64,000 nt of DNA from Ilex aquifolium (lineage: Eukaryota > Streptophyta > Magnoliopsida > Aquifoliales > Aquifoliaceae), in contig OX637391.1 in NCBI GenBank assembly GCA_951799425.1, positions 45,975,069-46,039,068 of the forward strand, in the 5' to 3' direction. Positions 1 through 64,000 of the stretch are shown here, one piece after another. Position 1 is the first letter of the stretch, and each line of letters begins with the position of its first letter. Below the pieces are notes generated by a model. It saw nothing but the letters and a program-made list of their open reading frames with translations, did no database searches and was not told where the DNA came from. Both the position numbers and the translations under genes were made by a program.

Positions 1-244
1 AATTTGGGGCCTCATTCAAAGATAACCCATATTTGAATGGTTACACTATTAAGTCGCTCCTGTTTTGCCACCATAAACCAACCAACCACCATCACCACGA
101 CCCTGTTGTTGCCACCAGTCCACTCCACCGTAATTTTTGCCAGTATCATCCCCAATTACCACTCTTCATCGTTATTAATATTCCACCCCACCACTACCAC
201 CCATGCCCTAACCAATTATCCCACTACTACTTGCACAAGTTGCT
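1..244. other. Unassigned intergenic sequence at window edge
   Basis: Low-complexity CCA/CAC-rich stretch with short overlapping reading frames that match nothing I recognise. The adjoining copia remnant becomes recognisable at about 245. No gene is called here. Confidence 0.4.
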
Positions 245-1340
245 TTAAAAGCTTAGTTGGAAGTTTCGGTATCTTACTTGTAAAAGGCCGAATATTCTTT
301 ACAGAGTTTGTTTGATTAGCCGATACATGAAACACCGGATCAATCTCATCTTCATGTGCAAAGAGAATTCTTCCCTACATTAAAGGTACTCTTAATATTG
401 GCTTACTTTATTTTTGTACTAATTAATGATTTTAGACTTGTTGATTATTCCAATAGTGATTGGGGAAAAGATTTGGATGAAAGAGAAAGTACGTCGGGTT
501 ATTATTTTTCATGGGAAACATGACTCTTACTTGGTCATCCAAGAAGTAAGCAATTGTGAATTTGTGTACATACAAAGCGGAGTATGTGACTTCAAATTTA
601 TGGTGTGTCATGCTATTTTTTTTAGGTACTTGTTGAAATTTTTGAGATTTTCTCAAACAAGTCCCACAGAGATCTTGTTGATAATAGATCAGCAATAGCG
701 TTGGCGAAAAACCCAATGTTCCATGAGAGGAGTAAACACGTTGATACGCACTACCATATCATTAGAGAGCATGTGAAGAATAATGAAGTGAAGTTGGTGC
801 ATTGTAAGACATAAGATCAAGTTGCCGACATTTTCGCAAAGCCATTGAAGTAGGACGTGTTTGGAAGGTTAAAAATAATGCTAGGCATGAGAGCTCAAGG
901 AAAGGTTTAAGGGGGATATTTATTTGTAAACCCAATTTAAATTGGTAGTTTTGGTATTTTAGCTATTGGGTAATTAAAATTTATAAGTTTGTTTGTCCTT
1001 AGTTGTAATTAGATTATTATAGTGTCGTTTGATTGGTGTTAAGGGGAATGCTATTATCATTTTTTGTTGGCTTTAATCTAGAAGGGGCAGCGACTTGTGA
1101 GAGTCTATTGGCTTTAGGAAGGCTAAAGAGCTGCTAGAAGACAGAATAGAAAAATAGAGTTTGTGGGTGAAAAACCCAAGTGGCCGAGTTGGTTTTCTGG
1201 GTAGAAAAACACAGGTATAAAAGGATAAAGAGCAGCTGCTCAAAGAATAGAGTTTTCTTCAGAAAAATAGAGAGAGAAAGACAGCTAAAAAAAGAAAGAG
1301 TAGTTGAGAAGAAAAACTAGAATCTTGTGTCATATTACTG
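245..1340 (+). mobile_element. Ty1/copia fossil: end of RT, RNase H and 3' LTR region
   Basis: Conceptual translation in several frames gives the characteristic end of a plant copia polyprotein: a VGSLRYLT-like block near 250, a SDWG-like block near 460, a DNRSAIALAKNP block near 680-715 and the KHVDTHYHIIREHV block near 738-775. A purine-rich tract (about 905-917) follows, as expected before a 3' LTR, and LTR-like DNA continues to about 1340. Only the 3' part is present and the reading frame is broken in several places, so this is an old, inactive copy. The exact LTR boundaries were not resolved. Confidence 0.75.
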
Positions 1341-3400
1341 TAGACATTAAAAAATTAATAAATTAGTGTATGTAATTAAGCTCAAATCAATTAGATAAAT
1401 TACAATGGGTTGAACCTAAATTCCACAACCCAAATAATACAAGCCCAAATTTAATTAACAATGTTTATCAAATTAAATTAAACTGGACCTAAATTCCATA
1501 AGTAAAAATAATAGAAGTTCAAATTTAATTTAATTAGTTTGGACTTAAATTTCATAAGCTCAAATTTAAAAAAACTTTTAAAGGTAAATTGGATTGAACT
1601 TAAATTGAATAAATCAACTAAAGCCCATAAATTTATATAAAAATGGGTGACCCACTATCTAAGCCCATATAAAGGTATTCAGATAAAATAACCTTATATG
1701 TATAACTACTTCCAACACTATAAATAGAGGTCTAGAAGAAGTCAAGAAAAAGGCCAGAGGAGACAAAGAAGGAAGAGCAATATATGCCAAGGAGGAGGAA
1801 AGATCAAGAAAGCTCTGCCCGAGTACATCTCAGGAGAATAAGGGAAGATCAGCAGCGAAGCTCTGCTGGAGTCTACTCCCAATTGAGGTCTTGCAAATAC
1901 ATCTCTGACAAGAAGAAACACTGCAAAGGTCCTCTTTCAAAAGATCCAAACCATCTTCCAGCTATTCAACACAAAGAACGATGAGAATATTCAATAAAGT
2001 CAAGTCAAAGATCAAAGTACAAGATTCACGTCAATTCGACCCTCGTCTTCAACAAATTCACCAAATCAAAAATCAAAGAATGAGAACCACGTCAATCCGA
2101 CTCTCGTTTTCAACAAATTTACTAAAGCATCACCAAATCGAATATTAAGGAATACGTTGGTCAAGCCATCGTCTTCACAAAATCCACCAAAGTCAACACC
2201 AAATCAAAGATCGAGAAACGCAGTGATCAAGACCTCTTCATCATCAAATCCATTAAGAATCAAAGGAAAATGCACGTGAGAAGCATGCCAAAGAGAGTCA
2301 ACACCAGTTTATTAAATTAAGTCAAATCATCAACAATTGTAATTTTAACATTACAAATTCTGGCATGTCTGGTGGGACACTCTCTTCCTCACATATCTTA
2401 AGTCAAAAAGTCAACAAGTCTGACAACAATAGCAACCAAAGACATCATAATTCCTCTCACTGACTAGTCAGCAGACCTGATCGAGGAGTCAAGTCTAACA
2501 GCCTACCCCAAAACAAAGGCGGGCAAATCTCAACTCTTGCGACCGAAGAAACATTGCTCTAGGCAAAGCAAAAAGAAGGTTCTTCTAACAAAAACAAGAC
2601 AACCTATCCATTCTTCTGTCGATCTGGAGGAAGAAACAGACGATTCTCTGCCCGACCCACACTCTAGCACATGCTTGATGACAGAATCTTACTCCGAGAC
2701 TCCTGCTAAGCAAAAGCGAGGTGATTATTCATCGACCTCCAATACGCCTATGTCTTTGATGGTGACTAAAGCCACTTCATCTGAAGTACATCTTCAACAA
2801 CTCAATACTATGATCGAAAGATTGACCAAAGTTTTTAAAGGTAAAGATATGCAAGTCGCAACACTCATGAATCGGCTCGAATTGCAAAACCTTGAAAAGG
2901 AAACAGTTAAGAAACTCCAAATCCATCTGATACTAAAACACTAGAAAATCATAAGTCTTTAGAAAATCAACAGAAGCAAGAGCAGTATGATCGAGCCGTG
3001 GCATAAAATGTCATGCGAGATTCTTCACAGATTTTCGTTGCTGCACTCTCTGTTCAACAACTCCAGCATATGATTGCAGATACAATCCGAGCTCAATATG
3101 GAGGAGCCTCGCAGTCTTCATTGGTATATGTCAAATCATATACCCGACGAATTGACGAAATGCAGACGTCGATGGGCTACCAACCCCTGAAGTTTCAACA
3201 GTTTGATGGAAAAGGCAACCCAAAACAACATGTTGCCCATTTCATGGAAACATGTAATAATGCTGGCAGTTACAGTGATTTGATGGTGAAACAATTCATC
3301 CGTTCTCTTGGAGGTGTCGCATTCAATTGCTACATAGATCTTACAATGGGGATTGTGGACAGTTTTAACTCATGCGGGACATGAGCCTAAAGTGCATGTT
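1340..3400 (+). mobile_element. Ty3/gypsy fossil: LTR plus gag (Tat-like)
   Basis: An LTR-like stretch with a TATA box (TATAAATAG near 1720) runs to about 2345. It is followed by CTGGCATGTCTGGTGGGAC, which resembles the leader just after the 5' LTR of Tat-lineage gypsy elements (TGGCACGCC-GGTGGGAC type). Downstream, 2537-2944 and 3013-3384 translate to gag-like protein, including a KFQQFDGKGNPKQHVAHF block and a VKQFIRSLGGVAFNCYIDL block typical of the Retrotrans_gag domain. The rest of the element is absent, the frame has a few breaks, and the copy is old. Confidence 0.7.
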
Positions 3401-3720
3401 ACTCCTGCCCCGCATGATTTAAAATTGTGCACAACTCAACCTACAAAAAAAATATTGCTCTTGGCCCAAATGAGCAAAAACTGTGTACGGCTTGACCAAA
3501 AATAAATGTTCATCCGCTCATTGACGCACGAGCCTAAACTACATGTTACTCATGGCCGCCATGAGTTAAAACTGTGTACAACTTAAAAAAAAACTATTTC
3601 TTTTGGTCCTGCCCGCATGAGTTAAAACTGTGTATAGCATAACCCAAAAAAAATCTATTTTTGCTCTTTAGTCTCATGAACCAAAACTATGATGGGTTCA
3701 ACTAAAAGGAAAAAAGAATA
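3385..3720. repeat. Degenerate tandem repeat
   Basis: The words CATGAGTTAAAACTGTGTA and (C/T)ATGTTACTC recur four to five times, separated by A-rich spacers, in a loose 60-90 bp periodicity. The array directly follows the gypsy gag fragment and may be part of that element or of its non-coding tail. Confidence 0.5.
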
Positions 3721-4369
3721 AGAACTTCGAGTTATCGGTTGAGCTTTATCACACATCAAATTCCCCGACTTGCTAGTTGACAAAGATCTTGCATTTGATG
3801 ATAGCTAAGTGAAAGAACACATCACTCTGTCAACGGAGCAACAATGGACTACCATATTGATCCTTTAATTTTCAGCGTTTTGGGAGTTGTAAAATGACCA
3901 AGGTTATGTAGGTGCTCGCTCCGCTCATAAAAGTGTGGTACCCCTTGAAGCTTAACCAGTGTTATCAGAATTGGACCGGACCGGCCGGTTGGACCGTGAA
4001 CCGGGACCTCAGTCGGTCCGATTCTTGAATTAAACAACTTAAGCAGTTAAACCAGAATAAAATCGCCAAACCAGCCGATTTTTGACAAAAATCGTGAACC
4101 AGACGGTTTTGTCAAACCGAACGGTTCTACTGTCTTTTTCATAAAAACCCCAAAATCTCCAATTTTACCCTAATTTCAGTCGATCTCCATCGTCTTCTCC
4201 ACTCAGGCACACCAGCAAATTCAGATCAGACCAACCGAACTGAGTTCAATCGATTTTTTCTTCTTTTTGTTCAATCGATTCTTCTCCACTCGCAATGACA
4301 AACAGGTAGAAGGATTTGGTCTGATCGAGCAACTGCTTCTCCACTCGATCTCTATTTGCTCAATCTTCA

Positions 4370-6276
4370 TGATTAGCACTTAAAATTAGCATATTACTAT
4401 GCCATTTTAAGACTAATTGTACTTTGATGGAGTTTAAGTGATGTCATTTCAGGCCTTAAACTGAACAAGGACTCAAGAACAACAAGTACCACACTTGGAT
4501 GCAACACCAGCACATTAGAGCTCAAAATTGGAGAAGCTTGGAGCACAGCCAGAACGTTCGAACGCCAACTCACGTTCGAACGTCCACATTACACTGTAGC
4601 AGACTTAACTGCTAAGAGAAGGCGTTTTGCAGTTAGGAAAGAAGACTGAAGCTCTGAGGCACTTGAGTGTCACGTTCGAACGCCAACTCACGTTCGAACG
4701 TGCACTTGAGTTGATTGAAGACCAGACTACTGCATAGAGTTGGAACTGAACTTCACAGAAGACCAACAGACCACTCGAGTGAAAGGGACAGAACACATCT
4801 GGCATTCGAACGCCCTTAGTGCAAAAACAGAAGAAACGTTCGAACGACCATAAAACAAAAACAAAAACAATGTTCGAACGCCAACTCACGTTCGAACGTT
4901 CTCCACAGACTGGCAGCAGAGTGGTTGGATTTTCACTTGGACTTGGGCGGCAAACACTATTCATTCACCTCCTCTTGCCTATAAATACTCCCCTTGTTGG
5001 AGAGCTAAAGGAGCCAAGTAGAAGGGTTGATGGAGGCTTAGACTCCCACTCACATTGTAGATTTAAGCTTATGTTTTTCTTGTATGAAGTCTTTATTTTA
5101 GAGATTAGTTTGGCTTTAGTCCAACATCTCCTTGTTTGTTATAAGAGTAGTTTTATGTTTATGCTTTCATTTACATGCATATAAGGGAGTTAGTTCATCT
5201 TTTGGTTGAGGAAGCAACCCTCCATTTCTTGGTTGAGGAAGCCACCCTCCAAATGTGACTAGCTTTCTTCTACTTTTATTGTTTATGTACTTCACTTTCA
5301 TTGCTTGAGCTTCTTTCTTTCTTAGATGAGTGAAACTCTTTCACTTTTCTAGAGTTTTACCAAAGTCGTGAAGGGTGGAATGTGATTCACTCAATCTTTG
5401 TTAAAGATTGGCTCCTTGTTCATTGTTATTTTATCTTTTAAGTCTTCTACTTGGAGAGATGAGCATCACTCACTTTTCTAGCTTTACCAAAGCCATGAAG
5501 AGTGAGTAGTTTCTCATTCACTCTTTAGTAAGAGGAGAAGGGCATGTATAAGTTATCCGGGAATTATATTTGTGCTATGTTCTAATGCTTAACGTTTATT
5601 TCTCTTTGTTTATTGGATGATTGATTGCATCTAGCAAAGCTTAGGTACTTTATATAATCGTGGGTTCTTTCTATGACATGGATGACTCTTGCATAGAAAG
5701 ACTTATCGGTTCAAGGCAAGCACCCCGGCTAGATCTTCAGGACTACCCTTCAATCCTCCCCCTTGTTGTGCTTCATTTAAAGAATGGAATATTAATATCA
5801 TGATTGGATGTCTTGTAGAAACACTTGCTTGTTTGTAGACGGGTTAAGTCTCGGCACAGACAATTCTTGTAAACTTCTAGAAAAACATCGGAATCATGTT
5901 CTTAATTCTCACAGTTCATCTTTATCTTCCGATTAACTTGCTGTTGACACGGGAGTTAATTGAGTTATCAAGCACAAGTATAATAAAGCAGATAATTAAC
6001 CACATGTCCAGATCCTCGAACTAAAGAGTGACCCTTTTTCATTAGCATTTATCTCCTGTTTTGTTAAGAAAATTCTCTTGGAAAGAATCTTATATTCTGT
6101 CCAGGAAATCTCACACCTCACAGCAAATCTCAAGGGTTACAAACAATAGGTCTCCATCACTGCTTATCTCAAAAATACCAACAACAGTTCCCTGTGGATT
6201 CGACTCCGGACTCAAACCGGATTATTACTACAGCTTGACCGCCTGCACTTGGGTGTACACATTTCGGATCAAGTCA
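4370..6276 (+). mobile_element. Solo LTR of a Ty3/gypsy-like element
   Basis: The 1,907-bp unit begins TGATTAGCAC, ends in AAGTCA, and is flanked by a perfect 5-bp duplication CTTCA (4365-4369 and 6277-6281). It contains a TATA box (CCTATAAATACTCC, about 4979) and, near the 3' end, the CCCTGTGGATTCGACTCCGG block common to long plant gypsy LTRs. No internal coding DNA is present, so it is a solo LTR left by LTR-LTR recombination. The sharp target duplication indicates moderate age. Confidence 0.85.
4555..4898. repeat. Clustered palindromic decamers (CGTTCGAACG) in LTR U3
   Basis: The dyad CGTTCGAACG or its core TTCGAACG occurs eight times: 4555, 4573, 4673, 4691, 4805, 4837, 4872 and 4889. 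Six of these form three pairs separated by the same 8-bp spacer CCAACTCA. The cluster ends about 80 bp before the LTR TATA box. This is the arrangement expected of reiterated transcription-factor sites, but no factor is assigned. Confidence 0.8.
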
Positions 6277-6377
6277 CTTCACAGGTCACAGCTTCGGTTA
6301 GCGGTCCTTTAGGCTTCATAACTTCGGTCCTTCAAGCTTCTTTGCTCCTCCTTCAAGCTTAAACTGAGTGCAGGCCT

Positions 6378-6380
<3 letters not shown>

Positions 6381-6418
<38 letters not shown>
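6381..6418. repeat. (CT)n microsatellite
   Basis: Uninterrupted CT dinucleotide run within the right half of the hAT-like element. Confidence 0.95.
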
Positions 6419-6419
<1 letters not shown>

Positions 6420-7829
6420 GTATCATAATATGCTGACCAAAATTGTTAACTTCTATTAAGAAGTATTTTTTCTTAGTATTCTTGTAGACTAATGTTAAGA
6501 ACACAATTTTCTTAACTATGTTTTTCATTTTTAACAAAGGTATTTTTTTTATACTTAATTAATTTATGGTAAATTATATGTATTAGGGACATGTTTTATA
6601 TTTTTTTAGCTAAATTATTATATTTTATAATTTTTTTATTATTCGACCAGTTCAACCAGTTGACCCAATGGTTGAACCACTAAACCATTGATCCGGTTAC
6701 TCTACCGGTTCGATGTCTAGTCCGATTCTGATAACTATGGGCTTAACCCAATAAGCCACCTAGGCGTATATTAACTCACCAAATTTTTTGTTTCTTTCCA
6801 ATGTGGGACAAGTTTTTTACACTACACTACATCATTTTTAGTTTCTTCAATAGATTCAAATGAGTCAATTAGAGATAGAATTTCTCATTCAATACTTAAT
6901 AGTTTTAAACAAGTAAATATATCACGTTAATCTCCTCACAGGGGAGAACACATTTAAATATGATCCCACCAATTTCAAGGTGTGGGTCTCACTTTTAATT
7001 AAACCCAAAGTTGCTCCAATAACTTGTTCAACAACTAATTTTTTCAACAACTCCCCACATGAATTAAAATTCGTTGTATAAAAATGCAGACACTAGTTCG
7101 AGTACAGTTGAAAGGTTACTATATCCGGATAAGTAGCCTAGTGGCGTTGAACTTTCCTTAGTGAAAGACTATCATATTCTTGGCTAATCAATGGACTTGA
7201 TGTCTTTGAACTGTTAACTATTTGTGTAAAGCAAGATAATAGAATTCACACAGTTTCCCTTTGAACACAGTTGGTTCTCACGCTTGTGTTCATTTTAGTG
7301 TTGAACACAACTTTATTTCATGAGTAATTTAGAGAAATCAACCTATAATTCTCATAGATGAAGCCCCTTCTTACTCACATTGGTGATTTCTAATTGAGAA
7401 TGTCTTGTTATATCCTACTTTGACTTTTTCAAGTCACACAAATAATTAAAAGTGTAACTTACCCTAATTCTTGTGGCAGATATGTACTGTTTTCATCATA
7501 GGAATGAGAAAGAGTTGAAAACCTCCTTAGTGCGTCTCTGAGTTACACATAATTCGGTTATCCCTTTGAACCTAGATCTTGGGATCTCTAGTCAGCTAGG
7601 TTGGGTTCCCATTATGGTAACTCTTGGTTAAGTAATAGGTTTTAAGCCCATTTTCTTTGATGAACTTTCTATTTGTGTTCTAGTCAAACCTTTTGTAAGC
7701 AGATCCGCGATATTATCTATTGACTTTATGTAGTTAATGGATATAATACCATTCATGAGCAACTGCCTAACTGCATTATGTCGAGACTTACCATTTGTTT
7801 GGCTTATTTTCGAATTATAGGCGTGCCAA

Positions 7830-8195
7830 AGTTTGATTGGGCTTAAAATCTAAACACGTATGACCTTACCTACTTGAACCAATGTGAGGTTCTAAAATTG
7901 TGATAGTTCAGACGATTGTAGCGAGGTATAGGGCTACCTCTGAGTTCTTTTCTATGCCTTATGGTTGAAAAAATTTAAATAATTTCTCAAACAAAAGCGT
8001 AATAGACTACACCGTAGAGAGAACAGTGAGAATGCAAAGTAACAAATAAATCAAATTTGAATCTAGAATACGAAATGAATACTGAACTTATTATTAAATG
8101 AAAGCAGTAAAAGATCACCAGAGTGATGATTACAAGAAAAGTAAAATTGCTCGAAAGCAAGTAATAAGTATAAGATAGGTTGGCTCTATGAAGAG
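7830..8195 (-). repeat. LTR of the 7.8-13.8 kb gypsy element (3' side)
   Basis: Shares GCGTGCCAAAGT, TATGACCTTACCTACT and GTAATAAG(T/A)ATAAGATAGG blocks in the same order with 13365-13570, and the first two of these also with 53520-53640. This identifies it as an LTR of one gypsy family. Confidence 0.7.
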
Positions 8196-11100
8196 TTCAT
8201 GTGCACTTAATCACATTAGTTTGCACAACAACATACACAAAAACTGAAATCATATAAATTCTTAACTTTTGCGATGCAAAGTACAATGCTAAACAAAGTT
8301 TCTCTATTGACTTATAACATTGCTCGACCAGAATCAGAATTCTACTTAAATAATAATTGGCTTGTTCCTTCCCTATATTATTATTTTGAGCCAACAAACA
8401 CCCAATGGATTCGTGTGCGGCCGATAGGTACAATAGTAGTGGCCTATCTTTTAATAGGTGGCATGAGGATTGGCGAGTTTGCCAAATACTCCTTAATCTG
8501 GCAAAAAGCCTCTTGATGTCATGCTTCTCATCTGAAGTCTTCTACACCCTTTAGCTTCAAGAGCGGTGAGAATGTCTGCACTTTTCTTGTTCAGTTCATA
8601 ATGAATATTCAAAGGAAATAGACCTGACAGATCAGGCGTTGAAGCTTCTTCTTGGTCTTCGGAGGCGCGACCTCTATGATAGTCTTCGTCTTGTTTTTGT
8701 CTACTTCAATTCCCTTCTTGTGTGCCAGGAATCCAAGAAAGTTCCCCACTATAACCCCAAAGGCGCATTTTAGAGGTTTCATCTTCAGCTGGTGAATATG
8801 CATCCACTCAAAGACCGTCCTCAGATAGTCAAGGCGCCTCTCTGTGTCTTGAATTTTGACTATGATGTCATTACTGTATACCTCTACGATCTTACTAATC
8901 ATGTCATGGAAGACGATGCTTATGTCTCTCTGGTATATGGCCCTTGCATTCTTTAATTCGAAAGACATAACTCGCCATTCAAATGTCCCAATAAACCCAG
9001 GACATCGAAAAGCAGTTTTGTGCTGGTCTGTTTCCGCGATGAAGATCTGATGGTAGCCTGCCTTGCCATCCATAAATGACATGATTATATTCATGGTCAT
9101 CACGTCTACAAGTTGATCGGCCAGTGGCATGACATATTCATCTTTGGGTGTTGCGAGGTTTAATTTCATCTTTAGGGGTTGTGAGGTTTAAGCCGCGGTA
9201 TTCACAGCAAACCCTGATCTTGTTAGTCTTCTTCTTAACCGGCACAACATTGGATACCCATTCGACGTACCGTGCCAGCTGGATGCACTTAGCCTTCAAG
9301 AGGCGCCCAATCTCCTCCTTCACCAACAAGGTTGCCTCTTGGAACATCAACCTTGGGGCCTATTTAATTAGCATATATCCTTCCCTAATTTGTAGTTGAT
9401 ACTCCACTAAGGGCGGATCTAGCCCTGGCATCTCTTCATAACTCCAAGCGAAACAATCACAGTATTCCCTCAGTACCTATATAAGACGTGTTTGGAAGGC
9501 TCCAGCAGCTTGCTAACGAAATTCAAATGGTGCTCCCTCAACTCGCCGAGATTAACTTTGAGCAATGGATCCTGGACCTCGACCAAGTCGTCGAGTTTGG
9601 CGATAGTAACATAGATTTCATCCAGTTAGATGAACTCTCGGGAGGTCAACTGTCTGAGCTCTCCCTCCTCACATCCCACCATGTTAATGGTGTTTTGCTG
9701 TTTACTGGCCACTTGTAGTGTCGCAACCCTCTTTTTTGCCAGGTTTTATCCTGGCGATGTAGGCCCTCGCCGACTGTTTCCTTCATTTACTATTGCTGAG
9801 CTCCATCAATAAACGAGTTCTCTATTACTTCCATGTCGTTCGGCCTTTACACATTATTGGGCCGAAGGACCTGCTCTTCCTCCTAGTGAATCTTGGTGGA
9901 CTTCAAGTTGGTTTGGAATACAACTTTCGTAGTCTTCCCATACTTGTCTTGGCCCTGGAACTTCATTGGCCCTGGAATTTCATTGGCCCTATTCCTTCTT
10001 CTTAGAACCAAGCATCGGCCATGTTAACCTCAGTCACGAACGGAGTCTGGTCTGCCTCCATGACCTCTAAGTCATCGAGGTTCTACAGGACTAGCTTCTG
10101 ATGTAGAGTTAATGAGATGCACTCACTCAAATGGATCCAATCTCAACCCAAAAGAACGTTGTAAGACGTCTTTGTATCAATCACGAAGAACGGCGTGATG
10201 TTTGTCTTGTTACCGATAGCCAACTCGATGGTAAAACTCTCATCGTCTTATTGACTCATCTTGTGAATCCACTCACTGTCAATTTGATATGGACCAAGTC
10301 TTCCTCTTTCTTCATGGTAGCTATGTGAGGATGTTGACGGCCACTCCGTTATCACCCAAAACTCTATTGAAGGGTTTTTCCCTCCAAGGGCGCCTAGATA
10401 TAAAGTAGCTTTAAATGTTGTGTCATGGGCAGTGTAGGCTTGCTAAAAGACCAACCCTTGGGGCTGTTGGCAAACGGTAGTTTATCTATATGCTCTTCCT
10501 AGACCTAGCCTCTCTTAGGAGAGCGCTCCATCTTGCTTTCTGACGAATCTTACCTGTCTAAGAATATTGATCCCGGTGCCTTGGCGTCTTCAACATCTCT
10601 CTCCAAGGACTCTGTTTGCGGTCCTAGGCTTTTGAACAATGTTGGCAACACCCCGAGGGCATTGATGGACGTCGAATGCCCCAACGTACCGAGCAGGATG
10701 GAATCACCTCCATCGCTGCAATCCTCGTCGATGGGGTCCTACTTCTTTCCCCTTTTACAAGTCTCTAAGGGAATGTTGAGTGCAATTCTCATGCGCTCTA
10801 CCACCATTTTCACCATCTGCTCCTCAATGCTTTCCTTGGGTGGGGATTCAGGCTCCACTTTCTTCTTCCTTTTCTCCTTAACCGTAGCTTTTCTTAAGCC
10901 ACTGGACGTTGCAAAGGTAGTGAGGTACCAAATCAAGACATAATCTCCCCCACTTATGGGTGATGCCGCCGAAACATTTTTCATCCTTTGCGAGCCTCCA
11001 ACTTTTGAGATTTTTCTCATCTGCAAACATGTGGTTGAATGTGTTGCTTCCTACGCTTCTAACTTCAAGTTAGTGGTCATGGTTGGTGGTATTATGGAAA

Positions 11101-12818
11101 CTTCGGATGCTGGGTTACGTACCAACGGCCCTACAATGGCTCTGTTGGTTTCACCATCCTAGGTCGATCCTAATAACCTTCTTCTCTAATGGGTTGATCG
11201 GGCACTATTCTTGTAGCGAAATCCTTGTATCTCGTCCCTTGTTGACCTTTCAGAGGCTCTGGTATATTTCTACCGTGCTCTATATAACTCGGCCGCATAA
11301 ACTTATCAGGCCGATCCTTGTAATCCCTCTTTAGCAGCGACCACTCGCCTGGCCGCTCCTAATGAGTACCTTTGTAATGTTACCTCTTCCGCGACCTTTT
11401 AGATGATTATCCTCGCTTCTGTTTGTTCGGAACAATCCTGTAAAAGGCCTTGTATCTGGGATATAGTCCATTCTTGACCATGTCAAGCTGCTTTTGGAGA
11501 CCTTGTGAGATATACGGCTTGCCCTCAGAGTCTTCCTCTAACGGCTCTTCCTACGGAATATTGTCTTTCTCTCTCTTGGACTTCTCGTCATCAATCGACC
11601 TATCCTCATCCAAGTCTACCTTTTTTCGTTGGGTCTTCGACTGCCCCACTTCCACAATGTTAATGGCGGCCGTCTTTTGGAAAGGGTCCATGTCAACCCT
11701 CATCTCTAAGTTACCCATATCCCCAAAGATAAAATGGCCTTTTGTCAGGCCGTCCTAGATGGCATTCTGAAACACCACAAATTTAGTAGTAGAATGGCTC
11801 CACAAATTGTGTCATTTGCAGTACGTCTTGTTCTTCAACTCTGCGGCCGATGGAATCTTATGACCGAACAATAGCTTGATAATGTTGTCAACTAATAGAT
11901 GATCAAATATTTGATCTGCATTTGCAATGTCAAATTCATATTTTTGATTATTTCCTTTGCCGGTTCCCTTTTTAGCACTTGGCGTGACCTATTCTTGACT
12001 TTCTGGAGGCCTGGTCAAGGCCTTGCACACATGGGGTTGTCTCGCCACAATCTCCGACGTATTCACCTCCAATTCCTTATCAGGCTCGACCATGAATATT
12101 TCGGTGTTGGGATTCCTGTAGTTTGTTCCTTTGGACGCGTTTCGTTGGTCCAACTCCTCACATAGGAATAGTTCATAATGCATAGCCCGCGTTGCCAAAT
12201 TGAATAGGTTATTGAACTCCATTCCCTCGAACTTATTCTAGAGCTCAAAACCTAGATTATTTTGCTCAATGCGCACATATTCCATCTCGGACAACGCCAA
12301 CCTACACCAGTTCCTAACCTTCTTGATACGTGTAATGTATTGTTCCGCCATCTCCCTAGTCATCTGGTACAACCTAGCCAAATCGGTCATGTCTACTTCT
12401 AACTCAGTGTGGTAGAACTAAGCATGAAACTTGTCTTCAAGCTACTGCTAGCCCAGCACAAAATTGGGCAGCAGATCAATGTACCACCTGAAAACTATCG
12501 CTGTGAGGGAATTACCGAACAACCTTAGTTTCAAAAACTCATTTGCCTCGGCCTCGCTGCACCGTAAGATGAAACAGCCAATGTGCTCCACAGTCGACTG
12601 ACTATCTTCTCCCGAGAACATGACGAACATAGGGACCTTATATCTCCAAGAATATTCATAATCCCTATCCACCCAGTCGAGCTATGGTTTTTAATATGTC
12701 GACCTAGTTACCCTCCTCATGGCGGGGCCAACATGTTCTTGAATGATCTCGTCCAGTTGGTCTCTGTTCATGACTACTTGGGGTGACATCAAAAAAATGA
12801 TCGGTGACTGTCTTCTTT

Positions 12819-12840
12819 GCCCCCCCCCCCCCCCCCCCCC
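12819..12840. repeat. Poly-C tract
   Basis: Run of about 22 C in the gag region of the gypsy fossil. The length may be unreliable, because long homopolymers are a common sequencing error. Confidence 0.9.
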
Positions 12841-13364
12841 AACCTCAAGATTAGAGACCACTTCCTCCTGAAAAAAATAGGGTTGTTGTTTCACCCGTGG
12901 CCATTCCTGGCCTGCTGCACCCTTCGAGGTGGCACATATAAGGGAAGCACTGGTTGTGGTGCTTCCACTGGAATTGCCTATGTGGGGGGAAACAATGGTT
13001 GTTTCACGCCTCTTGAATGGCTCAAACTATCAGCTAGCCACTCTAATGCTTGTCTCGTGCGGCCAAACTCCTCTCTGATCAAGTCCCCTAGGCCTTGAAT
13101 AAACTTGGAGACCTGCTGAGAGACTTCATGCCATAAAGCCTTAATTGAGGCCTCCGACTTTGTGTCAAATTTGTGGTTCTCTTGCCCCCTGAGTGGAGGC
13201 AATTCTTCCCACAGGTTGGGGATGTCAGGCCTGCTTTCTTCAACAACTTCGTGTACTAGAGACATTTATGATGTGCCAACTTTGGCTTTCCGTCGGATAT
13301 TTGCCATGCTACTTCTTAGGATCTCATTAGGCGTGCCAAAAAATATGTTTGGCGTATTTTTGGA

Positions 13365-13780
13365 TTGTGGGCGTGCCAAAGTCCAATTGGAGATAAAATC
13401 CAAAGATGTATGACCTTACCTACTCGAATCGATGGAGGTTCTAAAATCGTGATTGTTCAGGTGATTGTAGCTAAACTTAGTATTAAATGAAAACAGTAAA
13501 AGAACATCGGAGTGATGATTACAAGAAAATTAAAATTACTCAAAAGCAAGTAATAAGAATAAGATAGGTTGGCTCTATGAAAAGTTCGTGTATTTGATCA
13601 TGGATCCTTTTTTAGTGGCCTAGCCTTTGCTATTTATAAAGATGTCCTTCAACCGTCGACCCATCTTTTTCGGCCATTACTTTGATCATGGCCCTGTCCC
13701 TTGAGATGCATGGATGTCCACTGAACCATCTCCAGCTAGCGGCTCATGATGTCACATGCTTGTATCTCAAGAGTGTAAAA
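13365..13780 (-). repeat. LTR of the 7.8-13.8 kb gypsy element (5' side)
   Basis: Homologous to 7830-8195, with an internal length difference of roughly 190 bp relative to that copy. It is followed on the minus strand by the TTTGGCACGCC leader and gag, so it is the 5' LTR. The upstream boundary is approximate. Confidence 0.7.
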
Positions 13781-14755
13781 ATATAAAAGGTTTTCCAAGC
13801 GTAGGAATGTATCATTTTTATAACTCGGTCGATTACTAAGGTCCAATCCTCAAGGAAAACGAGTGGTTTGAAAAGGTGATAAGCAAAGAAAAGTAAAAAC
13901 TCTAAATGTTTGGAAGATTGGTTGTAGAATTTATCAACTAAGAAATAACAATTTAAGAAAGGACCGGTTAATTGGTAAAGTTTATCTCACGTTCACATAC
14001 TTTGACCCAATTTGATAAATCACTAGAAATCATACTCAAACTCACTCAAGTGGGAAATATTATGTTAACACTCAAATGAAAACAACAAATGTGTATTTAA
14101 GCTAGTTGGCCTAATTTTGAAAAGATTACATTCACTTCAATTGTAGTGATTACAAGAATTACTCTTGCCAGACTTAACTGTCTAGGGGTAAGCAAGAAGA
14201 TATACATATCGAATGTATTTTCAACATTAATCATTCAAACAACCAAATATTTAATCTCTAGAAAAATCCTAATTGAATGAAAATCCCCATTCACGGATAA
14301 GAATCCCTTATCTGATTAAACCAGAATACGACTACTCACTCATAATGAAATTGAAAACAAAAGTAATTGAAGAAAGCATGATTGTAATTGAAAGCAGATA
14401 AAACTTGAAATTTAAATTGCACGTAAAAGAAATTACCTTTAATTAAATTGCAAAGAATGTAAATCGTTCACAATAGAGAATTAAAAATACTAGCCTTGTA
14501 AAAATTTAAAGACTAAATATAGAACAAAGCTTGGAATTGAAAATAACTGAAGAACTCTTGGACAGAGAAAACCCTAGTTCTAACCCTAGGAGAAGAAGAA
14601 AGAAAGAACGGTGAACTAAACGATGAAATTCGGTCCCTTTCTCTCTGGCTAGGTTTGGGTATTTATAGAAGAACATCCTCTAAAAATCCTCTCTTCTAAT
14701 CCACCAATCAGGGCCCTTTTAAATCTCAGCAGATCAACTTTCCAAAACAGTCCTC

Positions 14756-14985
14756 GCAGTAGAAATACACTACCCTGCCGGTAGAAAGCACAAAAATGAC
14801 GTACCGACAGAACTGTTCTCTATTTCATACAGCTACTAGTAGAACAACCTTTTGTTTAAGAACTACCAGTACGACAGTATCAAGCTACTAGTAGCTAAGG
14901 TCTTTGTTTCACTTCTACCAGTAGGAATGAACTTCTGCTAGTAAACGGTAATTATGCTTGTTGTTGACCCGGTAGAAGAACTATT
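14756..14985. repeat. Reiterated CTACYAGTAG-type dyads upstream of LTR TATA box
   Basis: Imperfect palindromes such as CTACTAGTAG, CTACCAGTAG and CCGGTAGAA recur about nine times. On the minus strand they lie 100-300 bp upstream of the TATA box near 14660. The layout resembles the CGTTCGAACG cluster of the solo LTR at 4370-6276, but the word is different. Confidence 0.65.
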
Positions 14986-15171
14986 GGTAGCACTGTCCTT
15001 CTCGTCAATTATTCTTCCAATGCCCTTGGCTTGACTCCTGAATCTCTTAACTCGACCTCCAAGTCCTCCACAGCATTAAAATGTGCACAAAACCTTGATT
15101 TTACACTAATTCACCTACAAATATGAATAATCTCCATAACATACAAAACTAAACAAAAACAGAAAATAAGT

Positions 15172-15460
15172 ACTCGTTTGGTAACGTTTTCGTTTTTCGT
15201 TTTTCAAAAACGAAAAACGAAAACGTTTTTTCGATTTTTTTTTGTTTTTGATTTGGTAACGTTTTTGTTTTTCGTTTTTCGAAAACGAAAAACGAAAACC
15301 GAAAACCACTTTTTTTGGTTTTTGAAAATCGCCCCTCGTTTACAAAACGGTGGCAGAAAATAAAAATAAAATCGGTTACCAAACGAGTTTTTTTTTCTTG
15401 TTTACGCTAAAAATAAAAAAAAAAACGAAAAACGAAAAACGAAAACGTTACCAAACGGGA
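15172..15460. mobile_element. MITE with long TIRs (CGTTTGGTAACGTTTTCG)
   Basis: The left end CGTTTGGTAACGTTTTCG is mirrored at the right end as CGAAAACGTTACCAAACG. A second, internal pair of similar ends (near 15252 and 15375) suggests a duplicated or self-nested unit. The sequence is dominated by GTTTTTCG/CGAAAAAC words, and the reading frames over it are artefacts of this. The target duplication was not clear. Confidence 0.75.
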
Positions 15461-16540
15461 CCAACATAGCTAAAATGAATGACATGGGACCCACCCCCGA
15501 ACTTAGGCTTTGCTAGTCCCTTAGCAAACCAAAGAGGAACAAACATAAAAATCTTAACATTGCACAATAAATTCCAAAACATAATCCATAATATAACAAG
15601 TATCATAAATCGAAATGGATATCTCAAAAGAAATTGTGGCACACATCTGGAATCAAATAGACTTCATTTATATATCTGTGTTGTGTTTTGTGATACAAAA
15701 AAGAATAAAATGTAATAACCTACTACCTAAAGTTCTTCTACTAGGCTATTACTACCCAAAAGAAACTATCTAACGTTCTTCTAAAACCTATATATAACTA
15801 GACAGTAAAAATCAAAAGAAAACATAAAAAGTAGGGAAGTAGGTCCTAAAAGTCAATCACTAAGAATCTGAAGCATCCCCCTCCTCATCATCATCCTCAT
15901 CATCTAAAGTGTCCTCCTGACTACTACTCACCATGGCCGCACTGAGAGGTGTAGTAGCAATAGGAGCAAATCCTGGTCTAGTAGCAGGAGTAGGAGTAGA
16001 AGCAAGTGTTGGAGTCTCCCCTGGAAAAGCACCCATAAATAGCCTCTTTAGAATCCCCATACAAATGTCTACCTTCGACTATACCCTCTCTTGAGAATGC
16101 CTATCAACTCTCACCTTACTCTCAATACCACTTAACCTCTCCTCCAACTTGCTAACTCTCTGGTGCACAGTAGCTCGAGAGGTAGGGGCAATCTCAGTAG
16201 AATCAGCAGTAGTAGAATGAGTGGTCTTGCTCTTACACTTAGAGCCACTAGCCTTTAGACATCGTAGAGCTCTTCCTCTCTCCTACACTACTAATATGGT
16301 CTAGCTCAGGAGGTCGAAGGGTTTCAGATGCCAGCTTCTTCACCCCAGCTCCCTGGTAGGGCTTGATAATCATACTACCAAAGGGCATGTTCCCCTTCGG
16401 TCTCCTAGCCATGCAATAGTCTCTCAACATGCCCCAAATCATCAAGGCAATGTCGATCCTAGACCCTACCATGAATTCATGCAAAAGAACAATCTTTAGA
16501 TAAAAGTCAAATGGGAGCAGCAAAAAATTATCTTTCACGT

Positions 16541-16760
16541 CAAAATGTAGTATCTATAATACAAGGAATCAAATGGAGAAATACATCGTTTCGTTGCATA
16601 TATACAGTAAAGCAAAGAAATTTGGAGCCCCTAAATTTTACAGTTTATAAGTTTTGGAAAAATTCTATCATTTATGTGCAATTCGTCTTGGACCTCAGAA
16701 ATCTTACGGAGCCCAATGAATTTAACTAGGAATGATCAAACTTGACGGTAATTCCCAATC
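16541..16760. other. Unassigned stretch between two retroelements
   Basis: About 220 bp without recognisable coding or repeat signature, separating the minus-strand gypsy remnant from the plus-strand copia body. Confidence 0.4.
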
Positions 16761-19700
16761 TTAAGGGAATGTGGATCTTTCCAAAGAAAAATTTGGTGAA
16801 GGTGGTTCTAGATATGCAGGAAGAGGCCGAGGCGCTTATCGTGGTCGTGGTCGTGGTCGTGGACAAGGATACAACCGAGCTGGTCGGGGTTATCAAAATG
16901 GTGGTAGAGGCAACCAAAGGCAGGACCATCAAGACAAGCAATGTTATTCGTGTAAGCAATATGGGCACATTTCACCAAATTGCCCAAACAAGGCTCAGCA
17001 GAAAGCCAACTTTGCTAAAGCAGAACAAGAGGAAGGTAACTTGTTTCTTACATGTCTAGAGTCAAAAGCAAGTATGGGTGATATGTGGCTCTTGGACAGC
17101 GGCTGTAGTAACCATATGACAGGGGAGAAAAGTCTCTTCCGTAGCATAGACGAATCTGCAAAATCAAAAGTACGACTGGGTGATAACAAGCAACTCCAAA
17201 TTGAAGGCAAGGGAACTATTGGAGCTAAATTCAAATCAGGTAGTGAACGATCTATCCATGATGTTTATTATTCTCCTGATTTAGCCCACAATTTGTTAAG
17301 TGTCGGTCAATTAGTCGAAAGAGGATATTCAATGTTGTTTGAAAATAATATGTGTGAAATTAAAAGAAAAGGGGTATCCGATAAACCTCTCGTTCAGATT
17401 CCCATGACTAAGAATCGGATGTTTCCCCTTGATCTTTCTTGTTTGAATGAGTGTGCATTGGTTGCTAATGTTAAAGACGATTCTAGACTTTGGCATTTAC
17501 GATACGGTCACTTGAATTTTAATGGGCTGAAGTTGTTAAATCAGAAGCATATGGTGTTTGGTTTGCCTTCAATCCATTGCATTGATGATGTCTGTGAAGG
17601 CTGCATATATGGGAAGCAACATAGGTTACCATTTCCTGTCGGCAAAGCTTGGAGAGCCAAGAAGCCTCTTGAAATTGTTCATGCTGATATATGTGGCCCA
17701 ACAAGGACCTTATCCTTCAATAAGAGTAGATATTTTTTACTCTTTACGGATGATTATACTCGTATGAGTTGGGTGTATTTCCTTTCTTACAAATCAGAAG
17801 CTTATGAAAAGTTTCAGGAGTTCAAAGCTTTTGCAGAAAAGGAAAGTGGGCAGGTCATAAAAGTTCTTCGCATTGATAGAGGGGGAGAGTTCTTATCCAA
17901 TGAGTTCACCTATTTTTGCAAGCAAAATGGGATTCAAAGGCATCTAACAGTGAGAAAAACCCCAGAACAGAATGGTGTTGCCGAAAGGAAGAACCGAACG
18001 GTGGTGGAGATGGCTAGAAGCATGCTAAGTGAGAAAGGACTGCCCAATGAATTCTAGGCTGAAGCAGTAGCTACATCCGTATTTCTTCTCAACATATCTC
18101 CAACTAAGGCTGTCCGAAACATGACTCCCTATGAAGCTTGGTGGAATCGAAAACCCAATGTAAGTCATCTAAAGATTTTTGGTAGCATTGCTTATTCTCT
18201 GATTGACTCTAATAACCGTTCTAAGCTTGATAAAAAGAGCGAGAAATGTATCTTTGTTGGGTATAGCGGTGAAACCAAGGGTTATCGGTTGTATAATCCA
18301 GAAAATGGGAAACTCGTTATTCGTCGAGATGTTGTATTCGATGAAAACAGTTTCTGGAATTGGAAAGAAGAACAAAATCAGCAAGTGCCTTTTGAGGATA
18401 TAGTCGAGCCGACACAAGCAACAGAGAATCAAGTGTCACCTCAGCGTTCTCCATCATCAAACTCATTGGGAAGGTCTACTTCAAGAGAATTAAATAATGA
18501 AGGCAGCGACAACTCAGATTCTGCACCTGATTCTGATACCCCTCCTCGTAAGTATCGATCTTTAGCCGAGATTTATGAATCATGCACTTTTGCTTTGTTA
18601 AGTGCAGAACCTGTTAACTATGAAGAAGCACAAGGGAAAGAAGAATGGGAGCAATCTATGCAAGAGGAAATTATTGCAATCGAAAAAAATGGCACGTGGG
18701 AGTTAGTAGACTTGCCATGTGAGAAGAAAGCAATTGGCGTCAAATGGATTTACAAGGTGAAATGCAATCCAGACGGAACCGTGCAAAAGTATAAAGCAAG
18801 GCTCGTTGCCAAGGGGTATGTGCAACAACAAGGTACTGATTTTATTGAGAATTTTTCTCCAGTAGCAAGATTTGAGACGGTTCGAATTGTTTTGGCTGTA
18901 GCTGCTCAAAATAAATGGCCTGTATTTCAGTTTGATGTTAAGTCGGCATTTCTAAATGGTTTTTTGGAAGAGGATGTGTATGTGGCACAACCACAGGGGT
19001 TTATAGTCGAAGGTCAAGAGGAGAAAGTTTACAAGCTTAAGAAGGCGTTGTACGGACTCAAGCAAGCTCCGAGAGCTTGGTATAGCAGGTTGGATACTTA
19101 TCTTCATCAAAATGGGTACCATAGAAGTGATAGCGAGCCGACATTGTATGTGAAGGTGACATGTACTGGTGATATCCTCATTATATGTGTCTATGTAGAT
19201 GATATTATATATACATCATCTTCTAACACTCTTGTCAAGGAATTCAAGGTCAGCATGATGCAGGAATTTGACATGACAGATTTGGGATCTATGCATTACT
19301 TTCTTGGCATCCAAGTTCAGCAAACAGATGAAGGAATTTTTATTTGCCAAGAAAAGTATGCACGGGAATTGCTGAAGAAGTTTAATATGATGGGTTGTAA
19401 AACCTCGTCTACTCCCATGAACCCAAATGAGAAGCTATGTGCGGAAGATGGGACTGCAAGGGCCGATGAAAGAATGTTCAGGAGCATGATTGGCGGACTG
19501 ATGTACTTAACCAACACCCGCCCAGATATAATGTTTTCTGTGAGTCTACTGTCCAGATTCATGCATACACCGACCATGCATCATCTCGGAACAGCAAAGA
19601 GAATCCTTCGCTATGTACAGGAAACTAACGATTATGGGATTTGGTACAAACCAGCTGCTGAATTCAGTTTAATTGGTTTTACTGATAGTGATTGGGCAGG

Positions 19701-20147
19701 TTTTGTGGATGATAGGAAAAGCACGAGTGGGTTTATATTCACTCTTGGCTCGGGGGCTGTGTCATGGTCTTCAAAGAAACAAGCAAGTGTTGCATTATCA
19801 TCTTCAGAGGCAGAATACATAGCAGCCTCATCTGCAACGTGTCAATCAATTTGGATGCGGCGAATTTTGGAGGATTTACATCAAGTTCAAGGAGCAGCCA
19901 CAAAGATTTACTGTGACAACAAGGCCACCATCTCTATGACTAAGAACCCGGTCTTCCATGGGAGAACAAAACACATTGAACTTCGACACCATTTCATTCG
20001 AGAAGCTGTTGCTAAAGGCATGGTAATGATGGAGCATTGCTCAACCAATGACCAAAGTGCAGATGGGTTTACAAAGGCACTCTCATATCCGAAGTTCGTG
20101 AAGTTTCGGTCCTCACTCAATGTTTCCAGTTTCGCATCAAAGGGGAG

Positions 20148-20472
20148 TGATAAGAATTGATGCAAAACGTGATTAATTTAGTTAGCAGAATTATGTTGAT
20201 TTAGTCTTTAACTGTTAACTAGAAAGCAGGAGAGGAGTTGCAGAAGACCTAGTCTGTAGTAGTTGCTTTTATTTAGGAATTAGTTGCTACTTTATAGGCA
20301 TTGTGGTTATGGTTTTAGGTTATAAATAAAGGGTGTAATCAGCCGTTGAATATATGAGAATTGCAGAGTATTTTTCTTCCATTTTGAATTGATAAAGCTG
20401 TAGCTTTTTTCTTCTCTCTGTTTTTACTCTGTATTCAAACTCTTGTTGCCTTTGTCTCTCTTATTTCCAACA
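20148..20472 (+). repeat. LTR of the young copia element, plus orientation (325 bp)
   Basis: Begins TGATAAGAATTG directly after the purine tract and ends TTATTTCCAACA. A TATA box (TTATAAATAAA) lies near 20322. Matches 21513-21210 base for base apart from a 21-bp segment bounded by short GTTGCT/GTAGTTGC repeats. Confidence 0.9.
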
Positions 20473-21192
20473 GTTTGTTACCAAATTTTTCTTTGGAAAG
20501 ATCCACATTCGACTGAAATGCCTGTTCCAGATTCTTATTTTCAGCCCTGTTCATCCTACCTTCATGTGCTAAAAGAGACCCCATTAAATCATTCAAAGAA
20601 TAAGTATTCATATCCTTAGATTCTTCAATAGCAGTAACTACATGATCCCACTTGGAAGGAAGACTTCGTAAAATCTTCTCAACTACTTTTTGATCAGAAA
20701 TATCTTCACCAAATGTTTTCATTTGATTTACTATGATAGATACTCTAGTAATGTAATCTTGCACTGATTCATTACCTTTCATAAGGAGTGTTTCGAAGTC
20801 CCGACGAAACGTTTGGAGTTTCACCATCGTTACCTTGCTATCTCCATGAAACTCCTGCCTCAAAATTTCCCATGCATCCTTCGATTTGGCAGCATTTGCA
20901 AGACGGGGAAAAATAGCCTCCGTCACAGCTTGTTGTAAAACAAGCAGGGCCTTCGCATCCTTCTTACGAAGCTCCCTCACCTCAGCTGCTGTATCTACAT
21001 AGCCAGATTCAACAAGCTCCCATAGGTCTTGTGAGATGAAAAAAGTCTTCATCTTAATGCTCCAGAACTCGTAGTTCTCTCCATTGAAAATTGGCACTAG
21101 AGACTGGTTTTGTGATACATTGAGAGAATTCATGATTTCTCCTCTTTGAAGCCTTTTCACAAACACCTCAAGCCCAATTGGATCAGACCTGG

Positions 21193-21204
21193 GCTCTGAT
21201 ACCA
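21193..21204 (-). other. Primer-binding site (initiator tRNA-Met type)
   Basis: On the minus strand TGGTATCAGAGC follows the LTR end after five bases. This is the standard plant copia primer-binding site, complementary to the 3' end of initiator tRNA-Met, and it identifies the adjoining LTR as the 5' LTR. Confidence 0.9.
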
Positions 21205-21209
21205 CAAAC

Positions 21210-21513
21210 TGTTGGAAATAAGAGAGACAAAGGCAACAAGAGTTTGAATACAGAGTAAAAACAGAGAGAAGAAAAAAGCTACAGCTTTATCAATTCAAAA
21301 TGGAAGAAAAATACTCTGCAATTCTCATATATTCAACGGCTGATTACACCCTTTATTTATAACCTAAAACCATAACCACAATGCCTATAAAGTAGCAACT
21401 ACTACAGACTAGGTCTTCTGCAACTCCTCTCCTGCTTTCTAGTTAACAGTTAAAGACTAAATCAACATAATTCTGCTAACTAAATTAATCACGTTTTGCA
21501 TCAATTCTTATCA
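21210..21513 (-). repeat. LTR of the young copia element, minus orientation (304 bp)
   Basis: Reverse complement of 20148-20472 apart from a 21-bp length difference. It lies about 210 bp beyond the stop codon of the ATL gene, so it may influence that gene's 3' end. Confidence 0.9.
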
Positions 21514-21723
21514 CAACCCCACACCATTTCTTCAAACTTGCTCAATGCATGTGTGTGTCTAGTCGCGAGCGTGCTTGCACATGAGGTTTCCTTCTGGCTC
21601 AATTACGAGTCAAGATTCTCACCATCAATAGAAAAATCATCCAAATTGATAAAATCAAGTCCAAGAAAATACTTGGGTTTGCAAGTTAGAGTCCATACCC
21701 TTTTATCAACACAATCCATTAGA

Positions 21724-22215
21724 TTAGTTTTGTAGTGCTGCTGAGGGGACGACCTCCACGAGAGACGTTGGCATTGGTGACGTTCGACAAATTGGGCATG
21801 TTCTGTGAATCCTTAACCAAGGGTCAATGCACTTCTGATGGAAGAAGTGGCTGCAGTCAGGCAACAGGCGAAGCATGTCAGTGTCTTTATAGTCAGCCAA
21901 GCATATGGAGCAGCCTGAAGCGATAGAGCCTTCCTGGAGCTTGGCATCGGAGTAGAGAAGTTCGGGGTACGTGAGAAGGGTGTCTTCGTCGAGTCCTTGT
22001 CGAATTGTTATTGAGTCATCCTCAGTGGTGGGGTCTATGGAGCTTCTATCGGAGGAGGGGTCGCCGCACAATCGTTTGCATATTAAGGAACCAAAAGCGA
22101 TGATTGCTGTCATTATGAGGAGTCCAAAGGAAATGCCAATGGCATAGCCTAAACAACCACTCCTTTGACCACCCATATCATTGGTGGCATCAGTGGACTC
22201 AATTGTGTTGTTCAT
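21724..22215 (-). CDS. ATL-type RING-H2 finger E3 ubiquitin ligase, membrane-anchored
   Basis: A 163-residue intronless protein, typical for the ATL family, whose members transfer ubiquitin from E2 enzymes to substrates at membranes. In order it shows a short N-terminus, one hydrophobic membrane segment (about 22-45), a GLD motif (74-76, [11 protein letters not shown]) and a complete RING-H2 domain with ligands C102, C105, C121, H123, H126, C129, C140 and C143. The ATL-specific proline two residues before the third cysteine (P119) and the tryptophan W133 are present. The start is the ATG at 22215-22213, giving the usual short extracytoplasmic N-terminus. No partner gene is adjacent; a young copia LTR lies about 210 bp downstream. 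A second, damaged copy is at 49109-49633. The substrate is unknown. It resembles ATL67/ATL70-72-like members, but I do not assign an orthologue. Confidence 0.88.
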
Positions 22216-22720
22216 TTGCTCTAAAGATCGAAGTTTGTGGGGTTGAAAATGGTACTATGGGGTGGGGGGGTGTGTGTGTGAAAAAGAGAGAGAGGGGGGG
22301 GGGGGGGGTAGGGCTGGGCCAGGAAGATATATGGACGTTAGGGGAAATGGGAAAGAAGAGAGAGAGACTGAGAGAGAAAACGAGAGGAGTTGACAAGCTA
22401 GAGAGCTTTGTTTGAATTTTGTGGAAAGAGAAAAGATGAGGACAATGACTGTGTGTGCGTGGGGGGGAGGAAGAGTGTATGTGAGTGAGTGAGTTCTTAG
22501 GGAAGTATGATGGTGGGGGAAATGGGAAAGATGAGGATATGGCTTTTGAAATAAGGAAGATGCATATAAGTTGAGACTTGGGAGAGGAGGAGAGTTGAAA
22601 AACTAGAAAGCATTGGTTGAAGTCTGAAAATACAGAAAAGATGAGGCTCATTAGGTTAGGAAGTTCTGAAATAGGGAAGTCAACTGTGAGTGAGAGAGAG
22701 AGATCACTAGATTTTTTCCC
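22216..22720 (-). promoter_or_regulatory. GA/CT-rich upstream region of ATL copy 1
   Basis: Several GA runs (about 22284-22300, 22354-22386 and 22686-22704) and a long G tract (about 22295-22307) precede the start codon. On the gene's own strand they are CT-rich, as is common in plant 5' UTRs and core promoters. No clear TATA box was identified. Long reading frames over this stretch are by-products of the repeats. Confidence 0.45.
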
Positions 22721-24762
22721 CTTCTTTTAAGTGTGCTAGCTTGGATCAGTAGGTGGTCAACTCTTGTGCATTTGCCTGTACCAGAAACTCCCTATGATTT
22801 TTTTAGGCATGCCATACCCACCCATGATTGTTATAAACTTATCACTTACTCCTAGAATATATTTACCTCCTAAGAATACTACTTTTGACATTTAAAACTT
22901 ATCAACTAATACTTTCTATGAAAATATCCAACAACATAATTATAATAATGCTACCGATATTTTGTCAGGTGCCACATCATTAAATAGGCAAAATATGTTA
23001 AAAAATTTTAGATCCGAATTACATTAGTGGATAGAGAATGGCAAGGATCCTTATCCATCATTAAGTTGCTCATCAAAGTTTTTAGAAAAAAAGAGGTTTG
23101 TATCAAAACTGTGTGCTTATCCGATCCCTGTCTCAATTACCCATAGTTTGAGAGTCAAAAAAAAAAACATTACCCACAGTTTTGACTCATTAAATATAGA
23201 TTACACAATTATTAATATGGCATGTGAGCAACCCTAAATCTCGTAAAAAAAGGTTTGCTCCCACATAAAATATATTGTGAGGAAAGTTGGTGGAAAGTTC
23301 TTAAATGGATTATTGAAAAAATATGAAAAGTATCCAAGCAGACCTAAACTCAGGAACTATTGGCTGTTTGGTTCAAGTAAGAAATAACTAATTTATCATC
23401 TTATTCTATCACATTCATATGCATCAATGCATGTTTGATTCAAGATTGGGGTAAGTCTGTGGATACATAATTATCATATTGCATGTGCATCGTACGTTTG
23501 AATTGAAAATAAAAACACACTTGTATCAAATCCCATCAAAAATCAAGTCTGGAATACTTGGCTCAATTTCATCATAATTGTAATATTAATCAAAATTAGT
23601 TTATCAATCAAAACATAGGTTGGTTTCTATAGTTATGTGATGTTATTTGAAATTATGGATTACAGCAAGTATTTGACACATGGTTCAAACCTAATATATA
23701 TTAAGTTATCATCAAACTTGCAAACTGTATCACACATCTGAATTACAACTTTCAAAAATGACAGAAATTCATTCAAGATGAGGCTTCTCAAAACGACAAG
23801 TAGAGCAAGTCAAGTACTTATCCGTCTAAACGATACATCGAGAGTTTAAATTTGAGAATTAGTCAATCAAATGGTAAAGTTGACTACTGTTTATTTAAGG
23901 GAACATTACAGGAAGTTTCACAATTTATTTTCATCAAAATGCAGTTATGATGCATTTATCAAGGTTTTAGTGGCAATCTCGGCTGCTTCTAAACGGGAAT
24001 TGTGTTGGGGAGTGTTATATGATTTTGTTCAACAGAAGTGTATATGCCACCAAATGGATTTTAACATTCTCTAGGCTTCACCAACTTTCATTCTCTCTCT
24101 TTTTTGGGGGGAAATACTACTTGGACTCTAAAAGTTGACGCTATTTGTTGACTCCATCCATTACAATCATTGAATAAGTAATGGATCCGAATAAATGCTA
24201 GGATCCATGGTTAAATGAGTGATTGATAAAATCAACAAATGGTGTTAACTTTTGAAATCCAAGTAGCACTTTCTCTCCATGGTAAATTGTCTGTCACGTC
24301 TTGGAATATAAGTATAACCCTCTTATATAAAGTTAATCCACTTGAATTCACGGCATGATATACTATTAAAAAAATCAAAGAAATGTGGATTTTAAAAGCA
24401 TCTAAATCCGCTTCCTCCCTACATGGTGGTTGACTTAATCAACTAAATTTTGTTATAAGCAATGCACAGAAAAATAAATAAATAAAATAAGCAATGACTT
24501 CATTAGATGGCCCTGGATTTCTTGCAGCAAGCAACTAAGGAGGGTCTCTAAGTTGAGAAAATATTCATTACAACAGTGTTATTATGTCAGTATTGCCATG
24601 TAGTATCACCAATCAATAATGTGTAAATAAATAAGAAAATAGACTCCACACAAACTAATAACTATCGGTTTATGTAAGTCAATAACTACATACTTTTCTT
24701 CTATTTAAGTCAATAACTACCGAAGTAAGGTTCACCTTACTCATTTGGTGTTTTATTATTGA
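22720..24762. other. Intergenic DNA upstream of ATL copy 1, homologous to 50690-51700
   Basis: AT-rich, without a supported gene. Blocks at 22800-22830, 23755-23790 and 23935-24085 match 50712-50745, 51270-51300 and 51530-51700 in the same order (for example CAGAAATTCATTCAAGATG and CCACCAAATGG). The reading frame at 23871-24074 is not preserved in the other copy, so it is probably non-coding. Nothing else is recognised. Confidence 0.55.
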
Positions 24763-24800
24763 CTAGTAATAACCCGTGCCTAAAGGCACTTTGCCACCTA
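24763..24800 (-). terminator. Helitron 3' end: hairpin plus CTAG
   Basis: GTGCCTTTAGGCAC (24789-24776 on the minus strand) is a perfect palindrome, ending about 10 bp before the CTAG terminus (24766-24763). It is the termination hairpin typical of Helitron 3' ends. Confidence 0.9.
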
Positions 24801-26759
24801 AAAAAACCCGACAATTTGAAATAAATTTTCCTTCAGTTGCTTTAATTAAAAAAATTGAATCAATCAAGTCTCCACTATTTTTTTCAAAAAATTTCAACAG
24901 AATTTTCTATAAATGTAAGAGCTTAAAAAAAATCTTAACCTGTCTACAGAGCTTATATATCTCATTATATATATCATTGCCCAACACAACCCATCGCATA
25001 ATCAATCTCAAGAAAAATTTACTCGATGAACCAAACAAATCAAAGAAAAAAAATTCACAATTCACTACATAATTCAAACCAATCAAAGAACCAAAATTAA
25101 CAGTTCACAATTATACATAAAAATTATCATAATTTAAACAAAACATATAACCATCAAAATTATATATAATAATCATCACAATTCAACTCTATTTTCCACA
25201 AAATCACCACTCCAAATAACCCAATTTTATACTTAAATGGAATCCATGAAGCCACCAAACATATCTCCAAAATAAAACATAGCAAACATAGAAAGCACTT
25301 GACATCCAAGAGGGGTCTCTTTCATAGTAGTTGTCGATAGATACATATAGGCACCACACTTGTAGAAAACACACCTCCACCGTTGCCCCAACCTGTAACC
25401 ACCGCTTCCGAGCACCCAATCCACGTCAATCGATCGCAGTGTTCATTATAAACATTTCTAGTAAGATCAAACTGAAATTAAAAAACTACATAGTTAGCAT
25501 AAAAACAAAGATTGAAAAACAAAATCATTGTGCATTGCGGAAATTAAACTAAAACACTATTTATTTTAAAACTACATACTAATTCAAGTTTAAAGCAAAA
25601 AAAGTGGCGTACCAAAAAAAAATCACATACTAAATCACTAAACGAAATCCCACAAATATGAATATGTTTCAACAACCAATTTAGTGTAATCATCTTCAAA
25701 GCATACATACAATGTGCTTCGTCTTTGATTTGCTTAGTTGGAAATCAATAAAACATTGGTCAAAATAAAAAATAAAACAATAGCAAGGTTATTACTACAT
25801 AACACTCAAGTAAACCAACAATAAGTACCCAAAACCATATTAGTGCCATCAAATAGAAGTTGAACATTGAATTAATTTATCAATCAAACAAAAACAATAT
25901 TGTAAGCAAGAGAAAGAAAAAAGATGTATGTTAAAGAAGTAAAGAAAATTTCAAAACTCTTTGTAGCACCCAATTACACGCATAAACTTCTTTCACATGC
26001 CAAAAACAAATGTTAAATCAAGTACCTTAAAGGAATAACAAAAAATAGATGATTTATAAATAAACCAACTAAGAGAAGCACATAACCTTGCGAGCAATGA
26101 CTGGAGATTTCAACAAATGTAGTGGGGCAAGCAGCTTCACTCTCTACACAATTTTTGGTATCCAATTTCGTGTGGCTACAAAATTGAACAATCCCAAATA
26201 ATTAAACAATCCCAAGAAAAGTAATAAAAACAAAATAACTCCAAACTAAAATCCAATTGAGTATCAATAAACCTCAAATTCAATTGTGAGTTTCAAGGAA
26301 ACCAAACAATGTAACATCAAATAAAATCAAGTAAGAACTCACAATCCTCAATTCAAGATTCCAATAAAGTAATCAAACCTAAAATTCAAATCAAATCAAA
26401 TCAAACCATAGCAAAATCAAACCCAAAGTAATCACAACCTTATTTGAAAACTAAACCTAAATTTTCATGAAATCAAACCTACTTAGAAAGCTCACATCAA
26501 CTCAAATCTAAAGTAATCGTAAAATGAACCTAAACAAATAATAGAACAAAAACCCATGATAGAACAAAATACCCAACGGAAAATCCCAAATAAAAATCCT
26601 AAATAAAAATCCTACAGTCCTATCATTTAATTTCTTACAAAACTTATCAAACCATTATGAGAAAACACTCAAATTAACACCCAATATGAGAAAATTCATA
26701 GAAAAGTTACAAAATACCCAAAAATATCAAACAAATACAAAACACCCAAAATATCAAAC

Positions 26760-27030
26760 GAATGTGTTGTGTGTGCTGCTCTGTGCCTGTGTGTGTGTGT
26801 CGTTGCTGCTACTGCTACTGCTCTATGTGTGTGTGTGTGTGTATAGTGAGTGGGTGAGTGCGATGTATGTGTGGGTGTGTATCTATATGTGCGATGTGTG
26901 TATGTGTGTGCTAGTGTGTGTGTGTGTTCGACTGTCTAAGAATCATGATATAGAGAGACGTAGAGGGTGTGGGATTTATGTGTGTGTGTGTGAGTCGTGA
27001 TCGAGAGAGAGAGAGAGAGAGAGAGAGGGG
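26760..27030. repeat. GT-rich and (GA)n simple repeats, arm 1
   Basis: Mixed GT/TG tracts are followed by a GA run of about 26 bp (27003-27028). The corresponding CT run in the other arm (31530-31587) is roughly twice as long, the largest visible difference between the arms. Confidence 0.9.
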
Positions 27031-27042
27031 TACCTGCGCCAT

Positions 27043-27172
27043 GGCCTAAGTTGGGTCTTCTTCCGCGGAGGAGCCAGAGGTGAACGATTGAGAGAGAGAA
27101 AAGGAGAGAGGGAGCCTGAGTTGGGTCTTCTTCCGCAAAGGAGCCAGAGGTGAGAGATTGAGAGAGAGAAAA
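27043..27172. repeat. Two-copy tandem repeat of about 70 bp
   Basis: GGGTCTTCTTCCGC followed by GGAGCCAGAGGTGA and GATTGAGAGAGAG occurs twice with a period of about 70 bp. The same pair is found in the inserted copy at about 31388-31517. Confidence 0.8.
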
Positions 27173-28591
27173 TGAGTGTTTGAATTGGGTTGCTTGGGGG
27201 TGCCGTGTGGGTGTAGCTTTAATGGGCGTGTTTTTTTTTGGGTTGAGATGCATTGCAAGCCATTGGATTGAAATTGAATAAGTGAGATGAAATGTGGGCC
27301 TTTGAATTAAAAGTGGATTTAATCTGAGCCGTCATTGTGCTTTCCCAAATGAATTTAAATTAAATTAAATTTTGAATTGAAAAATATTCAAATTGGGTTC
27401 TATCAGTATAGATGACAAAATTTACTTTAAAAACATAATATAAAAAATAGCAACATGTGTACATAATTGGTACAAATCTACTTATTATTAAGAAACATAT
27501 GAATTTAAAGAAAACACAGCCCAATTCATTTATCAGATTCAATATCACACCCCAATTCTACCTCAACAAAATCATTTATCAACTCCCGCCACAACATAGT
27601 AATAACAACAATAGAATAAAATTCAAATTTATCCATATAAATTTGCATATATTAAATCCACCACGCTAAGACAACATTAATTGCATAAATATCAAATACA
27701 TCTTCGAGAATGAAAATAAATAAAAGCATCGACATATGCACACATATAACTACTAAAAAATGCAAGAACTTGGAGGAGGCAAAACTAACCCATCATTCTT
27801 AACACCTATCGCAACATAAAAAACCTTGCATAAGATCATTACCACTATATCAACCAATAAATCCACCTTACTAAAGAGATATTCAAGTCAAATATCCATG
27901 AGTCTACCATACACATACCCGAACCCACCTGCAATAGAGCAGTTGAACAAATATTCAAGTCAAATAAATCCACCTTACTAAAGAAATATTACAAACACAT
28001 AGATGTACTTGATCTGTTGTGACTAACTACACATGACTAACTTGGTTAGTAACAGTAGAAGATTAGATCATCTATAAATATTAGTTGTATCTGAAAATTG
28101 TTCTTTGAAATCTCTCTTATCTTATCTTCTCCTATGTTTTGTGTTCACAAATCTAAGAGTTAATCTCTCAAATTTACAGCCTCATCACATTGTTAGCATT
28201 CAAAAATTGAAAAGAACCTTAAAATTTAAGAGGTATCCCAGCTACTGCAATTGAATAACATGTTCCATCAAACGCATGCTTCTTACCCAATTTACGAACA
28301 GGCCATTGTCATCGCTTCCCTCAAACTCATGCTTAATGATTGATTCAAACCACAAACCACTCTGCCAATCAATTAATAATCAAAAACTCAATCACCAAAA
28401 ATTACATGAAAAGGCAAAACCTTGAATGTGAGAAATTGAACCATAAACTTGAAAACCCAAACCTAAGATTAGAATAGCAAAAGGAACCATGAATGTGAGA
28501 AATGAAGCTTCATCTATACTAATAAAATAGAACCCAATTTGAATCTTTAAGTTGGGAAAGCACAAGAACAGTTCAGATTTGTTTAAAAATT

Positions 28592-29026
28592 TTGATCCAA
28601 TGGTCCAAAATTACTCTCACAAAATTTTCCCCCTCACATATGTCACATCCAAACCCAAATCCTAATGCTCTAAAATTGATCCAAAGGTTGAAATCACTCC
28701 AATCCTTCTCTCACGAGTCTTCTCTCTCTTCCCTCACCCCTCTCAACTTCAATTCTCTTAACCACTCCCCCGCATACCCAACGTCTCTCTGCCCCATCTC
28801 CCTTATAGCTCTCACCCTCTCTTTGCTCCTCTCCCTCCTTCTTTCTCACCCTCCTCTCTGTTCTCCCACCCTCATATCAGTCGAAGGAAACCACCGCCTC
28901 CCAGTAGCGACAACAAAGGCGATGCTTCCCAGCTCTACCAACGGTCAAGTATCTCTCTCAGTGGTAAGGACCTATCTCCAATTCCTAAAACCCCAACCCT
29001 TAGCTGATGGTTTCTCTTTCAACTGA
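28592..29026 (+). other. Proline/serine-rich reading frame inside the Helitron, possible captured 5' exon
   Basis: A 144-codon frame, repeated on the other strand at 35277-34843. It is CT-rich and may be no more than 5'-UTR-like sequence. After a run of small and serine residues it shows NGQVSLSV, ending at a plausible splice donor (GGTAAGG near 28962). Helitrons often carry host exon pieces. I cannot identify a parent gene. Confidence 0.3.
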
Positions 29027-30198
29027 TATTCCTTCGGTTATTATGGGTGAAATCAAGCCCATGATTTCCAACTGATATTCTTTTGGTTATTACCAGATTT
29101 CCAAGAGAAGACCAGCGCCAGCGCCGCAACACTGGCGTAGCTCTGAATTAGTTTCCTTCCTCCCCCTCCCCTCCCTTCCCTTTCTTTCTCTCATCCTCTC
29201 TGCGCACAAACCACCCCCAAACCCTCTATATTTCACCCACCCACACCATTTTCTCATTCTCTTACGCACTTCTCTCCTCCCTCTCTCTAGCTTCCCTCTC
29301 TATTCTCTGGCTGTCTCTCCGAAATCCCTCAGAGCACACTCCGAAACTCCTTACATCTGTGTCAACACACCCACACCCTCACAGCACAAACACCCACCAA
29401 AACCACATCCATCGCCATCACCACCACATCCCCTTCCTCCTCTGCCTCCACCCCTTCATATCATCACCACCCACCACATGTTTGATGGTTTGCTTCAAAG
29501 AAAATACATTATCAAATCCCAAGTTTTTGATGGTTTACATCTACTAATTTATGTGTTCAATCTCATTCTGGGTCACCTCATTTTCTAATTATAGGTAAGC
29601 CCTATAGTGATTTTAGTTTTTACACATGCAATATTCTTAAACCTACATATTTTAGTTTTAACCTACATATCTGCGACATTGTTTTTTTTTTTCATACATA
29701 TTTTTAGGTTATGAATGGAATGAGGAGGTTTAAAGGTGGCTGTTTTAATATGCTTATTTGTTGTTTCAGTTGGTAAAGGTAATAATTTATTAATGCAATT
29801 TCTAGAAATTTGTTATTTTGAGTCTATTGGGATAAAGTAGCTGTTGTAGTTGTTTTAAATGTTGGAAAGCCCTAATTTTTTATCCTAGAAGTGTTGTAGT
29901 TCCCTTTTTTTTTTGTAATGTGAGCGGACTATTTTTGTAAATACGGAAACTATGAGTTTATGTAGACTTGATTCTTGCTTAGAGCATTTGAGCTTCCCAT
30001 TTTTTAAATTTGTGCTTCTGCTATAATTGCCAAATATATTACATATTTGAAGCTTCATTTCTCACATTCATGGTTCCTTTTGCTATTCTAATCTTAGGTT
30101 TGGGTTTTCAAGTTTATGGTTCAATTTCTCACATTCAAGGTTTTGCCTTTTCATGTAATTTTTGGTGATTGAGTTTTTGATTATTAATTGATTGGCAG

Positions 30199-30273
30199 AG
30201 TGGTTTGTGGTTTGAATCAATCATTAAGCATGAGTTTGAGGGAAGCGATGACAATGGCCTGTTCGTAAATTGG
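30199..30273 (+). other. Exon-like block with intact splice borders in the Helitron
   Basis: A 75-bp block preceded by ATTGGCAG and followed by GTAAGAA reads through in one frame (begins SGLWFESIIKHEFEG). It has GT-AG borders and a length divisible by three, and it recurs on the other strand at about 28288-28362. It could be a host exon picked up by the Helitron. No parent gene is recognised. Confidence 0.4.
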
Positions 30274-31147
30274 GTAAGAAGCATGCGTTTGATGGAACAT
30301 GTTATTCAATTGCAGTAGCTGGGATACCTCTTAAATTTTAAGGTTCTTTTCAATTTTTGAATGCTAACAATGTGATGAGGCTGTAAATTTGAGAGATTAA
30401 CTCTTAGATTTGTGAACACAAAACATAGGAGAAGATAAGATAAGAGAGATTTCAAAGAACAATTTTCAGATACAACTAATATTTATAGATGATCTAATCT
30501 TCTACTGTTACTAACCAAGTTAGTCATGTGTAGTTAGTCACAACAGATCAAGTACATCTATGTGTTTGTAATATTTCTTTAGTAAGGTGGATTTATTTGA
30601 CTTGAATATTTGTTCAACTGCTCTATTGCAGGTGGGTTCGGGTATGTGTATGGTAGACTCATGGATATTTGACTTGAATATCTCTTTAGTAAGGTGGATT
30701 TATTGGTTGATATAGTGGTAATGATCTTATGCAAGGTTTTTTATGTTGCGATAGGTGTTAAGAATGATGGGTTAGTTTTGCCTCCTCCAAGTTCTTGCAT
30801 TTTTTAGTAGTTATATGTGTGCATATGTCGATGCTTTTATTTATTTTCATTCTCGAAGATGTATTTGATATTTATGCAATTAATGTTGTCTTAGCATGGT
30901 GGATTTAATATATGCAAATTTATATGGATAAATTTGAATTTTATTCTATTGTTGTTATTACTATGTTGTGGCGGGAGTTGATAAATGATTTTGTTGAGGT
31001 AGAATTGGGGTGTGATATTGAATCTGATAAATGAATTGGGCTGTGTTTTCTTTAAATTCATATGTTTCTTAATAATAAGTAGATTTGTACCAATTATGTA
31101 CACATGTTGCTATTTTTTATATTATGTTTTTAAAGTAAATTTTGTCA

Positions 31148-31527
31148 TCTATACTGATAGAACCCAATTTGAATATTTTTCAATTCAAAATTTAATTTAA
31201 TTTAAATTCATTTGGGAAAGCACAATGACGGCTCAGATTAAATCCACTTTTAATTCAAAGGCCCACATTTCATCTCACTTATTCAATTTCAATCCAATGG
31301 CTTGCAATGCATCTCAACCCAAAAAAAAACCCACCCATTAAAGCTACACCCACACGGCACCCCCAAGCAACCCAATTCAAACACTCATTTTCTCTCTCTC
31401 AATCTCTCACCTCTGGCTCCTTTGCGGAAGAAGACCCAACTCAGGCTCCCTCTCTCCTTTTCTCTCTCTCAATCGTTCACCTCTGGCTCCTCCGCGGAAG
31501 AAGACCCAACTTAGGCCATGGCGCAGG

Positions 31528-31590
<63 letters not shown>

Positions 31591-33823
31591 CACGACTCAC
31601 ACACACACACATAGATCTCACACCCTCTACGTCTCTCTATATCATGATTCTTAGACAGTCGAACACACACACACACTAGCACACACATACACACATCGCA
31701 CATATAGATACACACCCACACATACATCGCACTCACCCACTCACTATACACACACACACATAGAGCAGTAGCAGTAGCAGCAACGACACACACACACAGG
31801 CACAGAGCAGCACACACAACACATTCGTTTGATATTTTGGGTGTTTTGTATTTGTTTGATATTTTTGGGTATTTTGTAACTTTTCTATGAATTTTCTCAT
31901 ATTGGGTGTGAATTTGAGTGTTTTCTCATAATGGTTTGATAAGTTTTGTAAGAAATTAAATGATAGGACTATAGGATTTTTATTTAGGATTTTTATTTGG
32001 GATTTTTCGTTGGGTATTTTGTTCTATCATGGGTTTTTGTTCTATTATTTGTTTAGGTTCATTTTACGATTACTTTAGATTTGAGTTGATGTGAGCTTTC
32101 TAAGTAGGTTTGATTTCATGAAAATTTAGGTTTAGTTTTCAAATAAGGTTGTGATTACTTTGGGTTTGATTTTGCTATGGTTTGATTTGATTTGATTTGA
32201 ATTTTAGGTTTGATTACTTTATTGGAATCTTGAATTGAGGATTGTGAGTTCTTATTTGATTTTATTTGATGTTACATTGTTTGGTTTCCTTGAAACTCAC
32301 AATTGAATTTGAGGTTTATTGATACTCAATTGGATTTTAGTTTGGAGTTATTTTGTTTTTATTACTTTTCTTGGGATTGTTTAATTATTTGGGATTGTTC
32401 AATTTTGTAGCCACACGAAATTGGATACCAAAAATTGTGTAGAGAGTGAAGCTGCTTGCCCCACTACATTTGTTGAAATCTCCAGTCATTGCTCGCAAGG
32501 TTATGTGCTTCTCTTAGTTGGTTTATTTATAAATCATCTATTTTTTGTTATTCCTTTAAGGTACTTGATGTAACATTTGTTTTTGGCATGTGAAAGAAGT
32601 TTATGCGTGTAATTGGGTGCTACAAAGAGTTTTGAAATTTTCTTTACTTCTTTAACATACATCTTTTTTCTTTTTCTTGCTTACAATATTGTTTTTGTTT
32701 GATTGATAAATTAATTCAATGTTCAACTTCTATTTGATGGCACTAATATGGTTTTGGGTACTTATTGTTGGTTTACTTGAGTGTTATGTAGTAATAACCT
32801 TGCTATTGTTTTATTTTTTATTTTGACCAATGTTTTATTGATTTCCAACTAAGCAAATCAAAGACGAAGCACATTGTATGTATGCTTTGAAGATGATTAC
32901 ACTAAATTGGTTGTTGAAACATATTCATATTTGTGGGATTTCGTTTAGTGATTTAGTATGTGATTTTTTTTTGGTACGCCACTTTTTTTGCTTTAAACTT
33001 GAATTAGTATGTAGTTTTAAAATAAGTAGTGTTTTAGTTTAATTTCCGCAATGCACAATGATTTTGTTTTTCAATCTTTGTTTTTATGCTAACTATGTAG
33101 TTTTTTAATTTCAGTTTGATCTTACTAGAAATGTTTATAATGAACACTGCGATCGATTGACGTGGATTGGGTGCTCGGAAGCGGTGGTTACAGGTTGGGG
33201 CAGCGGTGGAGGTGTGTTTTCTACAAGTGTGGTGCCTATATGTATCTATCGACAACTACTATGAAAGAGACCCCTCTTGGATGTCAAGTGCTTTCTATGT
33301 TTGCTATGTTTTATTTTGGAGATATGTTTGGTGGCTTCATGGATTCCATTTAAGTATAAAATTGGGTTATTTGGAGTGGTGATTTTGTGGAAAATAGAGT
33401 TGAATTGTGATGATTATTATATATAATTTTGATGGTTATATGTTTTGTTTAAATTATGATAATTTTTATGTATAATTGTGAACTGTTAATTTTGGTTCTT
33501 TGATTGGTTTGAATTATGTAGTGAATTGTGAATTTTTTTTCTTTGATTTGTTTGGTTCATCGAGTAAATTTTTCTTGAGATTGATTATGCGATGGGTTGT
33601 GTTGGGCAATGATATATATAATGAGATATATAAGCTCTGTAGACAGGTTAAGATTTTTTTTAAGCTCTTACATTTATAGAAAATTCTGTTGAAATTTTTT
33701 GAAAAAAATAGTGGAGACTTGATTGATTCAATTTTTTTAATTAAAGCAACTGAAGGAAAATTTATTTCAAATTGTCGGGTTTTTTTAGGTGGCAAAGTGC
33801 CTTTAGGCACGGGTTATTACTAA
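31148..33823 (+). repeat. Inner 2.68-kb Helitron-like subunit of the inserted copy
   Basis: A second 5'-type end, A followed by TCTATACTGATAGAACCC, starts at 31148; from there to the CTAA at 33823 could be a shorter Helitron. It carries an ATGGCGCAG followed by GT (31518-31528) and exon-like blocks with AG/GT borders at 32411-32499 and from about 33114. These may be captured gene pieces of unknown origin. Confidence 0.6.
31530..31588. repeat. (CT)n microsatellite, arm 2
   Basis: A CT run of about 57 bp, the expanded counterpart of the GA run at 27003-27028. Confidence 0.95.
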
Positions 33824-35626
33824 TATGTAATATATTTGGCAATTATAGCAGAAGCACAAATTTAAAAAATGGGAAGCTCAAATGCTCTAAGCAAGAATCA
33901 AGTCTACATAAACTCATAGTTTCCGTATTTACAAAAATAGTCCGCTCACATTACAAAAAAAAAAGGGAACTACAACACTTCTAGGATAAAAAATTAGGGC
34001 TTTCCAACATTTAAAACAACTACAACAGCTACTTTATCCCAATAGACTCAAAATAACAAATTTCTAGAAATTGCATTAATAAATTATTACCTTTACCAAC
34101 TGAAACAACAAATAAGCATATTAAAACAGCCACCTTTAAACCTCCTCATTCCATTCATAACCTAAAAATATGTATGAAAAAAAAAAACAATGTCGCAGAT
34201 ATGTAGGTTAAAACTAAAATATGTAGGTTTAAGAATATTGCATGTGTAAAAACTAAAATCACTATAGGGCTTACCTATAATTAGAAAATGAGGTGACCCA
34301 GAATGAGATTGAACACATAAATTAGTAGATGTAAACCATCAAACACTTGGGATTTGATAATGTATTTTCTTTGAAGCAAACCATCAAACATGTGGTGGGT
34401 GGTGATGATATGAAGGGGTGGAGGCAGAGGAGGAAGGGGATGTGGTGGTGATGGCGATGGATGTGGTTTTGGTGGGTGTTTGTGCTGTGAGGGTGTGGGT
34501 GTGTTGACACAGATGTAAGGAGTTTCGGAGTGTGCTCTGAGGGATTTCGGAGAGACAGCCAGAGAATAGAGAGGGAAGCTAGAGAGAGGGAGGAGAGAAG
34601 TGCGTAAGAGAATGAGAAAATGGTGTGGGTGGGTGAAATACAGAGGGTTTGGGGGTGGTTTGTGCGCAGAGAGGATGAGAGAAAGAAAGGGAAGGGAGGG
34701 GAGGGGGAGGAAGGAAACTAATTCAGAGCTACGCCAGTGTTGCGGCGCTGGCGCTGGTCTTCTCTTGGAAATCTGGTAATAACCAAAAGAATATCAGTTG
34801 GAAATCATGGGCTTGATTTCACCCATAATAACCGAAGGAATATCAGTTGAAAGAGAAACCATCAGCTAAGGGTTGGGGTTTTAGGAATTGGAGATAGGTC
34901 CTTACCACTGAGAGAGATACTTGACCGTTGGTAGAGCTGGGAAGCATCGCCTTTGTTGTCGCTACTGGGAGGCGGTGGTTTCCTTCGACTGATATGAGGG
35001 TGGGAGAACAGAGAGGAGGGTGAGAAAGAAGGAGGGAGAGGAGCAAAGAGAGGGTGAGAGCTATAAGGGAGATGGGGCAGAGAGACGTTGGGTATGCGGG
35101 GGAGTGGTTGAGAGAATTGAAGTTGAGAGGGGTGAGGGAAGAGAGAGAAGACTCGTGAGAGAAGGATTGGAGTGATTTCAACCTTTGGATCAATTTTAGA
35201 GCATTAGGATTTAGGTTTGGATGTGACATATGTGAGGGGGAAAATTTTGTGAGAGTAATTTTAGACCATTGGATCAAAATTTTTAAATAAATCTGAACCG
35301 TTCTTGTGCTTTCCCAACTTAAAGATTCAAATTGGGTTCTATTTTATTAGTATAGATGATAAAACTATGTAACAATATTGACATGATATTACCGTTGCAT
35401 TGAATATTTATTAAAGTTCGCTGCCCGCTTCCCCGTATGGAAATCAACCCGGTTTCAAAAGTTGTCATCTAAGACAATTGTCTCAAATATATCTGAACAA
35501 AAATAATGTTGTTGCAGTCTTCTAGTTCAGTTGCTAATTGCATGGTGGGTTGCTCCGAATTTTTTTATTGGTAGAGTAGTTTTTTAACTTTTTATCACAT
35601 GGTAGCTTCATACTTATTTATTAAAT

Positions 35627-35787
35627 GAGTAATGCTATAGGGACCTTATTTGGAGACCTTATTTAAAGACCTAATGATGTGGCTTGAATGTAACCATTGG
35701 ATTAGTTGTGAGTTTCAATGTTAAATGGAGCCCACAACCAATCCAATGGTTATACGTCCGCAAATAAGGTTTAAATAGCATTTCTCC
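35627..35787. mobile_element. 161-bp MITE with 8-bp target duplication
   Basis: Ends GAGTAATGCTATAGGG and, reversed, GGAGAAATGCTATTTAA. It is flanked by TATTAAAT at 35619-35626 and 35788-35795, an 8-bp duplication compatible with hAT-type insertion. A related, more diverged copy is at 52796-52965. Confidence 0.8.
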
Positions 35788-35795
35788 TATTAAAT

Positions 35796-36180
35796 TAGCA
35801 CCTCTAATAAATGTGTGTTTCTTTTCGATGCAAACGTATATTTTGAAATATTCTTTCAAGGTTTTTACTTTCAAAGTGTGTTTCCAACCATATTTTTCTA
35901 AAAAGTGTGTCGTGAAAATACGATTTCATGAAAAAATAGTAAATTATTATGAGTTTAAAACTATGATATTTTTGTTAAAAAAATTTGCAGAAAGACGATA
36001 GAATGTTGTGAGCTAGTCTCTACGGGGATAACCTAGGTTTCAATTCCCCAGCTAGGTGGCCTCAAAGCTACTTCAGAGTTAATTCTTCCAAATTATATTA
36101 ACTCAAGGATGAGATTTTTCGAGTTAATTAGGAAGATCTTATTTTTTCTAGGTGATTACCTCCTTAATCATAAAAATTCA
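35796..36180. other. Unassigned AT-rich sequence
   Basis: No gene or clear repeat. A tRNA-B-box-like GGTTTCAATTCCC near 36031 is isolated and was not called. Confidence 0.4.
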
Positions 36181-36189
36181 AGGTGATGA

Positions 36190-36990
36190 TGTATGAACTC
36201 GAAACGTGATATGTGTGGCTGAATTGAAGAGTTCAACGCTTAGGAACAGTAGTGTGTGAATAAACAATGTAAAAGAAATTGATATGAGGTTGAGCCTGAT
36301 AGCTCTCTAAGATGCAACACAACAGTACACATAGAACAGAGGAAAGGGATGCGGAACAAGCACGAACACACAGATTATAGTGGTTCACCAGCTGAAGAGC
36401 TTGGTTAATTCACTCTAATGGAATCTATTACTCCTTAGGAGGTTTTCTATTGCGTGAGGAAGAAGATAGAGTTACAATTGCAAAGGTTACAATTGATTGT
36501 TCGTTAACAAGAAATGCCTCTTGTATTTATACCCACAAGTGGAGTGGTTCTCACGTCATCATCACATGGTCCCCAAGTTTGTTAAGATTTTGTTGAGGAA
36601 ATATTGGGCCATTAGAGGCTATGTTTCCTAGGTGTGACATGGCCATCTACAACATGCTGAGGTGGCATTATGACATGTTTTCAAGCTTAGATACATTGTA
36701 GCCTTCCATATCTATGATGTTGTGAGGTCGTTCTACTTGTGGTGACCTCTTATACTTTTAGACAGTAGATCATGAATTAAGGAGTTCGATCCAAACACCT
36801 TACCTAAACTGAAAATGATGATTATCCTCGTGATGTAATGTGAATGATCTGAATACCTGCATCTAAGATCATACCTGGATGACCTTAACGCTTTTTCTTG
36901 AGGCTAAATACACAATTGGAGGTTTAAGACAGACTTTGTCCAGTGGCTCATTCCACAAATCAGTTATGAAGATATTATCATTTTTATGTA
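36190..36990. mobile_element. LTR-like remnant
   Basis: Contains AGATTATAGTGGTTCACC (36372-36390) followed by a CTC-rich stretch and a TATTTATACCC block. The first block and its surroundings recur near 63597-63640, which suggests two LTR pieces of related retroelements. No coding part is attached, and boundaries are unclear. Confidence 0.45.
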
Positions 36991-36999
36991 TCATCACAA

Positions 37000-38165
37000 G
37001 GTATTGTGTGTGTTTGATGCATAAAAAATAGTGATTTTTTGTGTCCCGTTGCGGTGGGTCACAATGGTCTTATCCAGTCCAAAATCAGGTTTTCTAAATT
37101 AAACTGAAGCACTTGGAACCAAATTGGCATCACTTATATTGGTTTGAGAGTTAATGCCAAGTTTTGGTCGCATGCAAAATGCGAAAGAATCAATGGACTT
37201 TTGGTCCAATAGTACTCCTTGTCTCGTAAAAACTTTGTCTTCTTGAGGTCAAAGGTTTAAGTCCCCCTCCCCCTTCCCTTTTCCCCTCCCAAAAAAAAAA
37301 CACGAAAGAGGTCAGAGGTAGACACTGCAAGCACTCGTCATTGATCTATTTTTCACCACTTAAGAATTAATATTCAATAATATTTACAAATTTTGTTTGA
37401 ATCGACAATGTACTACCTAGTTAGATGTGATTTATCTTTATTTGAATAATCGGCAACAACTCTACGATATTAAGTAATTCACGATACTTTTTGATCTAGT
37501 ATTGAATTTTTTAATCTAGGTAGGGATTGGTGATCTTGTTCAAAAAATAGTTAAGACTAGAAAATACATGGTATATCTATTAATTAGTTTACTTGTGATT
37601 TTTATATTTATTTTACTAATTACGGCAAGCATTATAGAGTGTGCATTTGGTGCATAATCGAATGGGTGATAAATCGCTAACTGATAGTATGATTGTGTAT
37701 ATAGAAAACAATAAACTTGTAATGCAACGATTTTAAAATACGAAAATTTATTGGGGTCAATTCTAAATGATTTTAATTAATCAATATTTTGTAAAAAAAT
37801 ATAATTAATCCTTTTTTATTGTTGTCATTTGTATATACTATTCTTACAATATTTTGGTTTTTTGGGTTTAATAAACGTTTATATGTATTAAATAGGATGT
37901 AATTAAATATAAATTATTATCTTATTTCTATCCATTATTAGAAAAAAAAATTGTTAAAATGTTCGTGCCTACCGAGACACGATTTTTTAGCTCCGCCCAT
38001 TGCGTGTCTTATTAAATTTCCCTTATCATGTCATTTTGTACCTAAACATTTGTAAAAGTTTTGTTGCTTGCAGCATTATTCATTTATTGTGACCCCTAAA
38101 TATGATAAATTTCTCAGGAAGATTTTTAGCTTTTTCATCCCGACAGTTATAATAAATCCAATGGG
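37000..38165. other. Intergenic AT-rich stretch with a SINE-like unit
   Basis: Apart from the SINE-like unit at 37185-37300 I see no gene or defined repeat in this stretch. Confidence 0.4.
37185..37300 (+). mobile_element. tRNA-derived SINE-like unit
   Basis: A TGGTCCAATAGT block resembling a tRNA A box and GGTTTAAGTCC resembling a B box are spaced about 45 bp apart and followed by a C/T-rich tail and an A run. A parallel unit occurs at 50470-50570 with the same order of blocks. Confidence 0.4.
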
Positions 38166-38401
38166 TTAAGGCATCTTCAATTCTTACTTTTTTTTAAAAC
38201 TCAAATTTAAATTTGGGTAAACAACTTTTAAAAACATTCTCTAATACTAAACCTATACCCATATCAAATTAAGAAAAACTCATTTTTTTTACTCAAATTA
38301 AAGAAGACTCAAATCCATACATAAATCTTTAATAGTGAGATTTCACCCTCCTTTAAAGATTCAATTGTCATATTTTACCCTCTTTTAAATTTAATTTAGG
38401 T

Positions 38402-39128
38402 TAATCTCAAATTGTACCCCGAAAGATCGTTCAAATCTCAATTTGCATCCTCAAATATCAAAAATCTCAATTTGTACCCTCAAAAATAGAAATTTATATC
38501 AATGCGCACTTGAAACTAATAGCCGTCAGTTTGCCGTCCAAAACTAAATGGATAAATTACACCTAGACCCCCTCATGCTTATCACTTAATCATTTGGACC
38601 CTTTCACATTTAGAATATTACTCCTACACCTCCTGACGTTTGTACACGTGTAACACATAATCATTTGTCGTTGATATCTGTTAATATAACCATTAAAAAA
38701 ATATGATTTTATCCTAATAAAAAAATTATAATTTTTATACTACTCTTTATTTTGTGGGCCCGTTATACTCTAAAGTTCAAAATCAAGCTTATTATTTGAA
38801 TGTTCAATATAATGCAAGTATTTATATGATGTTTTTTATATCCAATGCAATACATCACTTGAACAGAATTATTTAGATGCCCAATTGGGGGACATTTTTA
38901 GTCATATTTGGATTCTGAAGGGACGTAGGTGTAATATTTCAAATGTGAGGATCTAAGTAATTAAGTGATAAGCATGAGGGGTCTAAGTATAATTTATCCA
39001 TTCAATTTTAGATGACAAACTTACATCTGTTAGTTTCTTTCTATCTTTAAGGGTGTAAATTGAGATCTTTAATCTTTGAGGGTGTAAATTGATATTCGAA
39101 CAAACTTTTGGGGTGTAATTTGAAATTA
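38402..39128. mobile_element. Long-hairpin MITE
   Basis: The arms 38402-38549 and 39000-39128 are inverted copies (TAATCTCAAATTGTACCCC against TAATTTCAAATTACACCCC reversed). Within each arm the word ATCTCAATTTRYACCCTC is repeated. The arms are separated by another MITE (38550-38999). A gypsy solo LTR is inserted at the right end. Confidence 0.7.
38550..38999. mobile_element. MITE with ~70-bp TIRs (GGATAAATTACACCTAGACC)
   Basis: The left end GGATAAATTACACCTAGACC and reversed right end GGATAAATTATACTTAGACC continue as near-perfect inverted repeats through CTCATGCTTATCACTTAAT and beyond. It is placed at the centre of the hairpin MITE. No clear target duplication was found. Confidence 0.8.
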
Positions 39129-40566
39129 TGTAACGCCCCAAAATCCACCCTAGAAGGCATTACCATCTATAACTATTCATATCATGCAAGTAACTAATAA
39201 AATCCATAAATTAAAAGAAATTTCATTCATCCTCCATAATAATTAAAGCATCATCCAAAATAAATATGTCAAACTATGGCAGTTACATCCAAAAATCAAA
39301 TATTATCTTGCAGCGGAATAAATAAAATATTATCCTTAATATTGTCTCATAATTAACCTTTCAATCTAAAACATAAAGGAAACAACTCTAAACATCCACC
39401 TAATGATCTACGTTCCCATCAATTTAAGTTTCCCAATGTACCTGCTCATCAAATCTAAACTCTTCCTCTAAACCATAATCTGAAAAAAAATGTTGTTTGT
39501 AAGGGGTGAGCACTAAACTCTGTAGGAAATAGGAAAATTCTTCTAAGCTCGAACAAAGTTTTGAAAACATATAAAACAGGTCGGTCTCATTTTATAAAAT
39601 ATCATATATAACTTTTGAAATAAAACAGTGACAGATCATCAGATCTCAAGTTTACATAGTAGCAATAAATTAAATGAAGAAACAAAACTAACTTTCAAAT
39701 AACAAACCATTACCAACACTGTATCTCATGTATGTAGTAAGACTTAGCATGAATACACACATTGAAAATATCATGGCCCACACACACACTCAATCCTCGC
39801 AAGGATATACAACTTTAGGAATGGCGTATACCGACGCATCGGCAGTGACGAATCCAACCCAGGAATAGTATACTAGCCCTCAGCCTTGATACCCATAAGC
39901 GAATAGTAGTTTGGTCCTCGCAAGACACCAACCCCACTACGAGTGGTAGGGAACCTTCAAACCCACTAGGAGTAAGAAACGCATCTGCCCACTCTACCAT
40001 ACCCGGTCAACGGTCACCCATGTTCATCAAAACATCCACACAAGAGATACAATACAAAACCAATTCACCAAATCACAAATAAATTAAGAACCATAATTCC
40101 ACAGGTATTTTTTCAATAAAACAACTCAAGAAAATATGCAAGAGATCATCAAGAAATATAATTTTATTGTTCAAACAAAACACTAGAATTTTTAAATCAA
40201 GAACAATGGAATATCAAGGTAAAATCTATGGGCGTGTTTGGTTTGTTTTCCGAAAACTATTTTTTGTTCTCAAAATTTCAAAAACACCTAAAATCTGTTT
40301 GTTTAGCATTTTTGTTCTCAAATTTTTGGAAAAAAATGAGATTTAGAACACAAAAACAGAAAACAAGCCAGACTTGTTTTCTGAGTTTTCTTTGAAAACG
40401 TTGGAAACACGGAGAACAAAAATAGGTCTTTAATGAGGTCTACCCTTCGAGTCCCTTTAGCAGCAAAAGGCTTCCTTCCTTTTTTTATTCCTTCCCCTCT
40501 CTCCAGCGTCTTCTTCTCCATCGCTGTCAAACCCAACGTTTTGCAATCTGGGTTTGTTCTCCCAGC

Positions 40567-40697
40567 GTCAAACCCAGCGTCTCCATCTTCCTCTCCACCA
40601 AAGATCGTTGTCAAACCCAGCGTCTCCATCTTCTTCTCCACCAAAGATCGTTGTCCCCTTAGCAGCACCGAAGATCGCTGTCAAACCCAGCGTCTCC

Positions 40698-40702
<5 letters not shown>
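40567..40702. repeat. Minisatellite of about 45 bp, three partial copies
   Basis: GTCAAACCCAGCGTCTCCAT followed by CTTCTCTCCACC-type sequence and AAAGATCG repeats three times. The reading frames over it (SVSIFF/PSVSIF) reflect the repeat, not a gene. Confidence 0.75.

Positions 40703-40773
<71 letters not shown>
40703..40773. repeat. (CT)n microsatellite
   Basis: An uninterrupted CT run of about 70 bp. It produces long artefactual Ser-Leu and Arg-Glu reading frames. Confidence 0.95.
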
Positions 40774-40776
<3 letters not shown>

Positions 40777-41186
40777 ACAATTAAAGTTCAGATCTACATA
40801 GATCTAAAGCACAGATCTGTGTAGATCTTGTTGGACCAAAACAGATTTTTGGTCGACTTTGAGCCTAAATTAAAGTGGAACCCGATTATTATTTTGAATA
40901 ATATTTCGTGGGTTCATATTCTACTCCATGAGAAGAATAATGTAGTATATTCATTTGCTCAAATCGAGTAAGAAATGAATGTGAAAATAGGCTCCAAAGT
41001 GACCCACTTGAAGTGTGAAGTTAAAGGAAAGTGAAATGTGGGATGTGACACCAATCCCACATTGATTGAGGAAGAGATCCAACATGGGCATATATAGTCC
41101 AAGTTTGCTCCATGGGTTGGGCCCCAAGGGGTACCACAGTTTTATGAGCGGAGCGAGGACCTACATGCCATTCGGTTCGACCACAC

Positions 41187-41250
41187 ACGCGCGCGCGCGC
41201 CGCCCGCCCGCCACGACCACGACCCGGCCGGGCCGGGCCGGGCTCGGGTG
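41187..41250. repeat. GC-rich tract with (CG)n and GGCCGGGCC repeats
   Basis: A CGCGCGCGCG run is followed by CCGCCCGCCCGCC and three overlapping GGCCGGGCC units, in an otherwise AT-rich region. It lies within the LTR/leader of the copia fragment. Confidence 0.85.
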
Positions 41251-42189
41251 TGGGTTAGACCAAGCCCAATTTTTTGGACAAAAATTCATTTAAATAAATG
41301 GGTTTAACCCGAAATTAATTTTGGGTATCCGTGGATCTCACTAATTCGGATTTATTCCGAAATTGGGTTGTACCTGTTCAAGGTGAACAGTTATTCTCTT
41401 GGTGTCTACTGGCTGTTCGGTTTTAGTCTTTCTAGGTTGTGTCTCTTAGTGTGGTGACTGTCCGGAAAGTCACCAAAGAGTCAATAACTACCCAGGATCA
41501 TTACCATTCATTTTACGGAATTCATTCATTCATTCGGGCAGACTATTGTGCATTACATTAAGGAGACAGACTGTGCATTGCATTTTCGGCATTAAGGCAG
41601 TGCATTTGGAGAGTACACAACACAAGTTTGGTTCGCTGGACAGATAGATTGGAGTGCTACTTCTATCTGTGTAAAGATCATTGTATCCTGGGAGGCAGGC
41701 GCTCGAGATTCCATAAGCACCGTGTGTGGGGGCGAAATCTGTCTTAAGGACATAGTGTCAAACACTAGCCTTGATCTATCTAAAGTTCAATATCAGTTCT
41801 TGTTCTGCAATCGGGTTAGTAATCGGATTGGATTATACAAATAGTTACTGTTTTGATTGGTGCATCTCTTTACTGCATATCTTTACTGTATCTCTTTCTT
41901 GTTACTCTTTCCTCTCTGTGTAACTCTTTACTGTTACTGTTTTGTTAGAGTAACTCTTTACATGTTTTAAATCAGAATTTTTAAACAAGTGATTTTACTA
42001 TATTAGAAATACCACACGGACAACAATCTTAAGACAGATTTCCTATTAGTTTAATTACTTGTTGTCTTTCTGATACATGTTTTACCATTCTAAAAATATT
42101 GCAAATTGTTAAAAACTTGTTTTTACAATCTGTGATAGTTTGAAGAGGCTTGGAAAATTTTCTGGAAAATTTGCATGCTCTGTTTATGT

Positions 42190-42450
42190 GTTTAATTCAA
42201 ACAGTTACACCAAACAGTTACAGCGACTTAGTTTCTGTGTATGTTTTAAAACAGTTACATCAAACAGTGACTTTGTTTCTGTGTATGTTTTAAAACAGTT
42301 ACATTAAACAGTGACTTTGTTTCTGTGTATAAATTAAACAGTTACGTCAAACAGTTACATTGTTTCTGTGTATAAAATAAACAGTTACACAAAACAGTGA
42401 CACCGTTAAACCAGTAAATTCGAAACAGTGACACTAAACAGTTAGATAGA
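42190..42450 (+). repeat. Tandem repeat in copia leader (AAACAGTTACAYCAAACAGT)
   Basis: About five copies of a roughly 50-bp unit combining AAACAGTTACA, AAACAGTGAC and TTTGTTTCTGTGTAT, lying just upstream of the gag start of the copia fragment. Confidence 0.8.
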
Positions 42451-45244
42451 CTGTTTCTATTTTAATAACTTACTGTTTTCCTAATTTGAATGTTTTGTGA
42501 TATGTGTTTATCAGAAATGGATGCAAATGATAATAATATTCCTGCTACTATAAATCATGTTGTGCCTGTGGTGCCTATTTCTGTTCCAACTCATGTGTCT
42601 CATGGGGAGAAACCCGAAAAGTTCAATGGGAACGATTTCAAGAGATGGCAACAGAAAATGATGTTCTATCTCACTACGTTGAATCTTGCAAAGGTTCTTC
42701 GTGAGGATGCTCCTGTTTGTAGTGAGAATGAGACCGACCGCCAAGTTGTTGCTGCGGTAGATGCATGGAAGCATTCTGATTTTCTGTGCAAAAATTATAT
42801 CCTCAATGGATTGGATAACACATTATATAATGTGTATAGTCCAATCAAGACGGCTAGAGAGCTGTGGGAATCCTTGGATAGGAAATACAAAACGGAGAAT
42901 GCCGGAATGAAGAAATTCGTTGTGGGCAGATTCCTTGATTATAAAATGGTGGATTCCAAGACTATCATAAGTCAAGTTCAAGATCTTCAAGTGATCCTAC
43001 ATGAGATTCATGCCGAAGGGATGGTGCTTAGTGAATCTTTCCAAGTGGCTGCAATTATTGAGAAATTACCGCCAAATTGGAAGGACTTCAAAAATTATTT
43101 AAAGCACAAACGCAAAGAAATGAAACTTGAAGACTTGATCGTGAGATTGAGGATTGAGGAGGACAATAGAATCTCCGAAAAGAAGGTTGGCAATCATTCC
43201 ATGGAGTCAAAGGCACATGTGATTGAAGAGGGACATAAAACCAACAAGAAAAGGAAGTATGTTAGCCAACAAGGGGCCAAGGGTGGTGATTCCAAAAAGT
43301 TCAAAGGCAACTGCTTTGTGTGCAATAAACCAGGACATCGTGCAAAGGATTGTCGAAGCCGTAAAGCACAAGTGAACCATAAGAGGAAGGCTGCCCAAGC
43401 CAATATAACCGAGGTAGAAAAACTGTCTGATAATGTTTCTAACTTAAGTTTTTCTGCTGTAGTATCCGAAGTCAACTTGGTGGGAAATACCAAGGAATGG
43501 TGGGTGGACACCGGGGCCACTAGACACATATGTTCGGATAAGAAGATGTTCTCTTCATATGAAGCAGTTAATGATGGAGAACAACTGTTCATGGGAAATT
43601 CCTCTACTTCCAAAGTTGAAGGCAAAGGAAAGGTTATATTGAAGATGACTTCCGGAAAAGAACTTACTCTCAATGATGTGTTACATGTTTCAGAAATTCG
43701 AAAGAATCTTGTGTCTGGATCGTTGTTGAGTAAGAAGGGTTTTAGGTTGGTTTTTGAATCCGACAAATTTGTACTCACCAAGAGTGGGATTTATGTAGGC
43801 AAGGGATATATGAGCGATGAGCTCTTTAAGATGAATGTAATGACAATTGTATCAAAGTTTAATAATAAGAACACATCTTCTGCTTATTTGCTTGAGTCTT
43901 CCAATGTATGGCATGGTAGATTAGGACATGTTAATTTTGATACTATGCGTAAATTAATGAATTTAGAATTGTTGCCTAAATTCAATATTGATGCAAATCA
44001 TAAATGTGAGACATGTGTTGAATCAAAATTAACAAGAACATCATTTCATACTATTGAAAGAAGCACTGAACCTCTAGAGTTAATTCATAGTGATACATGT
44101 GATTTAAAATATGTTCAAACTAGAGGTGGGAAAAAGTACTTTGTTACTTTTATTGATGATTGCACAAGATATTGCTATGTATATTTGCTAAGGAGTAAAG
44201 ATGAAGCATTAGAAAAATTTATGCATTATAAGAATGAGGTTGAGAATCAACTTGGCAAAAAGATTAAGGCAATAAGAAGTGATCGAGGTGGTGAATATGA
44301 TGCACCTTTCGATAGGTTCTGTCAAGAACATGGTATTATTCACCAAACTTCTGCACCTTATACACCTCAGCAAAATGGGATTGCTGAACGTAAAAATAGA
44401 ACATTGAAAGAGATGATGAATGCCATGTTGATTAGTTCGGGATTACCTCAGAACTTGTGGGGGGAAGCTTTGCTTTCAGCAAACTATATTTTAAATAAAT
44501 TACCCCACAAGAAATTAGACAAAACCCCTTATGAATTATGGAAAGGTCGGAGTCCTTCCTACAAATATTTAAAAGTGTGGGGGTGTTTGGCTAAGGTGAT
44601 GGTTCCTATTCCCAAAAGGATTAAAATAGGACCTAAGACTATTGATTGTATATTTATTGGTTATGCAATAAATAGTAGTGCATATCGTTTTCTAGTGCAT
44701 AAATCTGATATTCCTGATATACATGTCAAACAGGTTTTGCAATCTAAAAATTTTCAAAAACACTTTCTTAAAATTTTTTTAAAAAACTATTTTCGGATAC
44801 TATTTTTTGAGATGCAAACCAAACATACCTTATATTTCTTGAAAACTAGGGTTTTGATAACAATAACGAGAGTTTTTATAGCTATCAAACGATAGCCTTA
44901 TTCAAGACATGATATGATTTGCAAGAAAATCAAGAAACAATGATTCTATAACATATATATACGATTTAGAATCAAAACATACATATATAGTAATCCTATC
45001 CTCAATGAACAAGTTTAGGAAGAAACCCCTACCTTGATTTCCGTAGTTTGTGTGTAAACTTCGCGTGGTTGATCCGTTTCAACGTGAGAATCTCTTTTGT
45101 ATCTTTTGTTTTCTCCTTCTCTCTCGCTCTCTAGGGATGCCTAGGGTTGAAAACTAATGAAACATGACTAAATAGACATCTTTATGGTAATTATAGGATG
45201 AAAAACGTAGAAAAACTCTAAAACTGAGCGGGGCCATTTTTAGG

Positions 45245-45365
45245 GTAGCGTCCGGACGGTACTCAGGCGTCCCAACGATGCAAACTCACTGTTTTGGATG
45301 AAAAATAAGATTTTAGGGAAGGAAGTACCATTCGGACTGTGCTTAGGGTGTCCGGACGGTGCCAA
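45245..45365. repeat. Reiterated GTCCGGACGGT-type dyads in the chromovirus LTR
   Basis: TCCGGACGGT occurs at about 45251 and 45352, with diverged relatives (CATTCGGACTGT, GGCGTCCCAACG) between. On the element's strand they lie upstream of a TATA-like CTATAATTA near 45200, the same layout as in the LTRs at 4.5 and 14.8 kb. Confidence 0.55.
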
Positions 45366-46021
45366 CTTTTTGCCCTGACTGCCAGAGCAGTTTTCACCTA
45401 TTTAGAAGTCGATTCAGGAAATTTTCGTGAAATACATTTTTGTAACCCTTGAAGTCTAGTTTCTACTATCCACAAATCAGAACAATTGGAATTAGGATAA
45501 AAAATTTATGACTAAAATACTAAAGTAGTGTCAAATTTTTTTCTACCCGAATTCTTTCTAAAATGCATTTTAACTCTGGAATGTTTCTTAACTTCTAATA
45601 CACTTCATATTACCTCTCACAAGGTTTCTCGACCTTTCGGAATCAATGGAAACCTTATTTTGACCTAAAAATATTTAGAAAATTACCTAACCACCTTTCT
45701 CAAGCTTAAACGTCTCTGAAACTTAAACTTCATGATCAATTTGTCTCCTAAGTATTTATTCATGTTTTTACAATCTATATGGTTCATTCTTACGTCATTA
45801 CATATATGAGAATTACAAAACAATTACATCACTATATTAATATAAACATGTGGGGGTTTACAGATTAACCCATTTAATTTTGTCCTCATTTAAATTTGAG
45901 TTTCTCCTCTTTTAGATTCGAGTTTGTCAATTGGAGAGGTCCATACCAGATCAAACTTTTTCCTTTTTTTTTTTGACTGAAATTTAGGTAAGGGTATAAG
46001 TCTTCATTGGAGATGGTCTTA

Positions 46022-47026
46022 TGTACATTGGTCCGCCTTGGTCAAATTTGAGTCAAAAAAATTTTTTTTTTTTTTTTTGTAAAATATTTGATTTGAAAAA
46101 AAAATCAATACACTTTCCTAATAAGGTTAGAATCCCAATTAATATTTCATTAAAACTTCCTATTTGATAAATAGTTAAACTTGATAGGTCTTGATAATTA
46201 ATTTTTGTCTTCTTCGATTAATGAACATTAGATCTTGATTCAACGGCTCACGTAATAATGTTGGATGCAACCTTCCGGAAAATTAGAGTATAGGGATGGC
46301 TGGCTTTGTTGGGGTCACCTTAGCAGCGATGTCCAAAGAGGGGATATGTAGATTTAGTTTTGAACTGATAATCTCTTGGTAAAATGCAAATTCAATTCCG
46401 GTGAGCAGTAGAACATATATTGGACCCCTGTTTCCAGTTGGAATGTTATAAGTTTTTGGGGGTTAAATTATAATTTTTTTGAGTGTTAATTTGGGATCAA
46501 TCCCCATTCCCCAACACCCCGAAAGCGTTATAGCTTCACCCAAAGTAGTGTATCATATGCTAACTCGTTTGAATTTAAAGATTACTAACCAATTGTCAAC
46601 TCAAAAAAGTTAGCTCCAGTAGCAAAACTCAATTTAAGATGATAACAGAATTTGACAATATTGATCAACCCAATTTGTTGATTGGTTACACAATCAAATG
46701 TCTCAAATACTTTTCTAAGAGACCATTCACACGTTCTGTCTACCAATCAACTTGAGGATGGTTAGTCGTAGAGAAGTTGAGTTTAGTTCCCATTAACTCA
46801 AACAAAAACTTCATGTGAACCGAGCATCTTCAGCTCGGGATATTTTAAGATCAATTTTAATTTTTTGTGATAACTTGAGTTCAAAAAATTGAATTTTAAA
46901 GCAAAAACATTATAAACTATAGTACCCTACCTCTTTCGATCCCAAAGTCAAACACTGTCGTGCATATATAGATAAGACCTTCTTTTTCTTTCTGTAAGCG
47001 GCAATGGATCATAATATATATATATA
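46022..47026. other. Intergenic AT-rich sequence
   Basis: Homopolymer T/A runs near 46060-46110. No gene or defined repeat is supported. Confidence 0.4.
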
Positions 47027-47510
47027 CTAGTTATTGCCTGTGCCTGAAGGCACAAAATAATAAAAAATAATAAATAATAAACATATTTGTATTCATATCT
47101 AAAATCAAATCACAAACATAGATGAAAGATAAATGAATTTAAGAATCGGTTGTAGTGGGGGTGAGAGGTGGCGGTGGTAGGAGACTGCGATGGTTGTGGT
47201 TGGTGGCAATGACCGTAGTGGTGGTGGTGGTGGCGGCGATGGTGGCGGTGGTGGCGGCGGCGGCGGCAGTGGTGGTGGTGGGGCGATTTCAAACACTATT
47301 TTTTTTATAAAGTACTTATGAGAAATAATTTCTAGAAGTACTTTTAAAAAGTCAATTCAAACACACCCTTAGGGGCCTATTTTTCCTATTAAATTTAGGG
47401 TGTTAATATTAGCCGTTAGATTAATTTTAAAGTAAAATTTAAAGCGATCTGAACCGCGAAAAGCAAAAGTCATTTTGTTTATCTTTTAAAATTTGAATTG
47501 TAAGCTACTT

Positions 47511-47515
<5 letters not shown>
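47027..47515 (-). mobile_element. Short non-autonomous Helitron
   Basis: On the minus strand the 3' end is a GTGCCTTCAGGCAC hairpin, then AGGCAATAA and CTAG (47030-47027), followed by T: a Helitron end closely related to that at 24763. The 5' side, with ATAATAAAGTAGC and a TTCAAATTTTAAAAG block followed by a GGTTCAGATCGC block, resembles the 5' end of the 5.3-kb Helitron but runs into a TA microsatellite, so the exact start is uncertain. It contains a (GGT/GGC)n tract (47165-47285). Confidence 0.65.
47165..47285. repeat. (GGT/GGC)n trinucleotide tract
   Basis: Imperfect GGTGGC/GGTGGT repeats. Proline- or histidine-rich reading frames on the minus strand here are artefacts of the repeat. Confidence 0.85.
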
Positions 47516-47597
<82 letters not shown>

Positions 47598-47598
47598 T
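47513..47598. repeat. (TA)n microsatellite plus poly-T
   Basis: About 65 bp of TA dinucleotides followed by about 18 T. Confidence 0.95.
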
Positions 47599-47599
47599 A

Positions 47600-48180
47600 A
47601 TGCCAATTGAGGGTTGAGAGTTTGATTATTAAGATTTTATATTAAGTTAGATTATTTTTGTTCTTACTGTGATTTATTTTTATCATTAGTCACCTTTCTT
47701 TTAGGTGGGACTTTCCAATGCTATTGGATTGCTTTGGAAACACACTAAAAAGAATAAAAACCTATAATTGTTTTTTCTCTCTCACCCCCTACACCATATA
47801 GTTTAATCAAACACAATTAACCAATTTGTTGTGCTAGCAAATATGTAGGCTATAACTGGCCTGGCCTGGCCTGGATAAACCTTACAACTATGTCAATGTA
47901 TCCATATATTGATACCATATTTTTACATTTTTTGTTCCTGTTTTCGTATGTTCTTCATATGATATCACCATATCGGAAAGCGAAACTCTCTTTCACCTCG
48001 AATACTAGAATCCAATGAATACTTCAACATCTACACATCTCGCAGTGTATACAATAAAGAATAAGGGATTTGAATGCTCTGAATTTCACATTTTGTCAAT
48101 TTTAACTATCGCAATTAGATTAATTAGATATCTTGAGGCTTAATAGTACCCAATGAATTTTTTAAACCATGATGTGCACG
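47600..48180. other. Intergenic sequence
   Basis: No gene. A short triplicated GGCCT unit lies near 47858. Confidence 0.4.
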
Positions 48181-48184
48181 AGTT

Positions 48185-48345
48185 TTGAGACATGTGCATG
48201 CTTAAACATGAAGTTTAAGTTCGAGTCAAAAACGAATCGAGTTTTTCAACATAGAAACACAAAAGGATCGAAATCCAAAAAATTGGAAAATCAAAAGAAA
48301 TGATTGGGCTTGCAAGTTGAAGTCCATACACTTTACCACTTGTTA
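48185..48345. repeat. Downstream part of the ATL segmental duplication
   Basis: Matches 21560-21710 beyond ATL copy 1 in the same order (GTGCTTGCACATGA-like block, CGAGTCAA block, GGYTTGCAAGTT block, GTCCATAC block). The duplicated unit therefore extends past the gene. Confidence 0.6.
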
Positions 48346-48509
48346 ACATTTTTCGTGAGAATTTGTTTTAAACAAAAAAAAAAATAGAACAATTTTGTCT
48401 ATAAAATAAAACCATGTTGACTTATTATTCTACAAAAGTAATTTAGTTGTATTTTAGGAGCAATGCTAAAACTTAGCATTATTTTTTAGCAAATGAATTA
48501 TACTCTTTA

Positions 48510-48934
48510 GGATAAAATACACTTTTAATCTCAATAATATGTGTTTAGTGTCTATTTGGTCCTTAATCTTACAATTGTGTCTATTTAGTCTCCAATCTTT
48601 CAATTGTGTCTATTTGGTTACTAAAATTCTAAATTTGTATCAACGTGGTCCAATTTCACAAGTCCGTCAAAAAATTGTGACAATTCTGGTCACGCGCCAA
48701 TTACTTGATTTGTAATTTTGCATATATTTGGATCCTAAAGTTTCTAATTTGTGTCTATTTGGATTCACGTGATTGGCCCGTAATCAGAAGCATTAATGAT
48801 TTTTTGACGGATGTTTGAAATTGGATCACATAGATACAAATTAAAAATTTAGAGACCAAATAAACACAATTAGAAGATTGGAGACTAAATAGACACTACA
48901 CGCATACTTTGAGGACTAAAAGTGTATTTTACCC
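48510..48934. mobile_element. Mutator-like MITE with perfect 9-bp target duplication
   Basis: Begins GGATAAAATACACTTTTA and ends, reversed, GGGTAAAATACACTTTTA. The inverted repeats continue for well over 60 bp (TAGTGTCTATTTRGTC). It is flanked by TACTCTTTA at 48501-48509 and 48935-48943. The 9-bp duplication and long TIRs fit a non-autonomous MULE. It is inserted in the region downstream of ATL copy 2. Confidence 0.88.
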
Positions 48935-49108
48935 TACTCTTTATATATGTGTACTATATATTACTGTACAAGTACTGATCATAATGATAAGAAGGGAGTA
49001 AGCTCCAACAAGGAAAAAATTTGCAGAAATTCAAAAATGCATCCTACTTAAGAAAAGTCCTTTAAAAATTAACAAAAATCCTTTCAAGATGCGTTTCCAA
49101 ACAGTACC

Positions 49109-49633
49109 TCAGTTTTGGGGTGTGGCCGAGGGGACGACCTCCTGAAGAGGGGCTAAAAGGAGGCTTGGCATGGGTGATGTTCGACAGATTGGGCACGTTG
49201 GATGAAGCCTTTACCATGAGTCGATGCATTTCTGGTGGAAGAAGTGGCCACAGTCAGGCAACAAGCGAAGCACTTCAGCGTCTTTGTAGTCAACCAAGCA
49301 TATGGAGCAGCCCGAAGCGATGGAGTCGCCTTTATAAAGCTTAGCGTCGGAATAGAGGAGTTTGGGGTAGGCGAAGAGGGTGGTTTCGTCGAGTCCTATT
49401 TGGATTGTGGTTGAGAATGAGCCACCGTCAGTGGTGGTGTCTATGGAGGTTCTATGGGAGGAGGAGTGGTGGGGCATGGCACGACGTAATCTGATGCAGA
49501 CGTAGGAAACATAACCTATAGTTGCTATTAACATGCAGAGACCAAGGAAAATGCCCAGGCCATAGCCAAAACTACCACTACTTTGCCCACCCATTGGATC
49601 TGTGTCATCAGTGAACTCAATTGTGCTGTTCAT
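49109..49633 (-). pseudogene. ATL-type RING-H2 gene, second copy, with premature stop
   Basis: Paralogue of 21724-22215. The frame from ATG 49633 to TGA 49109 is 174 codons plus stop and is interrupted once: codon 141 (49213-49211) is TAA where the intact copy has TTA (leucine after W133 there). Before it lie a membrane segment (about 22-47), a GLD motif (80-82) and RING ligands C109, C112, C128, H130, H133 and C136. The last cysteine pair (TCPICR) lies beyond the stop, so a translated product would lack a complete RING. The frame after the stop is otherwise open to the normal end, so the stop is recent, or could be an allele or a sequencing error. Until confirmed I call it a pseudogene. Confidence 0.8.
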
Positions 49634-49679
49634 TTGCTCTGAAGAATTGGAGGTTTTTTAGTTGGAAGTGGTATTGTCG

Positions 49680-49680
49680 A

Positions 49681-49713
<33 letters not shown>
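49680..49713. repeat. (GA)n tract upstream of ATL copy 2
   Basis: GA run just before the start codon region, equivalent in position to the GA tracts upstream of ATL copy 1. It supports common ancestry of the two promoters. Confidence 0.8.
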
Positions 49714-49718
<5 letters not shown>

Positions 49719-50604
49719 GTTAAGGCAGGAAGCTCTCTATGAAGTTGGGGGAAATGGGAAAGATGAGGTTATGGAGTTATTTAATAAGGTTGATGCATAT
49801 GAGTTGACACAGAGACACAGAAAGATTGGAGTTGACATGCTGGGGAGCTGTTGTTTTGGGTAGGTAGAGGGCTGTTTTTGAGGTTTGTGAAAAGATGGTG
49901 CAGGCCAAAATTAACAAGATATACTCAAATATGAAATTAACGAATTTGTCTGATAATAAAAAAAGAAAAAGCTTACATATAAATTATAAAATAAAGAAGA
50001 ATAGTTAAAGAACTACTCATCCCAAAAAAAAAAAAAATGAGACACTTACTATAATTAGAAAAATCACTCAACTCGTCTCGGCAACTAAAAACTTCACATC
50101 TTCATTCCCATACGTGAAAGTACATAAATAATTAGATTATAATCTCTTTAACGGGCTTAAGTTTTTAATGAGTTGTTCGTTTAACAAAGTATTAAAATAT
50201 GAGGTTTGCGCTCGAATCTCACCTCTACATTAATAATCAAAAGACTTTCACATGTTTAGCCCAAAATATAACCTAATAAATACTTAAATTATAAATTTTT
50301 TAAGTGCCTAGCAATTATTTACTAAGTGGAAATTAGATCTTTCTTTTTTGGAACCACATATTGATCTTGGAAACTTATTTATAAAGGGTCATTGAAAAAG
50401 TAAACCACTATTCTCATACTTCTTGGCTAAGTAAAATAGAAAAGATGAGGTAATGGAGTTCTTATCAACGGATTTTTAGTCTAATAGTATTTCTTATCTT
50501 ATGAAAATTTTGTCTTTTTAAAGTCATCTGTTCAAGTCCTCCTCTCCCTCCCCTCACCCCAAAAAAAAGTTCTTAAGTAGGGAAGATTTATCTGTGAGGG
50601 AGTA

Positions 50605-50640
<36 letters not shown>

Positions 50641-50817
50641 GGAGGTAGAGATATATGGTCCCTTCTAAATTGTCTAGAAAGCTCCTTTTTGTTTTTTGTT
50701 TTTTTGGATTCGTCAGCATGTCATATCCCGCCAATGATTGTTAGAAATATCTCACCTGTTGGTCCCCGTTTCTTTTTTTTTTTTTTTTAATTAAATCATT
50801 CTTACAACACGATTGCA
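49714..50817. other. Upstream DNA of ATL copy 2, no gene
   Basis: Contains GA/GT microsatellite DNA (50605-50645), a SINE-like unit (50470-50570) and blocks shared with the region upstream of ATL copy 1 (for example ATGATTGTTA near 50735). No coding sequence is supported. Confidence 0.5.
50470..50570 (+). mobile_element. tRNA-derived SINE-like unit
   Basis: A TAGTCTAATAGTATTTCTTA block (A-box-like), then CTGTTCAAGTCCTC (B-box-like) and a C-rich then A-rich tail, in the same order and spacing as 37185-37300. Confidence 0.4.
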
Positions 50818-51130
50818 CGAATGATCAGTCGATACCGATACGAGTCAACCGAGTCGTATTCAACTCGGCACCTTCCAAGATGATACCGTTACACTATACG
50901 TATAAATCCCGAATCTCACACGACTGCCAATTTAACCGATTGTATCCGAGTCAATCTCGAGTTGTCGACTTATCGTCACCGAATCGGCCGACACGATTCC
51001 GCGACATCGCAGTATGACTTGAATCTCTCGTCATGTTCAACATTTTCTTTTAGGTCGTATCGCTAGTTACCGCATCGCGACCGATGTGTCTCATAACTCT
51101 CCGAGTCGATAGCCGATACTGCGACCTGAA
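50818..51130. repeat. CpG-rich island of about 310 bp, probable DNA-transposon remnant
   Basis: Very dense in CG dinucleotides and in GAGTCG/CGAGTC/CGATAC words, unlike its AT-rich surroundings. The two ends are partly inverse (CGATACCGATACGAGTC against CAGTATCGGCTATCGACTC), suggesting a TIR element. No coding sequence. Confidence 0.5.
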
Positions 51131-51740
51131 ACCATGACCTAGAGTACTTGTCCATATTTATAAGGACAAATAAAAACTTAAGTTCCAAATTAATCAGATG
51201 ATTTCGGTTCATGTGATTCATGGTTATATGATTTGTAAGGGCTAACTTGCATGTGAATGACAAGTTTCCCAAGTTACAGAAATTCATTCAAGATGGGCCT
51301 GCTCAAAGAAATTTCTTCTTTTTAGATAAAAACCATGAGATACCCCCACATAAAGGTCGAATTTAGAGCGATGATGGGTCTTCATCGATCTTAGTAAAAT
51401 GTCATAGGTTCAAGTCTAACAATCAAACTCTGCTATAAAAGTAAGATTGTACACTATTTACTGTTTTCAAGTCGTAAGGAACTCAAACCTTTGAGCCAAA
51501 CCTGCTAGAAAATTTCCTTCATCGAAATGCAGATTTGATTCATCTTTCAAGGTTTTCAGAGGCAATTTGTTTTTTTCGAAAGGTTCAGAGGCAATTTTTT
51601 GGCTGCTTCTAAAAAGAAATTCTGTTGGAGAGAGTTTTATAATTTAGTTCACAAGAAGGATCAGCCACCAAATGGGTTTTTACTTTTCCATAAGCTTTCC
51701 CAAGTCCGCCTTTTTTTAGGTATATTTTAAGAGCAATCCT
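51131..51740. repeat. Upstream part of the ATL segmental duplication
   Basis: Blocks match 23740-24090 in order: TACAGAAATTCATTCAAGATG, ATGCAG...TTTCAAGGTTTT, TGGCTGCTTCTAAA and CCACCAAATGG. The reading frames are not conserved between the copies. Confidence 0.6.
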
Positions 51741-51743
51741 ATT

Positions 51744-52785
51744 GGGCATGTTTGTTTGGGGATTAAATATGGGTGGTATTAGAAATGTATTCCATATATT
51801 TTTAATATCAATGAAAATTAATATCAGTAATAGAAAATATTTCAATCCCCTCCCATGTTTGTTTATTCAATAGGTATTATGGTGGGTCTCACAAATAACA
51901 ATCTATTCTATCACATCTTATATAACAAATATATCATTTTACCCTTAATATCATTCATTTCATTATTCCGTTTGTGTAACGCTTTTGCACAATGTTTGAT
52001 ATAATGCATGATATAACAATCCATACACAAAAAATTCCGAATAATGTAAAAAATTCACATAAAAAATAAAGAATCTGATGTTATGAATCGGTGATACCGT
52101 AAAAAAAAATCGGTGACACCATACGCTTAAACATAATATAAGGAAAAAATTCAAAATAATTTTTTTTAAAAAAAATTAGTAACACCGTACGCTTAAACAT
52201 AATAATACAAGAAAAAAATCAAAATAATTTTAAAAAAAAAAAACCGGTAACACTGTACATTTAAACATAATACAAGGAAAAAATTCAAAATAATTTTTAA
52301 AAAAAAAAACCGGTAACATTGTACGCTTAAACATCATATAAGAAAAAAATTCAAAATAATTTTTTAAAAAAAAAATTAAAAAAAATAGGTAACACCGTAC
52401 GCTTAAATATAATATAAGGAAAAAATTCAAAATAATTTTTTAAAAAAAAACCGATGACACCGTACGCTTTAACATAATACAAGGAAAAAAATTCAAAATA
52501 AATTTTTTATATGTGAACTCTTAACAGAGGAGGGCATTTGTGTCATTTTACACTCTTATACCGTCCTTTTATTTGTACCGAGAAGATAATACCACCAGGT
52601 AGGTGGTATTCATTAATACCATGTACAAGACATTTATGACACTGTTCAAACCAGGTCGGTATTACGACCCGAAAAATAGTACTGGGTGTAAAATGTCAAA
52701 CAAACAAGGTATAAGGTGGGCCTCACGTACTATTTCCTTCTATCTCACCCTATAATATCATCTAATCCTTGAAACAAACATGCCC
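51744..52785. mobile_element. TIR element (GGGCATGTTTGTTTG ends) containing a minisatellite
   Basis: The left end GGGCATGTTTGTTTGGGGAT and reversed right end GGGCATGTTTGTTTCAAGGAT are inverted repeats. The arms also share GGTATTA/GGTGGG(T/C)CTCAC blocks. No transposase is present and the target duplication is unclear. The middle is a tandem array. Confidence 0.7.
52100..52505. repeat. Minisatellite of about 60-65 bp, six to seven copies
   Basis: The unit contains CACCGTACGCTTAAACATAA, then an AAGGAAAAAATTCAAAATAA block and a poly-A stretch of variable length. It produces a repetitive minus-strand reading frame that is not a gene. Confidence 0.85.
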
Positions 52786-52795
52786 TTGGAACATA

Positions 52796-52965
52796 ATTTG
52801 ATGACATAATTTGGGGACTTAATGATTGTGGCCATTAGATTATCTGTGGGTTCTAACATTAAAATATTACTGGGTCTCAACACTACTAATCCAACAGTCA
52901 TAATACATTAAATTCCCAAATTATGGCTCTAAATTATATCTCAATAGCATTAGTGATATTTTAAT
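52796..52965. mobile_element. Small MITE related to 35627-35787
   Basis: Imperfect inverted ends (GACATAATTTGGGGACTTAAT against AGCCATAATTTGGGAATTTAAT reversed) and a shared inner TTAGATTA...GTGGGTTC-type core. It abuts the right end of the preceding TIR element. Confidence 0.6.
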
Positions 52966-53284
52966 AGAGTTGTTGAAACTTCACCAGAACATCAACTGCC
53001 CGACTTAGTCGCATACATATGGGATTCTATCAAATGATTTGCAGTAATGCTATTGGTACATACAATAGGAACGTAAAATAGAGACTCAACGATGAGGCAC
53101 CTGACATGGATTTGTCACGTTATTAAAATTAGGCCAACTAGTTTAGGTTTTTTTTTTTTTAGTGATTTTTCATTATCCAACTTGTTTAGGACTCTTACTT
53201 TGGTTTACCCCTCTTTCCATTGCCATTGCATTCATCGTTTCCTCTGCCAACAAGCAACTGAGCTACGGCCGTCTTTGAATCACT

Positions 53285-54120
53285 CAAGAAACCCAAACAG
53301 GCGAATCATCCACTCCCCACAATACATACGCCACATCAATTCTCTTGCCCCCCAAGTGGAGCAACTCTTCCTGCAGGTTGAGAATGTCAGATCTGCTTTT
53401 TTCAACAACCTCGTGTATTGGAAGTATTTCTGATGAGTTAATTTTGGCTTTCTACGGGTGTTCGTCATATGGCTGTTTAGGGTCTCACCGGGAGTGCCAA
53501 AAAATATGTTTGGCATATTTTCGTGTTGCAGGCGTGTCAAAGTCCAATTAGACTTAAGATCCAAACACGTACGACCTTATCTACTTGAACCGGTGTGAAA
53601 TTCTAAAATCGTAACTGTTCAGGTGATTGTAACGAGACCCAATATTACGTCTGAGTTCTTTTATATGCCTTAATGATCAAGGACTTTAAATAATTTTCCA
53701 ACTAATAGCATAATGAACTAAAACATAAAAAAAAATAACTAGAATGCAAAGCAATAAATATACTGAATTTGGAAAATGAAACAAGAATTGTGCTTAACAT
53801 TAAATGAAAGCAGTAAAAGATCACTTGAGTGATAGGTTATAGTAAAAGTAAAGTTACTCAAGAGTAACAATAAGTATAAAGTAAGTTGATTCTGTGTAAA
53901 GTTTGTTGTGTTCGATCGTAGATCTATTCTCTATGACTTGACCTTTGTTATTTATAGGGATGACATTCAACTGACAAAGCCATCTGTTTCGGTCATGATT
54001 GTAATCATGGTGTTTCCCTTGAGATGCGTAGACTTGCACTGAATCATCTCCAACTTGCAGCTCACAATGTCGCGTCTCCTCATTTCTTAGAATCTTACGT
54101 TCCTAGCCGCTTTATCAATT
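53285..54120 (-). mobile_element. Ty3/gypsy fossil: gag start plus LTR (same family as 7.8-13.8 kb)
   Basis: 53520-54120 is homologous to the LTRs at 7830-8195 and 13365-13780 (GGCGTGTCAAAGTCCAATTA, AAATGAAAGCAGTAAAAGATC and AAGTATAAAGTAAG blocks). On its lower side it is joined to a piece equivalent to the gag start at 13200-13340. Only this fragment remains; it is broken in several places and old. Confidence 0.7.
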
Positions 54121-54284
54121 ATGGACTCTCACATATTCTTTCCTCACCATTGAATCTCTTCAACGTGTAATCCTCTTATTTTGCTTATTTTTAGATGTAA
54201 ACACATGCCTCCATTTTATCACATTAATGGATACTTTTACCACCGTTGTAGGGTTTTGACCACTGTTGTCATACCGAAAAAAAA

Positions 54285-54535
54285 ATGATAAAAATAATTT
54301 CTATAATAGTGGTAAAAACACTTACAACAGTTGGTAAAAATACTCATAAATGTAATAAATCACCCACAAAAATGATAAATTTTTTTTTTTGTAATAATAA
54401 AAAAAGTGATAAAAATAACCATCACAACAATGGTGAAAACACCCACAAAAATAATAAATTTTTTGGTTATAAAATGATCCACAAATGTTGTAAAAACACT
54501 TATTAAAGTAATAAATTTTAAAAATACGGCACCAA
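54285..54535. repeat. Degenerate AAAAACAC/GATAAAAAT repeat
   Basis: Words such as GATAAAAATAA, GGTAAAAACAC, CACCCACAAAAAT and TAATAAAT recur irregularly. No element ends were identified. Confidence 0.4.
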
Positions 54536-54540
54536 ATTTT

Positions 54541-55850
54541 TTTTTATCAGCGAAAATTAACGATGTCACATAATATCTTAATTGAATGAAGTGTCTCAGC
54601 TACACTCAATAAAGAAATCTAATAATTATAATTATAATAATATTAATAGACCATATCAATTAATACATCATTAAAGTCTAGTCCTAGTTCCTAACATGAG
54701 TTCAACTAGTATTAGTGTATTACTCATTAAAGCATGTATAGATTAGCCCCAGCATATGGACAAGCGTGCTGAATTCATTGGATGCCACTGCAGCCAAAAA
54801 GGAGAGTCACAAATTGCCCCTTCCCAATAACAATCAAGGAATAAAAATTTTATTTTGACGCATTATTTCAATCACTAAGAAATGAAAATATTTAAGATAT
54901 GTTTCAAAAAGTGTTAAAAATAGATAAAAAAATTTAAAATATATTTTAAAATATTTTAAAATATTAATTAAAATAAACCAAAACATCTTCTAACACTTCA
55001 AAATAATTTGAAACATTAGGAAAAACAGGCCGAAATAACTGTTAGAATTTCGATTTCATCCTTAATTCGATTGGTTTGCTTAAAAACGAATTATTTCGAC
55101 TGATTTGAAATGAAATTTTTAGTATTTATAGTAACATTGTCTTGTTATTTTTAAGCCATATGTAATAATAATACAGTAAAAATCAGTGGTCTCAAATATT
55201 TTTTACAAAGAGTAATGTTTCGGAAATCTAATATTACAACATAAGGGTCCTTGGTAGAATACCCACATTGTACATATATACACACACACACACATATGAA
55301 GACAATTTCTTTATCCCTACCCTAAAAGTTCATCAATAGCTCAAAATTGCTACTAATAATGTCTTGATCTAATGGTAACTCGGGGGTCTTCAAGAAGTAT
55401 GGTATAGACGGATAACCCCCACCCCTCTTCCCCAAAACCAAAACTATACAAAAATAACAAAAAAAAAAAAGCAAACAGACGCAGGAACAAAGAAAAACGA
55501 ATTAAAAAAAAGGATAAAAAGAAAAGCTGCAGAAAGTCATTCACAATAATATCAATCAAATGAGTCAGATGTTTCATGTCGCTATTGTAGATTAAAATGG
55601 CGTCTAAAAATCTTTACGAGGAAGAACACAACCAAAAATTATCCACCATGTGCCTTACTATGTTAGTCCTCCGTTGAATTACCAAAGGTCCCATTCTAAA
55701 ACCCCCCAACGGGATATCTCTGTTTCATTTTAGCACCAAATCTTCTTCCCCACGAATCCATAACCAAGTGATGAACTTACCATCATGACAGAAATGCTTC
55801 ACATCATTCAAGCATAAACCGAGAGCTTTTTCCTTTTTTTTTACTTTTGG
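54541..55850. other. Intergenic AT-rich sequence
   Basis: A short CA run lies near 55280 and a possible diverged SINE-like unit near 55365-55440. No gene is supported between the gypsy fragment and the DnaJ gene. Confidence 0.4.
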
Positions 55851-55851
55851 G

Positions 55852-55898
55852 GTGGGTTTTTGGGGAGGGGAGGGGAGGGGAGGAGAGGGGCGGGGGGA
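55852..55898 (+). other. G-run cluster with G-quadruplex potential
   Basis: At least six runs of three or more G (GGGGAGGGGAGGGGAGGGG and following) are separated by one to three bases, about 0.6 kb beyond the end of the DnaJ coding region. Confidence 0.75.
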
Positions 55899-55899
55899 G

Positions 55900-56491
55900 C
55901 TGATCTCAAGCTCAAGTTATTCCCACACAATCCCAAGCAACTTTTGGATCAATTTAGAACAAGATTGGCAGTCATTAACCATCATCACCAATTTGGCAAA
56001 GGCGCCAAGTGAGGTTGGCAACATGATCATTCTGTCCTAGAAATCTTTGAGGTGTCATTCCAAAATCTACTCAAAACGTGTTTGTGTGTCTAATCAAGTC
56101 GAATAACCGCGAACATGGAAGAACTAAAAATAGGCTTGGATTTCAAAGTCCAACTGGGCAAAACGATAAAAGCACCTAGCAAAATATTAGACAATAAAAG
56201 GTAACCATAAAAACCAATATGGAAGCACCCAGAAAAACAAGCATGGAGATATGCAATGGTTTCATTTAGGTCTTCTCAATAGTCAGAGACAAACCTTGCA
56301 TACATTTTAAATTTGGTCATATAAATCTCACACCCATAAACCAACAATCTAAATACTACCATAGGAGACAACATTGCAGAGAATAATGCTATTGTCTTGA
56401 CAAACCTGTGCCCAGAAAATACTGACGTCTTACTTCTGACCTGATCAAATTCCTCTATGCCCCATGTCATTTTCATACTTTGCCGAGGCTA
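55900..56491 (-). other. 3' flank and probable 3' UTR of the DnaJ gene
   Basis: No other gene is seen. A 3' UTR is expected from 56491 downward on the minus strand. No consensus poly-A signal stands out, so the transcript end is not placed. Confidence 0.4.
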
Positions 56492-59400
56492 TCATTGCTG
56501 AGCACATTGCACCCTCTGGGCACCACCATGCATATCATCGTCCTCATCATATGCCTCTTGGGCCTGGTGCTGCTTACGACGCATCTCCTCTTCAATGTTA
56601 ACATCATGCAGAGTAGTCTCCTCACACTCATCCAACTCCATATCTGTTATCTGAGTTGACGGCCTTGGAGGCAGCACAGCCTCTAGAGCCTTGCACTGGT
56701 CTGGGGTCAGGGAGTCTGGGAAATCTACAGTGAAGTGGATATACAATTTCCCTCTCATGAATGGCCTCTGGTACATTGGCATTCCTTCATCATTTATTGC
56801 CTTGAATTGATCTGCATGTTGGATAAAGGTGAACATTTAAAATCCAGAATGTGCATACAGATCAACCAACCTACAATTCAAGAAACCAGTCTTTGGCGAA
56901 AATATAAAAAGAAAGAAAGGACCATAGCAACACGAATCAACTGAATCGCCACCACTATGGAATGAGAAGAGAGCCAAGTAGAAAGGGGGAAGGTCGTATG
57001 ACTAAGAGGCAATCACTGCCATCCTGGAAGTTATCTGAGCAGATGCAATGCAATCAAAAATATCATGGGAATGGTTTGCAACACAGTTAATATATCTATC
57101 TCAGACACTCCCAAATCAATGACGCGACTGTTAAAAGTCTAGAACAAATGCAAATATTTCAACATCATGAGAAATTAAAGAGTTATGCTGAACTTACCGG
57201 GCTTTACAACTTCGCCAGGCTGAGATTTAATGAGGAGCTGCCTGTTATCCAGATGCGACAGGATAAAGTGGAAGCCACAGAGAGCCTCTGTAAGGGTCAA
57301 GGTGTGTTCCACAAATAAATCATCACCCTTACGCTTAAACTTGGGGTGCTCTTTCTGTTGTAACACAAACACTATGTCCCCTGTGACTGTGTCAGGCTGT
57401 AGAAACACAAATCAAGTCAAATCAAAATAAATAACCTCCTAATTTTTTATTCATGCAAGCCTTAAAACAAGAAAAAGATGCTTCGCTTACTGCTTCATCA
57501 GCCTCTCCAGGGAATGTGATCTTTTGTCCATTTTGCATACCCTTCTCCACAATGACTTCCAACACCTTTTTCTCCTGCGCAACCTTCTCACCCTTGCACT
57601 GCGGGCAGCGATCCTTGTCATTAATAGTTTCACCAGTACCCTTACATTCATTACAAGGATGTTGCATCTGCTGGATCATAGATGGTCCAAGGTGCCGAAT
57701 AGAAACTTTCATCCCAGACCCTTGACAGCCAGAACACTTCATTGAAGCACCGGACTTTGACCCTTTACTGCAAAGTATATTTATCTCATGTCAAAATAAG
57801 GAGACATGTAATTAGTGGACCATAAACATAATTAGTTGCAGCAGAATACTGACCCCTTGCACTTTGAACAAATTACATTCCGTGAGAGGGACAGCTTCTT
57901 CGATGTCCCATTATAGAGATCCTCCAGAGAAACCTTGAGAGGATGAACCACATCCTCGCCCCTTCTTTGCCTTCGGCCTCGGCTGCTTCCACCACCTAGG
58001 CTCAATAAAACCCTCTGTTAATACTGTTTATTTTCTTCCCTAGTGAAAGCAGTTTAGCTTCCAATGCATAGAGAGCACTTACCACCAAAGGGGCTACCGC
58101 CAAAGAATGATTGGAAGATGTCAAATGGGTCATGCCCACCACCTCCACCACCCATTCCTTCCTTGAGAGCATCCTCACCATACTGATCATAAATCTCACG
58201 CTTCTCTGGGTCACTCAAAACCTCATAAGCTTGGGCAAGCTCCTTGAACTGAAATCACACAAAGTCGACAAGATTAATACATTGATACTCCATCAAAGCT
58301 CTGCTCAATGAGAGCATAGAACACTTATCAAAATCCATATAACTAATTTGATCTCAAACTACTTCAGCAGTAAAATTTCAACATCACTCCCAAAACAGCA
58401 GGAATACTTCACAAAAATCTATGAAAGTAAGTATGAAAGACAATAAACCAATTAAACTAAAGAACAATGTATCGCTTCTCTAAATTCTTCAGTGCTTTGT
58501 TGGCATCACCCAAGTCTTAAGACTATTAAAAAAACAATGCTTTGAGTTAGCATAATAATAAATTCAATTCGACATGCTAACGTAGCTTTATAAATTGAAG
58601 ATGAGAACATACCATAGTTATCAGTATTAGTTCACAAAACTCATGATACCATGTTTTAACTTACAAACATTAATGTTTCATTTCTCAGCGGTGGAAATGG
58701 AATTGGAGTTGTGAAATTAGAGTTTGCAGAAAAAATTAATACTGAATTCATACAAGTTCTTTTCAAATTATAATTTGGTCCTTTCCAAATTCTAGTTCCA
58801 AAGCCCCCCCCCCCCCCTGCCGGGGCCCCCGGGGGGTTGCAAGCTGGCAATAGCAGTGGAAAATAAATATTGACATAGGCTTACAAGTCAGAATCCAACT
58901 GAAGGAAATAAATCTTAAAACATAAAAAAATATATATATATACAGAAAAAAAAGACTCATTGCAAAAAAAAATTCAGCTGATGACCACTAGCTAAACTGA
59001 CTAATAACAGTAGAGGTTACTTTGCCATCTAATTAACAAGATAAATACATGCAGAGATACATAACCAAATCAAATCAAACCAAGCCTTGTGTTCCAATCA
59101 TTTAGGTCGGCTATATAAGTCTTTGTCATTTATTTCGATCATATAACTTGTTTAAGTTAAATATTTTTATATATTTCTTATTATTTCGTTTCATGTTAAT
59201 TTAGATCTACCCCTAAGAAATTCTCCCAAAAAAAAATCACTAAATTGTTTGAGAATTAGAAAGCCCACGTTCCTTTTGATTGATCAAGTTAATCTACCAA
59301 GCTACAGAGAGAATATACTACATTGATTAAGCTATTCTACAAATACCCATCAACAACTTCAACACCAATCGCATATGTATTGACCAGATCTATAAATGCA

Positions 59401-59568
59401 ATAACAACAATTATATACCTTTTCAGGATCACCACCTTTGTCAGGATGGTTCTTGATGGCCGCTTTTCTATAGGCCTTCTTCAGATCATCCTGCGAAGCA
59501 TTCTTGGAAACGCCAAGAACTTCATAGTACTTCGTGTTGTCACTTTTCTTCGGTGCCCTCCCAAACAT
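56492..59568 (-). CDS. Type-A DnaJ/Hsp40 co-chaperone, farnesylation motif (AtJ2/AtJ3-like)
   Basis: Six exons with GT-AG introns: 59568-59419, 58248-58083, 57995-57854, 57767-57491, 57396-57198 and 56811-56492; total 1,254 bp, 417 residues, close to the roughly 420 of Arabidopsis J2/J3. In order: a J domain (about 12-75) with the HPD motif at 41-43 that stimulates Hsp70 ATPase; a Gly-rich linker ([13 protein letters not shown]); a cysteine-rich zinc domain with four CxxCxG-type repeats ([32 protein letters not shown]; about 148-216); C-terminal substrate-binding domains; and an acidic tail ending CAQQ, a CaaX box for farnesylation. It acts as a cytosolic or membrane-associated partner of Hsp70. 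The start is the ATG beginning MFGRAPKK, as in the family. A 5'-UTR intron is likely, since TTTCAG ends at 59577. Intron 1 is 1.17 kb. Confidence 0.95.
58805..58842. repeat. Poly-C/GC tract in DnaJ intron 1
   Basis: About 14 C, then TGCCGGGGCCCCCGGGGGG, abruptly embedded in AT-rich intron sequence. It is either a local hairpin-forming insertion or a sequencing/assembly artefact. Confidence 0.7.
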
Positions 59569-59576
59569 CTTCGAAT

Positions 59577-59720
59577 CTGAAACAACAAAACCCCAGTTCA
59601 ATCAAACCAAAACCCACAACCAATCCATTAATATATACACTTCTCTATAGATTCCAGAAAGAGGGGCTGACCGATGAGATGAAACCCTAGAGAAAGAGAC
59701 GGATCGAAGGCTTATTGACC
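59577..59720 (-). other. 5' UTR of the DnaJ gene with probable UTR intron
   Basis: On the minus strand a pyrimidine-rich TTTTGTTGTTTCAG ends at 59577, eight bases before the ATG. Upstream a GTCAGC near 59670 could be the donor. UTR introns immediately before the start codon are common in plants. This is inferred from sequence only. Confidence 0.4.
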
Positions 59721-59844
59721 TGTGTGCTGGCGAAGAGAGAGAGGGGTTGGGTAGGACTCAGATCTGTGCTTTATTGGAGGTCGGAATTTGTTTTTGTTTT
59801 TTTTTTTTTTGGGTTTATGAGGTGGGAAACGTGGACGGTTAGGA

Positions 59845-59853
59845 TTTATATAA
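59845..59853 (-). promoter_or_regulatory. TATA box of the DnaJ gene
   Basis: TTATATAAA on the minus strand, about 280 bp upstream of the start codon and just below a heat-shock element. It predicts a transcription start near 59815-59822. Confidence 0.65.
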
Positions 59854-59873
59854 GGCGATAATAACAACGAAAA

Positions 59874-59886
59874 GAAAATTCTAGAA
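59874..59886 (-). promoter_or_regulatory. Heat-shock element (GAA-nn-TTC-nn-GAA)
   Basis: GAAAATTCTAGAA is a perfect three-unit array of alternating GAA/TTC with 2-bp spacers, the binding site of trimeric heat-shock factor. It lies about 20 bp upstream of the TATA box of a DnaJ gene, where such sites typically work, so heat induction is the obvious inference. Confidence 0.75.
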
Positions 59887-59977
59887 CACTAGACAACTTT
59901 CCTCGTTTCTTCACCTTAGAAATGGTTTTTTCTTAATTTGTGTGAGGTCTCCTCTATAAGTCCACTATGGCGTCCTA

Positions 59978-60988
59978 GGGGCCGAGCCACCCTTGGACCA
60001 GGGTGGGCACGTGTCCTCTCAAATTTTTTTTTTGATATTAGATATATATTTTTTTAAATTAAATTTAAATATATTTAATTGTGTCCACCCCCAAATTTTT
60101 TTTTTATATTAGATATATATTTTTTAAAATAAAATTTAGACATATTTAATTATGTCCACCTTATTATTGTGTTATTGTGATATCGATTAAGATAAACGGC
60201 TACTTAAATAATAATTAATTTTTAAATAATGTTATTGGAACTAATACATTATGATATTAAATCTAATAGTGAGTTCCTACATTTAATAACGTTTATTATC
60301 CATCCAAAGGTCACAAACTATTGAGTTCCTACCAATTAAATTTTGAATTTTTTTTTGGTCAAGATATAAAATTAAATTTCGAATTAGATGCAATTACTAT
60401 TATTCTTAAATTTTTAGACACAAACATGTCTAAATAATTATTAGACATATCGCGATCATTTTTCTAAATTATAGGATTATTTTGTTATTGTATAGAAATG
60501 AGCGTATGTAATAAATTACAGGATAAAAAATGAAAGACTGTTATTACCATTTTGTATATAAAAAAAATTTATTTATTGATATAATTCATTTGTAATTCTT
60601 TTAAATGATAAACAATAATCAGATTCAATTGTACAATGATAATAATTAGTCTCATACGAAATTTTAATTAATTTACTTTTATTTTTTGTTTGTTCATTCC
60701 ATGCAAATCGTTTTTTAACAATTTATATTTAATGATTTTTTACGCATAATTATAATAAATATGAATTTATGAACTTTTGTGGTCAATTGAAAAAAAAAAT
60801 AAAAAATTTATTTAGATCTAATTTGACGACATAATTCAATGCACCCCTTTAATTGAAAGTAAATTTCATCTAACATTGAAATTTACAACTAAAATAACAG
60901 TTACATGGAATTAAGTCTATAACATTGATAAAAAAAATTAAAATTTATTAATGTGTCCACCCTAAAATAATTTTCTGACTCCGCCCCT
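59978..60988. mobile_element. hAT-like non-autonomous element
   Basis: Ends GGGGCCGAGCC and, reversed, AGGGGCGGAGTC, the (T/C)AGGGGCGGAGCC type common in plant hAT elements. It is flanked by GCGTCCTA (59970-59977) and GCGTGCTA (60989-60996), an 8-bp duplication with one mismatch. Inside are two tandem copies of a TTAGATATATATTTTT block near 60037 and 60110. No transposase. It lies about 90 bp upstream of the DnaJ heat-shock element. Confidence 0.75.
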
Positions 60989-61496
60989 GCGTGCTATACA
61001 GTATGTTGGCTAGTTGGAGTAAATACTAAATATTCAATTTAATGGTATTATTAGGTCATTATTATTTTTAGCGATGGTCTAATGTGTGAGCTTGTGTTTT
61101 GGTAATTCAAAAATCTCATGTTTAATTCTTGGGAAAATTTCATCCACAATCATTCTAGTTATGTCTAAATTTAATGACACTGTCTCCCGATTCTAAAACT
61201 TTACTGTATCCCTTTTAGTTTATACTTTCAAATCAAAGACAACTCATTAACGGTAATTTTTAACTCTGCCAGTACAAAAAGTAATGGTTTGATTATAAAT
61301 TTTTTTTAAATGTTAAAACTAAACTTCCTTATGTAAATATACTAAAATATATTCAACTATTTTCTCACTATATATACATTATACCCTTTTTGTTGTTGAA
61401 GGTAAAAAATGATATGGTGTTACTGAAAGGCACAGGGAACTGAAGTCAGTCATTCTTCTTCAACTCGTTTTCCATAGTGAACGATCACTACCTAAG

Positions 61497-61660
61497 TTGG
61501 TAAAAAAAATATTTTTTTTTATTTTTTTCTTGCAGATTTGTAAACGTTTTTCATGCAGATTTTTTAAAATTTTTTCATGCAATTTTTTTTTAATTTTTTT
61601 TTCATGCAGCTTTTTTAAATTTTTTTCATGCAAATTTTTTTTAATTTTTTTCTTCCATTT
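61497..61660. repeat. T-rich minisatellite (TTTTTTCATGCA unit, ~30 bp)
   Basis: TTTTTCATGCA followed by GATTTTTTAAAA-like sequence repeats four to five times. The reading frame over it (FFKFFSCKFF) is a repeat artefact. It lies inside the Mutator-like element. Confidence 0.8.
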
Positions 61661-61762
61661 TGTTATGTCAATATTTTGTAATGTATTATTATAGGATTGA
61701 TATCTTCTTCAACTGTTGGTGGAGACGGAGACAGAGACATAGGGGAGTGCATTGAAATTTAA

Positions 61763-61850
61763 ATTGATGGCATTAATTTAATAAAATTAAATATTAAATT
61801 GATGACATTAATTTGATAAAATTAAATATTAAATTGATGAATATAAAAGT
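61763..61850. repeat. Two-copy tandem repeat of about 40 bp
   Basis: TAAATTGATGRCATTAATTT followed by RATAAAATTAAATAT occurs twice in direct succession. Confidence 0.8.
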
Positions 61851-62144
61851 TAAAATAATAGAGCTAAAAATGAGTGTATTGAAATTTCAGAATGGGGAAT
61901 GGTATAGTTAAAGATAGATCTATTTATAGGGGGTGTCGTTGAAGTTATGTCTATTTACAAGGGGTGAATAAAATTTATCCTATAAAATATTTAGGGGTAT
62001 TTCTGTAAATTATCAATTGTCGTTAACGCCGTAACCTGACAAATACTGACAGGGGGTGACAGTGAAGTTTCAGAATTAGAAGGGGACGTCATTGAATTTA
62101 GACCTAATTACAAGGGGTGTAGATGAAATTTTTCCTTAATTCTT

Positions 62145-62509
62145 TCACACATTCCCAAGGGTTACTCATTTTTCTCCCTTTAGGGAGATGCTCTAATCCA
62201 ATTTAAATTACGATTGTTAATCGTTGAGCTCGAGAAAATAGTCAGCGCAAGGTTAGACACCCAGTAACCAACAAAAGAAAAAATCATGTCAGTATTATAA
62301 CATTATATCACTATTCAATAATAAAATACTAAATAGACAAGGTGAACCCCACATTTTTTTTCTTTTTTTTTTTGGTAAATAAAAAAATCACACTTTTTTG
62401 CATGTGAATAGTTATTTACTTTACATTGAGTGAGAGTGTGTAGTTATTATAATATATAGAGGGGTAGTTATTGATTTGTGCGGAATTCATTTACTTATTT
62501 GTTAACAAG
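62145..62509. other. Intergenic AT-rich sequence
   Basis: No gene or defined repeat seen. Confidence 0.4.
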
Positions 62510-63010
62510 GCCGACCCCAGAATACTTGAGGACATTGACAAAAAAATTTAGATGGGGCCCTAAATTATTTTTTGATGAGTGATTTATTTTTTTTAATTTT
62601 AAATATTTAATTCATATTTTTTAGTATGCACATTATTTAAGGTGGAAAATAATTTGTAAAATAAACACATTATATAATTGATAATATTAAGATTAAAATT
62701 AACACAAAACAGTTCAATAAAATAAAATTAAACAAATAGGCTAAAGTTATTGAGAATTTAGATAAAATGAGAGAATAGAGTCTTCTAATTTGTTATACAA
62801 AAATATAGTACGATCTTTATTTTTTCTTTTTGAATGTTCATATATCTATGATTTAAAAAAATATTGGTAAATTTTTTTTGATGGTTTCATGTAACATCCT
62901 AAAATTTTTTACATTCTTTTTAAGTAATATAATATTATTTTATGAGACATAGGCGAGTGGGGGCCCTAGACGACGGCCTCACTTGCCTAGTGGTGGAGTC
63001 AAACCTGTTT
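62510..63010. repeat. Possible decayed DNA-transposon remnant
   Basis: GGGGCCC-containing ends (GATGGGGCCCTAAAT near 62551 and GGGGGCCCTAGACG near 62958) enclose an AT-rich core. The ends are only loosely inverse, and no target duplication was found. Confidence 0.3.
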
Positions 63011-63580
63011 GTCAATATATTATTGAATGGTGATATCACCATTACATTGAATATTTTCTCGGATAGTTTGATGCGGTTTGCTATGGTATTGTTGGCGAGG
63101 TGGATGCCTAACAATTAGATGGATATGTGATAGTTTAGGGATTTTAGTTAGCAATATCTAATGTCAGAATTTATTTCTCGTCTTATTAAAATTTGCATAG
63201 TTCATATATTACTTATTTATAACTAAGAGTCATGCACATACGATACCTCCGTGCATATAAGAAATAAATGTAAAAGAGGAAAGAGATTGAAATTGAGAAA
63301 GCTAGATAGTTAAATATGGTCAGATAAAAAATTTAAGTGGTTATGTAGTTAAAAAGAAAATTATAAGTGGTTGTAAGCCTGTAACCAGTCACTAACCAGT
63401 CACTAACCAGAAGATAGGTGAACATCATAGAAAAGTAAATATTGAGTGGTTAAAAATCTACGCGAATGAGCTATGAAACAAGATTATTTGATATGAACGA
63501 TCTGTGTAGAGCTAAGTACGGTGTCTAAGCTACAAGGCTCGTGCTTGATAGAGCAAGTTAATGCTTAGGGAACTGGGGAA
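63011..63580. other. Intergenic sequence
   Basis: No supported gene. A short CCAGTCACTAA duplication lies near 63390. Confidence 0.4.
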
Positions 63581-64000
63581 AGGGGAGGATAACAAGATTA
63601 TAGTGGTTCACCGGCCTGAGCTCGGCTAGTCCACTCTGCAATGGAGTCTCTGTCTCCTCTCTTTCTTATTGATCAAGTTGAACGTGTTACAGTAGAATAC
63701 TCAGGGTATTAGGGTTTCTCTTTCTTCCTCTTTTCAATGGGGGCTTGCCCTCCTTTTTATAGCCTCATGCTTACCTCTAATTCGAAATCACCTCCTTTAT
63801 TGAAGGGATCGTGCCCTATCTTCATCTATAATCTCGGGGTTACCTAAACTTCTTATGGCTGGCTCCGAATGGCGAGTTCTTTGCCTTTTATCATGGGATC
63901 CTCTCCTTGGTTTTAGGAGAGGATCCTGGTTGACAACGGGTTTCTCGCCTTGGATTGGCTTAATTCCCATTACGAGGGTATCTGTTGTCATTTTGCTGCC
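63580..64000. mobile_element. LTR-like sequence running off the window
   Basis: The AGATTATAGTGGTTCACCGG block and following GTCCACTCTGCAATGGAGTC resemble the LTR-like remnant at 36370-36430. Further right a TTTTTATAGCC block resembles an LTR TATA region on the other strand. The 64-codon minus-strand frame at the edge is unrecognised. Confidence 0.4.

Follow-up and report, generated by a model that had tools for sequence, protein, structure and literature searches.

In Ilex aquifolium, a 5.3-kb Helitron lies reversed within a near-identical copy of itself, and each of the two copies is in turn a fusion of two Helitrons, a parent element (P) and a short Helitron (S). The arrangement very probably records a stepwise history in which S inserted into P, the fusion became mobile by way of the S terminator, and a fusion copy then inserted in reverse into another. 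Coordinates refer to the window, the whole 64,000-nucleotide stretch of DNA that was analysed.

24554..24762, + strand: left piece of a MITE, adjoining the outer Helitron 3' end (left limit approximate); matches and alignment with MITE copies L019-L022
24763..28512, - strand: second piece of the outer chimeric Helitron, covering element bases 1534-5283; alignable with the inner copy, and carrying the 3' hairpin and CTAG before T at 24763
24763..27412, - strand: S part of the outer copy, whose internal 5' end (27412) shares the inner copy's 5-bp deletion
24776..24789, - strand: outer 3' hairpin
28513..33823, + strand: inner chimeric Helitron, 5311 bp; alignment, repeats and unique nested 5' junction
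28513..31147, + strand: P part of the inner copy, corresponding to the 5' region of a parent-type Helitron; matches the C16 relative (L012) up to the joint
31148..33823, + strand: inner copy, S part; internal 5' end with 5-bp deletion
33797..33810, + strand: inner 3' hairpin
33824..35356, - strand: first piece of the outer chimeric Helitron, covering element bases 1-1533; begins with TC after A at 35356
35357..35413, + strand: right piece of the MITE with its other terminal repeat, adjoining the outer 5' end (right limit approximate); joined flanks align with L019-L022

The outer Helitron, 5283 bp in its two pieces, runs in the opposite orientation to the inner one. Aligned over their full length, the two copies are mismatched at 0.40% of aligned positions (21 of 5279, 17 of them transitions) and separated by three indels: a TT where the insertion lies, 4 bp of ACAC, and 30 bp within a CT repeat. 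A repeat search recovers the same inverted pairs, in fragments, and inverted arms that extend for kilobases at 99.6% identity are far above chance expectation. An earlier note, made from the letters alone, had described a Helitron nested in an inverted near-identical copy of itself and had proposed aligning the two; the whole-length alignment confirms the nest. An assembly artefact, in which an inverted copy was misjoined or falsely duplicated, has almost no probability, as the base differences and indels are dispersed across the element, the breakpoints fall at Helitron termini, and each target also occurs without interruption at other loci.

With A and B denoting the first and second pieces of the element, the + strand carries, in succession, reversed outer B, inner A and B, and reversed outer A. 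This gives two interleaved inverted repeats with crossing 3.75-kb and 1.53-kb stems, and so something other than a simple palindrome. The earlier note described 3.75-kb arms with a 1.5-kb spacer, which is correct, but the second, crossing repeat prevents the whole nest from folding into a single plain hairpin. The nested 5' junction has a single occurrence in the genome. Mobility of the nest as a 10.6-kb unit was considered, but no second genomic copy of the nested junction was found.

Inner and outer copies both begin with TC preceded by A, carry the GTGCCTTTAGGCAC hairpin, and finish in CTRR followed by T, as had been noticed from the letters, and the TC 5' end is also present in the C10 and C3 copies. 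The 3' hairpin stops 13 bases before the element end, which is CTAG, but CTAA in the inner copy. The 27-bp 3' terminus has 61 exact matches in the genome, 60 of which end in CTAG, with the inner copy alone ending in CTAA. Placement between A and T without target duplication is observed for the outer copy in its MITE, for S in P, and in the flanks of the C10 and C3 copies; the short copy L015 has G rather than A before its 5' end. Consistent with the statement in the earlier note that the family has no Rep/helicase of its own, a Pfam search of 8 of the 15 listed open reading frames (at least 70 aa) returned no family at cut-off and two weak sub-threshold matches, neither of them to Rep or helicase. 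With TC ends, hairpin and CTRR, an A/T target, and no Rep-helicase found, the 5.3-kb elements are classed by sequence as non-autonomous canonical Helitrons, to which Rep-helicase would presumably be supplied in trans.

The 27-bp 3' terminus recurs in a decayed C3 element that contains Helitron_like_N and PIF1 domains and whose last 225 bp are 70.7% related. This link comes from a by-eye comparison of the 61 termini with the Rep matches, in which there was one same-strand pair, about 5 kb apart. The 5' end of the decayed element was not found within the stretch examined, and no intact autonomous partner sharing these ends was identified. End motif scans of L050-L059, L060, and L061-L062, which are partial elements only, revealed no ends in common. 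A C5 copy of more than 12 kb, expected to be autonomous, was set aside, its long open reading frames being retrotransposon-like by eye.

Targets without the insertion, which the earlier note had suggested seeking, exist for both copies. The outer copy sits in a MITE, and when its flanks are joined, they match four MITE copies (L019-L022) on both sides of the junction; in these copies the target is uninterrupted and the insertion point is A^T in three of the four and G^T in L021. The inner target is uninterrupted in other copies of the element, where it reads ACATATTTGAAGC in all seven loci fitting the search pattern, with four separate copies represented (inner, C10, C3, and C16). At the inner insertion, the outer flanks are ACATA on one side and TGAAGC on the other, 2 bp shorter than their uninterrupted counterparts. 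The inner copy is placed between A and T, about 1.53 kb from the outer 5' end. The outer copy does resume on both sides of it as previously described, though not quite exactly, and the insertion is imperfectly canonical, with two target bp missing and A as the last base.

Of the copies compared, none is as close to the inner copy or to the outer copy as these two are to each other. They diverge by 0.40%, against 1.01-1.53% to the next two full-length copies, and are grouped by seven sites against one. Their split from the rest has a support of 0.965 for the S part and 0.866 for the P part. Both lack the same 5 bp of the internal 5' end, which is complete in the C10 and C3 fusions. Such kinship would also fit a segmental inverted duplication followed by rearrangement, without transposition of the element into itself, as would the 2 bp lost at the junction and the three bases (TCA) preceding the 5' end that both copies have in common. 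However, the inverted unit is bounded by Helitron termini, the flanks beyond TCA differ, and the outer copy is broken at a single point, which makes this explanation very unlikely. Gene conversion between the arms, homogenizing two copies that were inserted from different sources, is fairly unlikely: conversion is possible between inverted arms, would be compatible with the close relationship, and could be reflected in the one mismatch-free stretch of about 1.37 kb, but the differences are distributed in proportion to arm length (7 of 21 in arm A, p = 0.64). Insertion in reverse, as the earlier note had read the nest, is supported by the uninterrupted target counterparts, the unique junction, and the closest-relative status of the two copies.

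The first reading did not recognize that two Helitrons are fused in the 5.3-kb element. The point where S entered P, near the P 3' end and in the same orientation, is marked by an internal Helitron 5' end, at 31148 in the inner copy and 27412 in the outer; the fusion possesses two 5' ends but a single 3' end. At C16, a P relative (L012) continues uninterrupted past the joint and finishes with a tail, hairpin, and CTAG of its own. The genome holds four P-S joints at no more than two mismatches, all within full-length copies, and the control gave 0. These four fusions occupy four different flanks, have the P 5' end and S 3' end in common, are followed in no case by the P tail, and separate from the five compared S copies with a support of 0.972. 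In a sample of parent tails, 40 of 518 candidates were scored and gave 49 matches, 26 of which start at the joint; among the 21 of these that were inspected, 20 loci are uninterrupted and one (L049) is unclear. No donor locus, with S inside P followed by the P tail, was found among the 21, and this locus may be lost. The C16 relative is not the actual parent: it is about 4.5% divergent from the fusion where the two align, and some 2.2 kb of it is absent from the fusion.

Both the missing donor and the absence from the fusion of about 2.2 kb of the C16 relative could point to deletion or recombination between neighbouring Helitrons, instead of a transposition that ended at the S terminator. This origin is unlikely given that S joins P cleanly, with its 5' end inserted at A^T, and that four fusions with different flanks have the same P 5' end and S 3' end. 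In the preferred stepwise history, S would have entered P in the same orientation, at an A^T site some 220 bp short of the P 3' end. By analogy with the Helraiser work (PMC4778049) and the Fusarium model (PMC5148889), rolling-circle transposition would then have begun at the P 5' end and halted at the first terminator, the S hairpin and CTAG. The P 5' part and the whole of S would thereby have become mobile together as the 5.3-kb fusion, of which four full-length copies are now found. One fusion copy would have entered the MITE as the outer copy, and a closely related one, possibly the outer copy's own daughter, would have inserted reversed at the outer copy's A/T site as the inner copy. A tentative and rather doubtful extension is that this one genome retains the successive stages by which a new Helitron family arose, from P relative through insert, fusion with complete internal 5' end (C10 and C3), and fusion with the 5-bp deletion (inner and outer) to the self-nest. 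In this case, the 5-bp loss would disable the internal start and leave the fusion mobile only as a whole.

The Ilex case bears on how Helitrons acquire new sequence and ends. In the portions of the Fusarium oxysporum study compared here, one Helitron within another is reported, with duplicated 5' sequence typically under 200 bp (PMC5148889). Its Figure 7 models same-orientation nesting, whose chimeric product bears two 5' ends but only one 3' end, and its Figure 8 models opposite-orientation nesting, offered as an explanation. Both modelled kinds of self-insertion are seen in Ilex, and, unlike in that account, one genome alone holds the P relative, S, four fusions, the full inverted nest, uninterrupted targets, and canonical ends. 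Relative to those portions, the Ilex nest offers a clear and well-resolved instance of a process that had been proposed for Helitrons before, turning a drawn model into a testable case. The Helraiser and Helibat1 material consulted (PMC4778049) describes TC and CTAG ends, a 3' hairpin serving as terminator, an A^T target, and alternative terminator choice. The Ilex elements resemble these in ends, hairpin, and target, but no transposase domain was found in them, and whereas Helraiser bypasses its usual terminator, the Ilex fusion would gain a nearer one from the inserted Helitron. This raises the testable idea that the 3' terminator of one Helitron can serve a 5' end upstream of its own. Adjacent maize Helitrons, as excerpted from PMC2267711, likewise involve one inserted at another, but they are dissimilar and lie side by side, whereas in Ilex one is inside a near-identical copy. 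The parts of PMC4289320 and PMC4067079 consulted contain no comparable case, and the arrangement may be in print elsewhere.

Inverted transposon copies that could give hairpin RNA are also known from Mu killer in maize, which, according to the sections of PMC3440606 considered, contains a transposase gene in duplicated form and brings about silencing of MuDR/Mu lines. The hairpin of the Ilex nest is a predicted one in which no transposase domain was found, and the inverted nest is a natural candidate for a putative source of hairpin-derived small RNAs.

The locus is a genuine case of a chimeric Helitron that inserted, fairly recently and in inverted orientation, into a copy of itself, and it is a well-resolved case of a known kind. 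An inner copy on the forward strand interrupts an outer copy of opposite orientation, dividing the element into a 5′ portion, A, and a remainder, B:

24763-28512, reversed: outer B, first on the plus strand
28513-30047, plus: inner A, second on the plus strand
30048-33823, plus: inner B, third on the plus strand
33824-35356, reversed: outer A, fourth on the plus strand

With the two outer pieces joined by script, the outer copy matches the inner one in 5258 of the 5315 columns of a whole-length alignment, the rest being 21 mismatches and three indels. This bears out the earlier note's reading of a near-identical copy inserted in opposite orientation. Repeat finding in the window, at C1:45975069-46039068, also recovered the inverted pairs, in pieces, and the nested 5′ junction occurs once in the genome (≤2 mismatches; genome-wide searches covered 800 Mb in 103 contigs). 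The palindromic hairpin that had been proposed stands in part. The B portions do form inverted arms of 3.75 kb around a 1.5-kb loop, but the A portions form a second pairing (1.53 kb, 3.8-kb loop) that crosses the first, as any inverted self-insertion would produce, and thus the locus does not amount to a single plain hairpin.

A genome-wide search for other 5.3-kb copies found two at full length, on contigs C10 (stretch L009) and C3 (L010); of a C12 copy (L011), the first 1177 bases alone are present within the 8-kb stretch fetched. Inside the element lies a second Helitron 5′ end, preceded by GTCA (inner base 2636, window position 31148; 27412 in the outer copy). A copy on C16 (L012), which has its own 5′ end preceded by A, reads through this joint into TTTTTTTATATTG; its end, with a hairpin and CTAG of its own, lies about 220 bases past the joint. 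Its tail has 49 genome matches, 26 of which start at the joint; 20 of 21 inspected are uninterrupted and one is unclear. Three short Helitrons (L014, L015, and L017) start with the internal type of 5′ end in other flanks, L015 being preceded by G, not A. The 3′ terminus of L015 and L017 is the same as that of the element, and that of L014 differs by one base. From the read-through copy and these short copies, it follows that the 5.3-kb element is the 5′ part of a longer parent Helitron, P, joined to a complete short Helitron, S, the tail of P having stayed behind. The C16 copy is a relative of P and not P itself, since it differs from the fusions by 4.5-4.9% in the aligned parts and carries about 2.2 kb, in two stretches, missing from the fusion. 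P-S joints (≤2 mismatches; control 0) occur four times genome-wide, in the inner, outer, C10, and C3 copies. The tail of P was sought after S at all four and is absent from each, thus the search turned up no donor locus. A tree of the S part (9 copies, two partial) separates the four fusions from the five other copies with support of 0.972.

The inner and outer copies differ by 0.40%, in agreement with the claim of almost identical arms. Differences from C10 are 1.06% (inner) and 1.01% (outer), those from C3 are 1.53% and 1.46%, and C10 and C3 differ by 1.88%. Among these four copies, seven sites unite inner with outer, one conflicts, and one has three bases; trees group the same pair with support of 0.866 for the P part and 0.965 for the S part. 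Both have lost 5 bp (AATAA) of the internal 5′ end that C10 and C3 retain; this shared loss supports the close kinship of the pair and may have disabled the internal start. Gene conversion between the arms could also have made the two copies alike, but it is not needed, since their mismatches are proportional to arm length (7/21 in arm A, p = 0.64). Generic substitution rates, which are not species-specific, lie between about 2.5e-9 and 1.3e-8 per site per year, and at these rates the 0.40% places the split of the copies, as distinct from the insertion, roughly 0.15-0.8 million years ago.

Both copies have the canonical ends claimed for them, with a 5′ TC preceded by A and, on the 3′ side, a 14-base hairpin, 13 bases, and then host T. 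The outer copy terminates in CTAG and the inner one in CTAA (33820-33823). Among exact genome matches to the 27-base 3′ terminus with A or G in the last position (control 0), G is last in 60 of 61 and A only in the inner copy. A further Helitron-like 3′ end, with a similar hairpin, CTAG, and then T, lies at 47027 on the minus strand.

The uninterrupted target of the inner copy, looked for genome-wide, runs through as ACATATTTGAAGC in the 7 loci matching the search pattern, which represent 4 separate copies (inner, C10, C3, and C16). The outer flanks at 28512 and 33824 read ACATA and TGAAGC, and comparison with the intact loci shows that two bases are missing. Thus, the outer copy does continue on both sides of the insertion, but it does not resume exactly, as had been stated. 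The two bases were either lost on insertion or already absent from the outer copy; together with the odd last base of the inner copy, they make up the only irregular feature of the locus.

In line with the proposed lack of a Rep or helicase of its own, 8 of the 15 ORFs listed for the inner element were searched with Pfam and no family scored above the cut-off; two weak matches below it are neither Rep nor helicase. Elsewhere in the genome, 150 Helitron Rep stretches from 204 candidates scored above the cut-off, some of them within open reading frames longer than 1100 aa. A decayed element on C3 (C3:42208469; L063:3994-9054) encodes Helitron_like_N (7.3e-24) and PIF1 (1.7e-71) in separate open pieces with broken reading frames, and has the 27-base 3′ terminus about 5 kb beyond these domains. 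Over its final 225 bases it matches the 3′ end of the C16 copy at 70.7% identity, and the stretch fetched showed no 5′ end for it. This element ties the 3′ terminus of the family to a lineage with Rep-helicase, and is at most a candidate for the present partner.

In the Helraiser experiments, the 3′ hairpin is described as a terminator, with a downstream one usable on failure (PMC4778049). Models drawn for Fusarium include a self-insertion chimera with two 5′ ends as well as nesting in opposite orientation (PMC5148889), and Helitrons side by side are described in maize (PMC2267711). The present locus fits both of the Fusarium models.

The outer Helitron itself splits a MITE, a dispersed element of about 0.27 kb bounded by terminal inverted repeats. 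The left flank of the Helitron has 44 genome matches, including the window, and four of these in which a reversed second terminal piece is also present were retrieved. The joined outer flanks align across the junction with all four, with 162-164 of 208-209 bases identical to the left and 47-51 of 75 to the right, where the final bases extend past the repeat. The insertion point reads A^T in three of these copies and G^T in one. Other repeats in the window include Copia-type retrotransposon ORFs (gag, integrase, and RVT_2) at 16765-21286 and 42490-44892, and an RVT_1 reverse transcriptase domain fragment at 8612-9187 on the minus strand.
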